Part shown: in pieces, positions 1-64,000 of the stretch | Position numbering within the stretch: position 1 is the stretch's first letter | How the letters are laid out: each line of letters begins with the position of its first letter | From: Bacteroidota bacterium | GTDB taxonomy: Bacteria; Bacteroidota; Bacteroidia; Palsa-965 | Assembly (NCBI GenBank): GCA_006218065.1 | Contig: VBWE01000022.1 | Coordinates: forward strand, 1 to 64,000 | DNA length: 64,000 nucleotides | Direction of reading: 5' to 3' | The notes under the pieces: model-generated | The model's input: the letters and a program-made list of their open reading frames with translations, nothing else | Database searches by the model: none | Told to the model about the DNA's origin: nothing | Position numbers and translations under genes: made by a program

Positions 1-2082
1 GGAGGAACAACAACCACAACAGGTGGCAGTACGACAACAACTACAGGAGGTTCAACTACGACTGGCGGAACTGATGTCGCTGCAACTACCGGTGGAAGCA
101 CGACCGGAGGAACAACTCTGACTCCCGTTAATCCTGCAACAGGACAGGTATTTACTCCCGAAGAAATTAATACCGTAAGAACCAGTGTTCCGTACAAAAA
201 TTATGTAACGCTGAAAACCGAATCCGAGGCCGCCGCTGCAAAATCTGCCGCAGAGCAGAAACAAGCCGATAATCACCAGTCCACTGCGGATAACTACATC
301 CGCCAGTCGCAGGAACTGGTAGAGAATGCCGGCGGAATGACCGACCCTGAACGGAAGCAGGAAGCGCTTGACAAAGCCCGCGAATACGACCAGCTCGCTG
401 CAATCGAAAAAGCAAAAGCCGATTCGATGCATGACCTTTCCGAAAATTCGGCAGCAGATTCACGCACAAAAACAACGGAAGCAGAACAGTTCCTCAACGA
501 TCTCGATAAAACGACATACGACCAGGTTAAAACAGTTGCTGATGCTGACCGCACGGTGAAAACCGGTTCCGGAACGGATGTCGCGACTACCGGTGGTGGT
601 ACAACAACAACAGGCGGTACTGATGTTGCTACAACTACCGGAGGAAGCACGACTGGCGGAACTACTACCGGTGGCTCGTCAACGACCACAGGAGGTTCAA
701 CAACAACGGGTGGAACAAACACGGTTCCTGCCGGAGAAAATCGTTCTGCCATTGCTTCACGTTTGAATCCGAACGAGTCATATGCAGTAAGTACCCGCAC
801 GGTTTACTCAAATAATAACAGGATTCCTGTTGACGCAAATATCCCGCAGGGACTGGTGTACCGTGTGCAGGTAGGCGCATTCCGCAACCCGATCCCGCAG
901 GATGTGTTCAAAGGCATTTCACCGATCAACGGCGAAACCACGCCGCAGGGCATTACACGGTACACAGCAGGATTGTTCACCAGCTTTGCAACGGCCAACG
1001 CGGCGAAAGAAGAAATACGCGACCTCGGTTTCCGCGATGCGTTCGTGGTTGCTTTCCTGAACGGCAAACGTGTTCCGATCGACCAGGCGGGACTGGCCAC
1101 CGGTGGCACCACTGGCGGTTCAACAACTACCGGCGGAGGAGCAACGACTGCTGCGGGCGGAAGTACGACCGGATCGACAACCGGCGGCAGCACAACTACA
1201 ACGGGTGGTTCAACAACTACGAGCGGCGGAACGGATCCTGTAACAACGGGCAGAGCAGCGGCTTCAGCCGGTACGGCTGTTTCTACGGATGTGGCGCAGG
1301 TGCAGGGATTGTTCTACACCGTGCAGGTAGGCGTTTATTCGCGGCCGGTGAGCAATACACAGCTTTATAACCTCACCGACCTGTTCAGCGAAAAATTGCC
1401 GAACGGATATACGCGTTACAGTTCAGGAAAATATAATTCGGCCGGCGCAGCTTCCGAAGTGAAAAACAGGATTGTTGCACGCGGTATCCGTGATGCATTT
1501 GTTACCGCATACTACAACGGCAAACGCATTTCGATGAACGAAGCGGCGAATATCCAGGGTAATGGAACGCAGCCTTCGGGAACCGGTAGCGGAACAACCG
1601 GCGGCAGCACGACATCTGACCCGGTGAATACCGGTGGAGGAACAACAACTACTACGACAAGTGGCTCAACAACCGGAGGAAGTACAACCGATCCGGGAAC
1701 AGGAACAACAGCGACTACCGGCGGTTCGTCCACTTCCACGACAACGGATCCTGATCCCGTAATTGTGCCGGACAATACACCCAGCGCGGTGCTTACTGAT
1801 CCGGGCCTGGTGTACCGTGTGCAGATCGGCGCATTCCAGCAGGAAGTTCCCCTCGACATCGCGAATAAGTTTTTCCAACTGGCGAATCGCGGTGTGCGGA
1901 ATTACAAAGACATGGAAAACGGGAATACCGTTTACGTTGCCGGCGCTTCCGGGAAATATGCGGAGATCACCGCGCTGAAAGACGAAGCGATATCCAAAGG
2001 CATTGCAGACGCGTTTATCGTGGCATTCATGAACGGTAAAAAGATTTCGCTCGACGAAGCCAAACAGCTAAGCGGAGAATGA
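1..2082 (+). CDS. SPOR-repeat protein with Thr/Gly-rich linkers (5' end outside window)
   Basis: The reading frame is open from the first base, so the true start lies upstream and only the last 693 residues are seen. Three SPOR-like repeats begin near bases 850, 1306 and 1802. Each opens with a GLVYRVQVGAF-type strand and ends with a DAFVVAFLNGKRV-type strand. SPOR domains of this size bind denuded peptidoglycan glycans in other bacteria. The repeats are separated by low-complexity linkers made almost only of Thr, Gly and Ser. An Ala/Glu/Gln-rich segment between bases 205 and 560 looks helical, possibly coiled coil. Inference: a large envelope protein tethered to peptidoglycan. The peptidoglycan role comes from the family, not from anything unique here. 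The linkers use highly repetitive codons and could expand or contract. The protein ends just before the clpS promoter. Confidence 0.8.
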   Translation, partial: GGTTTTTGGSTTTTTGGSTTTGGTDVAATTGGSTTGGTTLTPVNPATGQVFTPEEINTVRTSVPYKNYVTLKTESEAAAAKSAAEQKQADNHQSTADNYIRQSQELVENAGGMTDPERKQEALDKAREYDQLAAIEKAKADSMHDLSENSAADSRTKTTEAEQFLNDLDKTTYDQVKTVADADRTVKTGSGTDVATTGGGTTTTGGTDVATTTGGSTTGGTTTGGSSTTTGGSTTTGGTNTVPAGENRSAIASRLNPNESYAVSTRTVYSNNNRIPVDANIPQGLVYRVQVGAFRNPIPQDVFKGISPINGETTPQGITRYTAGLFTSFATANAAKEEIRDLGFRDAFVVAFLNGKRVPIDQAGLATGGTTGGSTTTGGGATTAAGGSTTGSTTGGSTTTTGGSTTTSGGTDPVTTGRAAASAGTAVSTDVAQVQGLFYTVQVGVYSRPVSNTQLYNLTDLFSEKLPNGYTRYSSGKYNSAGAASEVKNRIVARGIRDAFVTAYYNGKRISMNEAANIQGNGTQPSGTGSGTTGGSTTSDPVNTGGGTTTTTTSGSTTGGSTTDPGTGTTATTGGSSTSTTTDPDPVIVPDNTPSAVLTDPGLVYRVQIGAFQQEVPLDIANKFFQLANRGVRNYKDMENGNTVYVAGASGKYAEITALKDEAISKGIADAFIVAFMNGKKISLDEAKQLSGE

Positions 2083-2096
2083 GTCCCGGGAATTCA

Positions 2097-2104
2097 TAAA
2101 TTTG
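2097..2104 (+). promoter_or_regulatory. Bacteroidota -7 promoter box for clpS
   Basis: TAAATTTG matches the TAnnTTTG -7 consensus of the Bacteroidota housekeeping sigma factor and lies 19 bases before the clpS ATG. I see no good -33 TTTG at the usual distance. This box probably drives clpS and perhaps the two genes after it. Confidence 0.5.
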
Positions 2105-2123
2105 TACCCATCAAACGCATACC

Positions 2124-2414
2124 ATGAAGCAGTTTTTTTCACATACGGGAACCGAAACGGAACTTGATCTCGAGCTTCTTGTCCAGGAAGTGGATCATAA
2201 AGACCTCATTCTGTATAACGACGATGTGAATACTTTTGAATTCGTCATCGATTCGCTGATCAAAGTCTGCGGACATGAACCGATCCAGGCCGAGCAATGT
2301 TCATTTATTGTGCACTTCAGCGGAAAATGCGCTGTTAAAAAAGGTGAATTCTCGGAACTGGAACCCATGTGCACAGCCCTCCTGGACCGCGGGCTTTCCG
2401 CCTGTATCGAATAA
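2124..2414 (+). CDS. clpS: ATP-dependent Clp protease adaptor ClpS
   Basis: This 96-residue protein has the ClpS fold signature. The segment LILYNDDVNTFEFVIDSL, about residues 32-49, is the hallmark adaptor loop (YNDDxxTFEFV). It is followed by the Cys-rich middle and HFSGKCAVKKG, the residue pattern that lines the N-degron pocket. ClpS binds the N-terminal domain of ClpA or ClpC and delivers substrates with bulky N-terminal residues to ClpP. Its likely partner, ClpC, is encoded at 48.5 kb in this window. The start ATG follows a TAAATTTG promoter box by 19 bases. The next gene, an M48 protease, begins 106 bases later on the same strand after a short hairpin, so co-transcription is possible but not certain. 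Confidence 0.93.
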   Translation: MKQFFSHTGTETELDLELLVQEVDHKDLILYNDDVNTFEFVIDSLIKVCGHEPIQAEQCSFIVHFSGKCAVKKGEFSELEPMCTALLDRGLSACIE

Positions 2415-2474
2415 GGCACGCCATTTGTAAAATCTCCGTAAGGGCGGCTACATCTACCGTCCGTATAAAAGTAA

Positions 2475-2495
2475 GGGCGATTCAGTGAATCGCCC
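2475..2495. repeat. Short palindrome, GGGCGATTC hairpin family
   Basis: A perfect 10-bp inverted repeat (gggcgattca / tgaatcgccc, one base between the arms) lies between clpS and the M48 protease gene. Related hairpins built on the same GGGCGAT/ATCGCCC core occur at 10672-10701 and 16585-16613, so this is a dispersed intergenic palindrome. There is no T-run after it, so it is not a typical intrinsic terminator. Confidence 0.7.
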
Positions 2496-2520
2496 AACGT
2501 AGTACCGAGTACCGATAACT

Positions 2521-3345
2521 ATGCGAAGCTATAAACTATATGCCGCCCTTACAGCCATCGCGCTCCTGGGCCTTTCCTGTTCCAAAGTTCCGATCACGAA
2601 CCGCCGCCAGACCAATCTTTTTTCCGAATCGGAGATGATGAACCTGGGCCGTCAGAATTATACGAAGTTCCTGCAAACGAACATGGTTGTTCCCGTGAGC
2701 GATCCGCAGACCGTGCTGGTGAAAAAAGTAGGAAACAATATTTCCAAAGCGATCACCGATCACCTGAAAACGATCGGGAAGCAGAAACGCATTGCCGGCT
2801 ACGTGTGGGAGTTCAACCTCATCAAGGACGATAAAACCGTGAACGCCTGGTGCATGCCCGGCGGAAAAGTAGCCGTGTACACCGGCCTGCTGCCCGTTAC
2901 CAAGGACGAAGACGGCCTGGCCGTTGTGATGGGACACGAAGTGGCGCATGCCATTGCCCGTCACGGTAACGAACGCATGAGCCAGGCTACGATGGTGAAA
3001 GCCGGCGGAGCGGTAGTCAGTGCAGTGGCCGGGGCTTCGGCATCTACTGCCGGGTACCAGAAAGCATTTGAAAACGTGTACGGCGTAGGATCGGCCATCG
3101 GGCAACTCGCATATTCGCGCAAGCACGAAACGGAAGCGGATAAACTCGGGCTCGTTTTTATGGCGCTCGCCGGTTACGATCCTTCCAAAGCGGTTGATTT
3201 CTGGCAGCGTATGGCAGCTAACGGAGGCGGCAATGTTCCGCAGATCATGAGCACGCACCCGAGCGATGAAAAACGGATTAAAGACATTAAGGAATTTCTG
3301 CCGACGGCGATGAAGTATTATAAGAAGCCGGTTCCAGGTAAGTAA
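2521..3345 (+). CDS. M48-family zinc metalloprotease, lipoprotein
   Basis: The 274-residue protein begins with a lipoprotein signal peptide; the lipobox LGLSC puts the lipidated Cys at about residue 20. The zinc motif HExxH is visible as GHEVAHAIARHGNERMS in the middle of the protein. The third ligand lies in the downstream SRKHETEADKLGL motif, typical of the Oma1/LoiP/BepA-type M48 peptidases. These enzymes work in the periplasm or at the outer membrane on misfolded envelope proteins; the substrate here cannot be read from sequence. It has no TPR tail, so it resembles the short LoiP type more than BepA. The following gene starts five bases after its stop, which suggests one transcript. Confidence 0.9.
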   Translation: MRSYKLYAALTAIALLGLSCSKVPITNRRQTNLFSESEMMNLGRQNYTKFLQTNMVVPVSDPQTVLVKKVGNNISKAITDHLKTIGKQKRIAGYVWEFNLIKDDKTVNAWCMPGGKVAVYTGLLPVTKDEDGLAVVMGHEVAHAIARHGNERMSQATMVKAGGAVVSAVAGASASTAGYQKAFENVYGVGSAIGQLAYSRKHETEADKLGLVFMALAGYDPSKAVDFWQRMAANGGGNVPQIMSTHPSDEKRIKDIKEFLPTAMKYYKKPVPGK

Positions 3346-3350
3346 ACCGA

Positions 3351-4511
3351 ATGTTTAAACAAACAGTTTTACTGTTATTTCTTATAGGCTCTTTTTCTGC
3401 TGTCGGGCAGAAGATTAACTATGCTATCTGGCCTTTGCTGAGAAAAGTTACGGATGTTGATACCAATAGCATAATCAACAAAAAAAATAATGTACGATTA
3501 TTCATAGACTCCGTTTATTCAGGTTCTTACAGCGTAAAAGAAGTTGAAATTTCCTACTTCAATCCGGACGGTACTATTTTCGCAAAATCGGAAATGCAGG
3601 GGCACGCCCCAGGTGTCTGGTCTTATTCTAAATATGACATTGCGCCGGATAGCAGGGTAATACGTGTTAGTAATTTTATGGTGAAAGGAACAGACACCTC
3701 ACTTTTGGGTATTAGAGAAGTTCTTCAGTATGATAAGCAGATACGCCCGATTTCGCAAAGAAGGTGGAATAAAGTAAAACAACCGAAGCATAATCCAAAG
3801 ACCGAAAAATATAATCATATTATCTGGAGCTATGTAAATACGGAGGCGTCTAAAAGATTCCCGGCCTCCGATTGTTCTGAATATCTTTCTCATTATACTT
3901 ATGATTCTGTCGGTTATGTCTGCATAGAAGATCAGATTGACTTGTTGGGAAATGATACGCTTGCTATTCATAAATATTATCGCGACTATCTAACTAATAT
4001 TAGGAAAGCGGTTCATTCCGTAATACTGGATTCTTCGACCCGGGCTATTCTGATCGAAGACTCACTTTATGAGCCGATTGAAACCAAAACGATAAAAAAC
4101 GGAGAGTTGGTGGAACATACTGTTTACAAACATCAGTACCGTGCAGAACGATTGGAAAAAACAAGTGTATATAATGCGCTGAGAAAAAGTGGAACCCCGA
4201 TCCTTACAATGGTATATCGTGGCGATTCGCTATGGATTACTGAACCGGGAAAACAAACGATTAAAATTGAAACGAAAGATCACAGCCAGGGTTTTATACC
4301 ACCGCCACCGCCTCCAATAATGCTTTTAGAGCCAATAGCAGAATTTATTACCACCGAAAAAGAAAAATCCGGAGTTATTCGCAAGGACTATATTAAGGGA
4401 AAATCGAAATACGATGCGCCATACAAATCAATCTGGTACGATGATAAGGGTTTGGTTGTCGGCTATAAAGAGCATGGGTATTATGTTGTTCGTAGGAATG
4501 TATGCAAGTAA
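3351..4511 (+). CDS. Secreted protein of unknown function
   Basis: The 386-residue protein opens with a Sec signal peptide (MFKQTVLLLFLIGSFSAVGQ, cleavage likely after Gly/Gln near residue 20). The body is rich in Tyr, Ser and Asp and has repeated toxin-repeat-like phrases of the YDSVGYV, YNPDGTI and YDDKGLVVGYKEHG type. A six-proline run lies near residue 322. I do not recognise a family. The gene starts five bases after the M48 protease stop and is visibly more AT-rich than its neighbours, which may mean later acquisition. Inference: an envelope or periplasmic protein co-expressed with the M48 lipoprotein. Confidence 0.65.
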   Translation: MFKQTVLLLFLIGSFSAVGQKINYAIWPLLRKVTDVDTNSIINKKNNVRLFIDSVYSGSYSVKEVEISYFNPDGTIFAKSEMQGHAPGVWSYSKYDIAPDSRVIRVSNFMVKGTDTSLLGIREVLQYDKQIRPISQRRWNKVKQPKHNPKTEKYNHIIWSYVNTEASKRFPASDCSEYLSHYTYDSVGYVCIEDQIDLLGNDTLAIHKYYRDYLTNIRKAVHSVILDSSTRAILIEDSLYEPIETKTIKNGELVEHTVYKHQYRAERLEKTSVYNALRKSGTPILTMVYRGDSLWITEPGKQTIKIETKDHSQGFIPPPPPPIMLLEPIAEFITTEKEKSGVIRKDYIKGKSKYDAPYKSIWYDDKGLVVGYKEHGYYVVRRNVCK

Positions 4512-4547
4512 TTAGTAACCTGTTTTGCCTGTAGAATTCATTTGTGT

Positions 4548-5231
4548 TTACTGCGAATAATGCGACGTAACCGCTTCCTGTCCGGTATAATTCGGCCCGG
4601 TGGTATCATCAGAGCCGAGGAATTTTAAGCCCAATTCCACGACCAAAGTACTTTTGCGTCGGATAATTTTTGACCGGGTATGGTAATCTATCCCGTGTGC
4701 TGCGAATTGTTTTTTCAGGAAAACGGAAGCATCTTTTCCGTTGATACGGATATTTTGCAGATCAAGATTGGCGATGAATAAACCGTCTTCCGCCAGGGCA
4801 GTCAATGCCGTTTCGATTATCCGCAGTTTGTCGCCGATGTAATGCAATCCATGTACACACGTGATAAGATCGTACTTCCGGTCCGGTTTCCAACCGGCCA
4901 GCGGCACGGGTTCAAAATCAAGGCAGGTAAGCCGGTCGTCTCTTTTCCGGAAAGCATCGAGCAGGTCGATTCCTTTTAATCGTGCTTTATGCTGCAACTC
5001 TTTGCCGGCAAGAAATTCAGCCGACTGGATTAACGCATTACCTTGTCCGCAACAGAGATCGAGCCAGGAAACAAAACCGGATCGCTGAATTTGTTGTTCC
5101 AGGAATTCCTCCGGTTTGAATTTAAATTCCTGCTCATAACTGTTTACTCCGCTGGCATTCCGCTCCCGGTTCATCCGCGAATTGGCAACAACAGCAGACC
5201 AGTTCAGTTGGTTTTCAGAAAGCAGGGGCAT
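4548..5231 (-). CDS. Class I SAM-dependent methyltransferase
   Basis: About 227 residues from the ATG at 5231. The SAM-binding motif I reads LDLCCGQGNAL (about residues 57-67). An acidic motif II follows (IDLLDAF), then CLDFEPVPL and a motif-IV-like YDLITCVHGLHYIGDKL. This is the small-molecule type methyltransferase pattern with Methyltransf_25-like spacing; the substrate is unknown. A longer reading from a TTG at 5270 is possible, but that TTG is part of a TAAATTTG promoter box on the same strand, so the downstream ATG is the better start. It is convergent with the unknown secreted gene at 3351-4511. Confidence 0.8.
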   Translation of the reverse strand: MPLLSENQLNWSAVVANSRMNRERNASGVNSYEQEFKFKPEEFLEQQIQRSGFVSWLDLCCGQGNALIQSAEFLAGKELQHKARLKGIDLLDAFRKRDDRLTCLDFEPVPLAGWKPDRKYDLITCVHGLHYIGDKLRIIETALTALAEDGLFIANLDLQNIRINGKDASVFLKKQFAAHGIDYHTRSKIIRRKSTLVVELGLKFLGSDDTTGPNYTGQEAVTSHYSQ

Positions 5232-5267
5232 GGGTTTCAATAAATCTGGCCAGGATGGAAAGCCTTT

Positions 5268-5275
5268 CAAATTTA
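5268..5275 (-). promoter_or_regulatory. -7 promoter box for the methyltransferase
   Basis: Reading the minus strand, TAAATTTG matches TAnnTTTG. It overlaps a potential TTG start, and the first good ATG is about 37 bases further on at 5231. This places the transcript start between the two and argues for the shorter protein. Confidence 0.5.
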
Positions 5276-5318
5276 CGAAAACCGTGGAGCAATAGCAACG
5301 AATCTTTTCAGCAAAAAC

Positions 5319-6767
5319 CTATCGCCTCGTTTTTTTCTTCGCTTTCTTTTTCACTGCAGTTTTTTTCGCTTTGGAAGCGGGCTTCGCTTTTTTGTTTTTA
5401 GGTGCGAGTTTCCGCTTTGCTTTGGCTGTTTTTTTGGCCGAAGTTTTTGATTTCTTCTTAACGGGCGCTTTCTTTTTTGATGCGGTTTTCGTTCCCGTCG
5501 GAGAAGAAGCAGGAGCGGTACCTGTTACGGAAGAGGAAGTACCGTCCGGCGTTACCGGTTTCACCGGGGCGCTCTGGCCGGCCAGCAACTGCGACAGGCT
5601 TTTGAAAAGTGCAGCGTTGTTCAGTACATAAAAAGTACCACCGCGGCCGTTCTGGCTGCTGTTGCATTTCTGGTTCGCGTAGGCGTAGCCGGGACAAAGT
5701 CCGCCCTGCTGGTTCATATCGCCGAAAACACAAACCGGTTTCGAACTGTCTTTGGATATGCCGATTTTGGCGTGGTTGTACCCGTCGCCGTCGCCTCCTT
5801 CCAGCCCGATCGTTGTGCCGGCCCAGTTGCCCGTGGTGGCGATTTCTACCGGGCCCGGTTTGCCGAGCGAAGCAGACCAGCAGGAAGGCATGCTTTTGCC
5901 GTCGGTGGAATAAATCTGCGGACTGGCCCACCAGCTGGCTACGCGCATGGGGAGGCTGTTCAGCTTCGCGGAAACCATTTGCCATACCGGCACATTCAGC
6001 GCGGAAGGTTTGGAGATCAGCTGCACCCCGGAAGAAAGCGTTACCATCGTAGCGGCAGTGGAACTGCTTTGTTTGCCGAGTTGATTCACTAACGCCTGGA
6101 TATCGGAAGGACCGCCGTTCTGCACAATTTCCGGCTGCGTGATATCGGTAACCACGCTGGAATTGATGAGCGCTTTGAGGATGGACGAAAGATCGCTTTT
6201 GTTGATTTTCAGCGCGAAAAAATGCTGCGCCACTTCGATATCGTCGTCGCTGCTCACGCACCCGAGCGTATTGCCGTCGTTCATGCGCGGGTTGACGCTG
6301 CTGGCCGAGCCCGGCCATGAAGGTGTGGAAACCTGCATCACGAATCCTTCGCCGGCATCGTTCCAGGCTACCATGCCTTTCGAATGTCCCCAGGGACTAC
6401 TCTGTGTAGCGATCGGGTTTCCGTAAAACTGGTCGTTCCAGAGCACGTAAAAATATCCGGGCGTATTGTACACCTGCCCGAAAGTCGCTCCCAGCGGGTC
6501 GTTGGGCGTGGCGCCCACGCAGCCTGTTCCTTTTACCAGCGCCGGGTTTTTACTGGTAGCAAAAACATATTGCTGGCTGTGGCCCGCAGGATAGGTTTGC
6601 ACGGTTCCGCCGAAAATTCCGGGCGTGCCGGGAGTCGGGTACACGCCGTTGTCGCAGCCCGGGAACGAAGCGCCGTTGAATTTGTAAACGAAAAGCCATT
6701 CAACGGGTTGATTTTTTCCCGCCATGGGTGATGGCGCGGGTAGTGCAGAACCGGTGCGGTTACTCAT
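5319..6767 (-). CDS. DNase II-family nuclease with Lys/Ala-rich histone-like tail
   Basis: This 482-residue protein follows the eukaryotic DNase II layout along its length. It has QPVEWLFVYKF near residue 20, a YVLWNDQ strand near 107, the first catalytic-type H-x-K as GHSKGMV (His128, Lys130), TPSWP, NTLGCVS, and a second H-x-K as NHAKIG (His332, Lys334). CVFGDMNQQGG follows, equivalent to the VGDMNR segment of mammalian DNase II. The family cuts DNA without metal ions, using the paired H-x-K motifs as in phospholipase D. From about residue 425 there is a tail made mostly of Lys, Ala and Pro, resembling histone H1 tails and likely to bind DNA. I see no signal peptide, so the location is unclear. 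Family assignment is from recalled motifs; the tail function is inference. Confidence 0.8.
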   Translation of the reverse strand: MSNRTGSALPAPSPMAGKNQPVEWLFVYKFNGASFPGCDNGVYPTPGTPGIFGGTVQTYPAGHSQQYVFATSKNPALVKGTGCVGATPNDPLGATFGQVYNTPGYFYVLWNDQFYGNPIATQSSPWGHSKGMVAWNDAGEGFVMQVSTPSWPGSASSVNPRMNDGNTLGCVSSDDDIEVAQHFFALKINKSDLSSILKALINSSVVTDITQPEIVQNGGPSDIQALVNQLGKQSSSTAATMVTLSSGVQLISKPSALNVPVWQMVSAKLNSLPMRVASWWASPQIYSTDGKSMPSCWSASLGKPGPVEIATTGNWAGTTIGLEGGDGDGYNHAKIGISKDSSKPVCVFGDMNQQGGLCPGYAYANQKCNSSQNGRGGTFYVLNNAALFKSLSQLLAGQSAPVKPVTPDGTSSSVTGTAPASSPTGTKTASKKKAPVKKKSKTSAKKTAKAKRKLAPKNKKAKPASKAKKTAVKKKAKKKTRR

Positions 6768-6841
6768 AAATTTCCTGGGTTGATTTTATGCGGTGGAATT
6801 GATTATTGATTTGCTTTTATTCCCGGGTACTCTTTGTAATT

Positions 6842-6895
6842 CTTTGTGCCTTCCTGTCTTCGTGGCAGAGACCACAAAGGCAGAAAGACACAAAG
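6842..6895. repeat. Dispersed CTTTGTG-type intergenic hairpin, divergent copy
   Basis: Two 24-base arms (6842-6865 and 6872-6895) pair with four mismatched positions around a six-base loop. The text (ctttgtgcctt, ttcgtgg, ccacaaagg) matches the repeat family seen nearly intact at 28665, 33228, 34645 and 40323. It lies between the haem-motif gene and the DNase II-like gene. Confidence 0.7.
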
Positions 6896-6926
6896 TCACA
6901 CGAAAATGATACAAGCGGATATCCGT

Positions 6927-8435
6927 TTATTTTCCTTTTGTAACCGTACTGTCCTTCTTCGGCAGAATGGCCTGCGATTTCACCGTGGCATGATGAAAGA
7001 GGAAACTGAAATCGGAATTGTACTTCGTTGCCGCTTTGGGTTTCTGGCCGGCGATAACAGCAAACTTGTGACAATTGATGCAGCTTGCATTGCCCTGGAT
7101 ATACGTTTCCATCGTGGTATTCGCCAGGAACTGCGGGGCATTCACCGTATCGAACGGGGGACCATCCACTTTGCCGCCCCATTGTGAACCGATGAGCCGG
7201 TAGTTTTCCCACACGGTTCCTTTCAGTTTGTCACGCCACACATCATTCACCAGTTCGGTGTAATAATAAACCGGGTACAGGCGAACAACCTGCGTGCCGA
7301 ACGATTTTCCGCCCTGCTCGCCCTGGACTGTGGTGGCGTAATCCTGCGCGTACGGAGGCGTGGGCGACCATTTCACCACTTTGTCGCCGGACTTGGGTGC
7401 AGGCGGCGTATTTACCGGGCAGCCGATGCAATTCGGATCGTAAAACGAGTATTCTTTCCTCGGCGGAGCAGTCTGATCTTTCTGCAGGTTATCCGGAACA
7501 TTGTCGATGTGCTCGAATGTACTCCACACCATAAACTGTCCGAACAACTGTTCCGTTTTGTGAATGATGTGCAGTCCCACCAGCCCGACTTCCGCCTCAA
7601 CAGTCAGCGGCTTTCCGTTGGTCGTGTACGCGGAATCGATGTAGATAATCGCGGGCTGGTGATAATAGGTTGCCATACTATCGGTGCCGCGTATAAGAAT
7701 ACGCCAGGATGCTTTGATTTCGATGGCGCCGGTGGTGTTGTTCTTTTTCGATCCCTGCGGAAGGCTGACCGTATGTCCGAGCGAGTCGATCCACTTTACC
7801 TGGCCCGCCTGCGTATTCAGGTTGTTTTTGTTGATGTATGTAAGCTCATCCGGGTTGATGCGTTCTTCAAAAACCGCGTAGTTCAGGTTTTTATCGATCA
7901 GCGCGTTGCCGTCCGATTCAACCAGCAGCGAAGGATTGTCGAATTTCAGGCTGTCGGCATTGCTGAATTTCGAAGTCATGTACAGGATTTTTTTGTTGGC
8001 TGCGGCGCCGCTGCGCACAGCGGGAGGAACGAATGAAACCGGTTTGGTAAAAACCGTATCCGGATCAGCGTAATGTTCCCAAACGCGCGGCGAAGTATAG
8101 TCTTTGGAAAAAGCGCCGGGTATCGGGTTCCCGTTCCCGTCAGCCGGCCAGTTCAGCGCAACGAAGGACTGCCAGGAAAAAATATCGAAATACGGCTGGC
8201 GCAGCGAATCGAAACCGGCGCGGTAACCTTCGTTGACAAGCGAATCGGGAATGGCGATGATTTTGGGAATCATGCTGCAGAATGAATCTTTTTTCGCGCT
8301 GTCGGGACAGAAACACATATCCTGGATATTCGGCGGAAGCGGCGGAGCAGGAGCAGGGCCGCATTTCTGAAAGATCATCGGTGCCGCGATCATGCCGATC
8401 AGCGCCAGCAGGGAGATGTATTGCCTGTTCATCAT
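6927..8435 (-). CDS. Putative c-type cytochrome-like lipoprotein, single CxxCH
   Basis: About 502 residues from the ATG at 8435. A TTG at 8453 would add six residues. The N-terminus is a hydrophobic signal ending IFQKCGPAP, a possible but imperfect lipobox, followed by a Pro-rich stretch. The region QPYFDIFSWQSFVALNWP near residue 90 and a single haem-binding-type CINCHK near residue 450 recur in a family of large bacterial proteins annotated only as cytochrome c family. One CxxCH suggests one covalent haem, but no distal Met ligand can be assigned with confidence. Many Cys in the first 60 residues may form disulfides. It is transcribed towards the DNase II-like gene with a repeat hairpin between. 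Function unknown. Confidence 0.65.
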   Translation of the reverse strand: MMNRQYISLLALIGMIAAPMIFQKCGPAPAPPLPPNIQDMCFCPDSAKKDSFCSMIPKIIAIPDSLVNEGYRAGFDSLRQPYFDIFSWQSFVALNWPADGNGNPIPGAFSKDYTSPRVWEHYADPDTVFTKPVSFVPPAVRSGAAANKKILYMTSKFSNADSLKFDNPSLLVESDGNALIDKNLNYAVFEERINPDELTYINKNNLNTQAGQVKWIDSLGHTVSLPQGSKKNNTTGAIEIKASWRILIRGTDSMATYYHQPAIIYIDSAYTTNGKPLTVEAEVGLVGLHIIHKTEQLFGQFMVWSTFEHIDNVPDNLQKDQTAPPRKEYSFYDPNCIGCPVNTPPAPKSGDKVVKWSPTPPYAQDYATTVQGEQGGKSFGTQVVRLYPVYYYTELVNDVWRDKLKGTVWENYRLIGSQWGGKVDGPPFDTVNAPQFLANTTMETYIQGNASCINCHKFAVIAGQKPKAATKYNSDFSFLFHHATVKSQAILPKKDSTVTKGK

Positions 8436-8578
8436 GGGAAGCGTTTTGGTCAAAGGAAAGAAAAGGAAACAGAAGCAGATTTCCCGGAGTCCGTTGATAA
8501 GTTTTAATCGACTCCGGCCGGGAAAGAACTGTATCTTTTTTCATGCTTTTCGTTATACAGGCGGCAAATACTGTACTC

Positions 8579-10627
8579 ATGAAAAAACACTACCTGTTAA
8601 CCGCAGGCCTGGCGATATGCTGGGCGCTGCTCACCAGAGGACAAGACGTTCATACCTGCGGCACGCCGCCCCCGCAGGGAAACCTGCTGATGCAAAACGA
8701 TCCCGCTGCGGAGCAGAAGCAGCGCCAGCTTGCCGCAGGCGGACCGTTGGTACTCCCGGTTATTTTCCACGTCTTTCACAGCCTGTACTCGAACGACCTG
8801 TACGGAACAGGAACCAATGTTTTGCGCCAGGACCTGGAAGACATGCTGAATTTCACGAATACGCTTTTGCGCAAACAGAATCCTGATACGGCATTGATCC
8901 CTGCTCCGTTCCAGCCGATGGCGGCCGACTGCGGGATCGAACTTTGCCTGGCGCAAACCGACCCGAACGGGAATACGATGTATGAAGCCGGGGTGGTACG
9001 TGTCAATGCGGCGACCAGCGGCGTACCGGCTGCCCTGTTTACACAACCCACGCAATTCAGCCAGAATTATGCTGCGGCATACGCCTGGGATCCGACCCGG
9101 TACCTGAACGTGTGGATCATGCCGATGTATTTTTACTCGAGTTATGCAGGCTGGGGCATGTTCCCCGATTCTTCAGGACTGGCCGGGGTTGCAGCGAGCA
9201 ATAACAACGGCGCCGGCGACGGGATTTACATCACTTACCTGGAAGTAAATTCACAGACGAGCATCATGGCGCACGAGATCGGCCATTTTCTCGGCTTGCG
9301 CCATGTGTGGGGAGATTCGAATTGCGGTGATGATTATTGCAACGACACACCCACACAGGCTGCCTCGAATTCCGGCTGCCCGGCATTTCCGCATATTTCG
9401 TGCAGCAATGCTCCGAACGGCGATATGTTTAATAATTACATGGATTATACGACCGACGCCTGCAAGCATTTGTTCACGTACGATCAGAAAATACGGATGC
9501 AGACGGTTCTCGCCAACAGCCCGCGCCGGCGTGAGCTTCCGTTGTCCACAGCCTGCACGCCGGGGACCACGCTTCCGCCGGTCGCTTCGTTCGTCAGCAG
9601 TCCTGCCGTGGCCTGCGCCATGCAACCGGTACAATATTCCGACAACAGCGGGTATCAGCCGACTTCCTGGCAATGGATTTTCCCCGGCGGATCGCCTGCG
9701 AATTCCACGCAGCAAAACCCGCAGGTGATGTATGCCATGCCGGGAATATACGGCGCCACGCTGATCGTTTCGAATTCCGCAGGAAGTGATACCATCAGTA
9801 TCAGCACGACGGTAAGCGTATTCGGTTACGGCATTTTTCCATCGGCAGAAAATTTTGAAAGCATGCAGGTGCCGCCACCCAACTGGGACCTGATGAGTAT
9901 CGTGGGCAATATGCCGCCGCCTTCATGGCAACTGGCCGGCGCTTCGGCTTACGGCATCGGTTCGTATTCGATGTCGATATTCAACTGGAATTTTCACCCG
10001 GTGCGTTCGCAGTTGCTGGATTTTTCCAATTACGCTTCTCCGACTTTATCGTTCGATTATGCTTGCGCACCGCACGCACAATTCCAGCCCGATAATTCCG
10101 ACTGGATGTACATCCAGGTTTCTACCGACTGCGGCGTGACGTTTTCCAACGTGCTTTATCTCGACAGCGTTGCGCTGAACACGGCCCCGCCCGCGGTGAA
10201 TTTCGTTCCGAACGTTTCGCAGTGGCGGCACGCGGTGGCCGATCTCTGGGCGTATGCCGGCATGGCGGGTGTTTATGTGCAATTCGACGGGCGCGCTTTG
10301 CCGAATTACCTGTATCTCGATAATATCAACCTTTACGACCAGGGCGCGATGAGTGTACAAACCGTCGCCGGCGAAAACACGATGACACTGATGCCGAATC
10401 CTTCGGCCGGGGAAACGAAAATTCATATCTCATCGTCCGGAGATAACAGGAGTATCGAAGTTTGCGATGTTACAGGCAGAAAAATAGCAGCCTTTGCAGT
10501 TACCAAAGATGATTTTGTACTCGAAGAGGAAACCGGTAAACGGCTGGAAGCCGGTATGTATATCGTAAGTTTCCGGCAAAATGGAAATCTCCGCAGCAGC
10601 CGGCGACTGGTTATTGCGGCGAAGTGA
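8579..10627 (+). CDS. Secreted M43-type zinc metalloprotease with PKD domain and T9SS sorting tail
   Basis: 682 residues from the ATG at 8579, chosen because MKKHYLLTAGLAICWALLTRG is a clean signal peptide. An upstream ATG at 8543 would spoil it. The zinc motif HEIGHFLGLRHVWG near residue 232 is the extended HExxHxxGxxH of the metzincins. A Cys-rich loop and a Met-turn (NYMDYTTDAC) follow, as in cytophagalysin/pappalysin-like M43 peptidases. A PKD domain follows (PVASFVSSPAVAC through SAGSDT, about residues 337-410), then a jelly-roll-like segment. The last 75 residues begin LMPNPSAGE and contain DVTGRKI and LEAGMYIVSF, the type A sorting domain recognised by the Bacteroidota type IX system. 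It is therefore expected at the cell surface or outside the cell. Confidence 0.9.
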   Translation: MKKHYLLTAGLAICWALLTRGQDVHTCGTPPPQGNLLMQNDPAAEQKQRQLAAGGPLVLPVIFHVFHSLYSNDLYGTGTNVLRQDLEDMLNFTNTLLRKQNPDTALIPAPFQPMAADCGIELCLAQTDPNGNTMYEAGVVRVNAATSGVPAALFTQPTQFSQNYAAAYAWDPTRYLNVWIMPMYFYSSYAGWGMFPDSSGLAGVAASNNNGAGDGIYITYLEVNSQTSIMAHEIGHFLGLRHVWGDSNCGDDYCNDTPTQAASNSGCPAFPHISCSNAPNGDMFNNYMDYTTDACKHLFTYDQKIRMQTVLANSPRRRELPLSTACTPGTTLPPVASFVSSPAVACAMQPVQYSDNSGYQPTSWQWIFPGGSPANSTQQNPQVMYAMPGIYGATLIVSNSAGSDTISISTTVSVFGYGIFPSAENFESMQVPPPNWDLMSIVGNMPPPSWQLAGASAYGIGSYSMSIFNWNFHPVRSQLLDFSNYASPTLSFDYACAPHAQFQPDNSDWMYIQVSTDCGVTFSNVLYLDSVALNTAPPAVNFVPNVSQWRHAVADLWAYAGMAGVYVQFDGRALPNYLYLDNINLYDQGAMSVQTVAGENTMTLMPNPSAGETKIHISSSGDNRSIEVCDVTGRKIAAFAVTKDDFVLEEETGKRLEAGMYIVSFRQNGNLRSSRRLVIAAK

Positions 10628-10671
10628 TGGAAAAAATTCCGGAGCCGGTTGACATGTCTTTTATAAATGCG

Positions 10672-10701
10672 GCAGGGGCGATCTTTTAGAATCGCCCCTG
10701 C
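10672..10701. repeat. GGGGCGAT hairpin between convergent genes
   Basis: Arms gcaggggcgat and atcgcccctgc pair perfectly around an eight-base loop. It sits between the stops of the M43 protease and the SPFH gene, which face each other. It may act as a bidirectional terminator, though no strong T-run follows. Same core as the hairpins at 2475 and 16585. Confidence 0.75.
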
Positions 10702-10721
10702 GGTAATGTTACAGGTTTTTT

Positions 10722-11663
10722 TTAATGCGGCTTATGCTTGTCGTCTATCAGTTTGTCCATCGACATCATCTGGCGCATGGTCTGCTGCATGCCTTCGGCC
10801 GATCCGTCGAGGAAAATCACGTTGCCTTTGGAATTTTCAGCGAAATGTTTGATGGCTTCCGTCCACATGGAAAAGAGGATTACCGAAGTATCGAGGTTGG
10901 CCTGCTGCATTTCCTTGGCGGCGCTGGTCATACCCTTGGCCACTTCTTCGCGGAAGAGCGCCACGCCCTGGCCGTGCAGTTGCGAAGCTTCCCGCTCGGC
11001 CGTTGCGGAGATTTTGATCGCGTTACCTTCGGCTTCGGCGGCTTTTGTTTTCGTGATCAGTAAGGCCTGTCCTTCGTTTTCGGCGGCGGCTTTGAGGTTG
11101 CTCGAAGCAACAACCTGCGCCATTGATTTCATAATTACATCATCGAACGTGATATCGTTCATCTGCGCATCGAGCAGGTGATAGCCCCATTCTTCGAGCA
11201 GGTGATCGAGCTGTTCTTTCAGGTGTTCGGTAATTTCACGGCGCAGGCTGAGTACTTCCGCCTGTTTGCGCGTAGCCACGTAGCCACGGATAACGCCTTC
11301 GATCGTGCGGATCAGCGCCTGCATGAAACTGCGCTCGTCCATAAATTTAAAGGCTACGTTCACCAGCGTTTTTTCCTGCTGGTCGATTACCGCGTAAAGC
11401 AGCATCGCTTTGAAATATACATTGGCCTGGTCGTTGGTGATGGCCTGGAATTCCAGTTCCACCGAACGGTTCTGGATAGAAATCCGCCTGTTCACTTTTT
11501 CGATCAGCGGAATTTTGAAATTCAGACCCGGGGTCATCATCCGGCGGTATTTCCCGAAAACAGTAGTCATGGCAACTGTTCCCTGCTGTACGGTTGCAAA
11601 ACATCCGAAGAAAAGTATCAGGCCGAAAAAGCCGAGGACGGAATAAATAATAATATCTGTCAT
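10722..11663 (-). CDS. SPFH/Band 7 membrane protein (stomatin/HflK-like)
   Basis: The 313-residue protein has one N-terminal membrane helix (residues 3-25) followed directly by the SPFH domain. Visible marks are GTVAMTTVFGKYRRMMTPGLNFKIP, RSVELEFQAITNDQANVYF and the ARxxAEV-like ATRKQAEVLSLRREI. A long helical, Ala/Glu-rich segment follows (AENEGQALLITKTKAAEAEGNAIKI and beyond), as in the flotillin/stomatin/HflKC group that forms oligomeric membrane rings. The C-terminus is a short His/Met-rich tail. No NfeD or protease partner is adjacent, so its specific role cannot be inferred. Confidence 0.88.
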   Translation of the reverse strand: MTDIIIYSVLGFFGLILFFGCFATVQQGTVAMTTVFGKYRRMMTPGLNFKIPLIEKVNRRISIQNRSVELEFQAITNDQANVYFKAMLLYAVIDQQEKTLVNVAFKFMDERSFMQALIRTIEGVIRGYVATRKQAEVLSLRREITEHLKEQLDHLLEEWGYHLLDAQMNDITFDDVIMKSMAQVVASSNLKAAAENEGQALLITKTKAAEAEGNAIKISATAEREASQLHGQGVALFREEVAKGMTSAAKEMQQANLDTSVILFSMWTEAIKHFAENSKGNVIFLDGSAEGMQQTMRQMMSMDKLIDDKHKPH

Positions 11664-11879
11664 ACGTGTAGGTGTTGTTTATGGGGTAAAAGTAGGGATG
11701 TAGGCGATGCATTGCAATACTCAGCCGAAAAAAGAACTTGGCGGATAAAGAATTACGGTAAATACCGCATTAGTCAAGGCACTCTGAAGAAGGAACGCTC
11801 AATGATCAACTCCCATCGGACAAATTCATTGATAATTGAGAGTTGGGTGTTTGGCGTTGTGCGTTTTTATTTCATCGCG

Positions 11880-13304
11880 CTAACTTACTTCATCCCGCTT
11901 CTCCAGCAGCACCACATTCTCCACGTGATGCGTATGCGGAAACATATCCACCGGCTGCACACGGGTTACTTTGTATGCGGCGTCAAGCAGGGCCAGGTCG
12001 CGGGCCTGGGAGGCGGGGTTGCAGCTTACGTACACCACTTTTTTCGCGCCGCTTGTTGCGATGCAGCGCACCACGTCTTCGTGCATACCCGCGCGCGGCG
12101 GATCGGTAATGATCACGTCGGGTGAACCATTTTCGGAAAGGAAAGCTGCGTTGAAAATATCTTTCATATCCGCCGCGAAGAATTTACAATTCGTGATCCC
12201 GTTCATCGCCGCGTTTTCACGGGCATCCGCAATCGCGGCTTCTACATATTCCACGCCGATTACTTTTTTCGCCTGCTTCGCCACGAACTGCGCGATGGTT
12301 CCCGTGCCGGTGTACAAATCGTAAACTGTTTCGCTGCCGGTAAGTCCTGCAAACTCGCGCGCTACTTTATAAAGCACGTAAGCCTGCGCGGAATTCGTCT
12401 GGTAAAACGATTTCGGCCCGACTTTGAAACGCAGGTCTTCCATCGCTTCGATGATATGATCGTTGCCGTGAAAAAGCTGAATGTCGAGATCGCCGATCGT
12501 ATCGTTCGCTTTCGGGTTGACCACATACATCAGCGAAGTGATCTGCGGAAATTTATCCCGCAGGGCCTGCAGCAGCAGTTGATGCGATTCCGGCTCATCG
12601 TCACAGAAAACCACCAGTACCATGATCCCGCCGGTGGAAGCGGTGCGGACGATCAGGTTACGCAGCAGGCCGGTTTTATTCCGGATATCGAAAAAAGAAA
12701 ATCCGTGCTCGTCCGAAAACGCTTTCACGAAAAGGCGGATACTGTCCGAAGGCTCCTCCTGCAAATGACAATGATTTACGTGCAGCACTTTATCGAACGT
12801 GCCGGGAATGTGAAAACCCAGCGCATTGCGGTTCTGCTGGTCGAAGGCCGCGCCGCTTTCCACTTCTTCGTTCGTCAGCCAGCGTTTATTGGAAAAACTG
12901 TAATCGAGGCGGTTGCGGTAATAATATACTTTTTCCGATCCGAGGATGGGCTGCAGCGGCGGCAGGGCGATTCCGCCGAGCCGTTCGAGCGAGTCGAGCA
13001 CCTGCTGCTGTTTGAAATGCAGTTGCCATTGGTAGCCGAGATGCTGCCACTTGCAGCCGCCGCAAACACCGAAATGTTCGCAGGCGGGTTTGGTCCGTTT
13101 GTCGGACTGATGATGAAAATGAATCGCTTTTCCTTCGGCGTAGCGTTTTTTCTTGCGCGTAACCTGGATATCCACGACATCGCCGGGAACGGCGTTCGAC
13201 ACGAAGACCACCATATTATCCACGCGGGCAATGGATTTTCCTTCGGCCACGGCGGATGCGATTTCTACATTTTCCAGGATCAGCGTCGTTCTCGGTTTTT
13301 TCAT
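11880..13304 (-). CDS. rlmD: 23S rRNA (uracil-C5)-methyltransferase, RlmD type
   Basis: The 474-residue protein begins with a TRAM domain (about residues 5-65, IQVTRKKKRYAEGKAI). A Cys cluster CEHFGVCGGCKWQHL follows, the 4Fe-4S ligand set of the RumA/RlmD family. The C-terminal Rossmann methyltransferase carries VYDLYTGTGTIAQF (SAM motif I), ITDPPRAGMHEDV and YVSCNPASQARDL, the last holding the nucleophilic Cys. The family methylates U1939 of 23S rRNA in Escherichia coli; the exact base here is inferred. A TACCTTTG promoter box ends only five bases before the ATG, so the message is probably leaderless or nearly so. Confidence 0.9.
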   Translation of the reverse strand: MKKPRTTLILENVEIASAVAEGKSIARVDNMVVFVSNAVPGDVVDIQVTRKKKRYAEGKAIHFHHQSDKRTKPACEHFGVCGGCKWQHLGYQWQLHFKQQQVLDSLERLGGIALPPLQPILGSEKVYYYRNRLDYSFSNKRWLTNEEVESGAAFDQQNRNALGFHIPGTFDKVLHVNHCHLQEEPSDSIRLFVKAFSDEHGFSFFDIRNKTGLLRNLIVRTASTGGIMVLVVFCDDEPESHQLLLQALRDKFPQITSLMYVVNPKANDTIGDLDIQLFHGNDHIIEAMEDLRFKVGPKSFYQTNSAQAYVLYKVAREFAGLTGSETVYDLYTGTGTIAQFVAKQAKKVIGVEYVEAAIADARENAAMNGITNCKFFAADMKDIFNAAFLSENGSPDVIITDPPRAGMHEDVVRCIATSGAKKVVYVSCNPASQARDLALLDAAYKVTRVQPVDMFPHTHHVENVVLLEKRDEVS

Positions 13305-13309
13305 CGCGG

Positions 13310-13317
13310 CAAAGGTA
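13310..13317 (-). promoter_or_regulatory. -7 promoter box immediately before rlmD
   Basis: On the minus strand TACCTTTG matches TAnnTTTG exactly and is separated from the rlmD ATG by only five bases. This predicts a leaderless or near-leaderless transcript. It also falls in the 22-base gap between rlmD and the upstream arylsulfotransferase-like gene, so rlmD has its own promoter. Confidence 0.55.
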
Positions 13318-13326
13318 ACCGCTTCT

Positions 13327-15036
13327 TCAGCATTTCGAATAAAAACCCGTTTGCAGGAAAACGGTTTTTCCGCGCAGCGCTCCGTGGAATTTTTGTTTGC
13401 GCAGGAAATCAGTGAAGGATTTCAGCAGCACGTCCATCGCTTTTTTTTCGTCGAGCGATTTGCAGTAAAAATTCGTTTTCGCGATGGAGCAGGAGAGGAG
13501 TTCGCCGCTGTCGCTGATGCTGACCATAAACTGGCCGCCGAAGGTTTCGCATGATCCGCAGCGCATGCTGAATCCCGTTTGCGCCAGCACACGGTCCAGC
13601 CCGCCCGACTCGCGGTATGCGCGCAGCAGGTCGTAATACGCGTCTTCCTGCGCTTTGTTCATTTTACCGGATCGCAGCGTATCCGGACCGTTCAGCATTT
13701 TTGCGGTTACTTTCAGCGGGATGGAGCGCAGGAACCCGCCGTCGCCGTAAGGAATATCAAGGTAATACTCGCCGGGAACAGCGGGCGAGATCAGTTGCGC
13801 CGTATCGCCGTTCGACCAGCGGCGCGGACCTGCACTTGCCGTTTCGAGTTTGTACCCGCCGTACTGCCAGCTTCCGCTGATCACCGGGCGGGGCAGTTCG
13901 AAAGGCAGGGAAGGATAATAGAACGCCCGGTAAGTTCCCGCAGTGTCTTTAAAAGCGAGCTCGATGATTTTACTGCCGTCCGGTTTCACCATGTCAAACA
14001 TGATGTTCTGCTTACTGTTCTGGATCTTGCCGTAATTGGTCAGCATGTACCCGTTTGCTGCGCGGTGTGCGTTGCCGGCTGCGTCGCTTACCAGTTGAGG
14101 TTTACGGGTGTACGACCAGACGAGTTTCGCCGTTTTTTTTGCGTCGTCCATTTCATATTCCATCGCGCGGGCGGCGTGTTTTCTCTTCGCGTCGGCATAC
14201 CCGTTGTCGAAAAGCGTCATGCGGTTGCCGCCGGAAAAACGGGCGTCGTGCTGGCCGAGAAAAGGCAAACTGTCGTTCAGCAGCTTGATGTTATTCCGTT
14301 TTCCGCCGAAGCGCCAGAGGATCATGCCCGTGTTTTTCTGCACTTTGATGATCTCGTTCGAATAGCGCACGGAGATGAGCAGGTACTCACCGGCGCTGTC
14401 CTGGTCCACGGAATTGAAATGCGTGATGTCGATTTTCGCCGTATCGTTCAGGTAAATTTTTTCCGCGTCTTCCAGCCGGAAATGCGGAGCGGAGCGCCAT
14501 TCGTACACCAGTCTTTTGTTTGCGTCGAGTTCCTGGATCACGCCTGTGATCACTTTGGCGCGTTTGCTTCCCGCCAGGTTTTTCTGCTTGAAAATTTTGT
14601 AACGGCTCATGTCTTTCTGCTCGATCTCTTGTCCGAGCAGCAGGAAATGCCCGTCGGGCAGCACGACAAAATCATGCGAATCGGTGGTGATGCCGTTTAC
14701 ACAGCTCACCGAATCGATGATCCGGAAATTTTTGTCGAAGAGGTAAAATTTATCCTTCCCGAAAAAAGAGATGATTCCGTTCGCATGCATTTTGAAATCG
14801 GAACCGGTATGGGTAAGGCGATAATAAACCGTATGCCCGTTGCCGTCCATAATCACCTGCTGGCCGGGCATCGTATCGTACATCACTTTCATGCGGAAGG
14901 AGCGGAAGAAATAATAACCGGGGCTGGCGGCGCTGTCGTAAATGGTGACTTGGCGTTCCAGCAACTGCGCGCGCGCCGGGCAGAAGAGCAGGAGCAGGAG
15001 TAAAACGAGCAGGCCGGTTTCCAGGATTTTACGCAT
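13327..15036 (-). CDS. Arylsulfotransferase (ASST)-family-like secreted protein
   Basis: The 569-residue protein has a strong signal peptide (MRKILETGLLVLLLLLLFCP followed by ARAQ). The central region carries the repeated blade phrases of the ASST beta-propeller family: TTDSHDFVVLPDGHFLLLG, DITHFNSVDQDSAGEYLLI, GMILWRFGG and GQHDARFSGGNRMTLFDNG. In characterised ASSTs a His on the propeller accepts the sulfate; candidate His residues are present (SHD, THFN, QHD), but I cannot assign the catalytic one. About 120 C-terminal residues include CGSCETFGG and have no recognised domain. The protein is probably periplasmic or at the cell surface. The ASST label is by family resemblance only; bacterial members often lack proven sulfotransferase activity. 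Confidence 0.7.
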   Translation of the reverse strand: MRKILETGLLVLLLLLLFCPARAQLLERQVTIYDSAASPGYYFFRSFRMKVMYDTMPGQQVIMDGNGHTVYYRLTHTGSDFKMHANGIISFFGKDKFYLFDKNFRIIDSVSCVNGITTDSHDFVVLPDGHFLLLGQEIEQKDMSRYKIFKQKNLAGSKRAKVITGVIQELDANKRLVYEWRSAPHFRLEDAEKIYLNDTAKIDITHFNSVDQDSAGEYLLISVRYSNEIIKVQKNTGMILWRFGGKRNNIKLLNDSLPFLGQHDARFSGGNRMTLFDNGYADAKRKHAARAMEYEMDDAKKTAKLVWSYTRKPQLVSDAAGNAHRAANGYMLTNYGKIQNSKQNIMFDMVKPDGSKIIELAFKDTAGTYRAFYYPSLPFELPRPVISGSWQYGGYKLETASAGPRRWSNGDTAQLISPAVPGEYYLDIPYGDGGFLRSIPLKVTAKMLNGPDTLRSGKMNKAQEDAYYDLLRAYRESGGLDRVLAQTGFSMRCGSCETFGGQFMVSISDSGELLSCSIAKTNFYCKSLDEKKAMDVLLKSFTDFLRKQKFHGALRGKTVFLQTGFYSKC

Positions 15037-15101
15037 CGGGTGATTGTATCGCGGTAAAAATAGGATTATAAAGAAGTCCGGTAAAAAAAATGAGTCTGTT
15101 G

Positions 15102-15216
15102 CACCAGTTCGGAGTTTTATATAAAGTCGGTCTCGTCCCGATAGCTATCGGGAGCCGCTCGACCTGACAAGTATCCATAAAACTCCGAACTCAAAGCTCC
15201 CGACTCCGAACTGGTG
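15102..15216. repeat. Composite inverted repeat holding a CCCGATAGC palindrome
   Basis: The outer arms caccagttcggagt (15102-15115) and actccgaactggtg (15203-15216) are perfect inverse copies, and a second inverse copy of the inner part lies at 15177-15190. Inside, 15133-15174 is a copy of a dispersed element (tcgtcccgatagctatcggg then gagccgctc) also found at 51044-51085. It fills the gap upstream of the COQ4-like gene. Confidence 0.75.
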
Positions 15217-15284
15217 AACGATTCATTCCGCAGGAATTTTATAACAATCCATTGAACAACCGGCGATCTTCGTATGTTGAATAC

Positions 15285-15887
15285 ATGGCTATGAACATGC
15301 AGACTCCGCGACAGATTTTGGACAAATTCTACAAGGACAACCGGCTTGGCGACGACGGCGGGCAAAGCAGCAGCAGTGTGAAGATCGAACTCGCGCCGAA
15401 AATCAATCTCTATTTTCCGAATTTCGATTCGCGGCGGAAAGCCGTGATGAAGCACGATATTCATCATCTCCTTACCGGCTACAAAACTACGCTGGCGGGC
15501 GAAGGAGCGATCAGCGCCTGGGAACTGGCTTCGGGCTGCTGGAATTACAAGGCGGCTTTTATCATCAACCTGAGCGGGCTGATGCTCGGTATGCTGGTGA
15601 ACCCGCTTGCCGTGCTGCGGGCTTTTGCGCGGGGGCGGCGAACGAAAAACCTGTATGCGGATCCGTTTTCCAATGAAGAGGCGCTGGACAAACCGATCGG
15701 CGAGTTGCAGGCGCTTTTTTTACTGGACAAGTTCGGTATCGATCAGAAACCGGGCTTTGCCGATGTGCTGCTTTTGCTCGCGTTTCTCCTGCTGGGACTG
15801 GTTAACTCGCTACTATCGCTGGTTTTGTTGCCATTCCTTGTGATTTACAGTTTGTACGTTGTCATCAGCAGAAAGGGGAAATCCTGA
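15285..15887 (+). CDS. COQ4-like protein with hydrophobic C-terminal membrane segment
   Basis: About 200 residues from the ATG at 15285; a TTG at 15252 could add eleven. The sequence HDIHHLLTGY...GE fits the COQ4 zinc motif HDxxH-x11-E exactly (His57, Asp58, His61, Glu73 in this numbering). It is followed by ISAWELASG, as in COQ4. COQ4 acts in ubiquinone synthesis in eukaryotes and proteobacteria. Bacteroidota normally make menaquinone, so the substrate here is open. Unlike textbook COQ4, residues about 157-196 form one long hydrophobic stretch or two membrane helices, and another hydrophobic segment lies near residue 85. Family assignment rests on the motif and its spacing; function is inference. 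Confidence 0.6.
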   Translation: MAMNMQTPRQILDKFYKDNRLGDDGGQSSSSVKIELAPKINLYFPNFDSRRKAVMKHDIHHLLTGYKTTLAGEGAISAWELASGCWNYKAAFIINLSGLMLGMLVNPLAVLRAFARGRRTKNLYADPFSNEEALDKPIGELQALFLLDKFGIDQKPGFADVLLLLAFLLLGLVNSLLSLVLLPFLVIYSLYVVISRKGKS

Positions 15888-15983
15888 TTTTGCAGGTGTT
15901 TATTTTGGATAATTCGGCTTCAATACCGATATTTGCCGTCCGTAAAAATGCGGATTAAATCTAACTAACTAAAAACCAGTAAC

Positions 15984-16517
15984 ATGCCTGCAAAAATCAG
16001 ACTACAGCGTCATGGAAAAAAGGGTAATGCCTATTTCCATATTGTAGTTGCGGACGGTCGTGCACCTCGAGATGGCAAATTCATTGAGAAGATAGGCACG
16101 TACAACCCGACTACCAACCCGGCTTCGATCGAGATCGATCATGAAGCGGCAATCGGATGGCTTAAAAACGGCGCTCAGCCTACGGACACCTGCCGTGCGA
16201 TTCTTTCGTACAAAGGCGTACTCATGCGCTACCACCTGCACAAAGGCGTGCTGAAAGGCGCCCTCACACAGGAACAGGCCGATGCGAAACTCGAAAAATG
16301 GCTGCAGGAAAAGCAAGCTAAAGTAGAGGCCAAAAAAGGCAGCATTGCCGACAGTACCCGCGACGAAATGAAAAAACGTCTCGATGCTGAAGCCAAAGCC
16401 AACGCAGCCCGCGCCGCGAAAATCGCCGCTAAAAACGCCGCTGCCGTTGAAGTACCCGAAACTCCTGCCGCAGCCGAAGAAACTGCTGCACCGGCAGAAG
16501 AGAACAAGGAAGGGTAG
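15984..16517 (+). CDS. rpsP: 30S ribosomal protein S16
   Basis: The first 80 residues are a standard S16: [39 protein letters not shown] and [10 protein letters not shown]. The protein is 177 residues, about twice the usual length. The extra C-terminal half is Ala/Glu/Lys-rich and probably helical, a feature seen in Bacteroidota S16 proteins. The downstream gene is rimM, the usual 30S-maturation partner, after a 137-base gap that contains a strong 13-bp hairpin. S16 assembles into the 30S body near the 5' domain of 16S rRNA. Confidence 0.96.
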
Positions 16518-16584
16518 TTTTTCGCAAAAACTTACAGGTACTTATAACGTTTGCGTTGTAACAGGTACTTGTAGTAAATACTTC

Positions 16585-16613
16585 GTATGGGCGATGCACT
16601 GCATCGCCCATAC
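16585..16613. repeat. Strong 13-bp hairpin between rpsP and rimM
   Basis: Perfect arms gtatgggcgatgc and gcatcgcccatac enclose a three-base loop. It shares the GGGCGAT/ATCGCCC core with the palindromes at 2475 and 10672. Its place inside a probable rpsP-rimM transcript means it could lower rimM expression by partial termination or RNA processing; that is inference. Confidence 0.8.
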
Positions 16614-16653
16614 TTTTAGGAACTGTTTCAACAAACCGTTTTGGGGAAAAGTT

Positions 16654-17196
16654 TTGGAAAAAGAAGACTGTTTTTGCCTCGGTTTCGTTTCAAAGGTTAC
16701 CGGTACTGCCGGTGAGCTCGTTTTCCAGTTCGACGTGGACGATGCTTCGCGGTACCGTGAACTGAATATGGTTTTCGCGGAAATAAACGGGGGACTGCTT
16801 CCGTTTTTCATCCGGCGTATCCATATCAAAGGCAAAAGCGCCGTAGTCCTGCTCGAAGGAATAGATACGAAAGACCAGGCCGCCATGTTTGTCCGCGCCG
16901 GCCTGTTTCTCCCGCTGGCCATGCTGCCTGCGCTGGATGAAAAACAATTTTACCTGCACGAGATCGGCGGATTCGAAGTGATCGACAGCGTATTCGGTCT
17001 GGTGGGAAAAGCGACCGGCGTACTCGAATACCCTGCCCAGCGTGTGCTGCAGGTGATGCGCGAAAGGCAGGAAATACTCATCCCGCTTTACCCGGGCGTG
17101 GTCGAAAAAGTGGACCGCGATAAAAAGCAACTCCTTGTAAAAGCTCCCGAAGGACTGATCGGCCTGTATATTGATCTTTCCGCACCGGATGCATAA
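16654..17196 (+). CDS. rimM: Ribosome maturation factor RimM
   Basis: RimM has an N-terminal PRC-like RimM domain (CLGFVSKVTGTAGELVFQF, IHIKGKSAVVLLEGIDTKDQAA) and a C-terminal PRC barrel (HEIGGFEVIDSVFGLVGKATGVLEYPAQRVLQV). Both are visible here in the right order. The frame is open far upstream into rpsP, but the family N-terminus begins just before CLGFV. The best start is therefore a TTG at 16654 (180 residues, normal length), preceded by ggggaaaag. An in-frame ATG at 16588 lies inside the hairpin and would add 22 residues. RimM binds free 30S subunits beside S19 and helps mature the 16S 3' domain. Confidence 0.85.
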   Translation: MEKEDCFCLGFVSKVTGTAGELVFQFDVDDASRYRELNMVFAEINGGLLPFFIRRIHIKGKSAVVLLEGIDTKDQAAMFVRAGLFLPLAMLPALDEKQFYLHEIGGFEVIDSVFGLVGKATGVLEYPAQRVLQVMRERQEILIPLYPGVVEKVDRDKKQLLVKAPEGLIGLYIDLSAPDA

Positions 17197-17292
17197 TGTT
17201 GCGTTTTTTTCAGTAGCTTAGTGTTACATACGGGGAATGCATTGCATTACCTGCATAGTATCACTTAAGACTTTCCGCGTTGAAACGCTTTT

Positions 17293-18012
17293 ATGTCCAG
17301 CAATACTTTTGCGTTCAAGCAATTTACCGTCAGGCAGGATAAGTGCGCCATGAAAGTGGGGACCGATGCGGTTTTGCTCGGGGCCTGGGTAAATACGGGC
17401 GGCATAAAAAACATACTCGATATCGGTACAGGAACGGGCATTATCGCGCTGATGCTTGCGCAGAAATCCACCGCACAGGTCGAAGCCATTGATATCGACG
17501 AAGTAGCCTGCATCCAGGCGCGGGAGAACGTGATGGAAAGCCCCTGGCACGAGCGTGTTTCCGTTCACCAGTTCGCCCTGCAGGATTTTGCAGCCCGCGC
17601 CGGGAAGAAGTTCGACCTCATCGTGAGCAATCCGCCTTATTTCGTCGATTCGTCCAAAGCCTCGGAAGAAGCGCGCTCCAAAGCCCGCCACGCCGACCTG
17701 CTGCCGCCCGAAGCCCTGCTCGACGGTGTAGCTAAACTGCTGGATAAAGAAGGAAAGTTCTGCGTGATCCTCCCGGTCAAGGAAGGCGAGGCTTTCCGCG
17801 AACTGGCACCGGGCAAAAAACTCTTTCTCAATAAACTCGTGCGTATCAAAACAACGCCCGAAAAGTCGGAAAAGCGACTGATGATGCAATTCGGGTTTAT
17901 GCAGAAAACATTTTCAGAGACCACGCTCATTATCGAAAAAGATAACCTGAATGAACAGCACTATACGGATGAATACAGAATTTTGACAAAAGATTATTAT
18001 TTGTACTTTTGA
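17293..18012 (+). CDS. trmN6: tRNA1(Val) (adenine37-N6)-methyltransferase family
   Basis: The 239-residue protein contains FTVRQDKCAMKVGTDAVLLG near residue 13 and the SAM motif ILDIGTGTGIIALMLAQK. An acidic EAIDIDEVA follows, and then VSNPPYF, the N6-adenine methyltransferase motif IV. All match the YfiC/TrmN6 family, which methylates A37 of tRNA-Val in Escherichia coli. The tRNA target in Bacteroidota is assumed rather than shown. It stands about 100 bases after rimM on the same strand and may share its transcript. Confidence 0.85.
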   Translation: MSSNTFAFKQFTVRQDKCAMKVGTDAVLLGAWVNTGGIKNILDIGTGTGIIALMLAQKSTAQVEAIDIDEVACIQARENVMESPWHERVSVHQFALQDFAARAGKKFDLIVSNPPYFVDSSKASEEARSKARHADLLPPEALLDGVAKLLDKEGKFCVILPVKEGEAFRELAPGKKLFLNKLVRIKTTPEKSEKRLMMQFGFMQKTFSETTLIIEKDNLNEQHYTDEYRILTKDYYLYF

Positions 18013-18235
18013 ACAATCGTACCGTTAGATATTGTAATAGTAAGTTTAGTAGTTACTTAGGAAAAGCGCCGAAAAGAAAAAATCAGATCAACTGGTTGAA
18101 AAGTCTCCTTCACTGTTGAAAACTAAGCTCTTATCCGTTTGCGGCGGGCCGCAAGTTTTTGTCTCTTTGTAATCTTGTAAAATAGCTGAACACGATAAAT
18201 TTAACATGTCAATTTAATTTTAAAACTAAAACACC

Positions 18236-19252
18236 ATGAGCAAAGAAGTAAACAAGGAAAAGCTGAAAGCGCTGCAATTGACTATTGACAAGCTGGAGAA
18301 AACTTACGGAAAAGGTACGATCATGAAACTGGGCGATAATGCGATCGAGCCCATGGAAGTTATTCCTTCCGGATCATTGACACTTGACATTGCGCTGGGC
18401 GTAGGCGGTTATCCGAAAGGCCGCGTGATTGAAATTTACGGACCGGAATCATCCGGTAAAACGACACTGGCTATTCATGCCATCGCAGAAGTTCAGAAAC
18501 AGGGCGGCATTGCTGCTATTATCGACGCGGAACATGCGTTTGACCGTTTCTATGCACAGAAACTCGGCGTGGACATTGAATCATTACTTATATCGCAGCC
18601 GGACAACGGGGAGCAGGCGCTTGAAATCGCCGATAACCTGATCCGCTCGGGCGCTATCGATATTATTGTCATCGACTCGGTTGCGGCGCTTACGCCCAAG
18701 AGCGAGATCGAAGGCGAAATGGGCGACTCCAAAATGGGACTGCATGCCCGCCTGATGTCGCAGGCTTTGCGCAAACTCACGGGGACCATCAGCAAAACCG
18801 GTTGCTGCTGCGTATTCATCAACCAGCTTCGCGAGAAGATCGGTGTGATGTTCGGCAATCCCGAAACGACCACGGGCGGTAATGCGCTCAAGTTTTACGC
18901 TTCCATCCGCCTGGATATCCGCCGTGCGGGCCAGCTTAAGGACGGGGAAGTGGTGAACGGCAACCGCGCCCGCGTGAAAGTGGTGAAGAACAAAGTTGCT
19001 CCGCCTTTCCGCATCGCCGAATTCGACATTCTTTTCGGAGAAGGTATTTCCAAAGTCGGTGAGATCATCGACCTCGGCGTGGAACACGGAATCATTAAGA
19101 AAAGCGGTTCCTGGTTCAGCTACGAAGACCAGAAACTCGGGCAGGGACGTGATGCTGTAAAACAGCTCTTCGCCGATAACCATGAACTCGCTGAGCAGAT
19201 CGAAGCCCAGATCAGGGCTGTGCTTGCGCCGGCGGAAGAGGTGGTGGTGTAG
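18236..19252 (+). CDS. recA: Recombinase RecA
   Basis: The 338-residue protein is a complete RecA. The Walker A is GPESSGKTT near residue 66, Walker B is [24 protein letters not shown], and the L2/signature region includes [33 protein letters not shown] and [13 protein letters not shown]. Length and end are normal. RecA forms filaments on single-stranded DNA and drives homologous repair. The upstream 222 bases carry several TTTG runs and a TAATCTTG that could be a promoter. I see no obvious LexA-type palindrome. Downstream is a repeat-rich gap. Confidence 0.97.
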
Positions 19253-19337
19253 TCATTTCTCGACTGCCCCGCCTCCCAAAGTTGTACGGCGGGCAGGCGC
19301 TCGGACTGTGTATTGCGTTCATTTCTCGACTACCGCT

Positions 19338-19420
19338 CGAAATGACGAGATGGTAGAAAGTATAGATTACTGTTCGAAATGACGAGATAGCAGAAAGGAT
19401 AGATTACTGTTCGAAATGAC
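19338..19420 (+). repeat. 37-bp tandem repeat, 2.2 copies
   Basis: Units start at 19338, 19375 and 19412 (partial), each opening cgaaatgacgagat and containing atagattactgtt, with four differences between the two full units. The first unit overlaps a palindrome (catttctcgac, taccgctcgaaatg) that recurs at 44167-44197. The 306-base gap between recA and the TPR gene holds this repeat and the hairpin at 19502, and no gene. Confidence 0.8.
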
Positions 19421-19501
19421 AAGTTGGTTGATTGACGTGTAATTACTAATAGTTTGCACGGAATGAAAACAAAGTGAATACGTTTAACGTATAAAAATCA
19501 C

Positions 19502-19544
19502 AACATCCCGCAGCTTGCGCATTTGTGCGTAACTTCGGGATGTT
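19502..19544 (+). terminator. Intrinsic terminator-like hairpin before the TPR lipoprotein gene
   Basis: Outer arms aacatcccg and cgggatgtt pair perfectly. An inner ttgcgca / tgcgtaa pairing extends the stem, and a T-rich tract (tttcttttta) follows. It ends about 23 bases before the TPR gene start. It could end recA-region transcripts or attenuate the TPR gene. Confidence 0.65.
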
Positions 19545-19567
19545 TCTTTTTATAAGGAATGATGTAC

Positions 19568-20596
19568 ATGAAAGCAATTCAGATTCTTGCAGTTTCCGCG
19601 CTGGCGCTGCTTGCGGGCTGTGGTCCGGAAACCAGGGGAGTGGGGACTGACAGCGTGAAGATCGATTCGTCGCAACCCAAAGAACTGCAGGCGATCAACA
19701 TGAAACTGCGCCAGGATCCGAACAACCTGGATTTGTATCACGAGCGCGCGAAATATTATATCGGCAAAAAGCAGTACAAGGAAGCTTCTGCGGATATGCA
19801 GCGTGTACTGAATATCGACAGCAGCAAAACGGTTTACCTTATGACGACAGCGGACCTGTGTTTTTTCCAGAACAAAACAGGCCGTTCAAAACAGTTGCTG
19901 GAGCGCGTGATCCTGCTGGATGAAAAAAATACGGAAGCGCGCCTGCGCCTCGCGCAACTGTATGTGTATACCGATCAGTACCAGCGCGCCCTGAACCAGC
20001 TCGATTCCACGCTGATGATCAACCAGAATATCGCGGAAGCGTATTTCATAAAAGGCATGGTGTTCAAGAAAACCGGCGATACGGCCAAAGCCGTTTCGAG
20101 CCTGCAGACGGCGGTGGATCTCGATCCGGAATATTACAACGCGTTTATCCAGCTGGGCATTCTTTTCGCGGAGAAGAAAAGCAAACTGGCGGAAGAATAT
20201 TACCAGGACGCGCTGAAGATAAAACCGGGAAGCGACGAAGCGATGTACAACCTCGCGAAATATTACCAGGATATCGGCGAGATCAACCGCGCGTTGGACG
20301 GCTACACTGCTTTGCTGAAAGTCTATCCCAGCCATTTCGATGCGCATTTCAACCTGGGCGTGCTGCATACGCAGCAACTGAAAATGTACGATGAAGGAAT
20401 AAAGTATTTCAACCTCGCCATGCAGGATAATCCGCATGAACCGCGTGCGTTTTACGGCCGCGGTTTTTGTTACGAGATGAAAGGCGACGCGAACAAAGCG
20501 ATCGAAGATTACCGCCAGGCCCTGGTGATCGATCCGGGTTACGAGAATGCGCGGATATCCATTGACCGGATATTGAAAGGGGAGAAGGCGAAGTAG
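19568..20596 (+). CDS. TPR-repeat lipoprotein
   Basis: About 342 residues from the third of three nearby ATGs, chosen because MKAIQILAVSALALLAGCGPE is a clean lipoprotein signal with Cys18. At least six tetratricopeptide repeats follow, with motifs such as LDLYHERAKYYIGKKQYKEA, AEAYFIKGMVFKKTGDTAKA, YNLAKYYQDIGEINRALDGY and AFYGRGFCYEMKGDANKAIEDY. TPR lipoproteins are scaffolds for envelope complexes; no partner is indicated by the neighbours. A terminator-like hairpin sits just upstream, so it may be expressed separately from recA. Confidence 0.85.
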   Translation: MKAIQILAVSALALLAGCGPETRGVGTDSVKIDSSQPKELQAINMKLRQDPNNLDLYHERAKYYIGKKQYKEASADMQRVLNIDSSKTVYLMTTADLCFFQNKTGRSKQLLERVILLDEKNTEARLRLAQLYVYTDQYQRALNQLDSTLMINQNIAEAYFIKGMVFKKTGDTAKAVSSLQTAVDLDPEYYNAFIQLGILFAEKKSKLAEEYYQDALKIKPGSDEAMYNLAKYYQDIGEINRALDGYTALLKVYPSHFDAHFNLGVLHTQQLKMYDEGIKYFNLAMQDNPHEPRAFYGRGFCYEMKGDANKAIEDYRQALVIDPGYENARISIDRILKGEKAK

Positions 20597-20730
20597 TTTT
20601 TAGTCTTTTCCGGGCATTTAAATTTCGAATCTCAAACGTCAAATTTCGAATGCCGAAGTGCGCCAATACTCTTTGTCATTTATCATTCGCCATTTGGAGT
20701 TTTACATTAATGCCTGGAAAGGATCAGGTA

Positions 20731-21366
20731 CTACTTCTCAAACGGCAATCTTCCTTTGTTCATCCGTGTGGAGATTGCAAACACAAGTAAGGTCATCACT
20801 GTCCCGATCAGCGATCCGAAAAAGACGTCGCGGAGGAAATGCTGCGAAAGGTACATCCGCGAAAAGCCGATAAACACGGCCAGCAGGAACATCCCGGTTT
20901 TGGCCCAGTTGTTTTTCAGCAGGATGGCCAGGCAGAAACACAAAGCAAAAGCCTGCGTACTGTGCCCGGAAGGAAAGCTGTCGAAAAGATAATTTTCCAC
21001 CCAGGGAACAAAACGCAACTGCTCGTGGATGGATTCGAAATACACTTTAGGTCGCGGCTCGCCGGAGAAAATCGTATGCTTTAATGTTTGTGTAACGGCT
21101 GCTGCGGTGATCATGGCCAGCCCGGTCGTAATTCCTGTGCGCAGTCCTTTCCACCAGAAAATAAAAATGCCGATCACAAGTCCCGTTACGCCGTCGCCGA
21201 CATAGGTCATGATATAGAAAAACACGTCGGCGAAACCGCTGTGATGTGCGTTGATCTCCAGGTGGATTTCCCGCTTGCTGTACATCAGCAGGCAGGCCGC
21301 AGCAATACATGCAAAGCCTAAGTAAGGAACCAGGTAAAAGAGATTTTCCTTAATGAGTCTTTTCAT
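20731..21366 (-). CDS. PAP2-superfamily membrane phosphatase
   Basis: The 211-residue protein has about five or six membrane helices and the three phosphatase signatures in order: KHTIFSGEPRP (Lys96, Arg105), FPSGHSTQAF (residues 131-140) and SRMYLSQHFLRD (residues 169-180). Members dephosphorylate lipid pyrophosphates such as undecaprenyl or phosphatidylglycerol phosphate, with the active site facing the periplasm. The exact lipid cannot be told from sequence. It is downstream of, and on the opposite strand to, the TPR lipoprotein gene. Confidence 0.9.
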   Translation of the reverse strand: MKRLIKENLFYLVPYLGFACIAAACLLMYSKREIHLEINAHHSGFADVFFYIMTYVGDGVTGLVIGIFIFWWKGLRTGITTGLAMITAAAVTQTLKHTIFSGEPRPKVYFESIHEQLRFVPWVENYLFDSFPSGHSTQAFALCFCLAILLKNNWAKTGMFLLAVFIGFSRMYLSQHFLRDVFFGSLIGTVMTLLVFAISTRMNKGRLPFEK

Positions 21367-21379
21367 CGTCTCATGTTTC

Positions 21380-21442
21380 GCGTTTAAAGTTCAATGTTTG
21401 AAGGCAAGCAACATTAAACTTTAAACCTGGAACTTTAAACGC
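21380..21442. repeat. Inverted repeat GCGTTTAAAGTTC
   Basis: Perfect 13-base arms gcgtttaaagttc (21380-21392) and gaactttaaacgc (21430-21442) with further internal complementarity (aatgtt/aacatt). It separates the PAP2 gene from the START-like gene and resembles the other mobile-looking intergenic palindromes of this genome. Confidence 0.75.
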
Positions 21443-21460
21443 AGTGAGGAAAGTACGTGG

Positions 21461-22414
21461 TTAATATGATCCGAGACACTTCATCAGCCGGGTGATCTGG
21501 GAATCCCAAAGTTGTTTGAGTGTAACGATATCATCTTCGTTTTCGCCGAAGTCGGTAACCAGGAGCGCGAGCTGTCCGGTCATTTCATCGGGTACGATCC
21601 GGAATTCCAGGTAGGTGCCGTCGGGCTTGTCGAGCCATTTCAAACGCATATGACTGTCGAGCTTGGCGCTTACGATCCGCGCATACTGGATGGCACCGTC
21701 CCAGTTGAATTTATAGACATCGTTTTTCAGGTCGACTTCTTCGGCGAACCATTCGACCAGTCCGCTGGGAGTGGTCAGGAAATCGTACAGCAGGGTAACC
21801 GGCGCGCGAAAGAGGAACTCGAGTGTGAATTTTCCCTTGGGTTCGGCCTTTTTCGCGGTTTTTTCCGTTGTCATGGCCACATCGCGGATGATATGCGGGT
21901 TGACCACTTCGGTTTTCACGACGCGTTTTTCGCCGGGGGGAAGTTTTTTCTTTTTGAGTGCGTTGAACTGGGCTTTCAGTTCGGGGGGCGGGGGCCCTTT
22001 CTTGATAATATGAATTACTTCATTTTCTGGGTCTGCAACAGGAGGCACAACTACGGCCTTATTATTCGTCTTCACAGGAACTTCTTTCTTTTTATTTACT
22101 GGCTGAACCGTGACTGTTTTAACAGCTTCAGGTTTTGCAGGTTTTACTGGTTGTTTTTTGACGGGCGCTTTGACAACCGGCGCCGGTTTTTTCGGTTTGG
22201 CCGCCGGGGCTTTAGCCTTCACGGGCTTTTTGGTATTGGCTTTCGAAGGTTTGGCGGCTTTTTTAGATTGCGGTTTGGCCTTCGCAGCGGGCTTTTGTTT
22301 TTTGGGCGCAGATTTCACAGCCGGTTTAGCCTTCTTTATAGGCGCCGGAGCTTTCTTTTTCTTAAGAGGGGGGGCTTTCTTTTTCGGTACCTGTTTCTTC
22401 TCTTTCTTAGCCAT
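21461..22414 (-). CDS. START-like domain protein with Lys/Pro/Ala-rich N-terminal half
   Basis: About 317 residues from the ATG at 22414 (MAKKEKKQVPKKK). Residues 1 to about 110 are nearly all Lys, Ala and Pro, like histone H1 or bacterial Hc1-type tails, and are probably disordered and DNA- or RNA-binding. The last 135 residues, from MTTEKTAKKAEPKGKFTLEF, form a START/SRPBCC-like domain (FRAPVTLLYDFLTTPSGLVEWFAEEV, EFRIVPDEMTGQLALLVTDF) that in other Bacteroidota stands alone as a short protein. The alternative that translation starts only at the internal MTTEK cannot be excluded. Function unknown; the fusion resembles the Lys-rich tail of the DNase II-like protein at 5.3 kb. Confidence 0.75.
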   Translation of the reverse strand: MAKKEKKQVPKKKAPPLKKKKAPAPIKKAKPAVKSAPKKQKPAAKAKPQSKKAAKPSKANTKKPVKAKAPAAKPKKPAPVVKAPVKKQPVKPAKPEAVKTVTVQPVNKKKEVPVKTNNKAVVVPPVADPENEVIHIIKKGPPPPELKAQFNALKKKKLPPGEKRVVKTEVVNPHIIRDVAMTTEKTAKKAEPKGKFTLEFLFRAPVTLLYDFLTTPSGLVEWFAEEVDLKNDVYKFNWDGAIQYARIVSAKLDSHMRLKWLDKPDGTYLEFRIVPDEMTGQLALLVTDFGENEDDIVTLKQLWDSQITRLMKCLGSY

Positions 22415-22542
22415 TCCTGTGATAATCAAATGAATATGGAATTTTTCGATGAATTCCGGGGGAAAAGTATAAAAAAATATCAATATGTCAAGGCAGAAAA
22501 TGAGGAGTATTCCACAAAGCCATGTATAAAGATCGTACCGCG

Positions 22543-22570
22543 TTTGTAAGTACGGAAAATACTATATTTG
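22543..22570 (+). promoter_or_regulatory. Promoter of tRNA-Met
   Basis: A -33 TTTG (22543-22546) and a -7 TATATTTG (22563-22570) are separated by 16 bases. This is the best complete Bacteroidota-type promoter I find here. It lies 36 bases before the mature tRNA. Confidence 0.65.
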
Positions 22571-22606
22571 CGCTCCTAAAAAAGCCCGCTGACGGCAAAA
22601 AATTAT

Positions 22607-22680
22607 GGCGAGGTAGCTCAGTTGGTAAGAGCGCAGGATTCATAACCCTGAGGTCGAGAGTTCAAATCTCTCTCTCGCTA
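22607..22680 (+). tRNA. tRNA-Met (anticodon CAT)
   Basis: A 74-base cloverleaf: acceptor ggcgagg pairs with tctcgct (two G-U pairs), discriminator a at 22680. The D-arm region is gctcagttggtaagagc, the anticodon loop ttcataa lies on a stem with one A-C mismatch next to the loop, and the T arm is gagag ttcaaat ctctc. CCA is not encoded. Elongator Met is most likely; a CAT anticodon could also be the lysidine-modified Ile2, but the body sequence looks like Bacteroidota elongator Met. Confidence 0.93.
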
Positions 22681-22683
22681 CAA

Positions 22684-22709
22684 AGACTCACGAAAGTGGG
22701 TCTTTTTTT
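22684..22709 (+). terminator. Intrinsic terminator of tRNA-Met
   Basis: An 8-bp stem (agactcac / gtgggtct, one G-U pair) closes a gaaa tetraloop and is followed by six T. It begins three bases after the mature tRNA. Confidence 0.85.
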
Positions 22710-22731
22710 ATTCTTCCGGGAGCAAGATTCA

Positions 22732-22798
22732 TATCCGCCTCCTGCGGACGAAGAGTTCAACTCTCGCTCGCTACAAAGGCCCGCAAAAGTGGGTCTTT
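22732..22798 (+). pseudogene. Decayed partial copy of the tRNA-Met 3' half plus its terminator
   Basis: Starting with gcaagattcata (compare gcaggattcata in the true tRNA), this stretch runs through an altered variable region into gagttcaactctcgctcgct and acaaag. It ends with a second stem-loop (aggcccgc aaaa gtgggtct) like the real terminator. The 5' half of the tRNA is missing and the T arm has lost bases, so it cannot make a tRNA. It is most likely a tandem-duplication or integration remnant. Confidence 0.65.
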
Positions 22799-22959
22799 CC
22801 CTTTTATAATCCCCCGGTCCCATCCATCCGGGCAGCAGGCCTCCAAACTCCAGCCCGGTTTCCATAAGTGAGAAAATAGTTTACATTTATTAATATAATA
22901 GCTGTGCTTAATTTTCTATTAAATAAAAAGAGAAAATACAAATCACTAAAAACTAAAGA

Positions 22960-24791
22960 ATGGCCGTACAACAGCAAGAAAAATACATCGCCGGCTTTTT
23001 CAGTTTCGGACACCGTACGACGATTTCAGTTTCGGACACCGTACGACGATCGGAGCTGGTACGTCCACATATCTTCCCGGAACGGGCGAAGCAACGGAAG
23101 TGGCCATACTGATTCCCCGAACAGGAATACTCAAAAATCTTTCCTGGGATTGTCAGTCCAACGGACTTACCGGGACGAATAACAAATTCATCATTCGCGT
23201 CGGAGGGCTGCATGCTTCGGCTACTTCAGCAGCGCCGAACCTTACGGATGCGTTTACCGTGTCTTTGGATGAAGGTCAAACTTCCGGTACAGGTCTTCCG
23301 TGGAACTTTGCAGTCAGCGCCGGTCAGCGGGTGGCTGTTTTTGTTCATGCAAAAGGAGGCACCAACATTTCACGGCTCCGGGTATCGTTTGAACTTGAAG
23401 CGGAACGGGATAGTGTGGTATGGCAACCTGTTGATTTGGTGACTTCCATGCTTGCACCAACCGGGGTTGCGGTAATACCTATGGATACCGGGGAACTGAC
23501 AGGGAAAGGGCATGACTATTATTTCAGAGTAGCCGCTTCAGACGGAACAGATTGGACGAAAGCTTCTAACCAGTTGCATTTCAATCCGCCTGAAGATACT
23601 TGTTGCGGTATCCGGATTTCCTGGAATCCCGTTTTTGGAGCAACGAAATACAGGGTTTACAGGGCATTGACTATTTATGGTGAATACAAGTATATCGAGA
23701 CTTCGGATACCAGTTATGACTATGTAGGCGATTCCGTTTTTAAAGTGACCGGTTCACCGCCTGAAGTGACCACAGCGTATATCAATAAACTTTCTGCCGA
23801 AGGAGCAAACTGGATCATGGGAGGCGATGTTGGAATCGGAACCACAACACCGCAAGCCAAATTGGATGTTCGCGGAGCAATAAAAATTACCGACGGTACG
23901 GAAGGAGTGGGCAAAATTCTGACAAGCGATGCAAAGGGATACGGAACGTGGACTCCTTTGCCAACACTTGGACAAACATTGAAGCATGATGGAACAGGCT
24001 GGCAAGCCGACCAGGCGCAGCAGGAGGGAGCACACCATTATGTTATCTACTCCAATTCAACCGCCACCTCTTATTTCAGAGGAAGTGTGGGTATCGGTAC
24101 TTCGACGCCACAAGGAGAGTTGGAAGTAAAAGGTTCGGTCCAGGTAACCGGTACTACGGGTTCTGTCAACTTTATTCGCCTGGACAGTACGGCAAACCCG
24201 GGAGGGTCGGTATGGTGCCTGGGTTCAAGCGTTCTTGCTGCCGGAACCTTCAGCATTCTCAACGCAATGAATAATACCAGCGGTATGGCTGCATTAAGCA
24301 TTCTGCCGGATGGAAACGTAGGAATTGGCACCTCAATACCGCAGGCCAAACTGGATGTTGCCGGTACTATTTCCGGTTTCGGGATTGTACCTATAGGATC
24401 AATTATTGCCTGGCATAAATCGTTGCCCGGAATGCCCGGCTTACCTGATGGCTGGGTGGAGTGCAATGGCGAAAAATTAAACGATGCGGCTAGCCGGTTT
24501 CATAACCAGATGATTCCGAATTTGAATCAGGCAGGGAAATTTTTGAGAGGTTCCGACATTTCAGGAGCAATGCAGGTAGATGCGTTTCAAGGACACCATC
24601 ATATTGTTGAAAATGGTGCCGATTCAAGTTATTATCCTGGCGGAACATTTCAAATGACTGTTGGTACCAATTCTCACAATGCTGGCAGGGTTCAAGCTCC
24701 GGCATCTGACGGAAAAAATGGAGAACCAAGAATCGCCAATGAAACCCGCCCGAGCAATATGTCTGTTGTTTGGATCATGCGGGTTAAATAA
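22960..24791 (+). pseudogene. Tail-fibre/collar-like protein, frameshifted near the N-terminus
   Basis: The ATG at 22960 opens with MAVQQQEKYIAGFFSFGHRTT, the same as the intact neighbour at 24834. After about 21 codons a 26-bp tandem duplication shifts the frame, and a stop follows near base 23147. Removing one copy restores a frame of about 602 residues that runs to 24791. The body has a beta-rich head, a fibronectin-like segment near bases 23500-23790 (YYFRVAASDGTDW, TKYRVYRAL), and two to three GDVGIGTTTPQAKLDV-type fibre repeats. The end is a collar-like domain (LPDGWVECNGEKLND, NETRPSNMSVVWIMRVK), as in phage tail-collar proteins. A shorter product from the ATG at 23100 (563 residues) is possible. 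Whether the duplication is a fixed lesion, a reversible switch or an assembly error cannot be decided here. Confidence 0.75.
22998..23049 (+). repeat. 26-bp perfect tandem duplication inside the fibre gene
   Basis: Copies at 22998-23023 and 23024-23049 are identical; each begins tttcagtttcgg and ends cgtacgacga. The paralogue at 24834 has this unit only once. 26 is not a multiple of three, so the duplication breaks the frame. Confidence 0.95.
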
Positions 24792-24833
24792 ATGGCAGAT
24801 CCATTAAAAATACAAATCACTAAAAACTAAAAA

Positions 24834-26510
24834 ATGGTCGTACAACAGCAAGAAAAATACATCGCCGGCTTTTTCAGTTTCGGACACCGTACGACGACCA
24901 CGTATCTTCCCGGAACAGGCGAAGCAACAGAAGTGGCTATTATTATTCCCCGGACAGGAACCCTGCGGAATCTTTCCTGGGATTGCCAGTCGAATGGCCT
25001 TACCGGTGCAAATAACAGGTTCACCATTCGTGTAGGAGCTTTGCATGCTTCACCCAATGCTTCCGCGCCAGCGCTGACAGATGCGCTGGTTGTGTCGCTG
25101 GACGGCGGAATTACTTCCGGCACAGGCGTTCCGATGAACTGCGAAGTGCGTGCGGGGCAGCGGGTGGCCGTTTTTGTGCAGGCCAGGGGAGGAACGAATA
25201 TTTCCCGGCTCCGGGTTTCTTTCGAACTGGAGGCGGAACGCGACAGCGTGGTGTGGCAGCCGCTCGACCTGGTGACTTCCATGCTTACGCCAGCGGGTGT
25301 TTCAGCAAGGGCCATGAATACCGGGAAGCTCGCCACGAACGATTATTATTTCCGGGTGGCTGCTTCGGATGGCACCAACTGGACAAAGGCGTCTGATGAA
25401 CTTTGTTTTAACCTGCCTGAAGGCAGTTTCGGCGTCCGCCTTTCGTGGAGTCCTGTTTTCATGGCGACGAAATACCGGGTTTATAAAGCCTGCCTGGTCA
25501 ACGGTGCGTATATGTACAAATACATCGAGACGTCGGAAACGTCTTATGATTACGTTGATGATTCCGTATTTACCGTCAGCACACCGCCCGAAACGACAAC
25601 GGCTTACATCAACAAGCTGGCTGCCGAAGGAGCAAGCTGGATTATGGGAGGTAATGTAGGCGTGGGTACCACTATACCGCAGGCCAAACTGGATGTGCAC
25701 GGCTCCATAAAAATTACGGACGGCAGCGAAGGCCCTGGCAAAATACTGACGAGCGATGAAAAAGGAAACGCCACCTGGACATTCCTGCCCACGCTCGGAC
25801 AAACGTTGAAGCATGACGGCATTGGCTGGCAAACGGAGCAGGCGCAAAACCAGGGGCAGAAGGTGAGAGAAAACGGTTACGTGATTTATTCCGGATCGGC
25901 CGGGATCAGTTATTTCGGAGGAAATGTAGGAATCGGCACTTCGACTCCGCAGGCGAAGCTGGATGTGAACGGCCCCATAAAAATTACTGATGGTACCGAG
26001 GGTGCTGGAAAAATCCTGGCTTCTGATGCTGCCGGGGCAGCTTCGTGGCAGAATCTTGTAACTGTGCCTGTCGGAGCAATTGTTGCCTGGCATCCACATA
26101 TCCCGGGAACACCCCGTTTGCCAGATGGCTGGGTAGAATGCAACGGACAAACATTAAACGATCCGGCCAGTACGTATCACAACCAGGTAATCCCGGATTT
26201 GAATAGTTCGGGAAGATTCCTGAGAGGTTCGTCAAAATCCGGAGTGATGCAGGAGGATGCTTTGCAGGCGCATAAACACGCTGAACCCGGTCATGGGCAT
26301 GCAGTTGCCTGTAGTGCTCATGGAGTCGGGCAGGGAGGCTACGGAGATTATGTCACACATTACGGTGGCGGTTCGCCGATCCATACTAATTCGGTAGCCG
26401 TGCAACTTGGAGACCCGGTGGATTCAGGAACAGGCGCGGGTGTTCCCCGGACAGGCAACGAAACCCGCCCGGTTAACATGTCCGTTGTCTGGATCATTCG
26501 GATTAAATAA
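24834..26510 (+). CDS. Tail-fibre/collar-like multidomain protein, intact paralogue
   Basis: 558 residues with four parts. An N-terminal beta-rich domain carries VAIIIPRTGTLRNLSWDCQS and ISRLRVSFELEAERDSVVWQ. A fibronectin-like region spans about residues 165-260 (YYFRVAASDGTNW). Fibre repeats follow (GGNVGVGTTIPQAKLDVHG, KITDGSEGPGKIL, then GGNVGIGTSTPQAKLDVNG). The C-terminal tail-collar-like domain starts near residue 408 (VPVGAIVAWHPHIPGTP, LPDGWVECNGQTLND, FLRGS), has a His-rich stretch, and ends NETRPVNMSVVWIIRIK. No signal peptide is seen. Fibre plus collar suggests a trimeric appendage or adhesin tip, by analogy with phage tail fibres. The leader before the ATG (aaatcactaaaaactaaa) is shared with the upstream copy, so the duplication included the start region. 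Confidence 0.8.
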   Translation: MVVQQQEKYIAGFFSFGHRTTTTYLPGTGEATEVAIIIPRTGTLRNLSWDCQSNGLTGANNRFTIRVGALHASPNASAPALTDALVVSLDGGITSGTGVPMNCEVRAGQRVAVFVQARGGTNISRLRVSFELEAERDSVVWQPLDLVTSMLTPAGVSARAMNTGKLATNDYYFRVAASDGTNWTKASDELCFNLPEGSFGVRLSWSPVFMATKYRVYKACLVNGAYMYKYIETSETSYDYVDDSVFTVSTPPETTTAYINKLAAEGASWIMGGNVGVGTTIPQAKLDVHGSIKITDGSEGPGKILTSDEKGNATWTFLPTLGQTLKHDGIGWQTEQAQNQGQKVRENGYVIYSGSAGISYFGGNVGIGTSTPQAKLDVNGPIKITDGTEGAGKILASDAAGAASWQNLVTVPVGAIVAWHPHIPGTPRLPDGWVECNGQTLNDPASTYHNQVIPDLNSSGRFLRGSSKSGVMQEDALQAHKHAEPGHGHAVACSAHGVGQGGYGDYVTHYGGGSPIHTNSVAVQLGDPVDSGTGAGVPRTGNETRPVNMSVVWIIRIK

Positions 26511-26624
26511 ACGGCATGAAATTATGCACACTGCAAATTCCCGGAAACATTCCCGCTTACCGGCCCAATCCTGCAGCTCATCGAATTGCATTTCCATTCC
26601 TGCGGAAAAAAAGTATCTTGTAGC

Positions 26625-27005
26625 ATGCTGAAAAAACACATCCTCCGGGCGCTTCTCTGCCTGTTTTTTGTGGCCGCAGCCGCGATCAACGGGGCTGGGG
26701 CGGTTCAGCATACCGCGCAATCCAAACCGATTGCAGCGAAAAAAGATCCCGCCCCGCTGCCTTCGACGGAAAAAGCGTCAGAAAAAATCGATAATAAAGG
26801 CATCCTGCAGCGGGCTCCGCAGGTCAACGAATCCGTACCGGTCTCTTTAAAAGCCGGTAATTCCAAGCAGGCCCGCCGTGAAAATACACGGGAGCTTTCC
26901 ATCAGCCGCGCGCTGCACTGTTTCATCGCCGCGCAAAACCGTTCCTGTTCCAACCAGTCGGCCGATACGCCGATTTTCCTGCTGCACTGCGCTTTACTGA
27001 ATTGA
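26625..27005 (+). CDS. Small secreted protein of unknown function
   Basis: 126 residues from the ATG at 26625. A signal peptide (MLKKHILRALLCLFFVAAAA, then INGAGA) precedes a Lys/Pro/Ser-rich linker and a short Cys-containing end (HCFIAAQNRSCSN and FLLHCALLN). No family is recognised. The four Cys in the mature end (about residues 99-124) could form disulfides. It stands alone on the plus strand between the fibre paralogue and a predicted microprotein. Confidence 0.5.
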   Translation: MLKKHILRALLCLFFVAAAAINGAGAVQHTAQSKPIAAKKDPAPLPSTEKASEKIDNKGILQRAPQVNESVPVSLKAGNSKQARRENTRELSISRALHCFIAAQNRSCSNQSADTPIFLLHCALLN

Positions 27006-27119
27006 GACGTATACCCGCGTTGCTTCTTTGCGGGCGGCCGTTTTCCTGCAAACCGGGAAAACCTTTCCTGCGTTGCCCGCTGCGGGCGGCGTCTGCGTAT
27101 TCACTTTAAATTCTTTTTT

Positions 27120-27233
27120 ATGCTGGAAAACCAGGAACCGGAAAAAAAGTCCGGCAAAGGGCTGGGCTTCATGCTGCTCGTCATCGCGGTAGTCAGCCTG
27201 GTCATCATATCAGCCAAATGGCTGATCGGTTGA
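27120..27233 (+). CDS. 37-residue single-helix membrane microprotein
   Basis: A short frame, MLENQEPEKKSGKGLGF followed by the helix MLLVIAVVSLVIISAKWLIG. The polar, Lys/Glu-rich N-terminus precedes a clean 20-residue membrane helix that reaches the stop codon. The gene starts 115 bases after the preceding small secreted protein and ends 27 bases before the following lipoprotein start, so it fits an operon of small envelope proteins. Coding status is inferred from the helix and the tight packing only. Confidence 0.5.
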   Translation: MLENQEPEKKSGKGLGFMLLVIAVVSLVIISAKWLIG

Positions 27234-27260
27234 TTGTATCACCATTTAAAAACCAATGAA

Positions 27261-27533
27261 ATGAAAAAAATAAAATTCATCATACCTGCCTTGCTCTTTT
27301 TGTTCCTCGCCGCCTGTTCGGGTGGCGGGGAAAAGACCAGCATCGATTCGGTGCAGAGCAATTACAAATTCGTTTACACGGTCGTAACCATCGAAGGTTG
27401 TGAATATTTCCGTTACCAGGGTGCGCACGGCTTCCTCAGCCTCGAGCATAAAGGAAACTGCAGCAACCCGGTTCACTGCCGCATCGATACCAATAAAACC
27501 ACCCATGAGAAAACGCACGAAACTGGCTATTAA
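27261..27533 (+). CDS. Small lipoprotein with C-terminal EGCEY...HKGNC motif
   Basis: 90 residues from the ATG at 27261. The lipoprotein signal MKKIKFIIPALLFLFLAACS puts the lipidated Cys at 19. The C-terminal part has TIEGCEYFRY, SLEHKGNCSNPVHC, a pattern I have seen at the ends of small Bacteroidota and phage proteins (DGCEYI...THKGNC). Cys47, Cys67 and Cys73 may bind a metal or form disulfides. Its last 29 bases overlap the start of the YitT-type gene in another frame, which suggests translational coupling. Confidence 0.65.
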   Translation: MKKIKFIIPALLFLFLAACSGGGEKTSIDSVQSNYKFVYTVVTIEGCEYFRYQGAHGFLSLEHKGNCSNPVHCRIDTNKTTHEKTHETGY

Positions 27534-28392
27534 ACTGACCCTGCAGCATTTTCGCTCGTACCTGCTTATTGCGCTGGGCATATGCTCGGCCGGTTTCGGG
27601 CTGAAAAGTTTCCTCCTGCCCAACGGGTTTATCGACGGCGGAGTAACGGGAATATCACTGCTGGTTTCCAGCCTGACGGATTTTTCGCTTTCCTGGCTGA
27701 TCCTGCTGATCAACCTGCCTTTTTTCTGGATCGCGTATACGCAGGTAAGCAAAATATTTTCGCTGAAAACACTGGCCGCTGTAATATGCCTGGCGCTGGT
27801 GCTCGCCCTGGTCAGCTTTCCCGTAATCACGCAGGATAAAGTGCTGGTGGCCGTTTTCGGCGGATTTTTTGTCGGGATGGGGATCGGGCTTTCCATTCGC
27901 GGGGGAGCAGTGATCGACGGAACGGAAGTGCTGGCCTTGTATATCAACCGGAAAACGGGACTTTCCATCGGCGATATCATCCTGCTCATCAACGTGGTCA
28001 TTTTTATCAACGCGGCGTTCCTGCTCGACGTGGAAACCGCATTGTATTCCATACTCGCTTACCTGGCGGCTTCCAAAACAGTGGATTTCATCGTGAACGG
28101 GATAGAAGAATATACCGGCGTCACGATTGTCTCCGCCCGCAGCGAAAAAATCAGGCAGGTGATTATTCACCAGATGGGACATGGCGTGACCATTTACAAA
28201 GCGAAAAGCGGTTACGGGAAAAAGGGACAGTCCGGCGACGATATCGACGTGATCTACACCGTAATCACCCGCCTGGAAATATCGCGATTGAAAGCCGAAA
28301 TCGACCGTATCGACCCGGATGCTTTTGTAACGATGAACAGCCTCAACGATATCAAGGGCGGCATTGTTAAAAAGAGAACGATTACGGATTAA
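27505..28392 (+). CDS. YitT-family membrane protein with DUF2179 tail
   Basis: 295 residues from the ATG at 27505 (MRKRTKLAIKLTLQHFRSYL). Earlier in-frame Met codons lie inside the overlapping lipoprotein gene and give an unlikely N-terminus. Five or six membrane helices include GICSAGFGLKSFLLPNGFIDGGVTGISLL, the YitT signature, and GMGIGLSIRGGAVIDGTEVLAL. The soluble C-terminal DUF2179 domain (ARSEKIRQVIIHQMGHGVTIY, VITRLEISRLKAEIDRIDPDAFVTM) resembles PII-like ligand-binding folds. Transport substrate and role are unknown for the family. The gene overlaps the preceding lipoprotein gene by 29 bases. Confidence 0.9.
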   Translation: MRKRTKLAIKLTLQHFRSYLLIALGICSAGFGLKSFLLPNGFIDGGVTGISLLVSSLTDFSLSWLILLINLPFFWIAYTQVSKIFSLKTLAAVICLALVLALVSFPVITQDKVLVAVFGGFFVGMGIGLSIRGGAVIDGTEVLALYINRKTGLSIGDIILLINVVIFINAAFLLDVETALYSILAYLAASKTVDFIVNGIEEYTGVTIVSARSEKIRQVIIHQMGHGVTIYKAKSGYGKKGQSGDDIDVIYTVITRLEISRLKAEIDRIDPDAFVTMNSLNDIKGGIVKKRTITD

Positions 28393-28664
28393 TCTCCGGC
28401 TTGTAACTTCCGCCGCGGCTCATCCGTCTTACAGCCGGAACCAAGACAGGTGTTTTTGGTTTACTTGCAAAGCTCACCCGGAACCTGTCCGCAACAGGAA
28501 ACCAGCGTATTGATTGCGCTGTGTTTTCGAGCGGGCAACGCATTCCGGGTGATTTTTTTCTCGCGTTTTTCGCAATAAAATAATCGACATTTCGTAACCT
28601 GCATCTTAAACCGATTGGCATAAAATATGATCTTAGTTTTACAGTAGTGATCCAGGCTCATTTT

Positions 28665-28737
28665 TCTCTTTGTGTTTCTTAGTGCCTTCGTGTCTTTGTG
28701 GCAAGAGCCATACCGGGCAACGGGACACAAAGAGAGA
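28665..28737. repeat. Dispersed CTTTGTG-type intergenic repeat
   Basis: A 41-base core (starts ctttgtgtttcttagtgcc, ends tttgtggcaagagc) is identical, in inverse orientation, to the copy at 33228-33270. The outer ends tctctttgtgt and acacaaagaga pair. The 385-base gap between the YitT-type gene and the DUF1800 gene holds this element and otherwise nothing I can identify. Confidence 0.85.
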
Positions 28738-28777
28738 CTGAATGATCCTGGGAACGATTCAACGTACAAATACGAAT

Positions 28778-30160
28778 ATGAAAACATCCCGGAAAAAAAT
28801 TCAGCACCTCTACCTGCGTGCCGGCTTTGGTGAAACGCCGGCGTATATCCGCAGCAAAATGACGTCGGATATCGGGAGTCTTGTCGATGAACTTTTCCTT
28901 GAATCGGAAAAATCTGTTCCGCTCGACTTCCTGCCCAAACCGAAAACCAACCGGAAAGGGGAGGTGAGGCCGCTTCAGATCGTGGCGCTGATCCTGCGTT
29001 CGCAGAAGGAAAACGAACGGCTCAACATCGCCTGGCTCTCGCGCATGACTTTGCGGAAAGGACGGCTCCGCGAAAAGATGACTTTTTTCTGGCAGGATCA
29101 TTTCGCCTGCTCGGCCCCGTTTTCCTGGCTCATGCAGGTGCAGAACAATATGCTGCGCGAACATGCGCTCGGCAGTTTCCGGAAGATGCTGCACGCCATT
29201 GCCCGCGATCCTGCGATGATCATTTACCTGAACAACCAGCAGAATAAAAAAGCGCGCCCGAACGAAAACTTCGCGCGTGAAGTGATGGAACTGTTCACCC
29301 TGGGCATCGGGCATTACACCGAAAACGATATCAAGGAAGCGGCGCGCGCCTTTACCGGCTGGTCGGTGGACAGGAGCGGGAACTACAAATTCGAAGCAAA
29401 CGAGCACGACGACGGCGAAAAAACGGTTTTCGGGAAAAAAGGAAATTTCAACGGCGGGGACATCATCGACATGCTGCTGGAACAGAAGCAAACCGCGCGG
29501 TATATCTGCCGCAAAATTTACCGGGAATTCGTGAGCGAGTTTGTGAACGAAGACGCGGTGGAAGAAATGACCCGGATTTTTTACGAATCGGATTATAATA
29601 TCGGTAAACTCATGCGGCACGTGTTTACATCGGAATGGTTTTACGCCGATGAAAATATCGGCTGTAAAATCGCTTCGCCGGTAGAACTGATCGTGCGCCT
29701 GGTCCGCCTTACGGAACTCGAATTCACGGATGAAAAATCGCAGCTCGAACTGCAGAAAGTACTCGGCCAGACTTTATTCTTCCCGCCGAACGTGGCCGGC
29801 TGGAAAGGCGGGCGGAACTGGATCGACAGTTCTTCGCTCATCATTCGCCTCAGTATTCCCAAAGCCATGATCGACGGAAGCGCGCTGAACCTGAATGCGA
29901 AACCGTTTTTCGAAGAACTGGAAGAGAAAAAAAACAAGGAAGTGAAAGTGCGCGCCAACTGGAAAAAGATCGTGGACCAGCTGGCGGTCGTTCCCGACGA
30001 AGATCTGGAAGAAGAACTCACCGCCGCACTCATCCAGTCGCCCGCCGGCCGCATCGACCGCGAACTCCTGCGGAGCCTGGTCGATAAATCCACGCGCAAC
30101 AAAAGAGTTGTGAGCACAGCCGCCGCGCTGATGTCGATGCCGGAATTTCAGTTGATCTGA
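28778..30160 (+). CDS. DUF1800 family protein
   Basis: 460 residues from the ATG at 28778 (MKTSRKKIQHLYLRAGFGETPA); the ATG at 28742 would add a poor leader. The family hallmarks are HLYLRAGFG, REKMTFFWQDHFAC, NENFAREVMELFTLGIGHYTENDIKEAARAFTGW and FPPNVAGWKGGRNWIDSS. DUF1800 proteins are often encoded next to DUF1501 proteins, as here (next gene). Their biochemical role is not established. No clear signal peptide is visible. Confidence 0.88.
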   Translation: MKTSRKKIQHLYLRAGFGETPAYIRSKMTSDIGSLVDELFLESEKSVPLDFLPKPKTNRKGEVRPLQIVALILRSQKENERLNIAWLSRMTLRKGRLREKMTFFWQDHFACSAPFSWLMQVQNNMLREHALGSFRKMLHAIARDPAMIIYLNNQQNKKARPNENFAREVMELFTLGIGHYTENDIKEAARAFTGWSVDRSGNYKFEANEHDDGEKTVFGKKGNFNGGDIIDMLLEQKQTARYICRKIYREFVSEFVNEDAVEEMTRIFYESDYNIGKLMRHVFTSEWFYADENIGCKIASPVELIVRLVRLTELEFTDEKSQLELQKVLGQTLFFPPNVAGWKGGRNWIDSSSLIIRLSIPKAMIDGSALNLNAKPFFEELEEKKNKEVKVRANWKKIVDQLAVVPDEDLEEELTAALIQSPAGRIDRELLRSLVDKSTRNKRVVSTAAALMSMPEFQLI

Positions 30161-30262
30161 GTAAAATTTCTCACAGTAACTATAAACGAAATGTCAGCAT
30201 ACATCGAAATATGTCCGGAACTAAAAGCAAAGGGCAAATGCAAAAAGCAAAAATAACAAGAC

Positions 30263-30335
30263 GTCACACTGAGCGGAGTCGAAGTGTGTGTAACGCGGTC
30301 TCTTATACACACACTTCGACTCCGCTCAGTGTGAC
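30263..30335. repeat. 30-bp perfect inverted repeat between DUF1800 and DUF1501 genes
   Basis: Arms 30263-30292 and 30306-30335 are exact inverse copies (the left arm begins gtcacactgagcggagtcg) around a 13-base loop. Outside them lie further loosely inverse stretches (gcaaagggcaaatgcaaaaa and ttttgccctttgctttctgc). It lies between two functionally paired genes on the same strand and would form a very stable RNA hairpin. Confidence 0.92.
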
Positions 30336-30457
30336 ATTTTCGTTTTTAATACTCTGAAAGCATTTCTTTTGCCCTTTGCTTTCTGCCTTTTGCCTTTTTT
30401 CAGCACAATAGCATGCAGAGCCTGGATTTCCAGCAACATCATTAAACAATACTCAAT

Positions 30458-31660
30458 ATGAAACGCAGATCATTCATAAAAAATACGTCACTCGCCGCGG
30501 CAGGAACTTTCCTGGTGCCGGAATTTCTGAAAGCGATGGACAGTTCGCCGGACAATACCGCCGGCAAAGGGAAAGTACTGATCGTTATCCAGCTTTCCGG
30601 AGGTAATGACGGTTTGAATACGATAGTTCCCTACGGCGATGATCTCTACAAAAGCAACCGCACCAAGCTCGCGCTGAACGGGAACGAACTGATCACGATC
30701 GACAATCATGTTGCGTTCAACGCGCAGCTGGCCGGGCTGGCGGATATTTTCCACGACAACGGCCTGGCAATCCTGAACAGCGTCGGTTATCCGAATCCCG
30801 ATCGTTCGCATTTCCGGTCGCTCGACATCTGGCACAGTGCAAGCCATGCGAATGAATACTGGCAAACCGGCTGGATCGGGCGATACCTGGATGCCGTTTG
30901 CAAAGGTTGCGGGAAACCGTACACGGCAATCGAAGCCGACGATACGCTGAGCCTCGCCCTGAAAGGAGAAACCGTAAGCGGCATCGCCTGCCGTGATCCG
31001 AAAACATTCAAACTCACCACGGCCAACCCGATGATCCTGGAAACTGCCGCGCGTTACAAACCGCACGATGATGATCACCACAACGTGGAATACCTGCGAA
31101 AAACGCTGGCCGAAGCTTCGCAGAGCGCAGCATACATTTACGAGCATTCGAAAATTTACGCGAGTACACAGGCCTACCCGGATGCGCCCATCGGCAGGCA
31201 GTTGAAACAGGTTGCCGAACTGATCTGTTCCGGTTCGGAGACGAAAATCTACTACGTGTCCATGCCCGGATACGATACGCATGCTTTACAGCGCGGACAG
31301 CAGAACCGCCTGCTCGGCCAGTACAGCAAAGCGCTCAAAGCTTTGTACCTCGACCTGAAAGCCGCGGGGCGCTGGAACGATACGCTGGTGATGACCTTCT
31401 CGGAATTCGGACGCAGGGTGAAAGAGAACGCCGGCGACGGCACCGATCACGGCACGGCCAACGTACTGATGCTTGCCGGCGGAAACCTGAAACAAAAAGG
31501 CGTGATCAACGAAGCGCCCGACCTGAAAAACTTAGTGGACGGCGACCTGGTCCACAAAGTGGATTTCCGGAACGTGTACGCCACTATCCTGCAGAACTGG
31601 CTCGAAGCCGATGCGGAGAAAATTCTCGGGAGGAAGTTTGAGAAGATGGATTTTGTGTAA
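30458..31660 (+). CDS. DUF1501 family protein, Tat-exported
   Basis: The 400-residue protein starts MKRRSFIKNTSLAAAGTFLV, a twin-arginine signal (RRSFIKN) with a hydrophobic core. The body shows the alkaline-phosphatase/sulfatase-like DUF1501 pattern: VIQLSGGNDGLNTIVP near residue 42, YPNPDRSHFRSLDIWHSA, VSMPGYDTHALQRGQQ, TFSEFGRRVKENAGDGTDHGTANVLML. Asp and His in GYDTHA and GTDHGTA are likely metal ligands by family analogy. It is paired with the preceding DUF1800 gene, though a 30-bp hairpin lies between them. Substrate unknown. Confidence 0.9.
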   Translation: MKRRSFIKNTSLAAAGTFLVPEFLKAMDSSPDNTAGKGKVLIVIQLSGGNDGLNTIVPYGDDLYKSNRTKLALNGNELITIDNHVAFNAQLAGLADIFHDNGLAILNSVGYPNPDRSHFRSLDIWHSASHANEYWQTGWIGRYLDAVCKGCGKPYTAIEADDTLSLALKGETVSGIACRDPKTFKLTTANPMILETAARYKPHDDDHHNVEYLRKTLAEASQSAAYIYEHSKIYASTQAYPDAPIGRQLKQVAELICSGSETKIYYVSMPGYDTHALQRGQQNRLLGQYSKALKALYLDLKAAGRWNDTLVMTFSEFGRRVKENAGDGTDHGTANVLMLAGGNLKQKGVINEAPDLKNLVDGDLVHKVDFRNVYATILQNWLEADAEKILGRKFEKMDFV

Positions 31661-31665
31661 AAAAG

Positions 31666-31718
31666 TACCGCGAAGAAACAAAAGGAACAACAGTTCGCGT
31701 CTTTGCGCCTTCGCGGTA
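31666..31718. terminator. Hairpin between convergent genes (possible bidirectional terminator)
   Basis: Arms taccgcgaag (31666-31675) and cttcgcggta (31709-31718) pair perfectly around 33 bases. The loop text (gtctttgcgcc) is related to the CTTTGTG repeat family. It sits between the stops of the DUF1501 gene and the minus-strand gene at 31735. Confidence 0.55.
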
Positions 31719-31734
31719 AGAAAGAGTACAGCTA

Positions 31735-33072
31735 CTAATTCACTCCCAGTACCCGTTTTTCAAATTCCGCTTTCGTCATCTGCGTAACAGGAACTTCAAT
31801 AATCCGTTCGCTGCCGGTTTTCACTTCCCCGGAACCGAAATAATATTTGTCACCTTTCTGGGCGATGGCCACCACGTTAACGATACGCCCTTTGGGAATG
31901 TTATCGAACTTAACCGTTTTATCAGCGCTGTAATAGTATCCGGGCAGCACGGAATTCAGGTCGGTGAAAACCATACGTATCGCAGGTTTCAGGGCGGTGT
32001 CGGATTTCACGTACAGGTCGACGGGATCTTTTTCTTCGTAAAATTTATCGCAGTTGATCCAGCCCAGGCGCGAGCTTTGCATGAAGTAGTAATCGAGTTT
32101 CGAATATTCTTCTTCCGATTCGCCTTCACTATCGTATGTTTCGCCGGTTTCAGAATCGACCACCGTTTTCGGCGTTTCTTTCTGCGGCTGGCCTTCTTCG
32201 CGGATGGAAGGCAACCAGTTGGTCAGTCCATCGGTGTGCCGTCCGTAAAACGTGCGCATGCCTTTTTCTTTTTTTGCGCCGTTGGTCGGGAACATCACCG
32301 TCATCGGTTTACCTGAAAGCAGCCGGAGTTTTTTGTCGTTGCATTTCGCTTCGATGTGGATCATGCCGCCGCTGATGAGCATGCGCCCGTAACTGTGCGT
32401 GGTCAGTCCCGCCGCGATCATATCACTTTTGGAATAATATTCGCGCAGGCAGAATTTTACGCTTGCGCAGGTCACCGGGGTACCGTCCATGTACACCAGG
32501 GAATTCGCTTCGATCCTGATGATGGTGCCTTCCCGTCCGTAGATTTCGATTTTCGAATTCGGGTTGCCGGTAAATTCCTGGCAGTCTTTCCAGGCCAGCA
32601 CCATCGAATCGCTGCCGGTAAAAGGAATTGGCTCGAAACCTTCTTTGTACAGGATAATGGAATAAAGGCCTTTCACATTCGTCATGCCCCGGTACGCGCC
32701 GTTACTCACTTCACTGACCGGGTGTTTTTTCGTTTTCCCGAAAGGTTCCATGCTCACGGCGTACGAAACCACGGCGATGTCTTTCTTCACGAGGTAATCG
32801 ATGATGGTGGAGCATCTTTTCTGCGAAAGAATGTAACGCCGTTCGTCGTCCATTTTGTTTTCTTCCTTGTCCAGCACACGCAGGCGAATACGGTTCCCGC
32901 GCTTGAGCACATCCCAGGCGCTGTCGATCTGCGCCATCACGGGTTCATCCACTTTGATGCGCTTTTCCGGGAACTCGACCAGGCATTCGGGAAGCTCTTT
33001 TTCTTCGCTTTGCGCCGAAAGCGTTCCGCCAAAGCAAAAGCAGGCGAGGAGGAAGGGGACAATTCGTTTCAT
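31735..33072 (-). CDS. Secreted OmpA-like/ZU5-like protein of unknown function
   Basis: 445 residues from the ATG at 33072, chosen because MKRIVPFLLACFCFGGTLSA is a clean signal peptide. Upstream in-frame codons give no signal. The first 130 residues resemble an OmpA-type peptidoglycan-binding fold (RIRLRVLDKEENKMDDERRYILSQKR, STIIDYLVKK), though the usual binding Asp/Arg pair is not certain. The middle (GTIIRIEANSLVYMDGTPVTCASVKFCLREYYSKSDMIAAG) resembles the ZU5-like beta domain common in Bacteroidota surface proteins. The C-terminal part has an acidic linker (SEGESEEE) and a beta-rich tail. Domain naming here is tentative. Confidence 0.6.
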   Translation of the reverse strand: MKRIVPFLLACFCFGGTLSAQSEEKELPECLVEFPEKRIKVDEPVMAQIDSAWDVLKRGNRIRLRVLDKEENKMDDERRYILSQKRCSTIIDYLVKKDIAVVSYAVSMEPFGKTKKHPVSEVSNGAYRGMTNVKGLYSIILYKEGFEPIPFTGSDSMVLAWKDCQEFTGNPNSKIEIYGREGTIIRIEANSLVYMDGTPVTCASVKFCLREYYSKSDMIAAGLTTHSYGRMLISGGMIHIEAKCNDKKLRLLSGKPMTVMFPTNGAKKEKGMRTFYGRHTDGLTNWLPSIREEGQPQKETPKTVVDSETGETYDSEGESEEEYSKLDYYFMQSSRLGWINCDKFYEEKDPVDLYVKSDTALKPAIRMVFTDLNSVLPGYYYSADKTVKFDNIPKGRIVNVVAIAQKGDKYYFGSGEVKTGSERIIEVPVTQMTKAEFEKRVLGVN

Positions 33073-33227
33073 CGGGAGAGGTATTGGATTCTTAAAGACG
33101 GGCGAAGCGGCGTTTATATTGCTTTTGCGAGGTACGTTTTTTCCCGGGTGAAAAAATATACAGTAATTCCCGTACATGTGTTTTCCGGTGCCGGTTCATT
33201 GTGTTTTTCTTCCGGGTGACCTCTATA

Positions 33228-33270
33228 GCTCTTGCCACAAAGACACGAAGGCACTAAGAAACACAAAGAA
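33228..33270. repeat. Dispersed CTTTGTG-type intergenic repeat, inverse orientation
   Basis: Begins gctcttgccacaaagacacg and ends aaacacaaagaa. It is the exact inverse of the 41-base core at 28665. It is framed by a second palindrome, ccggttcatt (33191-33200) and aatgaaccgg (33273-33282). It sits between the genes at 31735 and 33351. Confidence 0.85.
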
Positions 33271-33350
33271 TAAATGAACCGGAAACTAAATGCCGAACGC
33301 CGAAGGAAGACGGTTCAGGATGCACACTTCGGCATTCGACATTTTTTGGT

Positions 33351-34556
33351 TCAATCGTCCACCTTCAGCGAATGCCCCATCTTGTCGCGCTTGGTTTCGA
33401 GGTACAACTTATTGTGCTGGTTCGATTTGATTTCCAGCGCCACGTTATCCACGATTTCCAGGCCGTAGCCCATCAGTCCCGCACGTTTTTTCGGGTTATT
33501 GGTCAGCAAGCGGATCTTGCTCACGCCCATATCCCGCAGGATTTGTGCGCCCACACCGTAATCGCGTTCGTCCATGCGGAAACCGAGTTCCACATTGGCT
33601 TCCACGGTGTCGCGGCCTTCTTCCTGCAATTTGTATGCTTTGAGTTTGTTCAGCAAACCGATACCGCGTCCTTCCTGGTTCATGTACACGATCACCCCTT
33701 TGCCTTCCTTCTCGATGATATCCATGGCTTTGTGCAACTGCGGCCCGCAATCGCAGCGGCATGAACCGAAAATATCACCGGTCATGCACGAGGAATGCAC
33801 ACGCACGAGCACCGGCTCGTCCTTTTTCCATTCGCCTTTGTAAATGGCGAGATGCTGCTGGCCGGTGCCTTTGTGGGTATAGCAGGCCATGCGGAATTGT
33901 CCCCATTCGGTGGGCAGGGCCACGTCCACGTCTTTTTCGATCACCGTTTCTGTGCGGAGGCGGTATTCGATCAGATCTTTGATGGAAATTACTTTCAGGT
34001 CGAAGCGTTTGGCGATTTCCAGCAACTGCGGGAGGCGCGCCATCGTGCCGTCTTCGTTCATGATCTCCACCAGCGCGCCGGCGGGTTCGAAACCGGCCAT
34101 GCGGGCGAGGTCGATCGTGGCTTCGGTATGGCCTGCGCGGCGCAGCACACCGTCTTTCTTCGCGCGGAGCGGGAAAATATGGCCGGGCTTTCCGAATTCT
34201 TCCGGTTTGATCGTGGGATCAATGAGCGCCTGGATGGTTTTCGAGCGGTCGTGCGCGGAAATGCCGGTGGTACAGCCATGCCCGAGCAGGTCGATGGAAA
34301 CGGTGAAGGGCGTTTCGTGCAGGGAGGAATTCTTCTGCACCATGAGTTCCAGCCCCAGTTCATTCGCGCGGTCCTCGATAATCGGCGCGCAGATCAGCCC
34401 GCGGCCGTGGGTGGCCATGAAATTGATGACTTCAGGCGTAACGTTGCGTGCGGCTGTGATAAAATCGCCTTCGTTTTCGCGGTCCTCATCATCCACCACG
34501 ATCACCACTTTACCCGCTTTGATGTCCGCTACCGCTTCCTCGATTTTGTTCAGCAT
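33351..34556 (-). CDS. ribBA: Bifunctional DHBP synthase / GTP cyclohydrolase II
   Basis: The 401-residue fusion has an N-terminal RibB domain ([52 protein letters not shown]). The C-terminal RibA domain carries the zinc Cys set [20 protein letters not shown] and the catalytic [18 protein letters not shown]. Together they supply both precursors of riboflavin: dihydroxybutanone phosphate from ribulose 5-phosphate, and the pyrimidine from GTP. No FMN riboswitch is visible in the 50 bases between its promoter and start, and the other rib genes are not adjacent. Confidence 0.96.
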
Positions 34557-34579
34557 TTTTCCTTTTCTGATTAAGTACG

Positions 34580-34587
34580 CAAAGGTA
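34580..34587 (-). promoter_or_regulatory. -7 promoter box for ribBA
   Basis: On the minus strand TACCTTTG matches TAnnTTTG exactly, 23 bases before the ribBA ATG. The leader is too short for a riboswitch. Confidence 0.55.
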
Positions 34588-34644
34588 CGGAAAATGGGGC
34601 ATGAGATTGACTGGAAACAGGGGACGTTTCAGATCATTCAGTTG

Positions 34645-34703
34645 TTCTTTGTGCATACATCTTGCCACAAAGACACCAGGTCACGAAGATGCACAAAGAG
34701 AAA
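34645..34703. repeat. Dispersed CTTTGTG-type repeat between ribBA and tsaD
   Basis: Arms ttctttgtgcat and atgcacaaagagaa flank cttgccacaaagacacc, which matches the inverse copy at 33228. Same family as 28665 and 40323, with local changes. Confidence 0.8.
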
Positions 34704-34726
34704 CGGAATCCTATTCGTAATTCGAT

Positions 34727-35752
34727 TTATACCTCATACCGCGCCAGCGGCGTTACGTCCTGCCCGCAAAATTCCCCGCGCTGGTATTTGAAATAACCCG
34801 CCATCGCGATCATCGCCGCATTATCCGTACAAAACGCAAACGGCGGAACGAATAATGTCCAGCCTTTTTCCTTCGCTTTTTCTTCCAGCGCTTTCCGCAG
34901 TCCGCTGTTGGCCGAAACTCCGCCCGCAACCGCAACTTGTGTCAAACCGGTTTCGCGAACCGCCTGGTCCAAACGTTTCACCAGCGATTTCACAATGGCC
35001 TGCTGGATCGAGGCGCAGATATCGTTTAAGTTTTCTTCAATGAACTTCGGGTTTTCGGCCGTTTTATCGCGGATGAAGTACAGGAATGCCGTTTTCAGTC
35101 CGCTGAAACTGAAGCCCAGGCCGGGAACCTGCGCCTCCGGGAAACGGAAAGCATCCGGGTTGCCATTCACCGCATGTTTATCGATGAGCGGGCCGCCGGG
35201 GTAGGGAAGACCCAGTATTTTGGCCGCTTTGTCAAATGCTTCGCCGGCGGCGTCGTCCTGCGTTTCGCCCAGGATTTCAAATGTGTACGGGTCGCTGACT
35301 TTGACTAATTGCGTATGCCCGCCGGAAACGGTGAGGCAGAGGAACGGGAATGCCGGTTTGTCGCGGCCCGATCCGTCGTCGATGAAATGCGCGAGGATAT
35401 GCGCCTGCATGTGGTTTACTTCGATGAGCGGGATGTTCCTGGAAAGCGCGAGCGCCTTGGCAAAGGAAGTCCCTACCAGCAGCGCGCCCATCAGCCCGGG
35501 GCCCCGTGTAAAGCTCACCGCAGTAAGGTCTTCCGGCCCGATCACGGCCTGTTTCAGCGCGGATGCGATTACCGGTACGATGTTCTGCTGGTGCGCCCGC
35601 GAGGCCAGTTCGGGAACCACGCCGCCCCATTGCCGGTGAACCTCCTGCCCGGCCACAACATTGGCAAGCAATTTGCCGTCTTTAATAATAGCAGCGGCCG
35701 TTTCATCACAGGATGATTCGATCCCCAGGAGTATACAAGAAGGCCTCTGCAT
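34727..35752 (-). CDS. tsaD: tRNA N6-adenosine threonylcarbamoyltransferase TsaD
   Basis: The 341-residue protein has the Kae1/TsaD ASKHA-fold marks: ILLGIESSCDETAAA at the N-terminus, PGLMGALLVGTSFAKALAL, and the metal-binding HMQAHILAHF. FLCLTVSGGHTQLV, DDAAGEAFDKAAKILGLPYPGGP and VAVAGGVSANSGLR follow. It transfers the threonylcarbamoyl group to A37 of ANN-decoding tRNAs with TsaB and TsaE, which are not in this window. It is divergent from tamB; the two starts are only 36 bases apart. Confidence 0.96.
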   Translation of the reverse strand: MQRPSCILLGIESSCDETAAAIIKDGKLLANVVAGQEVHRQWGGVVPELASRAHQQNIVPVIASALKQAVIGPEDLTAVSFTRGPGLMGALLVGTSFAKALALSRNIPLIEVNHMQAHILAHFIDDGSGRDKPAFPFLCLTVSGGHTQLVKVSDPYTFEILGETQDDAAGEAFDKAAKILGLPYPGGPLIDKHAVNGNPDAFRFPEAQVPGLGFSFSGLKTAFLYFIRDKTAENPKFIEENLNDICASIQQAIVKSLVKRLDQAVRETGLTQVAVAGGVSANSGLRKALEEKAKEKGWTLFVPPFAFCTDNAAMIAMAGYFKYQRGEFCGQDVTPLARYEV

Positions 35753-35760
35753 GGAATGTT

Positions 35761-35768
35761 TACCTTTG
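35761..35768 (+). promoter_or_regulatory. -7 promoter box for tamB
   Basis: TACCTTTG matches TAnnTTTG, 19 bases before the TTG start of tamB, in the 35-base gap between the divergent tsaD and tamB genes. Confidence 0.5.
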
Positions 35769-35787
35769 AAAGTTATAAATAATCCGA

Positions 35788-38700
35788 TTGAAAACGCTGC
35801 ACAAAATTATCAAAAAGCTGTTCCGGGGCGCGCTCTGGACAGGCGGCGTTGTGATTATGCTGCTGGTCGTGGCGTATTTAGGCCTGCGCAGCCCGGCGGT
35901 ACAGACCTGGGTTTGCGGGCAGGCGGCAGACTGGTTGTCGGGCGAGCTGGGGACTACGGTGCGCGTGGGCGGTGTGAATATCGAATTCGTGAAGAAAATC
36001 GTTTTCGAGGACGTGTACATCGAAGACCTGCACAAAGATACGCTGCTGCATGCCGGGAAACTCAAAGTGGATGTTTCCGCGTTCAGCTACAACCAGCGTT
36101 TCATCGATATCGGCGACGTTTCGCTGACGAATACCAAGGTTAAACTGAAGAAATATGCCGGGGAACGCGGACTGAATTACCGGTTCATCGAAAAGTATTT
36201 TGATTCGGGCGATACGATAAAAACCAAAAGCAAAAATCCCTGGAACCTGCAGCTGCGCGGGGTTACGCTCACCAATGTAACCTTCGCGTATATCGATACG
36301 CGTTTTTCAGATACGACTTTCGGAGTGGATTATGAAAATATCCGCGCCAGCCATATTAACGCCAAGTTTGAGCATATACAGCCCGGTGATTCCACGTTCC
36401 AGATGGACATCAAGTATTTTTCGGCGCAGGAAAAAAGCGGGTTCACGGTGCGCAATCTTTCCGCGCATGTCACCACGGGCGAAAAAGCATTCGAACTCGA
36501 CCAGCTGAACATCCGCACACCCGAAAGCACTATCAACGGTTTCCTTGGTTTTCAGTTCAATTCGTTCGACGATGTGGAAGATGATTTTGTACATAAAGTC
36601 AAGCTCGACGGGCATTTCTACAATACCTCGATGGACCTTTCGGATATTGCCTATTTCGCGCCGGAGCTTCGCGGTATTCACAAGCGCATTTACCTTTCGG
36701 GCGATGTGAAAGGGAAGATCGACCGGCTGCGCTGCAAGGAAATCGATATCCGTTTCGGTGCGAGTTCGCGGCTGGCCGGCAATTTCAGTTTCGACGGTTT
36801 GCCGGATATCGACCAGGCGCTGATGAGTTTTAAAATCGACGAGTTTAAAACGAATAAAAAAGACCTGGAAGGCGTTCCTGTTCCGCCTTTCGAAAAAGGC
36901 GAACTCGTTAAGCTCCCGGATAATTTCGGTATGCTCGGCGAGATGCGGTTCAAAGGTACCTTCGACGGATTTGTGCACGATTTCGTGGCGCACGGGGAAG
37001 CGCACACCGCGCTCGGCGATATTGCCATGCGCGAATTCGCCATGGTGGACCAGGGTGAAGGCAAACTGATCAGCTACGAAGGCCAGCAACTGGAAGCCCG
37101 GGCATTCGATATCGGCCGTTTTATCGGCGTGCCGGAAATGGGACGCATCACGGCGAATTTCAAAGTGGAAGGCAGCGGACTGCGAAAAGAAAATATTACT
37201 TCCGTACTCGAAGGAACCGTGAACAGCCTCGATTTCAAAGGATACACGTACCGCAATATGGGCGTGAAAGGAACGTTGAAACGGAATCTTTTCGATGGTG
37301 ATCTTAACGTGCAGGACCGGAATATCGACCTGGATTTCAGCGGGAACGTGGATTTCAGCGACAAGAATAAACCGGTGATGAATTTCAACGCGAACATTGG
37401 CAATGCGAACCTGGTGGCCCTGCACCTGATGGAAGGCAAAGATTCCGTTTTCGTTTCCGCGGAAACGATTTTCAGCCTCGAAGGCGATAACCTTGACAAC
37501 CTGAAAGGCCTGGCGACGATCAGCGACCTGAAATACACGCGTAACGAAGACGTGTACAAAGTGAAATCGATGACGCTGCAGGCCAGCAAAACGGAGAAGG
37601 GCAAACGGCTCGAGCTCAATGGCGATTTCATCAGCTCGTTCATCGAAGGAAAATTCAACCTCGGGCAATTGCCGAAATCCATTTCGCAGATACTTTCTAA
37701 TTACATGCCGGCTTACTTTCCGCCACTGGATAAAAAAGAAGCGGATAAACTGGTCGGGCAGGATTTCCGTTACGATTTCCGCCTGATCGGGAATACCCGC
37801 CCGGTGCAGATTGTTATTCCCGGCATCGAACTGGCGGCAGGCACACGGCTGCACGGAAACTACGGCAGCGAACGGAATTTTTTCAGCGCGTTTTTCAATT
37901 CCGATTATATCGAGTACGAATTGCGCCGTTACGAAGGTATCAGCATGAGTTCCAGCAGCACGCCGAGAGGAATCCTGTACGAAGGCAACCTCGGCCGGGC
38001 GCGGCTCAGCGATACGCTCTGGCTGGGTAATATGCGCGTGATCGGCGATGCGAAAAACGATACGGCGACGTATGCTTTCGACTGGGATAATAAAACGGGT
38101 AAAAAGAACAGCGGGAACCTGAACGGATTTATCCGTTTCGAGGATACGAAATCGCTGGTGCTTGCCGTAAATTCAGGAATGTTTTTCCTGGAAGACTCGC
38201 TCTGGACTGCCGACCGCGGGGCGAGGGTGCGCATGGATTCGAGCCGGTTTACGGTGAAAAATTTCTGGATACGCTCGGGTGCGCAGGCCGTCGGCGCGGA
38301 GGGAATTGTTGCGAAAAACAATACCGATTCGCTGAATATTTACCTGAAGAAATTCAATCTCGGTATCGTGAACCGCTTTACCGGGAACGGCATGGGCCTG
38401 AAAGGCACGGTGGACGGGCATACCGCGCTGCGCGATATTTATAACGACGTGCTCTTCAATAGCGATATCAATTTTAATAACCTGATGGTGAACAAGCGCG
38501 GTATAGGCGACGGAAACGTAAAAGCCAACTGGGATCCGAAAACCGAAGCGATCACCATGCGCGGATCTTTCGATAAAGTGAGCTCTGTAGCCAATACGCC
38601 GAAAAACAAAAGCCTCACGTTCGACGGGAAATATTTTCCGAAGAAAAAGGAAAACAGCCTGAATATCGGCATCCGGGTGCTGGACATGGAACTCGATATG

Positions 38701-40317
38701 TTTGCGCCGTATGTGAAAGACTATTGTTCGTATTTCGTCGGGCAGTACAATGGCGAAGTAAGCCTTACCGGGACGCCCGACAAACCCGTGCTGAACGGCG
38801 AACTGAACGTGTACGCCAAAAAAATCAATATCGATTTCCTGAATACGTTTATCACATTCCCGTACCAGAAAGTCGGGATCGAGGAAAATTCGTTTTTCGT
38901 GGAATCGTTTAAAGTCTTCGATCCCCAGGGTGATTCGGCCGTACTTTACGGTCACGTTTTCCACGATCACCTCACCAATTTCCAGCTCGATATCGACGCT
39001 TCGATGAAACAGTTCCAGGTGCTGAATACCACGGCGCGGCAGAACGAATATTATTACGGAACACTTTACGCCACCGGCAACGTGAACTTTTTCGGCTTCC
39101 TGGATAATATCCGGATCGATGCGGATATTACCACGGACAAGAAAACGGTGACTGAACGCATGACCAAAAAAGTCCTGTATTCCAGTTTCAATATCCCGAT
39201 GGAAACCGTGCAGGAGGTGAGCGACAATGATTTTATCACTTTCGTGAAGGATACGACGAAGATCAAGCCCAGGCCGCAGAACAGCGGCTCCGGCATCGAG
39301 ATGAACCTGAACATCGAAGCCACGCCCGATTGCCAGGTGAAAGTAATTTTCGATCCGAAAGTAGGCGATGAAATTACCGCGAAAGGAAACGGCCGCCTGG
39401 AAATGAACATCGCCCGGAACGGCGATCTCAGGCTCAAAGGATTGTACAACGTGGAGTCGGGAAGCTACCTGTTCACGCTGAAAAACTTAGTAAACAAACC
39501 TTTTGTGATCGACAAAGGCGGAACGATCAAATGGTCCGGCGATCCGTACAAAGCGGATATCAACATGACCGCGACGTACAATGTAACCACGTCCGTCAAG
39601 CCGTTTTTCCCGTATGATTCGCTCGATATCTTCAAGCGCCAGTATCCCGTGGAATGCAAACTGAACCTGAAAGGCGACCTCATGCGCCCGGATATCGGCT
39701 TCGATATCGAACTGCCGGGCGCCGATCCGCGCGTACAGGAAGGCGTAGCGCGTTTCCTGCAAACGGAAGAAGAACGGAACAAACAGGTTTTCGCCCTGCT
39801 GGTGATGAACAGTTTCATTACGCCGCAGGAATACCGCGACCTGGGTTATTCGGCCGGCACGAACAACGCGTTTGCATCCACCGGCAGCGAACTGCTTTCG
39901 GCGCAGATCAGCAATTGGCTTTCGCAGATCAGCAAGGAATTCAACCTCGGCGTGAAGTACCGGCCGAACGATGAACTTAGCAAGGAAGAACTGCGCGTGT
40001 ACATGGGTACGCAGGTGTTCAACGACCGCGTAACGATCGACGGAAACTTTGCTGTAGTGAACCAGTCCACCAATAACGTAGTGGGTGATGTGAACGTGGA
40101 GTATAAAATCACCGACGACGGCAAAGTGCGGCTGAAAGCCTTCAACCGCTCGAATGAAAATACGCTGACCAATGGAAACGCACCGTACACGCAGGGAGTC
40201 GGTGTTTTTTACCGCGAGGATTTCAACACCGTCCGCGAACTTTACCTGCGGTATATGGAATGGCTCAAAACCAGCCGCCCGAACGAACCGAAACAACCGG
40301 AAGTACCGAAACAGTAA
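35788..40317 (+). CDS. tamB: Translocation and assembly module protein TamB
   Basis: 1509 residues, within the usual range for TamB/YtfN. The start is TTG (MKTLHKIIKKLFRG), since no ATG lies near and the N-terminal membrane helix (GGVVIMLLVVAYLGL, about residues 19-33) fits. An AsmA-like beginning (LSGELGTTVRVGGVNIEFVKKIVFEDVYIED) is followed by long beta-taco repeats and a C-terminal DUF490/TamB domain (ARNGDLRLKGLYNVESGSYLFTLKN, LPGADPRVQEGVARFL, FAVVNQSTNNVVGDVNVEYKI). TamB spans the periplasm from the inner membrane and takes part in phospholipid transport to, and protein assembly in, the outer membrane. No TamA/BamA-like gene is adjacent here. A TACCTTTG promoter box precedes the start. 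Confidence 0.92.
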   Translation: MKTLHKIIKKLFRGALWTGGVVIMLLVVAYLGLRSPAVQTWVCGQAADWLSGELGTTVRVGGVNIEFVKKIVFEDVYIEDLHKDTLLHAGKLKVDVSAFSYNQRFIDIGDVSLTNTKVKLKKYAGERGLNYRFIEKYFDSGDTIKTKSKNPWNLQLRGVTLTNVTFAYIDTRFSDTTFGVDYENIRASHINAKFEHIQPGDSTFQMDIKYFSAQEKSGFTVRNLSAHVTTGEKAFELDQLNIRTPESTINGFLGFQFNSFDDVEDDFVHKVKLDGHFYNTSMDLSDIAYFAPELRGIHKRIYLSGDVKGKIDRLRCKEIDIRFGASSRLAGNFSFDGLPDIDQALMSFKIDEFKTNKKDLEGVPVPPFEKGELVKLPDNFGMLGEMRFKGTFDGFVHDFVAHGEAHTALGDIAMREFAMVDQGEGKLISYEGQQLEARAFDIGRFIGVPEMGRITANFKVEGSGLRKENITSVLEGTVNSLDFKGYTYRNMGVKGTLKRNLFDGDLNVQDRNIDLDFSGNVDFSDKNKPVMNFNANIGNANLVALHLMEGKDSVFVSAETIFSLEGDNLDNLKGLATISDLKYTRNEDVYKVKSMTLQASKTEKGKRLELNGDFISSFIEGKFNLGQLPKSISQILSNYMPAYFPPLDKKEADKLVGQDFRYDFRLIGNTRPVQIVIPGIELAAGTRLHGNYGSERNFFSAFFNSDYIEYELRRYEGISMSSSSTPRGILYEGNLGRARLSDTLWLGNMRVIGDAKNDTATYAFDWDNKTGKKNSGNLNGFIRFEDTKSLVLAVNSGMFFLEDSLWTADRGARVRMDSSRFTVKNFWIRSGAQAVGAEGIVAKNNTDSLNIYLKKFNLGIVNRFTGNGMGLKGTVDGHTALRDIYNDVLFNSDINFNNLMVNKRGIGDGNVKANWDPKTEAITMRGSFDKVSSVANTPKNKSLTFDGKYFPKKKENSLNIGIRVLDMELDMFAPYVKDYCSYFVGQYNGEVSLTGTPDKPVLNGELNVYAKKINIDFLNTFITFPYQKVGIEENSFFVESFKVFDPQGDSAVLYGHVFHDHLTNFQLDIDASMKQFQVLNTTARQNEYYYGTLYATGNVNFFGFLDNIRIDADITTDKKTVTERMTKKVLYSSFNIPMETVQEVSDNDFITFVKDTTKIKPRPQNSGSGIEMNLNIEATPDCQVKVIFDPKVGDEITAKGNGRLEMNIARNGDLRLKGLYNVESGSYLFTLKNLVNKPFVIDKGGTIKWSGDPYKADINMTATYNVTTSVKPFFPYDSLDIFKRQYPVECKLNLKGDLMRPDIGFDIELPGADPRVQEGVARFLQTEEERNKQVFALLVMNSFITPQEYRDLGYSAGTNNAFASTGSELLSAQISNWLSQISKEFNLGVKYRPNDELSKEELRVYMGTQVFNDRVTIDGNFAVVNQSTNNVVGDVNVEYKITDDGKVRLKAFNRSNENTLTNGNAPYTQGVGVFYREDFNTVRELYLRYMEWLKTSRPNEPKQPEVPKQ

Positions 40318-40322
40318 ATAAG

Positions 40323-40366
40323 ACTCTTTGTGTTTCTTTGTGCCTTAGTGCCTTTGTGGCAAGAGA
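40323..40366. repeat. Dispersed CTTTGTG-type repeat after tamB
   Basis: gactctttgtgtttctttg, then tgccttagtgcctttgtggc and aagag. It matches the copy at 28665 with a few changes, in the same orientation. Confidence 0.8.
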
Positions 40367-40466
40367 GCCGTACAGGATAGCCGGGAAGTTTCCGGATGAT
40401 CGCGAGAAATGGTGTTTTTCTTCAAGTGAATTATTATAAATAATTGATTTTTAATTCAATAAATAA

Positions 40467-41813
40467 ATGAAAAGAGTCCGGCTTCTCGATCTCGCCAAAC
40501 AAATCCGGGCAGCGATTGACGAACGATTCGGCAACGAACCAATTTGGGTGGAAGCCGAAACGGGCAATATCCGGGCTTCGCAGGCTGGACATGTTTACCT
40601 CAGTTTACTGGAAAAATCCGCATCCGGCGAAGCCATAGCCGAAGTTTCCGCCGTGGTCTGGAGCGGCTCGGCCGTAATCCTCCGGCAATTCGAGGAAATA
40701 ACGGGCCGCCCGTTCGCCGGGAACCTGAAAGTATGCGTACTCGTGCGCGTGGCCTATCATGTTCGTTTCGGCCTGAAATTAGTGATCGAAGGCATTGATG
40801 TGGCATACACCATCGGGGAACTTGCCCTGGAAAGGGAAAGAACCCTGCAGCAACTGGCCGCGGACTTCCCGGAATACATCAGCTACCGTAACGGGCAGGT
40901 GGATTCCGCCAACCGCCACCTGGAAAAACGGGCGGTGATCCAGCAAATAGCCGTGATCACCGCGCCCGATTCCGAAGCGCTGGCCGATTTTATGTACCAG
41001 CTGGATCATAATCCGTTTGCGTACCGTTTCCGGGTAAAGTTGTTCCCGGTAGCCGTGCAGGGCGAGCAGGCCGGCCCGCAAATGGCCCGCGCCATCCAAA
41101 CCGCTTCGGCAGAAAGTCCGGATGCCCTTGTCCTGATCCGGGGCGGCGGCTCGCAGATGGACCTGTACGCTTTTGAAAACGCGGAACTCGCCGCCGCCAT
41201 CGCCAGGAGTCCCGTTCCGGTACTGACCGGGATCGGGCACCACCGAAACCAGGCTATTGCCGATTTAGTAGCCCATGAAAGCCTCAGCACGCCTACGAAA
41301 GTAGCCGAATGGCTGATCGATTACGCCCGGACTTTTGAAGTGCGGATACTGGAGTTGCAGGAAGAAGCGCTTGAACTTACGGCAGGCTGCCTGGAAGCTG
41401 AAAAACAGCGGCTGGAATCAGCTTCGCGCGGACTGGTTTACGCCGTGCGTACGCTGCGTGAAAGCCAGCGCCACCGGCTGGAACGACTGGCTATGGCCAC
41501 GCAGCATGTAAGCCGTTTATTCCTCGAAAAACGCAAAAACGCGCCGGAACGGCTGATGAAAGACATCGAAGGATCGCTGCGGATGAACGTACTGCGCCGC
41601 CTGAACCACCTGCAATTGCTGGAAGCGACCGTAAAGCAGGCGGCGCCGGACCGGATACTGCAGCGCGGTTTTGCGATGCTGAGCGTGGACGGAAAAATAA
41701 CAGCAAACGGGACAAAAATCGTTCCGGGCCAGGACCTGACCGTTATACTTGCAGATACGGAAATTGACACCACGGTGAAACAGGTCCGGCTGCACGAAAA
41801 GAAATCATCATGA
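40467..41813 (+). CDS. xseA: Exodeoxyribonuclease VII large subunit
   Basis: The 448-residue protein has an N-terminal OB-fold (WVEAETGNIRASQAGHVYLSLLEK, AVVWSGSA). The catalytic core reads IAVITAPDSEALADFMYQLDHNPFAYRFRVKLFPVAVQGEQA, LVLIRGGGSQMDLYAFENAELAAAIARSPVPVLTGIGHHRNQAIADLVAH, with the family's GGGS and GIGH motifs. A long coiled-coil then leads to the C-terminal RGFAML segment. ExoVII degrades single-stranded DNA from both ends without metal and needs several XseB per XseA. The stop overlaps the xseB start (ATGA), so the two are translationally coupled. Confidence 0.94.
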   Translation: MKRVRLLDLAKQIRAAIDERFGNEPIWVEAETGNIRASQAGHVYLSLLEKSASGEAIAEVSAVVWSGSAVILRQFEEITGRPFAGNLKVCVLVRVAYHVRFGLKLVIEGIDVAYTIGELALERERTLQQLAADFPEYISYRNGQVDSANRHLEKRAVIQQIAVITAPDSEALADFMYQLDHNPFAYRFRVKLFPVAVQGEQAGPQMARAIQTASAESPDALVLIRGGGSQMDLYAFENAELAAAIARSPVPVLTGIGHHRNQAIADLVAHESLSTPTKVAEWLIDYARTFEVRILELQEEALELTAGCLEAEKQRLESASRGLVYAVRTLRESQRHRLERLAMATQHVSRLFLEKRKNAPERLMKDIEGSLRMNVLRRLNHLQLLEATVKQAAPDRILQRGFAMLSVDGKITANGTKIVPGQDLTVILADTEIDTTVKQVRLHEKKSS

Positions 41814-42022
41814 AAAAACAGCCTAAACAGGAAGAACTCACGTACGAAACGGCTATGGCCGAACTGGAAGAGATCGTACAAAAGCTGGACAGCGACAGCG
41901 TAGCCCTTGACGAACTTGCGCAGCTTGTAAAACGGGCGAACGAACTGGCCGCTTTCTGCAAAAACAAATTACGCGAGATCGAATCGGAGCTGGAGAAGCT
42001 CAATCCCGGGAAGGAGGATTGA
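41810..42022 (+). CDS. xseB: Exodeoxyribonuclease VII small subunit
   Basis: A 70-residue protein with the XseB helical-hairpin pattern: LTYETAMAELEEIVQKLDSD, VALDELAQLVKRANELAAFC, KNKLREIESELEKL. It starts four bases before the xseA stop. It coats the XseA coiled coils and activates the nuclease. Confidence 0.93.
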   Translation: MKKQPKQEELTYETAMAELEEIVQKLDSDSVALDELAQLVKRANELAAFCKNKLREIESELEKLNPGKED

Positions 42023-42055
42023 AAACCTGCCCGGCACAGAACGTTCAGTCTGCTC

Positions 42056-42090
42056 AAAAAAAGCCCGCCTGCTTTTCCTGCAGACGGGCT
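42056..42090 (-). terminator. Intrinsic terminator for the minus-strand gene at 42151
   Basis: Stem agcccgcctgc (42062-42072) with gcagacgggct (42080-42090), one mismatch. On the minus strand it is followed by a run of seven T (the A-run at 42056-42062). It lies between convergent xseB and the unknown gene, and may stop both. Confidence 0.75.
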
Positions 42091-42150
42091 TCACTTACTG
42101 CTACGGCATTACTTTGCCCGTTATCATAGAACCTTTTTGATTTACTGCGC

Positions 42151-43806
42151 TTACCCGGCCGGCACGGCAGAAGGCGCCGGCGTTGTTGATGCCGGGATGA
42201 TCTGCGGCAGTTTGTCCGGCTGTAAAAAATCGGCCATGTAAATGGGAGAAGCGACCTGTACGACAACGGCATTGTCTCCGCCCTGAACGCGGCAAAGTGT
42301 AGCATTGCTGAGTATGGCAGGGAGCAGGTTACCTGTAACGGCGTCAAACCGGCCTGATTGGATCATGCTGGTATAATCCTGGAATGCTTTGGCTTCGGCA
42401 TAAGCAGGTGCAACAAAACTTTCATCGCTGACCGTTACCACCGGGTTATTGGGATCGGTTACATCCAGCACCCCGAATTGCAAAGCCAGCCCGATGTTGA
42501 AAGCTCCGGCGCCATTGGTGATTACCTGGAGCTGAAATCCCGTGATTACTGGTACTAGGTTTGTGGATGCCGTCGCAGGAACGGGTAAAAAACTTTCCTG
42601 GTAAGTGCCGATGCCTGAAAACTGCATATTGCCCCAGTTGGAAGAATCGCTGTAAAAATCACTGCTGGGGTAAAGGCCCTGTGTGCTGAATGCCAATCCT
42701 GCGCCGACCTGCACAACAGTGCCCTGCAGGCCGAGAACTTTCACCTCACTGCCGCTGCCTTGGTTGACATGCAGGTAACCGAGTGAGCCGAAGAATGAAT
42801 TGGGGTAATCCGGATTATTGGCCAGTGAAACCGGGTAGGAGCAGAAGGCCCACGAATAAGGGTAAGTTTCGCCTCCGCCATTGGGAGAATCTCCGCCCGA
42901 CCATACGGGTATATCAATGGTAATATGATTATAGGTTACCGAAGGCGGCAACGGCAGCGAGAAGTAAGTGCTGTTAAACTGCTGCTGGTCCGGTGTGCCG
43001 CTGGACAGGTTTTCGAACTCCTGTGTAAACTGGTTCCAGATGCTTCCGGCTGTGGCATAATCGCCAAAATTGGCAGCGATGGTACTGCCTATGCTTACAC
43101 AATTGCTGGCAGAGCCCGTAGAAGTAATCAGCAGTTGCAGGGCGGAATCGTGAATATAATACACTAAGGCTACCAGGGTATGCGTATAGCTCATTAAACG
43201 CAGCACCGATTCATACTGTGTTTCGTATTTGTAAGTATTGCCGAGCAGGCTTTGGGAGGTGTTTGACTGGGCATTGGAAAGTATCTGGATCCAGGTTGGC
43301 AGGGCATTGAGTCCCAGCGTGCTTGAAGATCCTGCAGGCACGCTGGTGGAGAAGATGCCGGACAGGCTTGATACGCTGGGGTCCATAATGTTGATAGGAG
43401 CTGATCCCACCAAAAGATTTAGCATGGATAAAGCCCCGGTACTTGTTGAGGTTCCCAGGCACCAGTCGCTGAAAGGGATATTCTGTCCGTTGCTTGTAAT
43501 CATACATGTGCCTGATTGATTGGAAACCGAGGCCAGTTCGGTCTGGTATTGCTTGATAACCCCGTGTGCGTAGCCGAGCGAGTTGGCGATACCCGACCAT
43601 TCCTGGGTCAGGGTTTGCTCCTGGATAGCAGTTACCACATTCTGTAGTCCTTGGACCACATCTTGTTCCAGGGCCTGGAGTAGGTCTGCTGTATCGGGCC
43701 CGTTGCCAATCAGCGCGCTGATCAGGTTGGTTTCATTGTCCCTGTTGTCGTACACAGCTTTCAGTGCCTTAAGTACTTTTACAACGTTGTCAAAATCCAT
43801 TTCCAT
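42151..43806 (-). CDS. Large protein of unknown function
   Basis: 551 residues, no signal peptide, one possible alternative start two codons in. The first 110 residues are helical and acidic (MEMDFDNVVKVLKALKAVYD, DLLQALEQDVVQGLQNVVTA). The rest is beta-rich and strikingly high in Ser, Thr, Asn, Tyr and Gly, with phrases such as WCLGTSTSTG and WSGGDSPNGGGETYPYS. I recognise no family. It has its own terminator and a 397-base low-GC upstream gap, so it is an isolated transcription unit. Possibilities include a secreted or surface structural protein lacking a classical signal; that is speculation. Confidence 0.6.
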   Translation of the reverse strand: MEMDFDNVVKVLKALKAVYDNRDNETNLISALIGNGPDTADLLQALEQDVVQGLQNVVTAIQEQTLTQEWSGIANSLGYAHGVIKQYQTELASVSNQSGTCMITSNGQNIPFSDWCLGTSTSTGALSMLNLLVGSAPINIMDPSVSSLSGIFSTSVPAGSSSTLGLNALPTWIQILSNAQSNTSQSLLGNTYKYETQYESVLRLMSYTHTLVALVYYIHDSALQLLITSTGSASNCVSIGSTIAANFGDYATAGSIWNQFTQEFENLSSGTPDQQQFNSTYFSLPLPPSVTYNHITIDIPVWSGGDSPNGGGETYPYSWAFCSYPVSLANNPDYPNSFFGSLGYLHVNQGSGSEVKVLGLQGTVVQVGAGLAFSTQGLYPSSDFYSDSSNWGNMQFSGIGTYQESFLPVPATASTNLVPVITGFQLQVITNGAGAFNIGLALQFGVLDVTDPNNPVVTVSDESFVAPAYAEAKAFQDYTSMIQSGRFDAVTGNLLPAILSNATLCRVQGGDNAVVVQVASPIYMADFLQPDKLPQIIPASTTPAPSAVPAG

Positions 43807-44097
43807 GTTTTTTGTGTTTTTAAGGTTGGTTAATAATTTTTGATGATGGCTCGTTTATTCTTATTTTTATTCATGATGAATCTGTATCAAGTCAAAAATA
43901 TTTTACAGATATATCCGCTAAACGAAGTGGTTACAGGCAACCAAACTTTGTGGATGAATAGCAATAAACCAGGTAAACGACCACTCAGGGCCACTGATTT
44001 ATTTTTATCTATAATTAACATTATGTTAAGTAGTATGTTAATGAAATACAGATAATAACGATATACACCCCATTCCTAACTCAACAGTCCAAAATAA

Positions 44098-44125
44098 AAA
44101 CCCGGGGAGTTTATCCACCGGGTTT
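44098..44125 (-). terminator. Terminator of the TPR gene (minus strand)
   Basis: aaacccgg pairs with ccgggttt around a 12-base loop; on the minus strand the stem is followed by tttattttgg. It is part of the 397-base gap 43807-44203, which also holds the palindrome at 44167-44197 and an AT-rich stretch near 43840-44060 where I see nothing convincing. Confidence 0.65.
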
Positions 44126-44166
44126 CTCAAACAATTCTATAAAACCTTTACGCTATTCCGGATACT

Positions 44167-44197
44167 CGTCATTTCGAGCGGTAGCCGAGAAATGACG
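44167..44197. repeat. Palindrome CGTCATTTC...GAAATGACG
   Basis: Perfect 9-base arms around gagcggtagccga. The same text occurs inside the recA-downstream repeats (19318-19348), so this is another dispersed intergenic element. It ends just before the stop of the minus-strand TPR gene. Confidence 0.75.
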
Positions 44198-44203
44198 AAA
44201 AAC

Positions 44204-45478
44204 CTACCCCTTCTTCAACAACTCCTTAATCCGGTTGTAGTTATCCGTATCCCCAATCTGCCCGTAGGAGATTTTAAGCATATTCAGCACATCGCGGTCC
44301 TTAGGATTGATCTTATTGGCCTTTTCCAGCCACTCGATGCCTTTTTTGATCGGCGCTTCCCACATGGTGGAATACTTGGCCGCATCGGCAATCGTGCTGT
44401 TGGAGCGATTGTAATACTCCACGCCCTGGTTGTAATACAGGTATGATAGTTCATAATGCGGTTCAAATGCAGCCGGCTTAAGCTGTGCGGCTTTCAAAAG
44501 CTGCTCTTCCGATTTGGCGATCAGTTCCTCAAAGTTCTTGGGCTTGGCAGTCGGTTTTCCCTCGGCGTCGTTCGGGTTAGCCATCCGTGAATACACCTGG
44601 CCCACAACCAAACGCAGGTCGCCGTCTTCCGGGCGGGCGCTGATGATGGTGTTCAGTTTGGTTACCGCATCGCTCATCTTGCCCTGTTTAATCAGGTCGT
44701 TCACCACTTCAACCAGCAGTTCCGAATCGCTCGGGTAAAGCTCAAGTCCCTTGTTGATCGCTTCCTTTGCCTTCGTTTCGTCGTTCAGTCCTTTGTGAAT
44801 CTGCGCGATCTGGTAATACGTATGGCCCTTGCCGTATTTGAAATCGGCCAGCTTGCTGTAGTAGATCAAGGCTTTATTGAAGTCTTTTCCGTAAAGTGCA
44901 CAATTTGCGGTATTTACATACAGGCCAGTGTCCACTTTATTGCCGTAAACCACCAGCGATTCGATGGCTTTTTCGAAAGGCGCCAGGGCTTCCAGGTACT
45001 TCTTCTGGTTGTAGTTGGATACGCCGATGTTCTGCAAAGCATAGTTGCAGTCGCGGATGCCGGGCATAATTTTGTCGGTATAGACTTTCTTGCTGTCCAG
45101 GTTGTAGCCTTTCAGGAAAGCCGCCGTAGCTTCAATTACATTAACCGGGTTCATATTCCCGTAGGCTGTCAGCTGTTTTTTGCCGGGATCGGTTACATCC
45201 TTCACCAGTGCGAGCTGATCGCTGAATTCCTTCTGGAATACGGCTGTATAAATTTCGCCGCGGTACACCCAGGTTTGCGGCTCGTCCTTCACACTCGATT
45301 CAGGCAAACAGGCCTTGTCGATACTCGTTTTGGCTTTTGCCAGCGAAGCCGGATCTTTTTCCCTGTTGTAGGTTCCAAGAGCCATGTATGCCGTAGTCCG
45401 GTCAGCCTTTGTCTGCGCTACGCCGGTCTCCGCAACGAAAGCAGAAACCAGTGTGGCCATAATGAAATACTTTCTCAT
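44204..45478 (-). CDS. Periplasmic TPR protein
   Basis: About 424 residues from the ATG at 45478; one Met lies two codons upstream. The signal peptide is MRKYFIMATLVSAFVAETGVAQ. TPR-like units recur through the protein: NTANCALYGKDFNKALIYYSKL, YYQIAQIHKGLNDETKAKEA, PHYELSYLYYNQGVEYYNR, PIKKGIEWLEKANKINPKDR. Likely a periplasmic scaffold. It starts 28 bases after the gyrA stop on the same strand and may be co-transcribed with it, which is an unusual pairing. Confidence 0.85.
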   Translation of the reverse strand: MRKYFIMATLVSAFVAETGVAQTKADRTTAYMALGTYNREKDPASLAKAKTSIDKACLPESSVKDEPQTWVYRGEIYTAVFQKEFSDQLALVKDVTDPGKKQLTAYGNMNPVNVIEATAAFLKGYNLDSKKVYTDKIMPGIRDCNYALQNIGVSNYNQKKYLEALAPFEKAIESLVVYGNKVDTGLYVNTANCALYGKDFNKALIYYSKLADFKYGKGHTYYQIAQIHKGLNDETKAKEAINKGLELYPSDSELLVEVVNDLIKQGKMSDAVTKLNTIISARPEDGDLRLVVGQVYSRMANPNDAEGKPTAKPKNFEELIAKSEEQLLKAAQLKPAAFEPHYELSYLYYNQGVEYYNRSNSTIADAAKYSTMWEAPIKKGIEWLEKANKINPKDRDVLNMLKISYGQIGDTDNYNRIKELLKKG

Positions 45479-45505
45479 CCTCATGATGGGTTGGTGAATC
45501 GTTTA

Positions 45506-48142
45506 TTATTTCTCGTCGTTATTTTCTTCAACATCTGTGCCATCGTCGCCGTTCTCTTCATCTTCGGCGCCGGCATCATCAATTTCTTCGTCGGCAGCAT
45601 CCGCCGCAGAAGTATCCACCGAGCCGTCAACAGCCACGTGTTCCTCTTCCGGATCTGTTTCTACCACGGTTACGGCTGCAATCGCGTCGCCTTCGCCGAG
45701 GTTGATCAGCCGCACGCCTTGTGTGGCACGGCCCATCACGCGCAGGTCAGCTACCATAAGTCGGATAGTAATACCGCTCGAGGTAATGATCATCAGGTCG
45801 TTTTCGTTTGTAACCGCCTTGATGGCTACAACCATACCTGTTTTCTCGGTGATGTTCATGGTTTTCACACCCTTGCCGCCACGGCTGGTTACGCGGTAAA
45901 TGGCTTCCCCGTTTTCATCATCCACGGCCGAGCGTTTTCCGTATCCTTTTTCGGAAACCACGAGTACCTGCGGGCGGTTATCGCGCGGAATGGCGATCAT
46001 ACCCACTACTTCGTCCTGCTCACCGGCCAGCCTGATGGCGCGCACGCCCGAAGCGTTGCGGCCCATAGCACGGAATTTAATCACCGGCTGCCCGTCGCGC
46101 ATGATCATCTGTTCAAAACGAACCATGCGACCCATTTTCGAAGCGATCATGATCTGGTCGTCGGCTGTGATCAGCGCGGCTTCCACGAGCACATCGCCGT
46201 CGCGTACCGTAATAGCGTTGATACCGTTGGCGCGCGGGCGCGAATAGGCTTCGAGCGAAGTTTTCTTCACGATGCCCTTCTTGGTGCACATCAGGATGAA
46301 ATTGTTGTTGATGTACTCCTCGTCCGTCAGGTTTTTGACGATGATGTAGGCACGCACTTTATCGCCCGGGGGCAGGTTGATCATGTTCTGGATCGCACGT
46401 CCCTTGGAGGTTTTATTGCCTTCCGGGATTTCATACGCACGCATCCAGAAGCAGCGTCCCTGCTCGGTAAAGAAGAGCAGGTAGGCATGCGTATTGGCGA
46501 CAAACAGGTGCTCCACGAAATCCTCGTCGCGTGTGGCCGAACCGCGTGAACCGCGCCCTCCCCTGTTCTGTGTCCGGTATTCGGCAAGCAGCGTGCGTTT
46601 TACGTAACCCATATGCGAGATGGTCACGATTACATCTTCATCCGCGATCAGGTCTTCCATGCGCTGGTCGTCAGCGGCATAAACGATCTCCGAGCGGCGG
46701 GCATCGCCGTATTTGGTCTTTATTTCATTCAGCTCGTCCTTGATGATTTCCATGCGCAGTCCTTCGTCATTGAGCACATCGCGCAGGTATTCGATCAGTT
46801 TCATCAGGTCGTCATACTCCTCGCGGATCTTGTCGCGCTCCATGCCGGTGAGCACACGCAGGCGGAGTTCGAGGATGGCGGCCGACTGGATTTCGCTGAG
46901 GCCGAAGTTCGACATCAGGGCTTCTTTCGCTTCGTTCGGCGTGGCGCTCTGGCGGATGATGCGGATCACTTCGTCGAGGTGATCGAGCGCGATCAGGTAG
47001 CCTTGCAGGATATGCGCGCGTTTTTCAGCCTGGGCAAGATCGTATTTGGTGCGGCGGACAACCACTTCATGGCGGAAGTCCACGAAATTCGAGATCAGGC
47101 TCTTGAGGTTGAGCATCACCGGGCGGCCGCCAACCAGGGCGATGTTGTTGATGCTGAAACTGCTCTGCAGCGCGGTGTATTTGTACAGGTTGTTGAGGAC
47201 TACGTTGGCCACAGCATCCTTCTTGAGTTCATAGACGATGCGCATGCCGTCGCGGTCCGATTCGTCGCGCAGGTCGCTGATGCCTTCGAGTTTCTTTTCG
47301 TTGACCAGCGCCGCGGTATTGGCGATCATTTGCGCTTTGTTCACCAGGTACGGGATTTCCGTAACGATGATGCGCTCGCGGTTGCCGTTTTCCATCGTTT
47401 CGATGACGGCTCTTGCGCGCATTACCACGCGCCCGCGGCCGGTTTCAAAGCCTTCGCGGATGCCGCTGTACCCGTAAATGATGCCGCCGGTCGGGAAATC
47501 GGGCGCTTTAACGAATTTCATCAGCCCGTCGATGCCGATTTCGCGGTTGTCGATGTACGCGATGGTTGCGTCAATCACTTCCGACAGGTTGTGCGGGGGC
47601 ATATTGGTGGCCATACCTACGGCGATGCCCGATGCCCCGTTGATGAGCAGGTTCGGGATGCGCGTGGGCATAACGGTCGGTTCTTCGAGCGAGTCGTCGA
47701 AATTGGGGCGGAAATCCACGGTATCCTTTTCGATATCCGCGAGCATTTCTTCCGCGATCTTGCGCAGGCGCGCTTCGGTATATCGCATGGCCGCAGGCGG
47801 ATCGCCGTCAATCGAGCCAAAGTTGCCCTGCCCGTCGATCAGCGGGTAACGCAGGCTCCATTCCTGGGCCAGGCGTACCATGGTATCGTAAACGGAACTG
47901 TCGCCGTGCGGGTGGTATTTACCCAATACTTCACCCACAATACGCGCCGACTTTTTATACGGACGATTCGACATAACGCCCAGTTCGAGCATGCCGAAGA
48001 GTACCCGGCGGTGAACCGGTTTCAATCCGTCGCGCACGTCGGGCAAAGCCCGCGACACAATGACCGACATCGAATAATCGATGTACGAGGCCTTCATTTC
48101 ATCTTCAATGTTGATCGGGATAATTTTTTCGCCTTCTGCCAT
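45506..48142 (-). CDS. gyrA: DNA gyrase subunit A
   Basis: 878 residues with a full GyrA layout. The breakage-reunion domain has the catalytic Tyr121 in [10 protein letters not shown]. The quinolone-determining region reads [10 protein letters not shown], with Ser82 and Asp86 as in sensitive enzymes. The C-terminal beta-pinwheel follows ([22 protein letters not shown] carries the GyrA box). The last 45 residues are a very acidic tail ([18 protein letters not shown]). Gyrase introduces negative supercoils together with GyrB, which is not in this window. The gene is divergent from clpC across 342 bases. Confidence 0.96.
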
Positions 48143-48410
48143 AACCAGTTAAAATGTCAGTCTTTTTTCGTTTAGCATATCCTGTACGGAGTTGTCCGCG
48201 TTTTATGGAATCAGCAGAAAAAATCGATCTTTTAAGTACTGAAAAGACGACCGAAAAGCAGCTATTCCATAAAGCAAAAAACGACCCCGGAAAGGCTCAC
48301 GAAATTAGTCATTCTCCGGCAGAGAATTGCATGGTTTTTGGGCCATAGTTATTAACATTTTCAGGTGTAAAAAAGGCAATCTTTCAACAATAGAATATAA
48401 ATAAGCGTTC

Positions 48411-48418
48411 TACTTTTG
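48411..48418 (+). promoter_or_regulatory. -7 promoter box for clpC
   Basis: TACTTTTG matches TAnnTTTG, 66 bases before the clpC ATG. The leader contains a small hairpin (ctccg tattttc ggag). In the 342-base gyrA-clpC gap I see no CtsR-type or CIRCE operator. Confidence 0.5.
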
Positions 48419-48484
48419 AAAAGGCTTGAAATCTCCGTATTTTCGGAGCTTAGGGTTAAGTAAATACTATAACGAGCAAACATT

Positions 48485-51028
48485 ATGGAAGCGAAATTTT
48501 CACCCCGTGTAAAAGATGTGATCACGTTTAGTCGTGAAGAGGCCCTGCGTCTCGGCCACGACTACATCGGAACAGAGCATCTTTTGCTTGGAATCATCCG
48601 TGAAGGAGAAGGAAGCGCCATCAGGCTGCTGAAGAATATGAATGTGAACCTGGTTGATTTGCGCAAGGAGATCGAGTCGATGACTTCCGCTTCCGTCCGC
48701 AAAACGAATAACAACCTGGGCAATATTCCGCTGGTCAAGCAGGCCGAACGCGCCCTGAAGATCACCTATCTCGAAGCAAAAATTTTCAAAAGTGCTGTGA
48801 TCGGCACCGAACACCTGCTGCTTTCCATCCTGAAGGATGAAGACAGTGTAGCAACAAAATCACTTATGAAATTCAGTGTGGATTACGAAGCTGTAAAAAG
48901 GGAAATTGAAGCGAACGGCGGCATCACAGGCGCAGAACCGCGCGCCGAGAACCCGCAGGGCGGAACACCCGACGACGAAGGCGAAGAAGAAGGCGCATTC
49001 GGCAGCAGCCAGAAAAAAATCAGCGATTCGAAATCGAAGACGCCGGTACTGGATAATTTCGGCCGCGACCTGACCAAGATGGCCGAAGACGGCAAACTCG
49101 ACCCGATCGTGGGCCGCGAAAAGGAAATCGAACGCGTTTCGCAGATCCTCAGCCGCCGCAAAAAGAACAACCCGATCCTGATCGGTGAACCCGGCGTGGG
49201 TAAATCGGCTATCGCCGAAGGTCTCGCACTCCGCATCACGCAGAAAAAAGTATCACGTGTGCTGTTCAACAAACGCGTCGTTACACTCGATCTCGCATCG
49301 CTGGTAGCCGGTACCAAGTATCGCGGCCAGTTTGAAGAACGCATGAAAGCGGTGATGAACGAACTGGAAAAATCGCCGGACGTCATCCTGTTTATCGACG
49401 AGATTCATACCATCATCGGCGCCGGCGGAGCAAGCGGCTCGCTTGATGCAAGCAATATGTTCAAGCCCGCCCTCGCGCGCGGCGAAATCCAGTGCATCGG
49501 CGCAACCACGCTCGACGAATACCGCCAGTACATTGAAAAAGACGGTGCGCTCGAACGCCGTTTCCAGAAAGTCATCGTGGAACCGACCACGCCGGACGAA
49601 ACGATCCAGATCCTGAACAACATCAAGTCGAAATACGAAGATCACCACAACGTAACGTACACCGACGACGCCATCAAAGCCTGCGTTTCGCTTACCGCGC
49701 GCTACATCACCGACCGTCACCTGCCCGACAAGGCGATCGACGCGCTGGATGAAGCCGGTTCGCGCGTGCACATCACCAACATCAAAGTGCCGAAGAACAT
49801 TCTCGAAGTCGAAAAACAGATCGAGGCGGTAAAAGAAGAAAAGAACCAGGTGGTGCGCAACCAGCGCTACGAAGAAGCTGCACGTCTCCGCGACAAGGAA
49901 CGCCAGCTCCAGGAACAACTCGAAGCCGCCAAGAAAGCCTGGGAAGAAGAAACCAAGAGCAACCGCGAAACCGTAAGCGAAGAAAACGTGGCCGAAGTGG
50001 TTGCTATGATGACCGGAATTCCCGTACAGCGCGTGTCGCAGAACGAAAGTTCCAAGCTCGCCACGATGGGAGAAGAACTCGCGGGCAAAGTTATCGGCCA
50101 GGAAGAAGCGATCAAAAAAGTGGTGCGCGCTATCCAGCGTAACCGCGCCGGCCTGAAAGATCCGAACAAACCGATCGGTTCTTTCGTATTCCTCGGCGCT
50201 ACCGGTGTGGGCAAAACCCAACTGGCGAAAGTCCTTGCCAAATACCTTTTCGATAACGAAGATTCGCTTATCCGCATCGACATGAGCGAATACATGGAAA
50301 AATTCGCCGTTTCCCGCCTGGTGGGCGCGCCTCCCGGGTACGTGGGTTATGAAGAAGGCGGACAACTTACTGAAAAAGTACGGCGCAAGCCTTACGCCGT
50401 AGTGCTGCTGGATGAAATCGAGAAAGCGCACCCGGACGTATTCAACCTGCTGCTGCAGGTACTCGACGATGGTCAGCTCACCGACAGTCTCGGCCGCAAA
50501 GTCGATTTCAAGAACACGATCATCATCATGACTTCGAATATCGGTTCGCGCCAGTTGAAAGATTTCGGTCAGGGCGTCGGTTTTGCGACCGGCACACGCC
50601 AGGAAGCGTCGGAAGATTATGCGAAAGGCATCATCGAAAACGCGCTGAAAAAAGCGTTTGCGCCTGAATTCCTCAACCGTATCGACGATGTGGTGATGTT
50701 CAACTCGCTTTCACGCGAAGACATCCACAAGATCATCGATATCGAACTGCAGAAGCTTTACGGCCGCATCAGCCAGCTCGGGTATACCATCGAGCTCAGC
50801 GAAAAAGCGAAAGACTTTATCGTGGAGAAAGGCTTTGACGCCCAGTACGGCGCCCGCCCGCTCAAGCGCGCCATCCAGAAATACATCGAAGATCCGCTGG
50901 CCGAAGAAATCATCAAGTCCGGCATCAGCGAAGGCGATGAAGTGAAAATCGACCTGGATGACGAGAAAAAGGATATCGTAATCACGGTTAGCAAACCGAA
51001 AGCGAAGAAGAAAAGTAAGGAGGAGTAG
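48485..51028 (+). CDS. clpC: ATP-dependent Clp protease ATP-binding subunit ClpC
   Basis: 847 residues: an N-terminal Clp_N repeat domain ([23 protein letters not shown] and a second copy near residue 85) and AAA-1 with Walker A GEPGVGKS and the sensor region [20 protein letters not shown]-type middle domain follows ([21 protein letters not shown]), then AAA-2 with [12 protein letters not shown] and [13 protein letters not shown]. The UVR motif and the lack of a long coiled M domain point to ClpC rather than ClpB. It unfolds substrates for ClpP; ClpS at 2.1 kb is a likely adaptor. A strong terminator follows at 51135. Confidence 0.95.
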
Positions 51029-51035
51029 GTTTTGC

Positions 51036-51085
51036 GTCATGCTTCGTCCCGATAGCCATCGGGAGCCGCTCAGCATGACAAGTAT
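51036..51085. repeat. Second copy of the CCCGATAGC dispersed repeat, within a hairpin
   Basis: Outer arms gtcatgct (51036-51043) and agcatgac (51072-51079). Inside, tcgtcccgatagccatcggg and gagccgctc match the element at 15133-15174, and both continue with tgacaagtat after a variable triplet. Confidence 0.8.
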
Positions 51086-51134
51086 GTAAGATGACGGAAA
51101 TGTAAACTTACCTCACTCCTGCCCAGTTAGAAAC

Positions 51135-51166
51135 AAAAAGCCAGATCGTTTATGATCTGGCTTTTT
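51135..51166 (+). terminator. Strong intrinsic terminator of clpC
   Basis: Perfect 13-bp stem aaaaagccagatc / gatctggcttttt with a six-base loop, ending in a T-run. The A-run on the other side would also let it work on the minus strand. It fixes the end of the clpC transcript and argues against an mnmE start as early as 51169. Confidence 0.9.
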
Positions 51167-51264
51167 CTATGGTTTATGGTTATTCTTTTGCTCATCGTCG
51201 CAGGATTTGGTTTCCGGAGCCTGGTCTGCATCCGCGCGGGGCTTTCTTTTTCCTATTTTTGATC

Positions 51265-52665
51265 GTGCTAAGAATAAAAGCCCTGAACGAGGATACGATC
51301 ATCGCACTGGCTACCGCGCATGGAACGGCTGCGATTGCCGTTGTCCGGCTTTCCGGTCCGAAAGCCATCGCACTTACCGAGCAGGTTTTCCGCGACAGCA
51401 AAGGCGAAGCCAAAACGCTGCAGGATAAGCCCTCGCACACCATTCATTTCGGCCTGATCAACCAGGGCGATGTGATCCTGGACGAAGTACTCGTCAGTCT
51501 TTTTAAAAATCCGCATTCCTATACCGGCGAAGATGTGGTGGAAATATCCTGCCACGGATCGACGTATATCCAGCAGCAACTGCTGCAGCTCTTCACGCAT
51601 CTCGGTGCGCGGCTGGCCGAGCCGGGTGAATTTACGTTCCGCGCATTTATGAACGGAAAGCTCGACCTGAGCCAGGCGGAAGCGGTGGCAGACCTGATCT
51701 CGTCCAATTCGGCCACTTCGCAGCAGGTAGCCATCCGGCAAATGCGCGGCGGTTTTTCGAATTCGATCAAAGTGCTGCGCGAACACCTGGTCAACTTCGC
51801 TTCGCTGATCGAACTGGAGCTCGATTTTTCCGAGGAGGACGTGGAATTCGCCAACCGTGACGATCTGAAGAAACTCCTCTACTCCATCCAGGCCATCCTG
51901 CAGCGCCTGATCGATTCGTTCGAACTGGGAAACGTGATCAAGAACGGCATTCCCGTGGCTATCGTCGGAAAACCGAATGCCGGGAAAAGCACGCTGCTCA
52001 ATGCTTTGCTGGAAGAAGACCGCGCCATCGTCAGTGAAATTCCCGGCACCACGCGCGATACGATCGAGGACGAAATCACGATCGACGGCGTATTATTCCG
52101 TTTCATCGACACGGCCGGCATCCGCAGTACCAGCGATGCGATCGAGAGCATCGGCGTGAGCAAAACCTTCGAGAAAATAAAACAGAGTGCGATCGTACTG
52201 TATCTTTTCGACGTGCACGAATTCACGCAGCGCGCGCTGAATGAGGCGCTGGACGAACTCCTGCCGCAGATCGGCGATACGCAGATGCTGCTCGTGGGCA
52301 ATAAGATCGATACGGAAGACCTGAATTATATCCAGCAGGAATTCCAGGATTACGATGTACTTTATATTTCCGCCAAGCAGAAACTGTTTATCGACGATCT
52401 GAAAACCAAACTGCTCAGCCTGTTCGACAGCCGCGCGATCAACATCACCGAAACGGTGGTCACCAACGCGCGCCACGCCGAAGCCCTGCGCCATACCAAC
52501 GGCGCGATCAACAAAGTGCTTGACGGTCTGAACCAGGGACTCACCGGCGATTTGCTGGCGGCTGATATCCGGCTCGCATTGGTTTACCTCGGTGAAATCA
52601 CCGGGGAAATCACGAATGATGATTTGCTGAAGAATATTTTCGGGAAGTTTTGTATCGGAAAGTAA
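51265..52665 (+). CDS. mnmE: tRNA modification GTPase MnmE
   Basis: 466 residues from a GTG at 51265. The frame is open back to an ATG at 51169, but that start adds 32 residues with no family match and sits against the clpC terminator. A CTG at 51283 before NEDTII is the point where the family begins. The N-terminal folate-binding domain reads NEDTIIALATAHGTAAIAVVRLSGPKAI. The inserted G domain has G1 GKPNAGKST, EIPGTTRDTIEDE and G4 NKID. The protein ends KFCIGK, with the catalytic Cys of the family C-terminal motif. With MnmG it modifies the wobble uridine of several tRNAs. Its last codons and stop lie inside the attachment core of the downstream island, which leaves the gene intact. Confidence 0.93.
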   Translation: MLRIKALNEDTIIALATAHGTAAIAVVRLSGPKAIALTEQVFRDSKGEAKTLQDKPSHTIHFGLINQGDVILDEVLVSLFKNPHSYTGEDVVEISCHGSTYIQQQLLQLFTHLGARLAEPGEFTFRAFMNGKLDLSQAEAVADLISSNSATSQQVAIRQMRGGFSNSIKVLREHLVNFASLIELELDFSEEDVEFANRDDLKKLLYSIQAILQRLIDSFELGNVIKNGIPVAIVGKPNAGKSTLLNALLEEDRAIVSEIPGTTRDTIEDEITIDGVLFRFIDTAGIRSTSDAIESIGVSKTFEKIKQSAIVLYLFDVHEFTQRALNEALDELLPQIGDTQMLLVGNKIDTEDLNYIQQEFQDYDVLYISAKQKLFIDDLKTKLLSLFDSRAINITETVVTNARHAEALRHTNGAINKVLDGLNQGLTGDLLAADIRLALVYLGEITGEITNDDLLKNIFGKFCIGK

Positions 52666-52667
52666 CC
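52651..52667 (+). other. attL: 17-bp direct repeat at the 3' end of mnmE
   Basis: tgtatcggaaagtaacc encodes the last codons (C-I-G-K-stop) of mnmE and is repeated exactly at 63858-63874. It marks the left junction of the integrated element. The base pairs left of it (cgggaagttt) belong to the host gene. Confidence 0.88.
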
Positions 52668-52787
52668 AGCCCAAAGCAAACCACCAACAAACCTTTACCA
52701 ACCATTGAAAACAGCCTGTTTCAGGCAGTTTAATCCCTATTCCTGTTTATAGATATTTTGCTTTGATCGTTGGTTCTTTATCGAATA

Positions 52788-52838
52788 TTTGTACCTTCGT
52801 TGTACCTCGAACGGGTTGAAGGGTAGTTTTTGTACCTC
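52788..52838 (+). repeat. Left cluster of TTGTACC direct repeats (candidate integrase arm sites)
   Basis: TTTGTACCTT (52788-52797), TTGTACCTC (52800-52808) and TTGTACCTC (52830-52838) are direct repeats inside the left end. Two more copies, in the same orientation, lie inside the right end (63777-63796). Tyrosine integrases use such arm sites, but TACCTTCG also resembles a weak promoter -7 box, and the 234-base gap before the first gene must hold a promoter too. I see no other feature in it. Confidence 0.6.
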
Positions 52839-52900
52839 AACCCATTTTTTAGGCGAAATTATGGCACTTAAATACACTTAATGCTTCTTATTGCTACTAA

Positions 52901-53494
52901 ATGAGTTCTAATATCAAGGTACAAAGAATCTGCCAGCATTGCGGCCAGGAATTCACAGCACGAACAACCGTTACCCAATACTGCGGGGACAGTTGCGCCA
53001 AAAAAGCCTACAAAGCCAGGCAGCGTTCGGCAAAAATTTCAACGAGCAACGACGAAACCAAACGCTTTGTTTCCGGGCCGATTGAAATAATAAAGACTAA
53101 AGAGTTCCTGACCGTTCGTGACGTTGCCACACTTTTAAATTGCTCGCTCCGTACCGCTTACCGTTTGATCGAAACCGGAAACATAAACGCGGTGAACCTG
53201 GCACAAAGAAAAACACTGGTAAGACGTTCGGACATTGATAAACTGTTTGAACCCTCCCGCCCTGTTTCAACTGCTCCCGATACAGAAAGCATACCCGAAA
53301 CGGTTAACTATGAAACTGCCAACTGTTATACTATCAGCGAAGCCATAACGCGGTGCGGTATTTCAGAAAGTGCATTTAGAAGTCTGCTAAACCGGCACAA
53401 TATCCCGAAGTTCCAAAAAGGACGTTCCGTATATGTTCCCAAAACCATTATTGAAAGTTTATTAATTAATCTGCAAAGCACACAAGGCAAATGA
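52901..53494 (+). CDS. Zinc-finger/double-HTH DNA-binding protein of the element
   Basis: 197 residues. The N-terminus has a small Cys cluster (Cys11, Cys14, Cys28, Cys32: RICQHCGQEF...YCGDSCAKKAY), probably binding zinc. Two excisionase/MerR-like helix-turn-helix units follow: FLTVRDVATLLNCSLRTAYRLIETG (from about residue 67) and YTISEAITRCGISESAFRSLLNRH (from about residue 145). The stop overlaps the integrase start by four bases (ATGA), so the two are translationally coupled. This suggests a recombination directionality factor or an integrase regulator. Such pairs are frequent at the ends of Bacteroidota integrative elements. Confidence 0.78.
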   Translation: MSSNIKVQRICQHCGQEFTARTTVTQYCGDSCAKKAYKARQRSAKISTSNDETKRFVSGPIEIIKTKEFLTVRDVATLLNCSLRTAYRLIETGNINAVNLAQRKTLVRRSDIDKLFEPSRPVSTAPDTESIPETVNYETANCYTISEAITRCGISESAFRSLLNRHNIPKFQKGRSVYVPKTIIESLLINLQSTQGK

Positions 53495-54633
53495 CGATCA
53501 AAGTAAAACTAAGGCAAAAGGCTATTTCGGGTAGCAGAAAAAGTTTGTACCTGGACTTTTACCCTCCTATTCCGCACCCGGAAACGGGCGAACCAACCCG
53601 CCGGGAGTTTTTAGGTTTTTATATCCTGGAGAAACCCAAAAATCCTATTGATAAGCAGCACAACAAAGAAACGATGCAACTGGCAGAGCAGATCAGACAG
53701 AAACGTGAGAACCATATTAATAAGCCGGAAATATATACCGGTTATGAAAAGGAACAACTGAAAATAAAAGAGCGTGGCGAAACAAATTTTGTTGAATACT
53801 TTAAAGCATTAGCCGACAAGCGCAAAGCCTCTAACCACGATAATTGGATTTCGGCTTTTAGTTACCTGAAGAACTTTACCGGCGGCGTACTGAAATTTGC
53901 CGACCTCAACGAAAAGTTTTGTAACGATTTTAAAGAATACCTGCTGACCACCAAAAGCAACAAAAGCAGCAAAACAATCCTTTCGCAAAATTCGGCGGTT
54001 TCGTATTTCAATAAAGTAAAAGCAGCCCTGAAACAAGCGTATAAGGACGGGTATTTACCGGATGACCTCAACAAAAAAGTTGAACCGGTAAAGACCGCCG
54101 AAACACAACGCAATTTCCTAACTATTGAGGAGTTAAACCAGCTTATTAAAACCGATTGCCAAAACCTGTTATTGAAAAATGCAGCCTTGTTTTCTGCCCT
54201 TACCGGATTACGTTTTTCAGATATTCAAAAGCTGGTTTGGGGTGAAATTGAATTTATTAAAGGACAGGGATATTATATTAAATACACACAACAGAAAACC
54301 AAAGGCGTTGAAATGCTGCCTATATCGGAACAGGCATATACCCTGCTGGGGGAACGAAAAGCCGCAACCGATAACGTATTTGCGGGGCTGACCTATTCGG
54401 CCTATTCCAATAAACACCTGTACCAGTGGATTGGGGCAGCGGGGATTTCAAAAGATATAACCTTTCATTGTTTCCGGCACACGTTCGCCACGTTGCAACT
54501 AAGCAACGGTACGGATATTTACACTGTTTCAAAAATGCTGGGACACCGGGAACTGAAAACTACACAGGTTTACGCTAAAGTAATTGACCAGACCAAGCGG
54601 GCGGCAGCAGATAAAATAAAGTTAGAATTTTAG
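53491..54633 (+). CDS. Tyrosine-type site-specific integrase
   Basis: 380 residues. It has an N-terminal arm-binding-like region (KVKLRQKAISGSRKSLYLDF), a SAM-like core-binding domain (about residues 95-200) and a catalytic domain. The domain's conserved set is Arg241 (ALTGLRFSDIQ), a Lys in the KTKGVEML strand, His326 and Arg329 (HCFRHTFATL), His352 (MLGHRELKTTQVY) and the nucleophile Tyr361. All catalytic residues are present, so the enzyme should be active. It is presumably responsible for integration at the mnmE core site. It is coupled to the preceding HTH protein gene. Confidence 0.95.
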   Translation: MTIKVKLRQKAISGSRKSLYLDFYPPIPHPETGEPTRREFLGFYILEKPKNPIDKQHNKETMQLAEQIRQKRENHINKPEIYTGYEKEQLKIKERGETNFVEYFKALADKRKASNHDNWISAFSYLKNFTGGVLKFADLNEKFCNDFKEYLLTTKSNKSSKTILSQNSAVSYFNKVKAALKQAYKDGYLPDDLNKKVEPVKTAETQRNFLTIEELNQLIKTDCQNLLLKNAALFSALTGLRFSDIQKLVWGEIEFIKGQGYYIKYTQQKTKGVEMLPISEQAYTLLGERKAATDNVFAGLTYSAYSNKHLYQWIGAAGISKDITFHCFRHTFATLQLSNGTDIYTVSKMLGHRELKTTQVYAKVIDQTKRAAADKIKLEF

Positions 54634-54661
54634 AACAGAGATACTTCTATCCAACTTTTTT

Positions 54662-55678
54662 ATGACGGATAATATAGAATTACACCAGGAAAACATTTGG
54701 AGGTTTATTGATATATCAACCAGATGTTCTTTTAAATATTTTAAAGAAAACATTTCAAAGACTAATCCGTTTTCTCCACTACTTGCACCATTTGTTAATA
54801 ATGCAAGATTGTACTTTGAGCAGTTCAAACGTGAATTGGTTATACAATTATCAAAAGCAATAAACCCAGCCCCTATAGGCATAGATTTGCGCTCCCGGTT
54901 TTACCTAATGATTGACCGATACACAAATTGGTATAGTAAGAATATTGAAAATATTAACAGTTTAGGCCGCAACAATGTTTTTGAACTAATGCTGAATATT
55001 ATTGGTGATACAAAAGCAGAAATAGAAAAATATTTTCCTGAAAATACTTTATCCGAAAAAATATTCCCAATTAACATAAAGCAACAAAAAGAAGATTTAC
55101 AACAAATTTTCAGCGATGAGGAGAAACGCTATGCAAAAGACAAAAAACGAATTGTAGCAAAACTAAATACTATACTTGAACCAGAAAACAAAATCGCATT
55201 TCTAAAAAACGAACTGCGAGTATTTTATGAAGGATTGCAGCCTGTAACCACAGCAAGTTCGGGTGTTATACAACAGTTCCCCACGTTTCAAAATAAAAAA
55301 CTTTTTTTAGATCGTTTCATCGAAACTGAAATTCAGAAAATCGAAAACGGTGTAAATTCGTCTCCCGTTCAAAAGCCAGAACATTCACTTCGAGAGGTTG
55401 CATTATTTCTATTTTACAACGGCGAAAAGGTCGACAAAAAGAACGCCGATCAACTGGCAAAAAAATATAATCACAAATCTGGTCAGAAATTATATCAACT
55501 TTTTACTTTTTACTCCAGTAATAGTAACCGGATTCAGCCAGAGGAAACCAAAAAAAAAGCAGCAAACAAAATTGCTTTACTTAATAGGGTAATAACAATG
55601 CTTAACGGTGCTCCCCAAGCAAAGGCTAAAGACGAATTAAAAACAATGACCGCAAAGAATAAAGAGTATAGCCCATAA
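54662..55678 (+). CDS. Element-associated protein of unknown function
   Basis: 338 residues, AT-rich codon use, Lys/Asn/Ile-rich, soluble and mostly helical. The first 150 residues include ARLYFEQFKRELVIQLSKAI and FYLMIDRYTNWYSKNIENIN. The last 100 (SLREVALFLFYNGEKVDKKNADQLAKKYNH, GQKLYQLFTFYSS) are a region I have often seen in proteins next to integrases in Bacteroidota elements. No catalytic motif is visible. It starts 29 bases after the integrase stop and is followed by a long perfect palindrome. Confidence 0.6.
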   Translation: MTDNIELHQENIWRFIDISTRCSFKYFKENISKTNPFSPLLAPFVNNARLYFEQFKRELVIQLSKAINPAPIGIDLRSRFYLMIDRYTNWYSKNIENINSLGRNNVFELMLNIIGDTKAEIEKYFPENTLSEKIFPINIKQQKEDLQQIFSDEEKRYAKDKKRIVAKLNTILEPENKIAFLKNELRVFYEGLQPVTTASSGVIQQFPTFQNKKLFLDRFIETEIQKIENGVNSSPVQKPEHSLREVALFLFYNGEKVDKKNADQLAKKYNHKSGQKLYQLFTFYSSNSNRIQPEETKKKAANKIALLNRVITMLNGAPQAKAKDELKTMTAKNKEYSP

Positions 55679-55682
55679 AATA

Positions 55683-55704
55683 GTAACCGGTTATAACCGG
55701 TTAC
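55683..55704. repeat. 22-bp perfect palindrome between element genes
   Basis: gtaaccggtta is followed directly by its inverse complement taaccggttac, then ctctttttc. It could be a terminator for the integrase transcript or an operator for the HTH gene that begins 40 bases later. It shares GGTTAC with the attachment-site arms. Confidence 0.85.
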
Positions 55705-55743
55705 CTCTTTTTCGATGGACAAACATTTGTGAAAAAAAAACAG

Positions 55744-56088
55744 ATGAACAATCCATTTGAAAACATTGATGCTCGGTTGAGTAACATCGAAAACCTGCTA
55801 CTTGACCTGAAACACAAAGCCCCGCAAAGCACTAAAAATTCCGAAAATGAGGAGTTAATGACCGTTCAGGATGCAGCGGCGTTTTTAAAACTATCCGTTC
55901 CGACTATTTACGGGCTTACACAACGGGCAGAAATACCCGTTTGTAAGCGCGGTAAACGGCTATACTTCTCAAAACAGGAACTTAGCGACTGGATTAAGGC
56001 AGGACGAAAAAAAACGTTAATAGAGTTAGAGCAGGAAGCGGAAACATGGTCAAACCCCAACCGTAAGCGAAGTAACCTTAAAAAATGA
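55744..56088 (+). CDS. Excisionase-like helix-turn-helix protein
   Basis: 114 residues from the ATG at 55744; a GTG at 55729 would add five. The N-terminal helix MNNPFENIDARLSNIENLLL is typical of this Bacteroidota family. The HTH is MTVQDAAAFLKLSVPTIYGLTQRAEIPVCKRGKRLYFSKQELSDWI, a MerR/excisionase winged helix in two stretches. A Lys/Glu-rich tail follows. The stop overlaps the next start (ATGA). It is a good candidate for excision or replication control in the element. Confidence 0.82.
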   Translation: MNNPFENIDARLSNIENLLLDLKHKAPQSTKNSENEELMTVQDAAAFLKLSVPTIYGLTQRAEIPVCKRGKRLYFSKQELSDWIKAGRKKTLIELEQEAETWSNPNRKRSNLKK

Positions 56089-56936
56089 TCGACTTTATCA
56101 AAGGTCGCATCATTAGCAACCCTGCACTGGCAGAAACTTTAAGAAACGGTATATGTGAGCGCGTCGATATTAACCACAAGACCGCCGAAACAGATACCGC
56201 GATTTTTCGCGGTAAAATCGGCGATTTTGAAATACTTGTTTATTCGTCGAACTTAATTCGCGTGAAAGGCAGCATACACAAATACTATGAAGGAGGAACA
56301 AATAGTTCCGACTTTACTTACTCCATGTTTCTGAAAACAGTTAACCGGTTTTGCGGAGAACTGGGAATAAAGCCTATAGACTTTCTATTAGAAAACGTCG
56401 AATTTGGTGTAAATATCCTCCTGCCTTATTCGGCTAAAATCATTTTGGATAATGTTGTTTGCCTTAAAACAGGTTTGCCATTCAGCCACCAGCAGGGCGG
56501 TGGATTGTGTTTTAAACGAAAAGAATACAGGCATAAACTGTACGACAAATCCGCACAGTACCAGTTAACGGGTTTCCTCCTCCGCTACGAAATTCACGCA
56601 GACAAAATGCGTTTAATTACCCCGGTGAAAACATTACACGATTTGACAATACCGGAAGTTTGGACTATGTTTCAACAGGAATTATGCAGGTACTTTCAAG
56701 AAATTATCTTTACTGACACATACACTCCGGAAAAACTAAAAAAATGGAATAAGAAGTATTACAAGCAATACGCCGACAAAATCAATAATTCGCGTTTCTG
56801 GAAAGGCTTGGCAGGTATTGACCGTTACCGCCACCATCTACGTTTAAAACGATTACAACAACAGGGAACGCATAATTTCAGTATTGAGATCGTTAAGTTG
56901 ATAGAGAAAAAGGCAGTAGAACTAAAAAGCAGGTAA
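56085..56936 (+). CDS. Probable phage/plasmid replication initiator (gpII/CRI-like Rep)
   Basis: 283 residues. The visible pattern VKGSIHKYYEGGTNSSDFTYSMF, then LENVEFGVNILLPY, then YRHKLYDKSAQYQLTGFLLRYEIH resembles the filamentous-phage gpII and CRI-type replication proteins. In those, a conserved KxYDK and a following Tyr/Arg-rich strand form part of the Rep catalytic fold. A nicking Tyr cannot be assigned with certainty; several lie near KKYYKQYADK. The gene is coupled to the upstream HTH gene. If this is right, the element can replicate after excision. The family call is from memory of motifs and should be read as probable. Confidence 0.55.
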   Translation: MIDFIKGRIISNPALAETLRNGICERVDINHKTAETDTAIFRGKIGDFEILVYSSNLIRVKGSIHKYYEGGTNSSDFTYSMFLKTVNRFCGELGIKPIDFLLENVEFGVNILLPYSAKIILDNVVCLKTGLPFSHQQGGGLCFKRKEYRHKLYDKSAQYQLTGFLLRYEIHADKMRLITPVKTLHDLTIPEVWTMFQQELCRYFQEIIFTDTYTPEKLKKWNKKYYKQYADKINNSRFWKGLAGIDRYRHHLRLKRLQQQGTHNFSIEIVKLIEKKAVELKSR

Positions 56937-57014
56937 TATTTCCCCACTTCATATACTAAGTGAAAACATTACAAGGTTTTTCTATTATTCCTTAGAAATT
57001 TAGGTTTCCCAGCC

Positions 57015-57590
57015 ATGCCCCGACATTCTACCCTTCCCACGTTATTCGATGAATGTAAAACCGTTTCGATCAACGACCTCAAAAAATGGGGCTACCTGGT
57101 ACGGGGTAAAAACCCTGCGGGGGTTATCACCTGGAGGCGGCGCGGTGAAATTACAGCGCAGATCAGCATAGCGGTATTAATGGCAACCGCTGCTCCCTGT
57201 GTGGAGCTGGATTACAGGGTAAACGGAGAACCCCGCCAGATAACCGCAGAATTAACGGCTATACCCTCTAATTTAGGCCGGGGGCAGTTGTGGTACTTCA
57301 TCTGCCCGCACACCTCCAGGCGTTGCCGCAAACTGTACCTGGTTGACGGTTATTTCTATCACCGCTCTGCATTTAGGGGAGTGTTTTACAAACAGCAAAC
57401 ACTATCCGAAAAAAGCAGGGATTTGTATATTTTTTTTAGAGATACATGGTTGGCTGAAAACGGGTGCGACCAAGTGTACGAAAAGCATTTCCGCAAAAGC
57501 TATAAAGGAAAAATGACAAAACGTTACCGCCGGGTATTGCGGCAGATTAAACGGGGTGAAGATTTAAACAAGGAGGTATTATGTATGTAA
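57015..57590 (+). CDS. Element-associated protein with zinc-ribbon-like motif
   Basis: 191 residues. The core reads WYFICPHTSRRCRKLYLVDGYFYHRSAF, with CP...RC and nearby His residues that could bind zinc. I have met this phrase in short proteins of Bacteroidota mobile elements, but no function is assigned. The C-terminus is Arg/Lys-rich (KSYKGKMTKRYRRVLRQIKRG), fitting nucleic-acid binding. It follows the Rep-like gene after a 78-base AT-rich gap. That gap holds a small inverted cactt/aagtg pair but nothing clearly an origin. Confidence 0.55.
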   Translation: MPRHSTLPTLFDECKTVSINDLKKWGYLVRGKNPAGVITWRRRGEITAQISIAVLMATAAPCVELDYRVNGEPRQITAELTAIPSNLGRGQLWYFICPHTSRRCRKLYLVDGYFYHRSAFRGVFYKQQTLSEKSRDLYIFFRDTWLAENGCDQVYEKHFRKSYKGKMTKRYRRVLRQIKRGEDLNKEVLCM

Positions 57591-57599
57591 CATCTTCGA

Positions 57600-59039
57600 T
57601 TACCGGGACACGTATTGCACCCCCAGCGTCCTGCAAATAAACCATTCCTGGAACGGTATCAATTCCCCGCGTTCCGGGTTCCAGGCGGTTGCTCCCTGCT
57701 TTGCCCGCAGGTGTTCAATATGCGGCTGATGTTGCTGGTAAACGTGTTTAAAATCCAAATCAGAAACGATTACGGCCTGCATCAGATCAACGGCTAACTG
57801 TTCCCGCTCGTTCAGATGAACCGCAAGAGGGAATTTTTTATCCAGGGCAACCAGTTTCCGGATTATTGTTTTTTTCTCCTGCTTTGCTTCGCTTTCAATT
57901 ACCAGCATTTGCAGAAACAGCCGGGCAGCGGTTCCGAAGTGTTCACGGTCTGCGGTTCTCCAGTTAATGTTCTCCATTGCTTCCAAAGCATCCGCATACA
58001 TACCCTGCTGATAAAGTACGAGGGCTTTGATATAAAACGTTTTCCCGTTAGGTTGCAGCGTTAATGCTTCGGTAATGGCCGCGGATGCAGGAACAGGTTT
58101 ATTTTCTGCGAAATACGCGCAGGCTTCTACCTCCAGCAAAGCCCGGCGTTTTTCCGTCTGCTCGGCGTATAAGGGCAAACAGTGCTGTATTGTTTCAATC
58201 GTTTGCGGAAACCGCAGGAGGGCGAAATATAGCCCCGCTAATGCAAAGTAGGTTTCGCGTAGCTTGTTCCCGTCCTGCAAAGCCGGATGTTTTTCAATTA
58301 GCCGGATTTGTTTTTTCCTGCACTGCAAAACCTGTTCACGGTTCCCGCTTTTGGTTGCCGTGTGTGCTTCGGTTTCCAGCAGCAGAAACGCTGCCCGTGC
58401 CGATCCCTGTAAATGCTCCAGCGTTCGCAGGTCGGCTAAACGGCTTCGGGTTGTTTCCGGTTCATCCAACTGCGAAAGCAAATACAGTTCGTTGCACGTT
58501 ATTTCAAACTGCCACTGCCTTCGCGTTTGACGTAATTGATTTTCAAACCGCTGCTGCTGCTTCGGGGTAACCTGTGCCAGGTAGGTTAACGCTTGCAACT
58601 GTTCGGCGAAAAACTCAAACCGGGCAGCCTTTTCGCACGCCGCATACAGGCGGTATTCGGCAATGGCATACAGGCCACGTTCTAATAAAAATTCGGTTTG
58701 GTATAAACGGGTTCTTACTTCGGAAAGTGTTTTCCGGTGTTCGGAAAGTATTTCAATCCGTTTGGTATTTACGGGTAACGTTGCCGCCTGGATTACTTTA
58801 TCTTGCAACCGGATTACCAGCCGACTGAATGCAGCTACTTTGCGCCGACCATACAGCAGATATTCCAGGTCATGTTCTTTATAGGGTTGCGGTATGCTTA
58901 ACAGGTGCAGCAGTTTCAGGCTTTTGCTTTCAAACTTTTCGCCCCTGCTGTCAAAGGCTTTCAGGTAGTTTGTTACCAGGTGGAGTTCGTTACTGGTTAA
59001 CGTACTTACAAGCTGCTGGAGGCTTTTTATTCCGCTCAT
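57600..59039 (-). CDS. TPR-like protein of unknown function, antisense within the island
   Basis: 479 residues, the only island gene on the minus strand. It is helical throughout, with degenerate TPR-like pairs (RLYQTEFLLERGLYAIAEYRLYAACEKAARFEFF, KLRETYFALAGLYFALLRFPQTIETI). The N-terminus starts MSGIKSLQQLVSTLTSNELH. Similar lone helical proteins are common in Bacteroidota, but I know no function. Its codons are clearly GC-richer than those of its island neighbours, so it may be a later insertion or a cargo gene from another source. It has no signal peptide. Its own promoter must lie in the 284-base gap 59040-59323; CATCTTTG near 59075 on the minus strand is a near match to the consensus. 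Confidence 0.65.
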   Translation of the reverse strand: MSGIKSLQQLVSTLTSNELHLVTNYLKAFDSRGEKFESKSLKLLHLLSIPQPYKEHDLEYLLYGRRKVAAFSRLVIRLQDKVIQAATLPVNTKRIEILSEHRKTLSEVRTRLYQTEFLLERGLYAIAEYRLYAACEKAARFEFFAEQLQALTYLAQVTPKQQQRFENQLRQTRRQWQFEITCNELYLLSQLDEPETTRSRLADLRTLEHLQGSARAAFLLLETEAHTATKSGNREQVLQCRKKQIRLIEKHPALQDGNKLRETYFALAGLYFALLRFPQTIETIQHCLPLYAEQTEKRRALLEVEACAYFAENKPVPASAAITEALTLQPNGKTFYIKALVLYQQGMYADALEAMENINWRTADREHFGTAARLFLQMLVIESEAKQEKKTIIRKLVALDKKFPLAVHLNEREQLAVDLMQAVIVSDLDFKHVYQQHQPHIEHLRAKQGATAWNPERGELIPFQEWFICRTLGVQYVSR

Positions 59040-59310
59040 GGTTTTTTCGGTTTAGTGAAACCGCAAACACCACTTTCAAAGATGTTTTATTTTGGGTATT
59101 CCCTCCAAATGCAGGACGTTCAGATACACACACCCAACTGAAATACAAAACAATACAGCGGTATTAAAAACACCAGGCACACAAATAGCAGTATAGCAAA
59201 CGCTCCCCCGGTGCTGCCTGGTTAACGGGCGGTTGTGCCGTTTGCGTTATTTTACCGGACAACTGTTTAAAAATCCGGAGTTCGCTGTAAATTTCGCTTT
59301 CGGCTTTATC

Positions 59311-59318
59311 TATCTTTG
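59311..59318 (+). promoter_or_regulatory. -7 promoter box for the RadC-like gene
   Basis: TATCTTTG matches TAnnTTTG. Only five bases separate it from the ATG at 59324, so the mRNA should be leaderless or nearly so. No clear -33 TTTG is visible. Confidence 0.5.
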
Positions 59319-59323
59319 AACGT

Positions 59324-59938
59324 ATGAACGTAACACTGACAAAAACACAAAAAATATTAGTCCAAAGTTCCGGCGACATTGCCCGCATTATGCGGCAAAT
59401 ATTGCTCCGTGAAAACCGGATAAGCAGACAGCGCGAACACCTCTGGGCAGTTGGCCTGAACGCTGATTTCAGTATTCTGTATGTGGAATTAATTGCTTTC
59501 GGGATACCCGGCAAAGGCAAAATAAAGCCGATGGAAATTTACCGCCTGGCACTGCCAAAAGATGCAGCCTATATTTACCTGTGCCACAACCGGAAAACGG
59601 CTGACATGGCTGCACAGGCCGACGACAAGGCGTTAACCGACCGTATGATACAGGTAGGGAATATTGTAGGTATAACGTTTTTTGACCATGTAATAATTAA
59701 CGCAAAGACGGAAGACTATTTAAGTTTTCAGGACGTAGGGTTAATGGATGAACTGCGGAAAAGTACAGCCTGGGTTCCGAAGTTTGAGCAGATTAAGAAA
59801 ATTAGAGCAATGGCAAAACAAGAGGGAGAACTATCAAAAGCCCGCATCATTGCCAAAAACATGAAAAAGAAAAAACTGGATGTTGCGTTGATTTCGCAAC
59901 TGACAGGGTTAGCGGCTGATGAAATACGGAAACTCTAA
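59324..59938 (+). CDS. RadC-like JAB-domain protein with altered metal site and Rpn-like tail
   Basis: 204 residues. The RadC pattern is clear: REHLWAVGLNADFSILYVEL, MEIYRLALPKDAAYIYLCHNR, LTDRMIQVGNIVGITFFDHVIIN, YLSFQD. In active JAB proteins the motif is HxH-x7-SxxD. Here the spacing is kept, but it reads His88, Arg90, Gln98, Asp101, so one zinc ligand and the catalytic-site Ser are lost. The final 45 residues (KQEGELSKARIIAKNMKKKK, LDVALISQLTGLAADEIRKL) look like the C-terminal tail of Rpn/PD-(D/E)XK transposase-like nucleases. RadC-type proteins are frequent in mobile elements. This one is probably a binding protein rather than a protease. The gene is 39 bases upstream of the restriction-modification gene. 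Confidence 0.7.
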   Translation: MNVTLTKTQKILVQSSGDIARIMRQILLRENRISRQREHLWAVGLNADFSILYVELIAFGIPGKGKIKPMEIYRLALPKDAAYIYLCHNRKTADMAAQADDKALTDRMIQVGNIVGITFFDHVIINAKTEDYLSFQDVGLMDELRKSTAWVPKFEQIKKIRAMAKQEGELSKARIIAKNMKKKKLDVALISQLTGLAADEIRKL

Positions 59939-59977
59939 TAATACCTTTTATAGATCAGCAGAACGGAAATAGAATTT

Positions 59978-62917
59978 ATGATTACCAAAGAAACCGCCTA
60001 CAAAAAAATCGCTGAACTGGTTGAACGGTTTGAGGAGCAGTTTGCCTCTTACAAAAAATCGGAATACAACGAAACGTTAACCCGCCGTGATTTTATTGAT
60101 CCGTTTTTTAAAGCCCTGGGGTGGGATATTGACAACGAGCAGGGCTACGCCGAAGCATACCGCGAAGTAATACACGAGGACAGAATAAAAATAGGCGGGG
60201 CAACCAAAGCACCGGATTATTCCTTTCGGCTGGTTGGTGGTAAACGTTTGTTTTTTGTGGAGGCAAAAAAGCCCAGCGTTGCAGTAAAAGAGGAAATACA
60301 ACCGGCGTACCAGGTACGGCGTTATGGCTGGAGCGCAAAACTGCCGATAAGTATAATAACCGATTTTGAGGAGTTCGCAATTTACGACTGTACCAAAAAA
60401 CCAAAGCCGACCGATAAAGCTGCCGTTGCCCGGATTAAATACCTCACATTCCGCGAATACTTGCAGGAGTTTGAGTTTATCTGGAATACCTTTTCAAAAG
60501 AACGGGTTTTAAAAGGCAGCTTCGATACATTCGTACAAAGCGATACGCACAAAAAAGGAACGGCCACCGTTGACAAAGATTTTTTGCAATCGCTGGACAG
60601 TTGGAGAACACAGTTAGCGAAAGCAATAAGCAGCAGCAACAAAGACCTGGACGAGGACGAAATAAATTTTGCCGTTCAGCAGCTTATTGACCGGATTATA
60701 TTTTTACGCATTGCCGAAGATCGCAGCGTTGAGCCTTACGGCAATATGCAGGGCGCGTTAAAAAGCGGTGATTATTACCATAACCTGTTTGACCTGTTCC
60801 GCGAAGCCGACGAGAAATACAATTCCGGCCTGTTTGATTTCAAAAAAGATCAGATCAGCAAACACCTGAAAATTGATAACAAGATTATTAAAAACGTTAT
60901 CAATGAACTGTATTACCCGGAAAGCCCCTACGAATTTTCGGTTTTATCGGTTGAAATTCTGGGCAGTGCTTACGAACAATTCCTGGGCAAACAGATTAAA
61001 ATAGATAAGGCACACCATGTAAAAATTGAGGAGAAACCCGAAGTACGAAAAGCAGGAGGAGTTTATTATACTCCGCAATACGTAGTTGATTATATTGTTA
61101 AAAACACCGTTGGTAAACTGATTGAAGGCAAAACGCCAAAAGACATCAGCAAAATAAAAATAGTTGATCCATCCTGCGGCAGTGGCAGTTTTTTGATCGG
61201 GGCTTACCAGTATTTGTTAGACTGGCATAAAGACTATTACAGCAACAAGGGCAAACCCGTCAAAGGCAAAAAAGACAACCCGCTAACACCGGACGGCAAC
61301 CTGACCACCGGCGAAAAAAAGCGCATACTGCTGAATAATATTTTCGGCGTTGATATTGACGTTAACGCGGTGGAAGTTACCAAACTCTCGCTTCTGCTCA
61401 AATGTATGGAGGGCGAAACCAGTGCCTCAATAAACAACCAGCTAAAGTTTTTCAACGAACGGGTATTACCTACCCTGGACGAGAATATTAAAAGCGGAAA
61501 CAGCTTAATAGATACTGACTTTTACGAAACCCAACTGGATTTTGGAGAGGAGAAAAACATTAAACCGTTTAACTGGCAGAAAGGGTTTCCAACGGTATTT
61601 CAGGAAGGAGGGTTTAATATAATTTTAGGTAACCCTCCTTGGGGAGCAAATTTGAGTAATGATTCTATTATTTACTTAAAGAAAAAGCACCATTCTATTA
61701 TTGTTAGAATGATTGATTCCTATATGTATTTCATTAATCACTCAATAAACATTTTGAACAAAGAAGGTTATTTGGGCATGATTATACCAAGCACATTTCT
61801 TAATCAGGTTGACATGAAACTATTAAGAAAAAAAATAATCGAAACCAGTAACATAAATTCGGTAATTAATCTTGGTGAAAAAATATTTGGTTCAAAAGTC
61901 TTAAACACTTCAACTATTCTCATTTTTCAAAACACAAAAAAATCGGATAACAAAATATTGTTAGGTGATATTAGAAACATAAATCTTGAAGAGAAAGCAA
62001 AGCATTTAAACGAACTAAATGCTTCAAATAAAAAGGAATGGATAGATTTAGTTAAGACGGATGAACAAACAACTTTTTTTACCTTTAGTACATTAAACGT
62101 ATCACTTTTATCTAAGTTAAGATCGAAACATCCTAAGTTCAAAGACATTTTAGATGGTGAGGTACAAAGAGGGGTTAGCCCTGACTATGCAAAAGCTGTC
62201 ATACTAACAAAAGATGAAGCAAAAACAAAAAAAATAGAAACCTCAATACTCAAGCCTTTAGTATTAGGAAAGCATATCACAAGATACACTAAGCCCAATT
62301 CTGACGTATTACTCATTTACTTAACCTCAAAGGATGATTTAGAAAATTACACGAATGCAAAAAAGCACTTATTACAGTATAAAAAATTTATTACTTGTAG
62401 AGAAGTTGCCGAAGGAAAACATAAGTGGTATTCATTACATAGACCACGAAACCCCGACATTTTCAAGAAAAATAAATTCATTGGGCTTACTACAACCAAA
62501 AAACTTTGTTTGATATATGACGAATTTGGTTATTACACCACCGATGCGCTTTATGTTTTTAATGTAAAAAAAGGTGTTCATGAGAATAGTGTTTTAGCTG
62601 TTTTCAACTCTAAAGCATTTCAGTTTTTATATGAAACAGCAATTCAAGGAGGACAAAGGGTTATACCACAGGTAAAAGCTGCAAACCTTTATGAGTTGCC
62701 ATTTCCAAATGCTACCAAAAAAAATTTAGATTTAGAGAAATTAACAGAACAGCTTTTGGAATTAAATCAAAGGAATAAGGAAATAAAACTCGACAGCAAA
62801 CGGCAAGAAATAAAAAGTAAAATTGACTACTGCGAAAGCCGTATAAACGAGATCGTGTATCAGTTATACGAACTTACCCCGGATGAAATAAAGATCGTTG
62901 AGGAGGCCAGCAAATAA
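59978..62917 (+). CDS. Single-chain type IIG restriction-modification enzyme
   Basis: 979 residues combining three parts. At the N-terminus a PD-(D/E)XK nuclease shows Pro79-Asp80 and Glu95-Ala96-Lys97 (APDYSFRLVGGKRLFFVEAK). An N6-adenine methyltransferase follows, with SAM motif I VDPSCGSGSFLIGA near residue 395, KILLNNIFGVDIDVNAVEVTKLSL-type motif II text in two stretches, and motif IV NPPWGANLS near residue 552. The C-terminal half is a TaqI/Eco57I-type target-recognition region ending in a helical segment (LTEQLLELNQRNKEIKLDSK). One polypeptide thus cuts and methylates. Codon use becomes markedly AT-richer from about base 61600 on, within the recognition region, suggesting that part was exchanged. 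No partner S or R subunit is present. Confidence 0.9.
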   Translation: MITKETAYKKIAELVERFEEQFASYKKSEYNETLTRRDFIDPFFKALGWDIDNEQGYAEAYREVIHEDRIKIGGATKAPDYSFRLVGGKRLFFVEAKKPSVAVKEEIQPAYQVRRYGWSAKLPISIITDFEEFAIYDCTKKPKPTDKAAVARIKYLTFREYLQEFEFIWNTFSKERVLKGSFDTFVQSDTHKKGTATVDKDFLQSLDSWRTQLAKAISSSNKDLDEDEINFAVQQLIDRIIFLRIAEDRSVEPYGNMQGALKSGDYYHNLFDLFREADEKYNSGLFDFKKDQISKHLKIDNKIIKNVINELYYPESPYEFSVLSVEILGSAYEQFLGKQIKIDKAHHVKIEEKPEVRKAGGVYYTPQYVVDYIVKNTVGKLIEGKTPKDISKIKIVDPSCGSGSFLIGAYQYLLDWHKDYYSNKGKPVKGKKDNPLTPDGNLTTGEKKRILLNNIFGVDIDVNAVEVTKLSLLLKCMEGETSASINNQLKFFNERVLPTLDENIKSGNSLIDTDFYETQLDFGEEKNIKPFNWQKGFPTVFQEGGFNIILGNPPWGANLSNDSIIYLKKKHHSIIVRMIDSYMYFINHSINILNKEGYLGMIIPSTFLNQVDMKLLRKKIIETSNINSVINLGEKIFGSKVLNTSTILIFQNTKKSDNKILLGDIRNINLEEKAKHLNELNASNKKEWIDLVKTDEQTTFFTFSTLNVSLLSKLRSKHPKFKDILDGEVQRGVSPDYAKAVILTKDEAKTKKIETSILKPLVLGKHITRYTKPNSDVLLIYLTSKDDLENYTNAKKHLLQYKKFITCREVAEGKHKWYSLHRPRNPDIFKKNKFIGLTTTKKLCLIYDEFGYYTTDALYVFNVKKGVHENSVLAVFNSKAFQFLYETAIQGGQRVIPQVKAANLYELPFPNATKKNLDLEKLTEQLLELNQRNKEIKLDSKRQEIKSKIDYCESRINEIVYQLYELTPDEIKIVEEASK

Positions 62918-62949
62918 GCGGAGGGTAACCTATTTACAACAGTTAGAAA

Positions 62950-63732
62950 TTGAGCAACGATTTTAAAAACCCGTATGCCGAATTAGGCCGTGCTGATTCC
63001 GCTAATTATATTACTCCTGACGAGGCCGTTATATTGCGCGATGGAGGGCGTAAAGATTTTTACTGCCCGGATAGCGACTGCCGCGACCCTTACAGGAGGT
63101 TATCACTTGTTGAGCAGAAACATAAAAGACCATTTTTCAGACATTACCACGGCTACGATCACAACAGCAACCCGGAAACCCTGCTGCACAAATTAGCCGT
63201 TAAATGGTTTGCAGACAAAACAGCCTTTGAAATACCATCACACGAAAGCGAAGGTAAAGCACTAAAGCAGCAGACGGTTCAATTAGATGCGGCTAAAACC
63301 CGATTAGAGTACAACATTGCAAACACAATAAGGCCGGATGTTATGCTGCACACGGAAAGCGGTTTTACGTTCGCCGTTGAAATCGTTGTTACAAGTGACG
63401 TACACAGTGCCAAAGCGAAGAAAATAGAACTGTTCAATTTACCCACGTTGCGAATTGATTTTAGCCGCTTTTATCTGTACAACCGGGAACGATGCCAAAC
63501 AGATAAACAGTTTATCGAAAGCAGTTTAAACCGGTTGCTTGCTGATATAAACCTGAAAAGCTGGGTAAAGCCTCCCGCCTGGGATAAACTGCCCGCTGAA
63601 ATAGAGGTAATACAAATAACAGAACCGGCAAATGAACCCGCAACCACACACACACCACAAAATGAAAACACCGGCTGCTTTGTTATCCTGCCGCTTATTG
63701 GAGCAGGGTATTTGCTTTATACGCTGCTGTGA
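62950..63732 (+). CDS. CoiA-like putative nuclease with C-terminal membrane helix
   Basis: 260 residues, starting with a TTG (MSNDFKNPYAELGR); no ATG or GTG fits. The N-terminal part has a possible zinc site (Cys39, Cys44, His65, His67: FYCPDSDC...FFRHYHG). ETLLHKLAVKWFAD follows. Then comes a strand pair RPDVML (Asp130) and FAVEIVVTSD (Glu144), matching the PD-(D/E)XK-like core of CoiA-type proteins with the usual Lys replaced. The last 18 residues (CFVILPLIGAGYLLYTLL) form a membrane helix after a Pro/Thr linker. It starts 32 bases after the restriction-modification gene and is probably its partner in one transcript. CoiA itself acts in DNA uptake; membrane attachment is not usual for it. 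The nuclease call is inference. Confidence 0.6.
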   Translation: MSNDFKNPYAELGRADSANYITPDEAVILRDGGRKDFYCPDSDCRDPYRRLSLVEQKHKRPFFRHYHGYDHNSNPETLLHKLAVKWFADKTAFEIPSHESEGKALKQQTVQLDAAKTRLEYNIANTIRPDVMLHTESGFTFAVEIVVTSDVHSAKAKKIELFNLPTLRIDFSRFYLYNRERCQTDKQFIESSLNRLLADINLKSWVKPPAWDKLPAEIEVIQITEPANEPATTHTPQNENTGCFVILPLIGAGYLLYTLL

Positions 63733-63776
63733 TAAGCCCGGCAATAATCCGGCGAAGATGAAACACCGGCACAAAT

Positions 63777-63796
63777 CTGTACCTTATTTGTACCTT
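63777..63796 (+). repeat. Right pair of TTGTACC direct repeats (candidate arm sites)
   Basis: CTGTACCTT (63777-63785) and TTGTACCTT (63788-63796) repeat the motif of the left cluster in the same orientation, about 60-70 bases inside the right att core. The second copy also contains TACCTTTG, a perfect promoter -7 box, so a promoter reading rightwards is an alternative. Confidence 0.6.
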
Positions 63797-63847
63797 TGAA
63801 ACTACTGAAACGCTGAAAGCACCGCCAAATAAGGGAATAAAACCGGC

Positions 63848-63874
63848 GGTTACTTTCTGTATCGGAAAGTAACC
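63848..63874 (+). other. attR: tyrosine-recombinase core site with perfect inverted arms
   Basis: ggttactttc (63848-63857), spacer tgtatcg (63858-63864), gaaagtaacc (63865-63874). The arms are perfect inverse copies and the 7-bp spacer fits the overlap length of tyrosine recombinases. The spacer and right arm together are the 17-bp repeat shared with attL. The sequence after 63874 to the window end is host DNA with no identifiable gene in the 126 bases seen. Confidence 0.88.
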
Positions 63875-64000
63875 CCCTGATCAAGCCGAATACTAAATTC
63901 CCCAACATCCACCCATCCACAAACTTCCGCTATTCATCCCCGAAACTGGCAGTTCCTCTCTCCTGCATTATCTTTACGGAAACCGGTAGCCCGCTTTGAA

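Follow-up and report, generated by a model that had tools for sequence, protein, structure and literature searches.

In DNase II, two HxK motifs together make one metal-free active site. To our knowledge, the animal lysosomal enzyme, a member of the same family as the protein described here, carries these twin motifs, and we know of no Lys/Ala tail on it. According to two reports, animal DNase II prefers acid conditions and is active when EDTA is added or divalent cations are left out (PMC4148230, PMC4349608). DNase II is already known in bacteria, and the Burkholderia enzymes (5i3e/5unb; B. pyrrocinia WP_258285638.1; B. pseudomallei) resemble the protein studied here in being bacterial, in matching Pfam DNase_II and in holding both HxK motifs in register. 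A DNA-binding precedent for such tails comes from the Pseudomonas proteins AlgP and PhaF (PMC9239181), whose disordered C-terminal tails, of the histone H1-like KPAA type, are rich in Lys, Ala and Pro.

Within the window, the whole 64,000-nucleotide stretch of Bacteroidota DNA analysed here, we found a gene whose product, by sequence, is a divergent bacterial DNase II, only distantly related to the classical group. What is new is a tailed, divergent subfamily. The features of the locus are as follows.

5319–6767, minus strand: predicted divergent bacterial DNase II gene with a Lys/Ala tail (482 aa, ATG start; open reading frame and Pfam DNase_II match of 72.2 bits)
5706–6587, minus strand: DNase_II domain match, residues 61–354 (Pfam)
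6378–6386, minus strand: first HxK motif, H128-S-K130, in register with the classical group
5766–5774, minus strand: second HxK motif, H332-A-K334, aligned with the DHAK motif of classical members
5322–5492, minus strand: Lys/Ala-rich C-terminal tail, residues 426–482 (from composition, rarity and a similar tail in the relative L006)
6927–8453, minus strand: lipoprotein-like protein of 508 residues with one CxxCH (C458–H462, bases 7068–7082; open reading frame, a partner by position only)

Family assignment and catalytic motifs

The nuclease matched Pfam DNase_II (PF03265) at 72.2 bits (E 6e-20), above the cut-off of 23 and across 269 of the 326 profile positions, and it was the only such match in the host genome (5.26 Mb, 81 contigs). 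All four close relatives matched the same Pfam family, at 61–77 bits; NCBIfam returned no match for the nuclease. Comparing a profile of the subfamily with a profile of three classical bacterial members using hhalign gave a probability of 98.5% (E 3.9e-15), and it is the Pfam match together with this comparison that links the window to the family, upholding the earlier note's reading of a DNase II homologue. A phmmer search of the PDB with the single sequence weakly matched 5i3e over the first HxK region, with an E-value of 0.0087 that lies just inside the limit of 0.01, and a PDB search with a profile of five relatives found no chain at E 0.1. One of the three classical members, from genome G575, matched 5i3e, which we take to be the B. 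thailandensis enzyme, at 521 bits, and the chain from the window nuclease to a solved structure is sound at the level of sequence. AlphaFold2, given a shallow four-sequence input each time, reached pLDDT values of 35.8 and 32.0.

Both H-x-K motifs that had been noticed in the sequence alone are indeed present, and hhalign pairs them with the classical profile, setting GHSKG opposite GHTKG and NHAK opposite DHAK. H128 and K130 are invariant in all eight aligned proteins, and the H332/K334 motif occurs in seven of the eight, which are all seven that reach it, the eighth (L003) stopping before this point at an in-frame TAG. No close homologue was found to lack the His residues.

A genome scan yielded three close relatives with best-segment identities of 58–66%, from a Chitinophagaceae MAG (L005), a Ferruginibacter MAG (L006) and a Saprospiraceae MAG (L007, cut at the contig end), and the class sample added a fourth (L004, from genome G309). 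Identity is 54–65% inside this five-member subfamily and 20–25% to the classical group; the B. pyrrocinia protein (351 aa), for example, is 23% identical to that of the window, and has neither its insertions nor its Lys/Ala tail. Given this distance from classical DNase II, and with no PDB chain found by the profile search, activity could have changed in the subfamily.

DNase II is rare in the genomes sampled. It was found in 4 of 395 genomes in the class sample and 4 of 395 in the phylum sample, with three of the four common to both, in 1 of 397 from the family of G575 and in 1 of 12 from the window's own order; further samples gave relatives in 1 of 35 and 1 of 42 genomes (overlapping samples), 0 of 1 and 0 of 21. 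Viral contigs contained no relatives of the subfamily profile, of the classical enzyme or of the haem neighbour described below, and tblastn of the window protein against plasmids and phages found nothing. A literature search on DNase II returned no title on a tailed or Bacteroidota DNase II. The gene belongs to a Bacteroidota subfamily of DNase II that is both rare and divergent.

The Lys/Ala-rich tail

As the earlier note had described, the protein ends in a tail dominated by Lys and Ala: the last 57 residues comprise 26 Lys, 11 Ala, 6 Thr, 4 Ser, 3 Pro, 3 Arg, 2 Val, 1 Leu and 1 Asn, with a computed pI of 12.0, and both Lys codons are used. This strongly basic composition is of the AlgP/PhaF type, although AlgP and PhaF have no core domain in common with the window nuclease. 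The tails here are 57–70 residues long, and those of the window and L006 contain no KPAA tandem repeats, whereas the AlgP repeat region spans 154 residues.

Such an ending is exceptional in the host. Among 1,226 greedily called open reading frames from 1.485 Mb in 81 pieces (28% of the genome, window included), only the window gene passes a joint threshold on K/R content and on K-A-P-S-T-R-V content, and its end has the highest K+R fraction of the sample (0.52, versus a median of 0.14). The next highest ends belong to a 110-residue open reading frame at L050 with no Pfam match and to an IS1595-type transposase at L068. On the same count, and for the 28% of the genome sampled, we rejected the idea that such tails are a general feature of this genome.

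A search for the tail in other bacterial homologues, as the earlier note had proposed, gave a divided answer. L006 has a similar tail, 70 residues long and containing 28 Lys and 14 Ala; L005 and L004 lack such a tail, and by eye the stop codon of L004 falls roughly where the L006 extension starts. Two of the five subfamily members thus carry a tail and two do not, the fifth (L007) being truncated by the contig end. In our tree, the tailed L006 pairs with the tail-less L004 (support 97) and the window protein branches apart, which on that topology requires at least two gains or losses; the remaining nodes inside the subfamily have supports of 68 and 78. Because it is present in two of the four members with complete C-termini, the tail is an optional add-on, and the core can do without it. 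Though real, and unusual for the host genome, it is no fixed part of the enzyme.

These observations bear on what the tail might do. The earlier note had seen in it a sign of processive or targeted DNA degradation, an idea weakened by the absence of the tail from two of four complete members; processive cutting through the tail is not supported, and we regard processivity as a guess. The tail is likely to bind DNA or another polyanion non-specifically. By analogy, AlgP indicates that bacterial tails of this type can serve DNA binding and granule placement (PMC9239181).

In a different reading, the partner would be not DNA but another polyanion, for example polyphosphate, RNA or the surface of a granule, and the tail would position the enzyme without helping it to cut. 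AlgP, with its Lys/Ala/Pro tail, is described as associating with and spacing polyphosphate granules (PMC9239181), and an optional tail would suit such a role; however, the core is a nuclease relative, for which DNA is the simplest partner, and the tandem KPAA repeats of AlgP are missing, so that we consider this reading unlikely. We are similarly doubtful of a third reading, in which the tail is low-complexity sequence under almost no selection and without a function of its own, which slippage at repeats and shifts of the stop codon would add and remove. Its presence in only two of four complete members, which takes two or more changes on the tree, is what such drift would produce, but the strongly basic composition recurs in two independent tails, with both Lys codons in use, and in the sampled part of the genome hardly any other end is comparable.

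Cellular place and genomic neighbourhood

The nuclease has no signal peptide. The most hydrophobic 12-residue stretch near its N-terminus has a mean hydropathy of 0.62, where the lipoprotein-like protein next door reaches 2.58, and upstream of the ATG the frame stays open for just six codons. All five subfamily members have a similar short N-terminus without a hydrophobic start; in the relatives, the frame stays open upstream of the chosen ATG for 32 codons (L005), 22 (L004) and 17 (L006 and L007), and by eye these extensions contain no signal peptide. The window enzyme differs in this respect from animal DNase II, since most of the non-bacterial members compared in PMC4148230 have a signal peptide. 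The lack that the earlier note had suspected is borne out, but it is less surprising than the note implied, as the same paper reports B. pseudomallei DNase II to be without one, a likeness between the two bacterial enzymes. As to how the cell protects itself, no inhibitor gene and no export signal was recognised.

The missing signal peptide, together with the rare and patchy distribution and a GmrSD-like gene adjoining the L004 relative, might suggest an antibacterial effector that is injected or released, or an intracellular degrader of invading DNA. We consider this quite improbable. PADLOC returned nothing for the nuclease and, for the two genes beside it, only a weak methyltransferase match, and no partner gene is constant across the nine DNase II loci. 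Type VI sheath PF05943 is absent from the host genome, with a positive E. coli control, and a type VI route is not supported on this one model, which other variants of the machinery may escape.

Upstream of the nuclease, on the same strand and 159 bases away, lies the gene for the 508-residue lipoprotein-like protein, which has a hydrophobic N-terminus, a single CxxCH motif of the c-type-haem kind and no Pfam family. By eye, positions 6850–6902 in the gap between the two genes resemble an imperfect inverted repeat, of which the window contains no second copy at up to 3 mismatches.

A CxxCH lipoprotein-like gene lies directly upstream in at least three of the nine DNase II loci, namely in the window, L005 and L031 (genome G575), and these three genes represent two different families. 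The CxxCH proteins of L005 and L031 share 42% identity, against only 20% between the DNase II proteins of these two loci; the window haem gene has no detectable relation to either, and its grouping with them as one family was not supported. The neighbour is an FKBP-like gene in L006 (by eye), a GmrSD-like gene on the opposite strand in L004 and glutathione synthetase in L002 and L003 (by Pfam and by resemblance, respectively); L007 has no open reading frame of at least 110 aa close by, and the hypothetical genes flanking the B. pyrrocinia gene were left out of the CxxCH search.

Both haem families are widespread on plasmids (28 and 21 records). We inspected 13 plasmid regions, picked non-randomly from the lists, one for DNase II and twelve for the haem families. 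One of the twelve contains both haem families, and genes for GMC, LodA/GoxA, tyrosinase, XDH-like, PLD-like, amidohydrolase and peptidase proteins recur among the annotated partners; the XDH-like protein of G575 is 41% identical to that of a Methylobacterium plasmid. None of the twelve has an annotated DNase II, in plasmid annotation that is itself incomplete. The haem families thus travel with enzymes in general, and we treat a particular association with DNase II as a lead and not as a finding.

On the strength of this lead, the nuclease might work with the haem lipoprotein encoded upstream, in a mobile cluster whose enzymes degrade and oxidise. The three upstream CxxCH genes, the closer resemblance of the L005 and L031 haem proteins than of their nucleases, and the plasmid settings of both families amid oxidases and hydrolases all point this way. 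Yet up to six of the nine loci lack such a gene, the window copy has no detectable relation to the other two, the twelve haem-gene regions are devoid of annotated DNase II, and the haem families were chosen after the loci had been seen, all of which makes a functional partnership rather unlikely in our judgement.

Several other loci showed features of their own. In two genomes of one genus (L002:519–3911 and L003:47–3482), a classical DNase II gene is flanked on one side by glutathione synthetase, whose end it overlaps by a few bases, and on the other by a glutamate-cysteine ligase-like gene, the L003 copy being broken by its in-frame TAG. On Burkholderia pyrrocinia plasmid pBPJTT (L094:4788–17035), DNase II adjoins a tyrosinase, a 980-residue protein with a phosphorylase-superfamily domain, hypothetical genes, a metallophosphoesterase and a ferritin-like gene; PADLOC matched none of the five proteins scanned. 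On Methylobacterium indicum plasmid pVL1_1 (L095:1246–13758), an XDH-like molybdenum enzyme is flanked by both haem families, followed by metallophosphoesterase, PLD-like, phosphoglycerate mutase and DUF2278 genes. Lastly, host contig C1 (L014:15005–18865) encodes a protein of 1,286 residues, possibly polymorphic-toxin-like, in which residues 1110–1175 weakly match a DNA/RNA non-specific endonuclease.

Proposed mechanism and meaning

Taken as a whole, we think it probable that the gene encodes a divergent DNase II phosphodiesterase with a basic tail for holding DNA or another polyanion, which would be cytoplasmic and act mainly at low pH or after lysis. The enzyme would cut DNA without metal ions through its two HxK motifs, forming one active site. 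The tail, probably flexible and strongly basic, would tether it to DNA or another polyanion purely by charge. Produced as a cytoplasmic protein, the nuclease would most likely be tolerated owing to the acid pH optimum of the family: since the family works best at acid pH, the neutral cytosol would protect the cell, the acid preference of the window enzyme itself being suggested by analogy with animal members. We infer that it would act mainly upon a fall in pH or upon release by lysis, on nucleic acid destined for clearance or scavenging.

A broader and quite speculative view, to which we give little credence, is that bacterial DNase II is a spare part of mobile clusters of oxidases, hydrolases and haem lipoproteins, with a DNA-anchoring, histone-like tail repeatedly gained or lost; it would then represent a horizontally assembled DNA-clearing module and not lysosome-like housekeeping.

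Returning to the probable tail-tethered nuclease, the subfamily offers close enzymes with and without the tail, a natural test of the effect of the tail on a nuclease. The haem-gene neighbourhood, in turn, is a possible first handle on the purpose of DNase II in bacteria.

What the first reader, a model, noticed from the sequence alone, without database searches (positions are those of the whole stretch)
52901..63732. Candidate satellite-like defence element: integrase, excisionase, Rep and nucleases but no structural or transfer genes
The gene set (HTH, integrase, HTH, Rep-like initiator, small unknowns, defence cargo) parallels phage-inducible satellites in Firmicutes and Proteobacteria, which integrate, replicate on induction and carry anti-phage genes. 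I know of no well-described satellite family of this layout in Bacteroidota.
Basis: inference. Interest (0 to 1): 0.8.

Follow-up and report, generated by a model that had tools for sequence, protein, structure and literature searches.

The report
Phage-satellite-like mobile island in Bacteroidota
An 11.2-kb mobile DNA island sits at the end of a tRNA-modification gene; it carries its own integrase, a rolling-circle replication protein and anti-phage genes, and belongs to a large, apparently undescribed family in Bacteroidota whose relatives occur as free circles and sometimes carry phage-packaging genes, so it probably spreads by hijacking phages.

Summary
The element runs from 52651 to 63874, with a 17-bp att repeat at both ends; the left copy is the last codons of mnmE (trmE). 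Matching integrase-arm repeats (TGTACCTTNNTTGTACCT) occur only at its two ends in the 64-kb window. The 'Rep-like' protein has the fold and catalytic residues of rolling-circle initiators (Rep_trans/Phage_CRI). Its family has the order integrase > variable gene > excisionase-like HTH > Rep in 55 of 59 loci across Bacteroidota, in 5-12 kb islands flanked by att repeats at tRNA, tmRNA or mnmE 3' ends. The attP predicted from the window aligns over its whole length with an attP on a circular metagenomic contig whose integrase is 81% identical; further circles exist. No structural, relaxase or packaging gene was found in the window element. Relatives carry stand-alone terminase small subunits or tail genes just after Rep; one circular relative with this integrase type carries capsid and protease genes. 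Best reading: an excisable, replicating, helper-dependent satellite-type island with defence cargo. Excision is well supported. A phage helper is likely but unproven; a Rep-relaxase mobilizable element remains possible. It fails the PICI packaging-gene test, so it is not filed as a PICI.

The parts
51169..52665 (+). mnmE/trmE, target gene; its 3' end is the integration site and is kept intact by the insertion
   Evidence: C-terminus FGKFCIGK; flanks 19 of the 20 best HTH1 homologs
52651..52667 (+). attL core TGTATCGGAAAGTAACC (last codons and stop of mnmE)
52790..52807 (+). left integrase arm-type repeat TGTACCTTCGTTGTACCT
   Evidence: same motif at the ends of the G004 sister element and in attP of L231 and L236; role inferred
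52901..53494 (+). HTH1: zinc-finger-like N-terminus plus excisionase-family HTH; directly 3' of mnmE in relatives; candidate directionality factor or regulator
53491..54633 (+). tyrosine integrase (Arm-DNA-bind_5, Phage_int_SAM_5, Phage_integrase)
   Evidence: 81% identical to integrase of circular contig L231
54662..55678 (+). variable gene (338 aa) in the slot between integrase and HTH2
   Evidence: position conserved; function unknown
55729..56088 (+). HTH2: excisionase/MerR-like HTH
   Evidence: between integrase and Rep in 55 of 59 loci
56085..56936 (+). rolling-circle replication initiator (Rep_trans/Phage_CRI superfamily)
57015..57590 (+). U191: conserved backbone protein after Rep, unknown function
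   Evidence: 21 of 395 class genomes; after Rep in L065, L132, L158, L225
57600..59039 (-). TPR protein; same place and strand in the sister element
59324..59938 (+). RadC-like JAB protein, 80% identical in sister element
59978..62917 (+). type IIG restriction-methylase (Eco57I type), defence cargo
   Evidence: 61% identical to the IIG gene beside mnmE in G004
62950..63732 (+). U260, unknown; a fragment of it also follows the IIG gene in G004
63778..63795 (+). right integrase arm-type repeat TGTACCTTATTTGTACCT
63858..63874 (+). attR core TGTATCGGAAAGTAACC
   Evidence: 26 nt around it are identical to attP of circular contig L236

Best explanation
An 11.2-kb site-specific integrative element that probably lives as a helper-dependent phage satellite. 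Its integrase recombines attP with the mnmE 3' end, leaving the gene intact (shown by sequence). The HTH proteins control excision (inferred). On induction it excises as a circle (attP circles seen in close relatives) and a Rep_trans-type initiator nicks and replicates it by rolling circle (fold and active site shown in silico, activity inferred). The DNA is then packaged by a tailed helper phage (inferred from relatives that carry TerS, tail or capsid genes). The type IIG enzyme and its neighbours protect host and element from other phages (inferred).
For: att repeats and arm repeats. Predicted attP aligns end to end with attP of circular contig L231, score 198 against at most 35 for shuffles. 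Further circles: L236, 114-bp end repeat and 26 nt shared with the window attR; L232, 123-bp end repeat; L089, 4.6 kb with only INT-V-HTH2-S140-REP and a tRNA-Asp-like core. Conserved order in 55 of 59 loci; bounded islands 4.9-11.8 kb. Rep fold Z 12.3 to RepDE, rmsd 3.8, 226 aligned. TerS PF03592 in L106, L139, L150, L154; PF05119 in L082; tape measure in L106; baseplate hub in L110 and L165; L106 integrase is 69% identical to the window's. L232, with HTH1 and a 50% identical integrase, has head protease, major head and tape-measure genes.
Against: The window element itself has no recognisable packaging, capsid or tail gene, and most relatives have none. No helper phage, induction, copy-number rise or packaged DNA was observed. 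IMG/VR membership of the circles does not show they were in particles. Rep_trans proteins also serve as conjugative relaxases (PMC5704250). The mnmE-type circles L231 and L236 use RepA/primase modules, not this Rep.
Confidence: 0.58

Rival explanations
1. Integrative and mobilizable element: Rep acts as both replication initiator and relaxase (as MobT/Rep_trans proteins do in Firmicutes) and the element moves through a co-resident conjugative system.
For: Fold relation to Rep_trans; MobT relaxases double as rolling-circle initiators, and SGI1 and MGIVchHai6 also use the trmE 3' end (PMC5704250).
Against: No PF03432 relaxase lies beside any Rep locus, and only 9 of 31 carrier genomes have one at all (other MOB families not tested). 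Relatives carry TerS, tail and capsid genes, not transfer genes. No oriT tested.
Confidence: 0.22
2. A once-mobile island now fixed as a defence island; mobility functions may be intact by sequence but no longer used.
For: The G004 mnmE locus shows decay: IIG plus a U260 fragment and right-end-like sequence remain after loss of integrase and Rep. No second copy in the host assembly.
Against: The window's main ORFs, both att cores and both arm repeats are intact, and near relatives are found as circles.
Confidence: 0.15
3. An autonomous integrating plasmid-like replicon that spreads by general transduction or transformation, without a dedicated helper.
For: Minimal relatives of about 5 kb hold little beyond INT-V-HTH2-(S140)-REP.
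Against: The family is almost absent from plasmid records: window Rep 0 of 72,556, a relative's Rep 1.
Confidence: 0.05

Closest known systems
Phage-inducible chromosomal islands (PICI) and capsid-forming PICI
   Same: Integrase, regulators, replication module, defence cargo, 5-12 kb, integration at gene 3' ends; some relatives have a stand-alone TerS, one circular relative has capsid and protease genes.
   Different: Bacteroidota; rolling-circle initiator rather than primase/replisome organiser in this branch; window member has no TerS or capsid gene; no induction data.
SGI1 / MGIVchHai6 (integrative mobilizable elements at trmE 3' end)
   Same: Tyrosine integrase at the 3' end of the same target gene (PMC5704250).
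   Different: Different phylum; window element has no mobilization gene found and a Rep_trans-like initiator instead of Rep_3.
Streptococcal IMEs and ICEBs1/Tn916 with MobT/Rep_trans
   Same: Integrated element whose Rep_trans-type protein may replicate the excised circle.
   Different: No evidence of transfer; sequence family distinct (no PF02486 match in 247 class genomes).
pT181 RepD/RepDE and inovirus G2P (Rep_trans / Phage_CRI)
   Same: Fold and catalytic residue pattern of the Rep protein.
   Different: About 11% identity; no Pfam match for the window protein.
Bacteroides NBU1/NBU2, Tn4555, Tn4399 (IMEs)
   Same: Bacteroidota integrated mobile elements.
   Different: They encode MobP relaxases (PMC5704250); none found here.

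Membership tests
Site-specific integrative element (tyrosine recombinase) | integrase with full catalytic domain | tested here: met
Site-specific integrative element (tyrosine recombinase) | direct att repeats at both ends, one in the target gene | tested here: met
Site-specific integrative element (tyrosine recombinase) | circular excised form with the predicted attP | tested here: met
   for close relatives only (L231, L236); not for the host strain itself
Rep_trans / Phage_CRI rolling-circle initiators | crescent-shaped catalytic fold | tested here: met
   model pLDDT 92; Z 12.3, rmsd 3.8, 226 residues to RepDE; next unrelated fold Z 6.7
Rep_trans / Phage_CRI rolling-circle initiators | catalytic Tyr with basic neighbours and three metal-binding acids | tested here: met
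   K151-x-Y153-x-K155-x-x-Q158, R167-x-E169, E106, D3 conserved with spacing matching RepDE R189/Y191/K193/E196, R212/E214, D142, D46; matched by motif spacing, not by superposition
Rep_trans / Phage_CRI rolling-circle initiators | profile match to PF02486 or PF05144 | tested here: inconclusive
   no direct match, but L230 matches both PF05144 and this family (hhalign probability 96.4)
Phage satellite of the PICI type | integrase, regulator and replication module without a full virion gene set | tested here: met
Phage satellite of the PICI type | own packaging or capsid-remodelling gene (e.g. TerS) | tested here: not met
   not in the window element; met in relatives L106, L139, L150, L154, L082
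Phage satellite of the PICI type | induction and packaging by a helper phage | not testable with these tools
   needs culture or lysate sequencing
Integrative and mobilizable element | canonical relaxase | tested here: not met
   no relaxase among window proteins; no PF03432 near Rep loci
Integrative and mobilizable element | non-canonical Rep-type relaxase acting on oriT | not testable with these tools
   fold compatible; needs a mating assay

The most novel reading that the evidence does not exclude
The window element is one member of a Bacteroidota-wide superfamily of phage satellites, built from a shared integration/control module (integrase, variable gene, HTH), an interchangeable replication module (rolling-circle Rep, RepA/primase, or O/DnaC-like) and a slot after it that holds TerS, tail or capsid genes or defence cargo, with one lineage dedicated to the mnmE 3' end.
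Probability: 0.5. Interest if true: 0.82.

Novelty: new variant of a known kind. Interest (0 to 1): 0.66.

Why it matters
The satellite families listed in a 2024 review (PMC11389934) are P4-like, PICI, cfPICI, PLE, PICMI and a few marine or soil lineages; none is said to belong to Bacteroidota. A family in about 8% of sampled Bacteroidia genomes for the Rep branch (32 of 395), and a related mnmE-specific integration module in about 12% (46 of 395), would add a major and experimentally reachable satellite lineage in a phylum central to gut and aquatic ecosystems. It would also identify mnmE as a defence-island hotspot there, and tie a rolling-circle initiator to satellite biology.

Tried and rejected
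Window Rep as query in plasmids: no match; in phages: one unannotated 28-kb fragment. Plain single-protein scans for the Rep in genome contigs and viral contigs found nothing; an alignment of a tighter clade (A2) was needed. PDB sequence search with the Rep profile: no match. U191 in phage records and viral contigs: none. The first attP pattern scan used a wrong gap and found nothing; corrected. Canonical MobP mobilizable element rejected for lack of any nearby relaxase. TATA-binding-protein hits in the fold search (Z 6.7 or less) were set aside as a shared beta-sheet arrangement. Empty-site comparison downstream of mnmE could not be done: relatives differ too much there.

Full report
BOUNDARIES. 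A foreign block begins at the very end of mnmE. TGTATCGGAAAGTAACC, the 3' end of mnmE, recurs at 63858-63874. Most of the 11.2 kb between is AT-richer than its surroundings. TGTACCTTNNTTGTACCT occurs exactly twice in the window, at 52790 and 63778, inside each end, with 0 expected. This is the anatomy of tyrosine-recombinase attL and attR with arm sites (the arm role is inferred).

GENES. HTH1, integrase, a variable gene, HTH2, Rep-like, U191, TPR (minus strand), RadC-JAB, type IIG restriction-methylase, U260. Pfam, PADLOC, PHROGs and NCBIfam give no capsid, portal, terminase or relaxase hit.

REP. The Rep-like protein matches no Pfam or PHROG family or PDB sequence. An alignment of 76 relatives gave a confident model (pLDDT 92, pTM 0.88). 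Its nearest solved folds are the rolling-circle initiators RepDE (Z 12.3, rmsd 3.8, 226 aligned) and Geobacillus RepSTK1 (Z 11.1, rmsd 4.4, 210 aligned); everything else is at Z 6.7 or below. The best viral match is an inovirus G2P. Invariant or nearly invariant residues D3, E106, K151, Y153, K155, Q158, R167 and E169 repeat the spacing of the RepDE nucleophile, its basic neighbours and the three metal-binding acids described in PMC4797284. One relative, L230, matches Phage_CRI (PF05144) and the present family alike.

FAMILY. Rep homologs occur in 32 of 395 Bacteroidia genomes, and 110 loci were confirmed in a species-level collection. Of 59 loci with enough upstream DNA, 55 have integrase, then HTH2, then Rep, all in one direction. 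An exact direct repeat of 16 bp or more flanks 39 of 76 loci, against 0 of 76 in a control placed upstream. In many, the repeat lies at the 3' end of a tRNA or tmRNA gene. Islands bounded this way are 4.9-11.8 kb, median 7.0 kb.

SISTER ELEMENTS. In another genus of the same family (G004) the same backbone, integrase-x-HTH2-Rep-U191-TPR-RadC, carries a different restriction gene and sits elsewhere, between 25-bp repeats. The mnmE gene of G004 is followed by a 61% identical IIG gene, a U260 fragment and right-end-like sequence, apparently the remnant of an element like the window's.

mnmE HOTSPOT. HTH1 homologs occur in 46 of 395 genomes; 19 of the 20 best lie directly 3' of mnmE, nearly all with an integrase. 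Several of these islands have RepA/primase-like genes instead of Rep, and restriction systems as cargo.

EXCISION. Joining the inner sides of the window's attR and attL predicts an attP that aligns along its whole length with L231, a 6.7-kb contig whose variable gene reads in frame across the contig ends and whose integrase is 81% identical. L236 (7.2 kb, 114-bp end repeat) shares 26 nt with the window attR. L089 (4.6 kb, 53-bp end repeat) carries only INT-V-HTH2-S140-REP and one tRNA-Asp-like core, 19 of 24 bases against at most 16 in shuffles. L231 and L236 use RepA/primase modules, so they show excision by this integrase type, not replication by this Rep.

PHAGE LINK. Just after Rep, some relatives carry terminase small subunits: PF03592 in L106, L139, L150 and L154, and PF05119 in L082. 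In the loci scanned, every PF03592-type hit lay in this slot. Others carry a tape-measure gene (L106) or baseplate-hub genes (L110, L165). L106 has HTH1 and an integrase 69% identical to the window's. L232, circular, 12.2 kb, with HTH1 and a 50% identical integrase, carries tape-measure, head-protease and major-head genes and no ORF of large-terminase size apart from the integrase and tape measure, which resembles a capsid-forming satellite.

INTERPRETATION. Integration at mnmE and the capacity to excise are well supported; rolling-circle replication is supported in silico; phage packaging is inferred from relatives. A mobilizable element using Rep as relaxase is the main rival: Rep_trans proteins do this in Firmicutes (PMC5704250), but no relaxase lies near any Rep locus and relatives carry phage, not transfer, genes. 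Because the window element lacks a packaging gene it is not filed as a PICI; it is said to work like one. Full-text searches of the library found no description of a Bacteroidota satellite family of this layout; most subscription literature was not searchable.

Noticed in passing
L232 (IMGVR_UViG_3300009082_000109), 4231-8419: Circular 12.2-kb element with mnmE-type HTH1-integrase plus tape-measure, head-protease and major-head genes but no ORF that fits a large terminase or portal: a possible capsid-forming satellite.
   Followed up: partly
L187-L206, L207-L213, L226: The mnmE 3' end is an integration hotspot across Bacteroidia, occupied by a dedicated HTH1-integrase pair with varied replication modules and often restriction-type cargo.
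   Followed up: partly
L089, whole contig (4601 bp): Circular minimal element binned in a 'Candidatus Dependentiae' MAG, almost certainly a binning error; likewise L156 in a 'Lokiarchaeota' MAG.
   Followed up: partly
L054, 7900-11180 (minus strand): G004 mnmE is followed by an IIG gene, a U260 fragment and right-end-like sequence: remnant of an element with the window's cargo.
   Followed up: yes
window 59324-59938 and L065 12885-13499: RadC-JAB is 80% identical between the two elements while integrase, HTH2, Rep, U191 and TPR are only 39-60%: unusually strong constraint or recent exchange.
   Followed up: no
L057, 1-6445: G006 has a second mnmE 3' fragment about 6 kb from the intact gene, flanking genes without an integrase: another occupant of the same site.
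   Followed up: no
window 57015-57590: U191, a conserved protein with a CP-T-RC-KLYL motif, in 21 of 395 class genomes, often next to restriction genes or Rep; no known family.
   Followed up: partly
L053, 12832-19483: Element with U191, a tape-measure-like protein and a GHKL-ATPase-like gene (both named by eye only).
   Followed up: no

What the first reader, a model, noticed from the sequence alone, without database searches (positions are those of the whole stretch)
59978..63732. Type IIG restriction-modification enzyme paired with a membrane-anchored CoiA-like nuclease
The two genes are 32 bases apart at the cargo end of the island. CoiA-like proteins are tied to incoming single-stranded DNA, and the added C-terminal membrane helix would place this one at the DNA entry point. 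A modification enzyme plus a membrane nuclease could be a two-step defence against phage or plasmid entry that has not been described.
Basis: partly seen in the sequence, partly recalled or inferred. Interest (0 to 1): 0.72.

Follow-up and report, generated by a model that had tools for sequence, protein, structure and literature searches.

The report
Membrane-anchored CoiA-like nuclease beside restriction enzyme
At one end of a small mobile island a standard all-in-one restriction-modification enzyme is followed by a small DNA-cutting-enzyme-like protein with a membrane tail; the two are probably separate pieces of anti-invader cargo and not one fixed system, and the membrane-tailed protein is the less familiar part.

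Summary
59978-62917 encodes an intact Type IIG restriction-modification enzyme, and 62950-63732 starts 32 bases later. Both lie at the integrase-distal end of an 11.2-kb island in the 3' end of mnmE, bounded by a 17-bp direct repeat (52651-52667, 63858-63874).

The second protein matches no Pfam, NCBIfam, PADLOC or PHROG model. Profiles place it in a divergent CoiA-like clade found in bacterial genomes, phage contigs and a plasmid. A 9-sequence AlphaFold model (pLDDT 78) gives a restriction-endonuclease-like core with invariant D130, E144 and K155: a D-E-K site whose lysine sits on the helix, not CoiA's EXQ. Two relatives from other families share the C-terminal membrane helix, so it is a recurring feature.

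The proposed pairing is weak. About 80 other loci with this IIG family carry varied genes downstream and none an intact CoiA-like gene; both other membrane-tailed proteins lack an IIG nearby. One relative keeps an apparent 36-codon stub of the gene behind its IIG at the same mnmE site, and one unrelated IIG/CoiA-like adjacency exists.

Most likely these are two independent defence cargo genes, one a membrane-tethered nuclease working somewhat like SNIPE. No activity was tested.

The parts
51169..52665 (+). mnmE (trmE); its 3' end is the island's insertion site
   Evidence: Pfam TrmE_N / MnmE_helical; orthologues in 9 genomes of the family
52651..52667 (+). left attachment repeat TGTATCGGAAAGTAACC, overlapping the mnmE stop codon
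   Evidence: 17/17 match to 63858-63874
63858..63874 (+). right attachment repeat, end of the island
53491..54633 (+). tyrosine integrase of the island
   Evidence: Pfam Phage_integrase 5.5e-22, SAM-like and arm-binding domains
52901..53494 (+). helix-turn-helix / excisionase-like gene
   Evidence: HTH_17, TIGR01764
59324..59938 (+). RadC-type JAB-domain gene, common in mobile elements
   Evidence: PF04002 5.6e-20
59978..62917 (+). Type IIG restriction-modification enzyme (N-terminal PD-(D/E)XK, N6-adenine MTase, C-terminal TRD)
   Evidence: PADLOC REase_MTase_IIG 8.7e-194; HSDR_N, Eco57I, TaqI_C; motifs PDYSF at residue 79, FVEAKKP 93, DPSCGSGSF 397, GNPPW 551
62950..63732 (+). CoiA-like, membrane-anchored predicted nuclease, 260 aa
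   Evidence: profile relatives; model m353e89eef27a pLDDT 77.9, pTM 0.75; structural matches to PD-(D/E)XK nucleases
63337..63339 (+). D130 codon (PD motif), invariant
   Evidence: invariant in the 9-sequence alignment A9
63379..63381 (+). E144 codon, invariant
63412..63414 (+). K155 codon, invariant, on the helix after the strand that carries E144
   Evidence: equated with the swapped Lys of COG4636 (PMC1189080) by inference
63676..63729 (+). C-terminal membrane helix, residues 243-260
   Evidence: hydropathy; same feature in L175 and L176

Best explanation
An integrase-borne island in the 3' end of mnmE carries two anti-invader genes at its distal end. The first is an ordinary Type IIG enzyme that methylates host DNA and cuts unmethylated incoming DNA. 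The second is a stand-alone CoiA-like PD-(D/E)XK nuclease: a Cys/His N-terminal region, a nuclease core with a D130-E144-K155 site whose lysine is supplied from the helix, and a C-terminal helix that holds it in the inner membrane with the nuclease in the cytoplasm. There it most likely degrades foreign DNA near its point of entry, as SNIPE does with a different nuclease. The two probably travel together as defence cargo, perhaps co-transcribed, and need not act on each other. Shown: gene order, island ends, IIG domain make-up, CoiA-like kinship by profile, predicted nuclease fold, invariant residues, recurrence of the membrane helix. Inferred: catalysis, membrane topology, defence role, action at entry, co-transcription.
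For: Island ends: 17-bp direct repeat. IIG: full-length match, motifs intact. CoiA-like core: iterative profile links it to PF06054 proteins and to bacterial, phage and plasmid relatives, several of which match Pfam CoiA_N; F63, H65, H80, P129, D130, E144 and K155 are invariant in 9 diverse sequences; the model's core aligns mainly to PD-(D/E)XK nucleases (9y1l, 3hrl, Hjc, VRR_NUC, SfsA, DUF820, RecU; Z up to 6.0). Membrane helix in L175 and L176 and in none of 12 other CoiA-like proteins compared. Defence setting: G076's membrane-anchored copy follows a PADLOC candidate PDC-M16A; the long relative in G379 neighbours an IIG (PADLOC 2.8e-284) and an EVE/AAA gene; that in G499 lies near a IIG-type MTase and PDC-S68. 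A CoiA-domain system defends E. coli against phage (PMC9519451), and a membrane-bound nuclease cuts phage DNA during injection (PMC13190303).
Against: No family model matches the protein, and Foldseek E-values are weak (best 0.15 in PDB); VIA Z is at most 6, a range that can reflect only a common arrangement. The G605 copy sits between housekeeping genes. Phage-borne relatives sit beside replication-type ATPase genes, which suggests DNA processing as an alternative role. Topology of the tail is not established: basic residues follow the helix in L175 and L176.
Confidence: 0.5

Rival explanations
1. The two genes form one functional defence unit: IIG methylation marks self and the membrane nuclease attacks what the IIG exposes or nicks, or the IIG methylation protects the host from the CoiA-like nuclease.
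For: 32-nt gap on one strand. A same-family genome (G006) with a related IIG (60.6% overall, 76% over residues 1-670) at the same mnmE site has a 36-codon reading frame right after the IIG that matches the first 25 residues of the CoiA-like protein in register (score 56; 0 of 20,000 shuffles reach it, maximum 43; best of 990 other N-termini 31). A different IIG family lies 169 bp from a different CoiA-like gene in G379.
Against: No intact CoiA-like gene downstream of about 80 other IIG loci; the downstream gene differs almost everywhere. The two other membrane-anchored CoiA-like genes have no IIG within their fetched neighbourhoods. In G006 only the stub remains while the IIG is intact, so the IIG persists without it. 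In a blind search over all frames the stub is not significant (phmmer E 0.15).
Confidence: 0.15
2. The CoiA-like protein is a mobile-element DNA-processing protein (replication, recombination, establishment of the island, or handling of transforming DNA), not a defence effector.
For: CoiA is implicated in DNA uptake and recombination (PMC1189080). Relatives in phage contigs L152 and L201 lie directly after an AAA/replication-type ATPase gene, and one is on a small plasmid near its replication gene.
Against: The phage relatives lack the membrane helix. Several non-phage relatives lie in defence-type clusters. The island already has an integrase.
Confidence: 0.25
3. The gene is a degenerate or catalytically dead remnant kept by chance at the end of the island.
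For: Closest relatives share only about 23-29% identity, the classical CoiA glutamine is replaced by valine, the N-terminal Cys pair is spaced C-x4-C rather than C-x2-C, and a relative at the same site has apparently decayed to a stub.
Against: Open over 260 codons with D130, E144, K155, H65 and H80 all kept and an intact membrane helix; a hydrophobic residue at the Q position is usual in this clade.
Confidence: 0.1

Closest known systems
CoiA family (PF06054 / COG4469)
   Same: PD-(D/E)XK core, N-terminal Cys/His region followed by a conserved FxH and ETxxH-type helix; linked by iterative profile
   Different: No match to the Pfam model at its cut-off; active site lacks the Q of EXQ and instead has an invariant Lys on the following helix; added C-terminal membrane helix; sits on a mobile island
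CoiA-domain anti-phage system of Vassallo et al. 2022 (PMC9519451)
   Same: A CoiA domain in a validated E. coli phage-defence locus
SNIPE (PMC13190303)
   Same: Single membrane-anchored nuclease; would act on DNA at entry (function inferred here)
   Different: SNIPE has an N-terminal membrane region, DUF4041 and a GIY-YIG nuclease; this protein has none of these and carries its helix at the C-terminus
Type IIG restriction-modification enzymes
   Same: Nuclease, methyltransferase and specificity domain in one chain; full-length PADLOC match
   Different: Nothing unusual; the C-terminal specificity part differs from the nearest relative, as is usual
Salmonella genomic island 1 and relatives
   Same: Integrase-mediated insertion in the 3' end of trmE/mnmE (PMC8409611)
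   Different: Different bacteria and different gene content; no evidence of common descent

Membership tests
Type IIG restriction-modification | Endonuclease, N6-adenine methyltransferase and target-recognition domains in one polypeptide | tested here: met
   HSDR_N, Eco57I, TaqI_C; full-length REase_MTase_IIG; motifs PDY/EAK, DPSCGSG, NPPW
Type IIG restriction-modification | Methylation and cleavage of a defined site | not testable with these tools
   needs enzyme assay or methylome
CoiA family (PF06054/COG4469) | Match to the curated family model | tested here: not met
   no match in Pfam scan or in own-genome family search
CoiA family (PF06054/COG4469) | Kinship by profile to recognised CoiA proteins | tested here: met
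   iterative profile from window, L003, L004 and a plasmid 'CoiA family' protein recruits PF06054-found proteins; relatives match CoiA_N PF25164
CoiA family (PF06054/COG4469) | PD-EXQ active site (PMC1189080) | tested here: not met
   E144-I-V; Lys at 155 instead
CoiA family (PF06054/COG4469) | Role in natural transformation / competence regulon | not tested
   gene lies on an integrase-borne island; no competence genes were searched for
PD-(D/E)XK nuclease superfamily | alpha-beta-beta-beta-alpha-beta core with D, E and K/Q catalytic residues | tested here: met
   model m353e89eef27a strands 108-117, 131-135, 140-146, helix 153-161, strand 166-170; structural rows mostly PD-(D/E)XK proteins, best Z 6.0, rmsd 3.3, 92 aligned; D130, E144, K155 invariant. 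Matches are of middling strength
SNIPE | DUF4041 plus GIY-YIG nuclease | tested here: not met
   no Pfam match; core is PD-(D/E)XK-like
SNIPE | Membrane localisation through an N-terminal region | tested here: not met
   hydrophobic helix is C-terminal
Conserved two-gene IIG + CoiA-like system | Recurrent adjacency across genomes | tested here: not met
   none intact in about 80 other IIG loci; one apparent stub at the same site in G006; one unrelated adjacency in G379

The most novel reading that the evidence does not exclude
C-terminally membrane-anchored CoiA-like nucleases are an undescribed entry-point defence family that, like SNIPE, cuts phage or plasmid DNA as it crosses the inner membrane, and in this island works together with the co-encoded Type IIG enzyme.
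Probability: 0.12. Interest if true: 0.75.

Novelty: new variant of a known kind. Interest (0 to 1): 0.42.

Why it matters
CoiA proteins are known mainly from DNA uptake; a recurring membrane-tailed form on a mobile island, with a shifted catalytic lysine, suggests that this fold has been reused as a nuclease positioned at the membrane. That gives a simple, testable question: does it cut DNA during entry, as SNIPE does? The IIG partner is ordinary, and the claimed pairing is mostly a matter of shared cargo space.

Tried and rejected
Direct family searches of the 260-aa protein in Pfam, NCBIfam, PADLOC, PHROGs and the PDB sequences gave nothing. Single-sequence searches for relatives in genome contigs and viral contigs gave nothing, and none in phages; only alignment-based searches worked. 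A first structure model from 4 sequences was too poor to use (pLDDT 41.9); the 9-sequence core model replaced it. A conserved IIG/CoiA-like pair was tested in 93-102 IIG loci and rejected, apart from the G006 stub. An att-like repeat at the right end of the G006 segment was looked for; only partial matches were found. Promoter and terminator scans over the two genes gave no more promoters than shuffles (9 found, 9.4 expected) and were not used. Foldseek against PDB gave no match below E 0.1.

Full report
OBSERVATION. They are the last two genes of an island. A 17-bp direct repeat, TGTATCGGAAAGTAACC, occurs at 52651-52667, where it contains the stop codon of mnmE (51169-52665), and at 63858-63874. 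Between the repeats lie a helix-turn-helix gene, a tyrosine integrase (53491-54633), several unassigned genes, a RadC-type gene and the two genes of interest. So 'cargo end of the island' is right.

THE FIRST GENE is an ordinary Type IIG restriction-modification enzyme: full-length PADLOC match at 8.7e-194, Pfam HSDR_N, Eco57I methylase and TaqI_C specificity domain, intact PDY...EAK, DPSCGSG and NPPW motifs. Of 70 distinct long relatives gathered here, 66 keep the nuclease motif and all 70 the methylase motifs. Relatives are widespread in Bacteroidota and beyond.

THE SECOND GENE matches no model in Pfam, NCBIfam, PADLOC or PHROGs, and single-sequence searches barely reach two ~560-aa proteins in other families of the phylum and a Psychrobacter plasmid protein annotated as CoiA family. 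An alignment of these found closer relatives in the same class, and further alignments found relatives on phage contigs. Across nine sequences F63, H65, H80, P129, D130, E144 and K155 are invariant. Classical CoiA was described as PD-EXQ with a conserved Arg at the place of the swapped lysine of COG4636 nucleases (PMC1189080). Here the Q position is mostly hydrophobic (Val in this protein) and a lysine eleven residues after the Glu is invariant, so the likely site is D130-E144-K155 with the lysine on the helix. That reading is an inference from sequence and model.

STRUCTURE. With only four sequences the model was useless (pLDDT 41.9). With nine it reached pLDDT 77.9 and pTM 0.75 for residues 1-214, with D130 just before strand 131-135, E144 in strand 140-146 and K155 in helix 153-161. 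Foldseek against solved structures gave no significant match, but the structural realignment lists mostly PD-(D/E)XK proteins: putative restriction endonuclease 9y1l (Z 6.0, rmsd 3.3, 92 aligned), 3hrl, Hjc, VRR_NUC, SfsA, DUF820, RecU, Bax1. Z values are middling, so I rest the nuclease assignment on the agreement of fold list, invariant residues and CoiA kinship together.

MEMBRANE HELIX. Residues 243-260 form a strongly hydrophobic C-terminal segment. Among 15 CoiA-like proteins compared, the same feature occurs in two more, 208 aa in G076 (L175) and 214 aa in G605 (L176), which belong to other families of the same class; the other 12 lack it. It is therefore not an accident of this locus. 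Without a signal peptide the simplest topology is core in the cytoplasm; this was not tested.

IS THE PAIR CONSERVED? Largely no. In 93 IIG loci, 52 with at least 900 bases downstream, the following gene differs almost every time: TIR-like, ImmA/IrrE-like, reverse-transcriptase-like, methylase-like and transposase-like genes among others, read by eye from their sequences. A sensitive six-frame profile search of 86 downstream regions, five of them copies of this locus, found no other CoiA-like gene. The two other membrane-anchored CoiA-like genes have no IIG near them. Two facts point the other way. First, in G006, a same-family genome, a related IIG lies directly after mnmE and is followed by a 36-codon frame whose start matches the CoiA-like N-terminus in register (12 of 24 positions; score 56, never reached in 20,000 shuffles; best of 990 other N-termini 31). 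In an unbiased six-frame search this stub scores only E 0.15, so I treat it as probable, not certain. If right, the arrangement was once present at this site in a relative and the CoiA-like gene decayed while the IIG stayed. Of the other seven family genomes in which mnmE was found, none shows an IIG in the sequence fetched after it, though for two of them little sequence was available. Second, in G379 a different IIG (PADLOC 2.8e-284) lies 169 bp from a longer CoiA-like gene without a membrane helix. Such CoiA-like genes also occur near PADLOC defence candidates PDC-M16A (G076) and PDC-S68 (G499). This fits a general defence-cargo neighbourhood better than a fixed pair; I did not run a formal enrichment test.

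HOW IT MOST LIKELY WORKS. The IIG protects by methylation-guided cutting. The CoiA-like protein is probably a membrane-tethered nuclease that degrades incoming foreign DNA independently. Published precedents exist for each half of that idea: a CoiA-domain protein in one of 21 E. coli phage-defence loci (PMC9519451), and SNIPE, a membrane-bound nuclease that cuts phage DNA during injection (PMC13190303). It is not a SNIPE member: no DUF4041, no GIY-YIG domain, and the helix is at the other end.

NOVELTY. New variant of a known kind: a C-terminally membrane-anchored CoiA-like subfamily with a shifted catalytic lysine. The IIG is ordinary, the island site is a known kind (trmE/mnmE 3' end, as in SGI1, PMC8409611), and the proposed two-step system has little support.

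Noticed in passing
57600-59039 (-): Island gene of about 480 aa belongs to a multicopy family: six matches in the own genome and further copies (36-40% identity) in G006. No function assigned.
   Followed up: partly
52651-52667 and 63858-63874; 53277-53289: The attachment repeat lies in a near-palindrome CTTTCTGTATCGGAAAG at the right end, and a 13-bp inverted match occurs inside the island. The mnmE/trmE 3' end is also the SGI1 insertion site in Gammaproteobacteria.
   Followed up: partly
54662-55678, 56085-56936, 57015-57590: Three island genes without any family match at a meaningful score in Pfam or NCBIfam.
   Followed up: no
59324-59938: RadC-type protein carries only the C-terminal JAB domain, the form usual on mobile elements.
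   Followed up: no
L126 (G006) 8345-12600: Related IIG placed about 33 bp after mnmE without any integrase; identity to the window's IIG is 76% over residues 1-670 but 60.6% overall, so the specificity region has diverged.
   Followed up: yes
L124 4757-10445: CoiA-like gene (557 aa) and a DUF7149/DUF7814 Type IIG enzyme side by side on one strand, next to an EVE/AAA protein gene.
   Followed up: partly
L180 7763-9770: A CoiA-like gene with an internal stop lies 305 bp from a cytosine-5 DNA methyltransferase gene.
   Followed up: no
L152 4793-6642, L201 3332-6032: Phage-contig CoiA-like genes overlap or directly follow an AAA/replication-type ATPase gene, suggesting a DNA-processing role in phages.
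   Followed up: no
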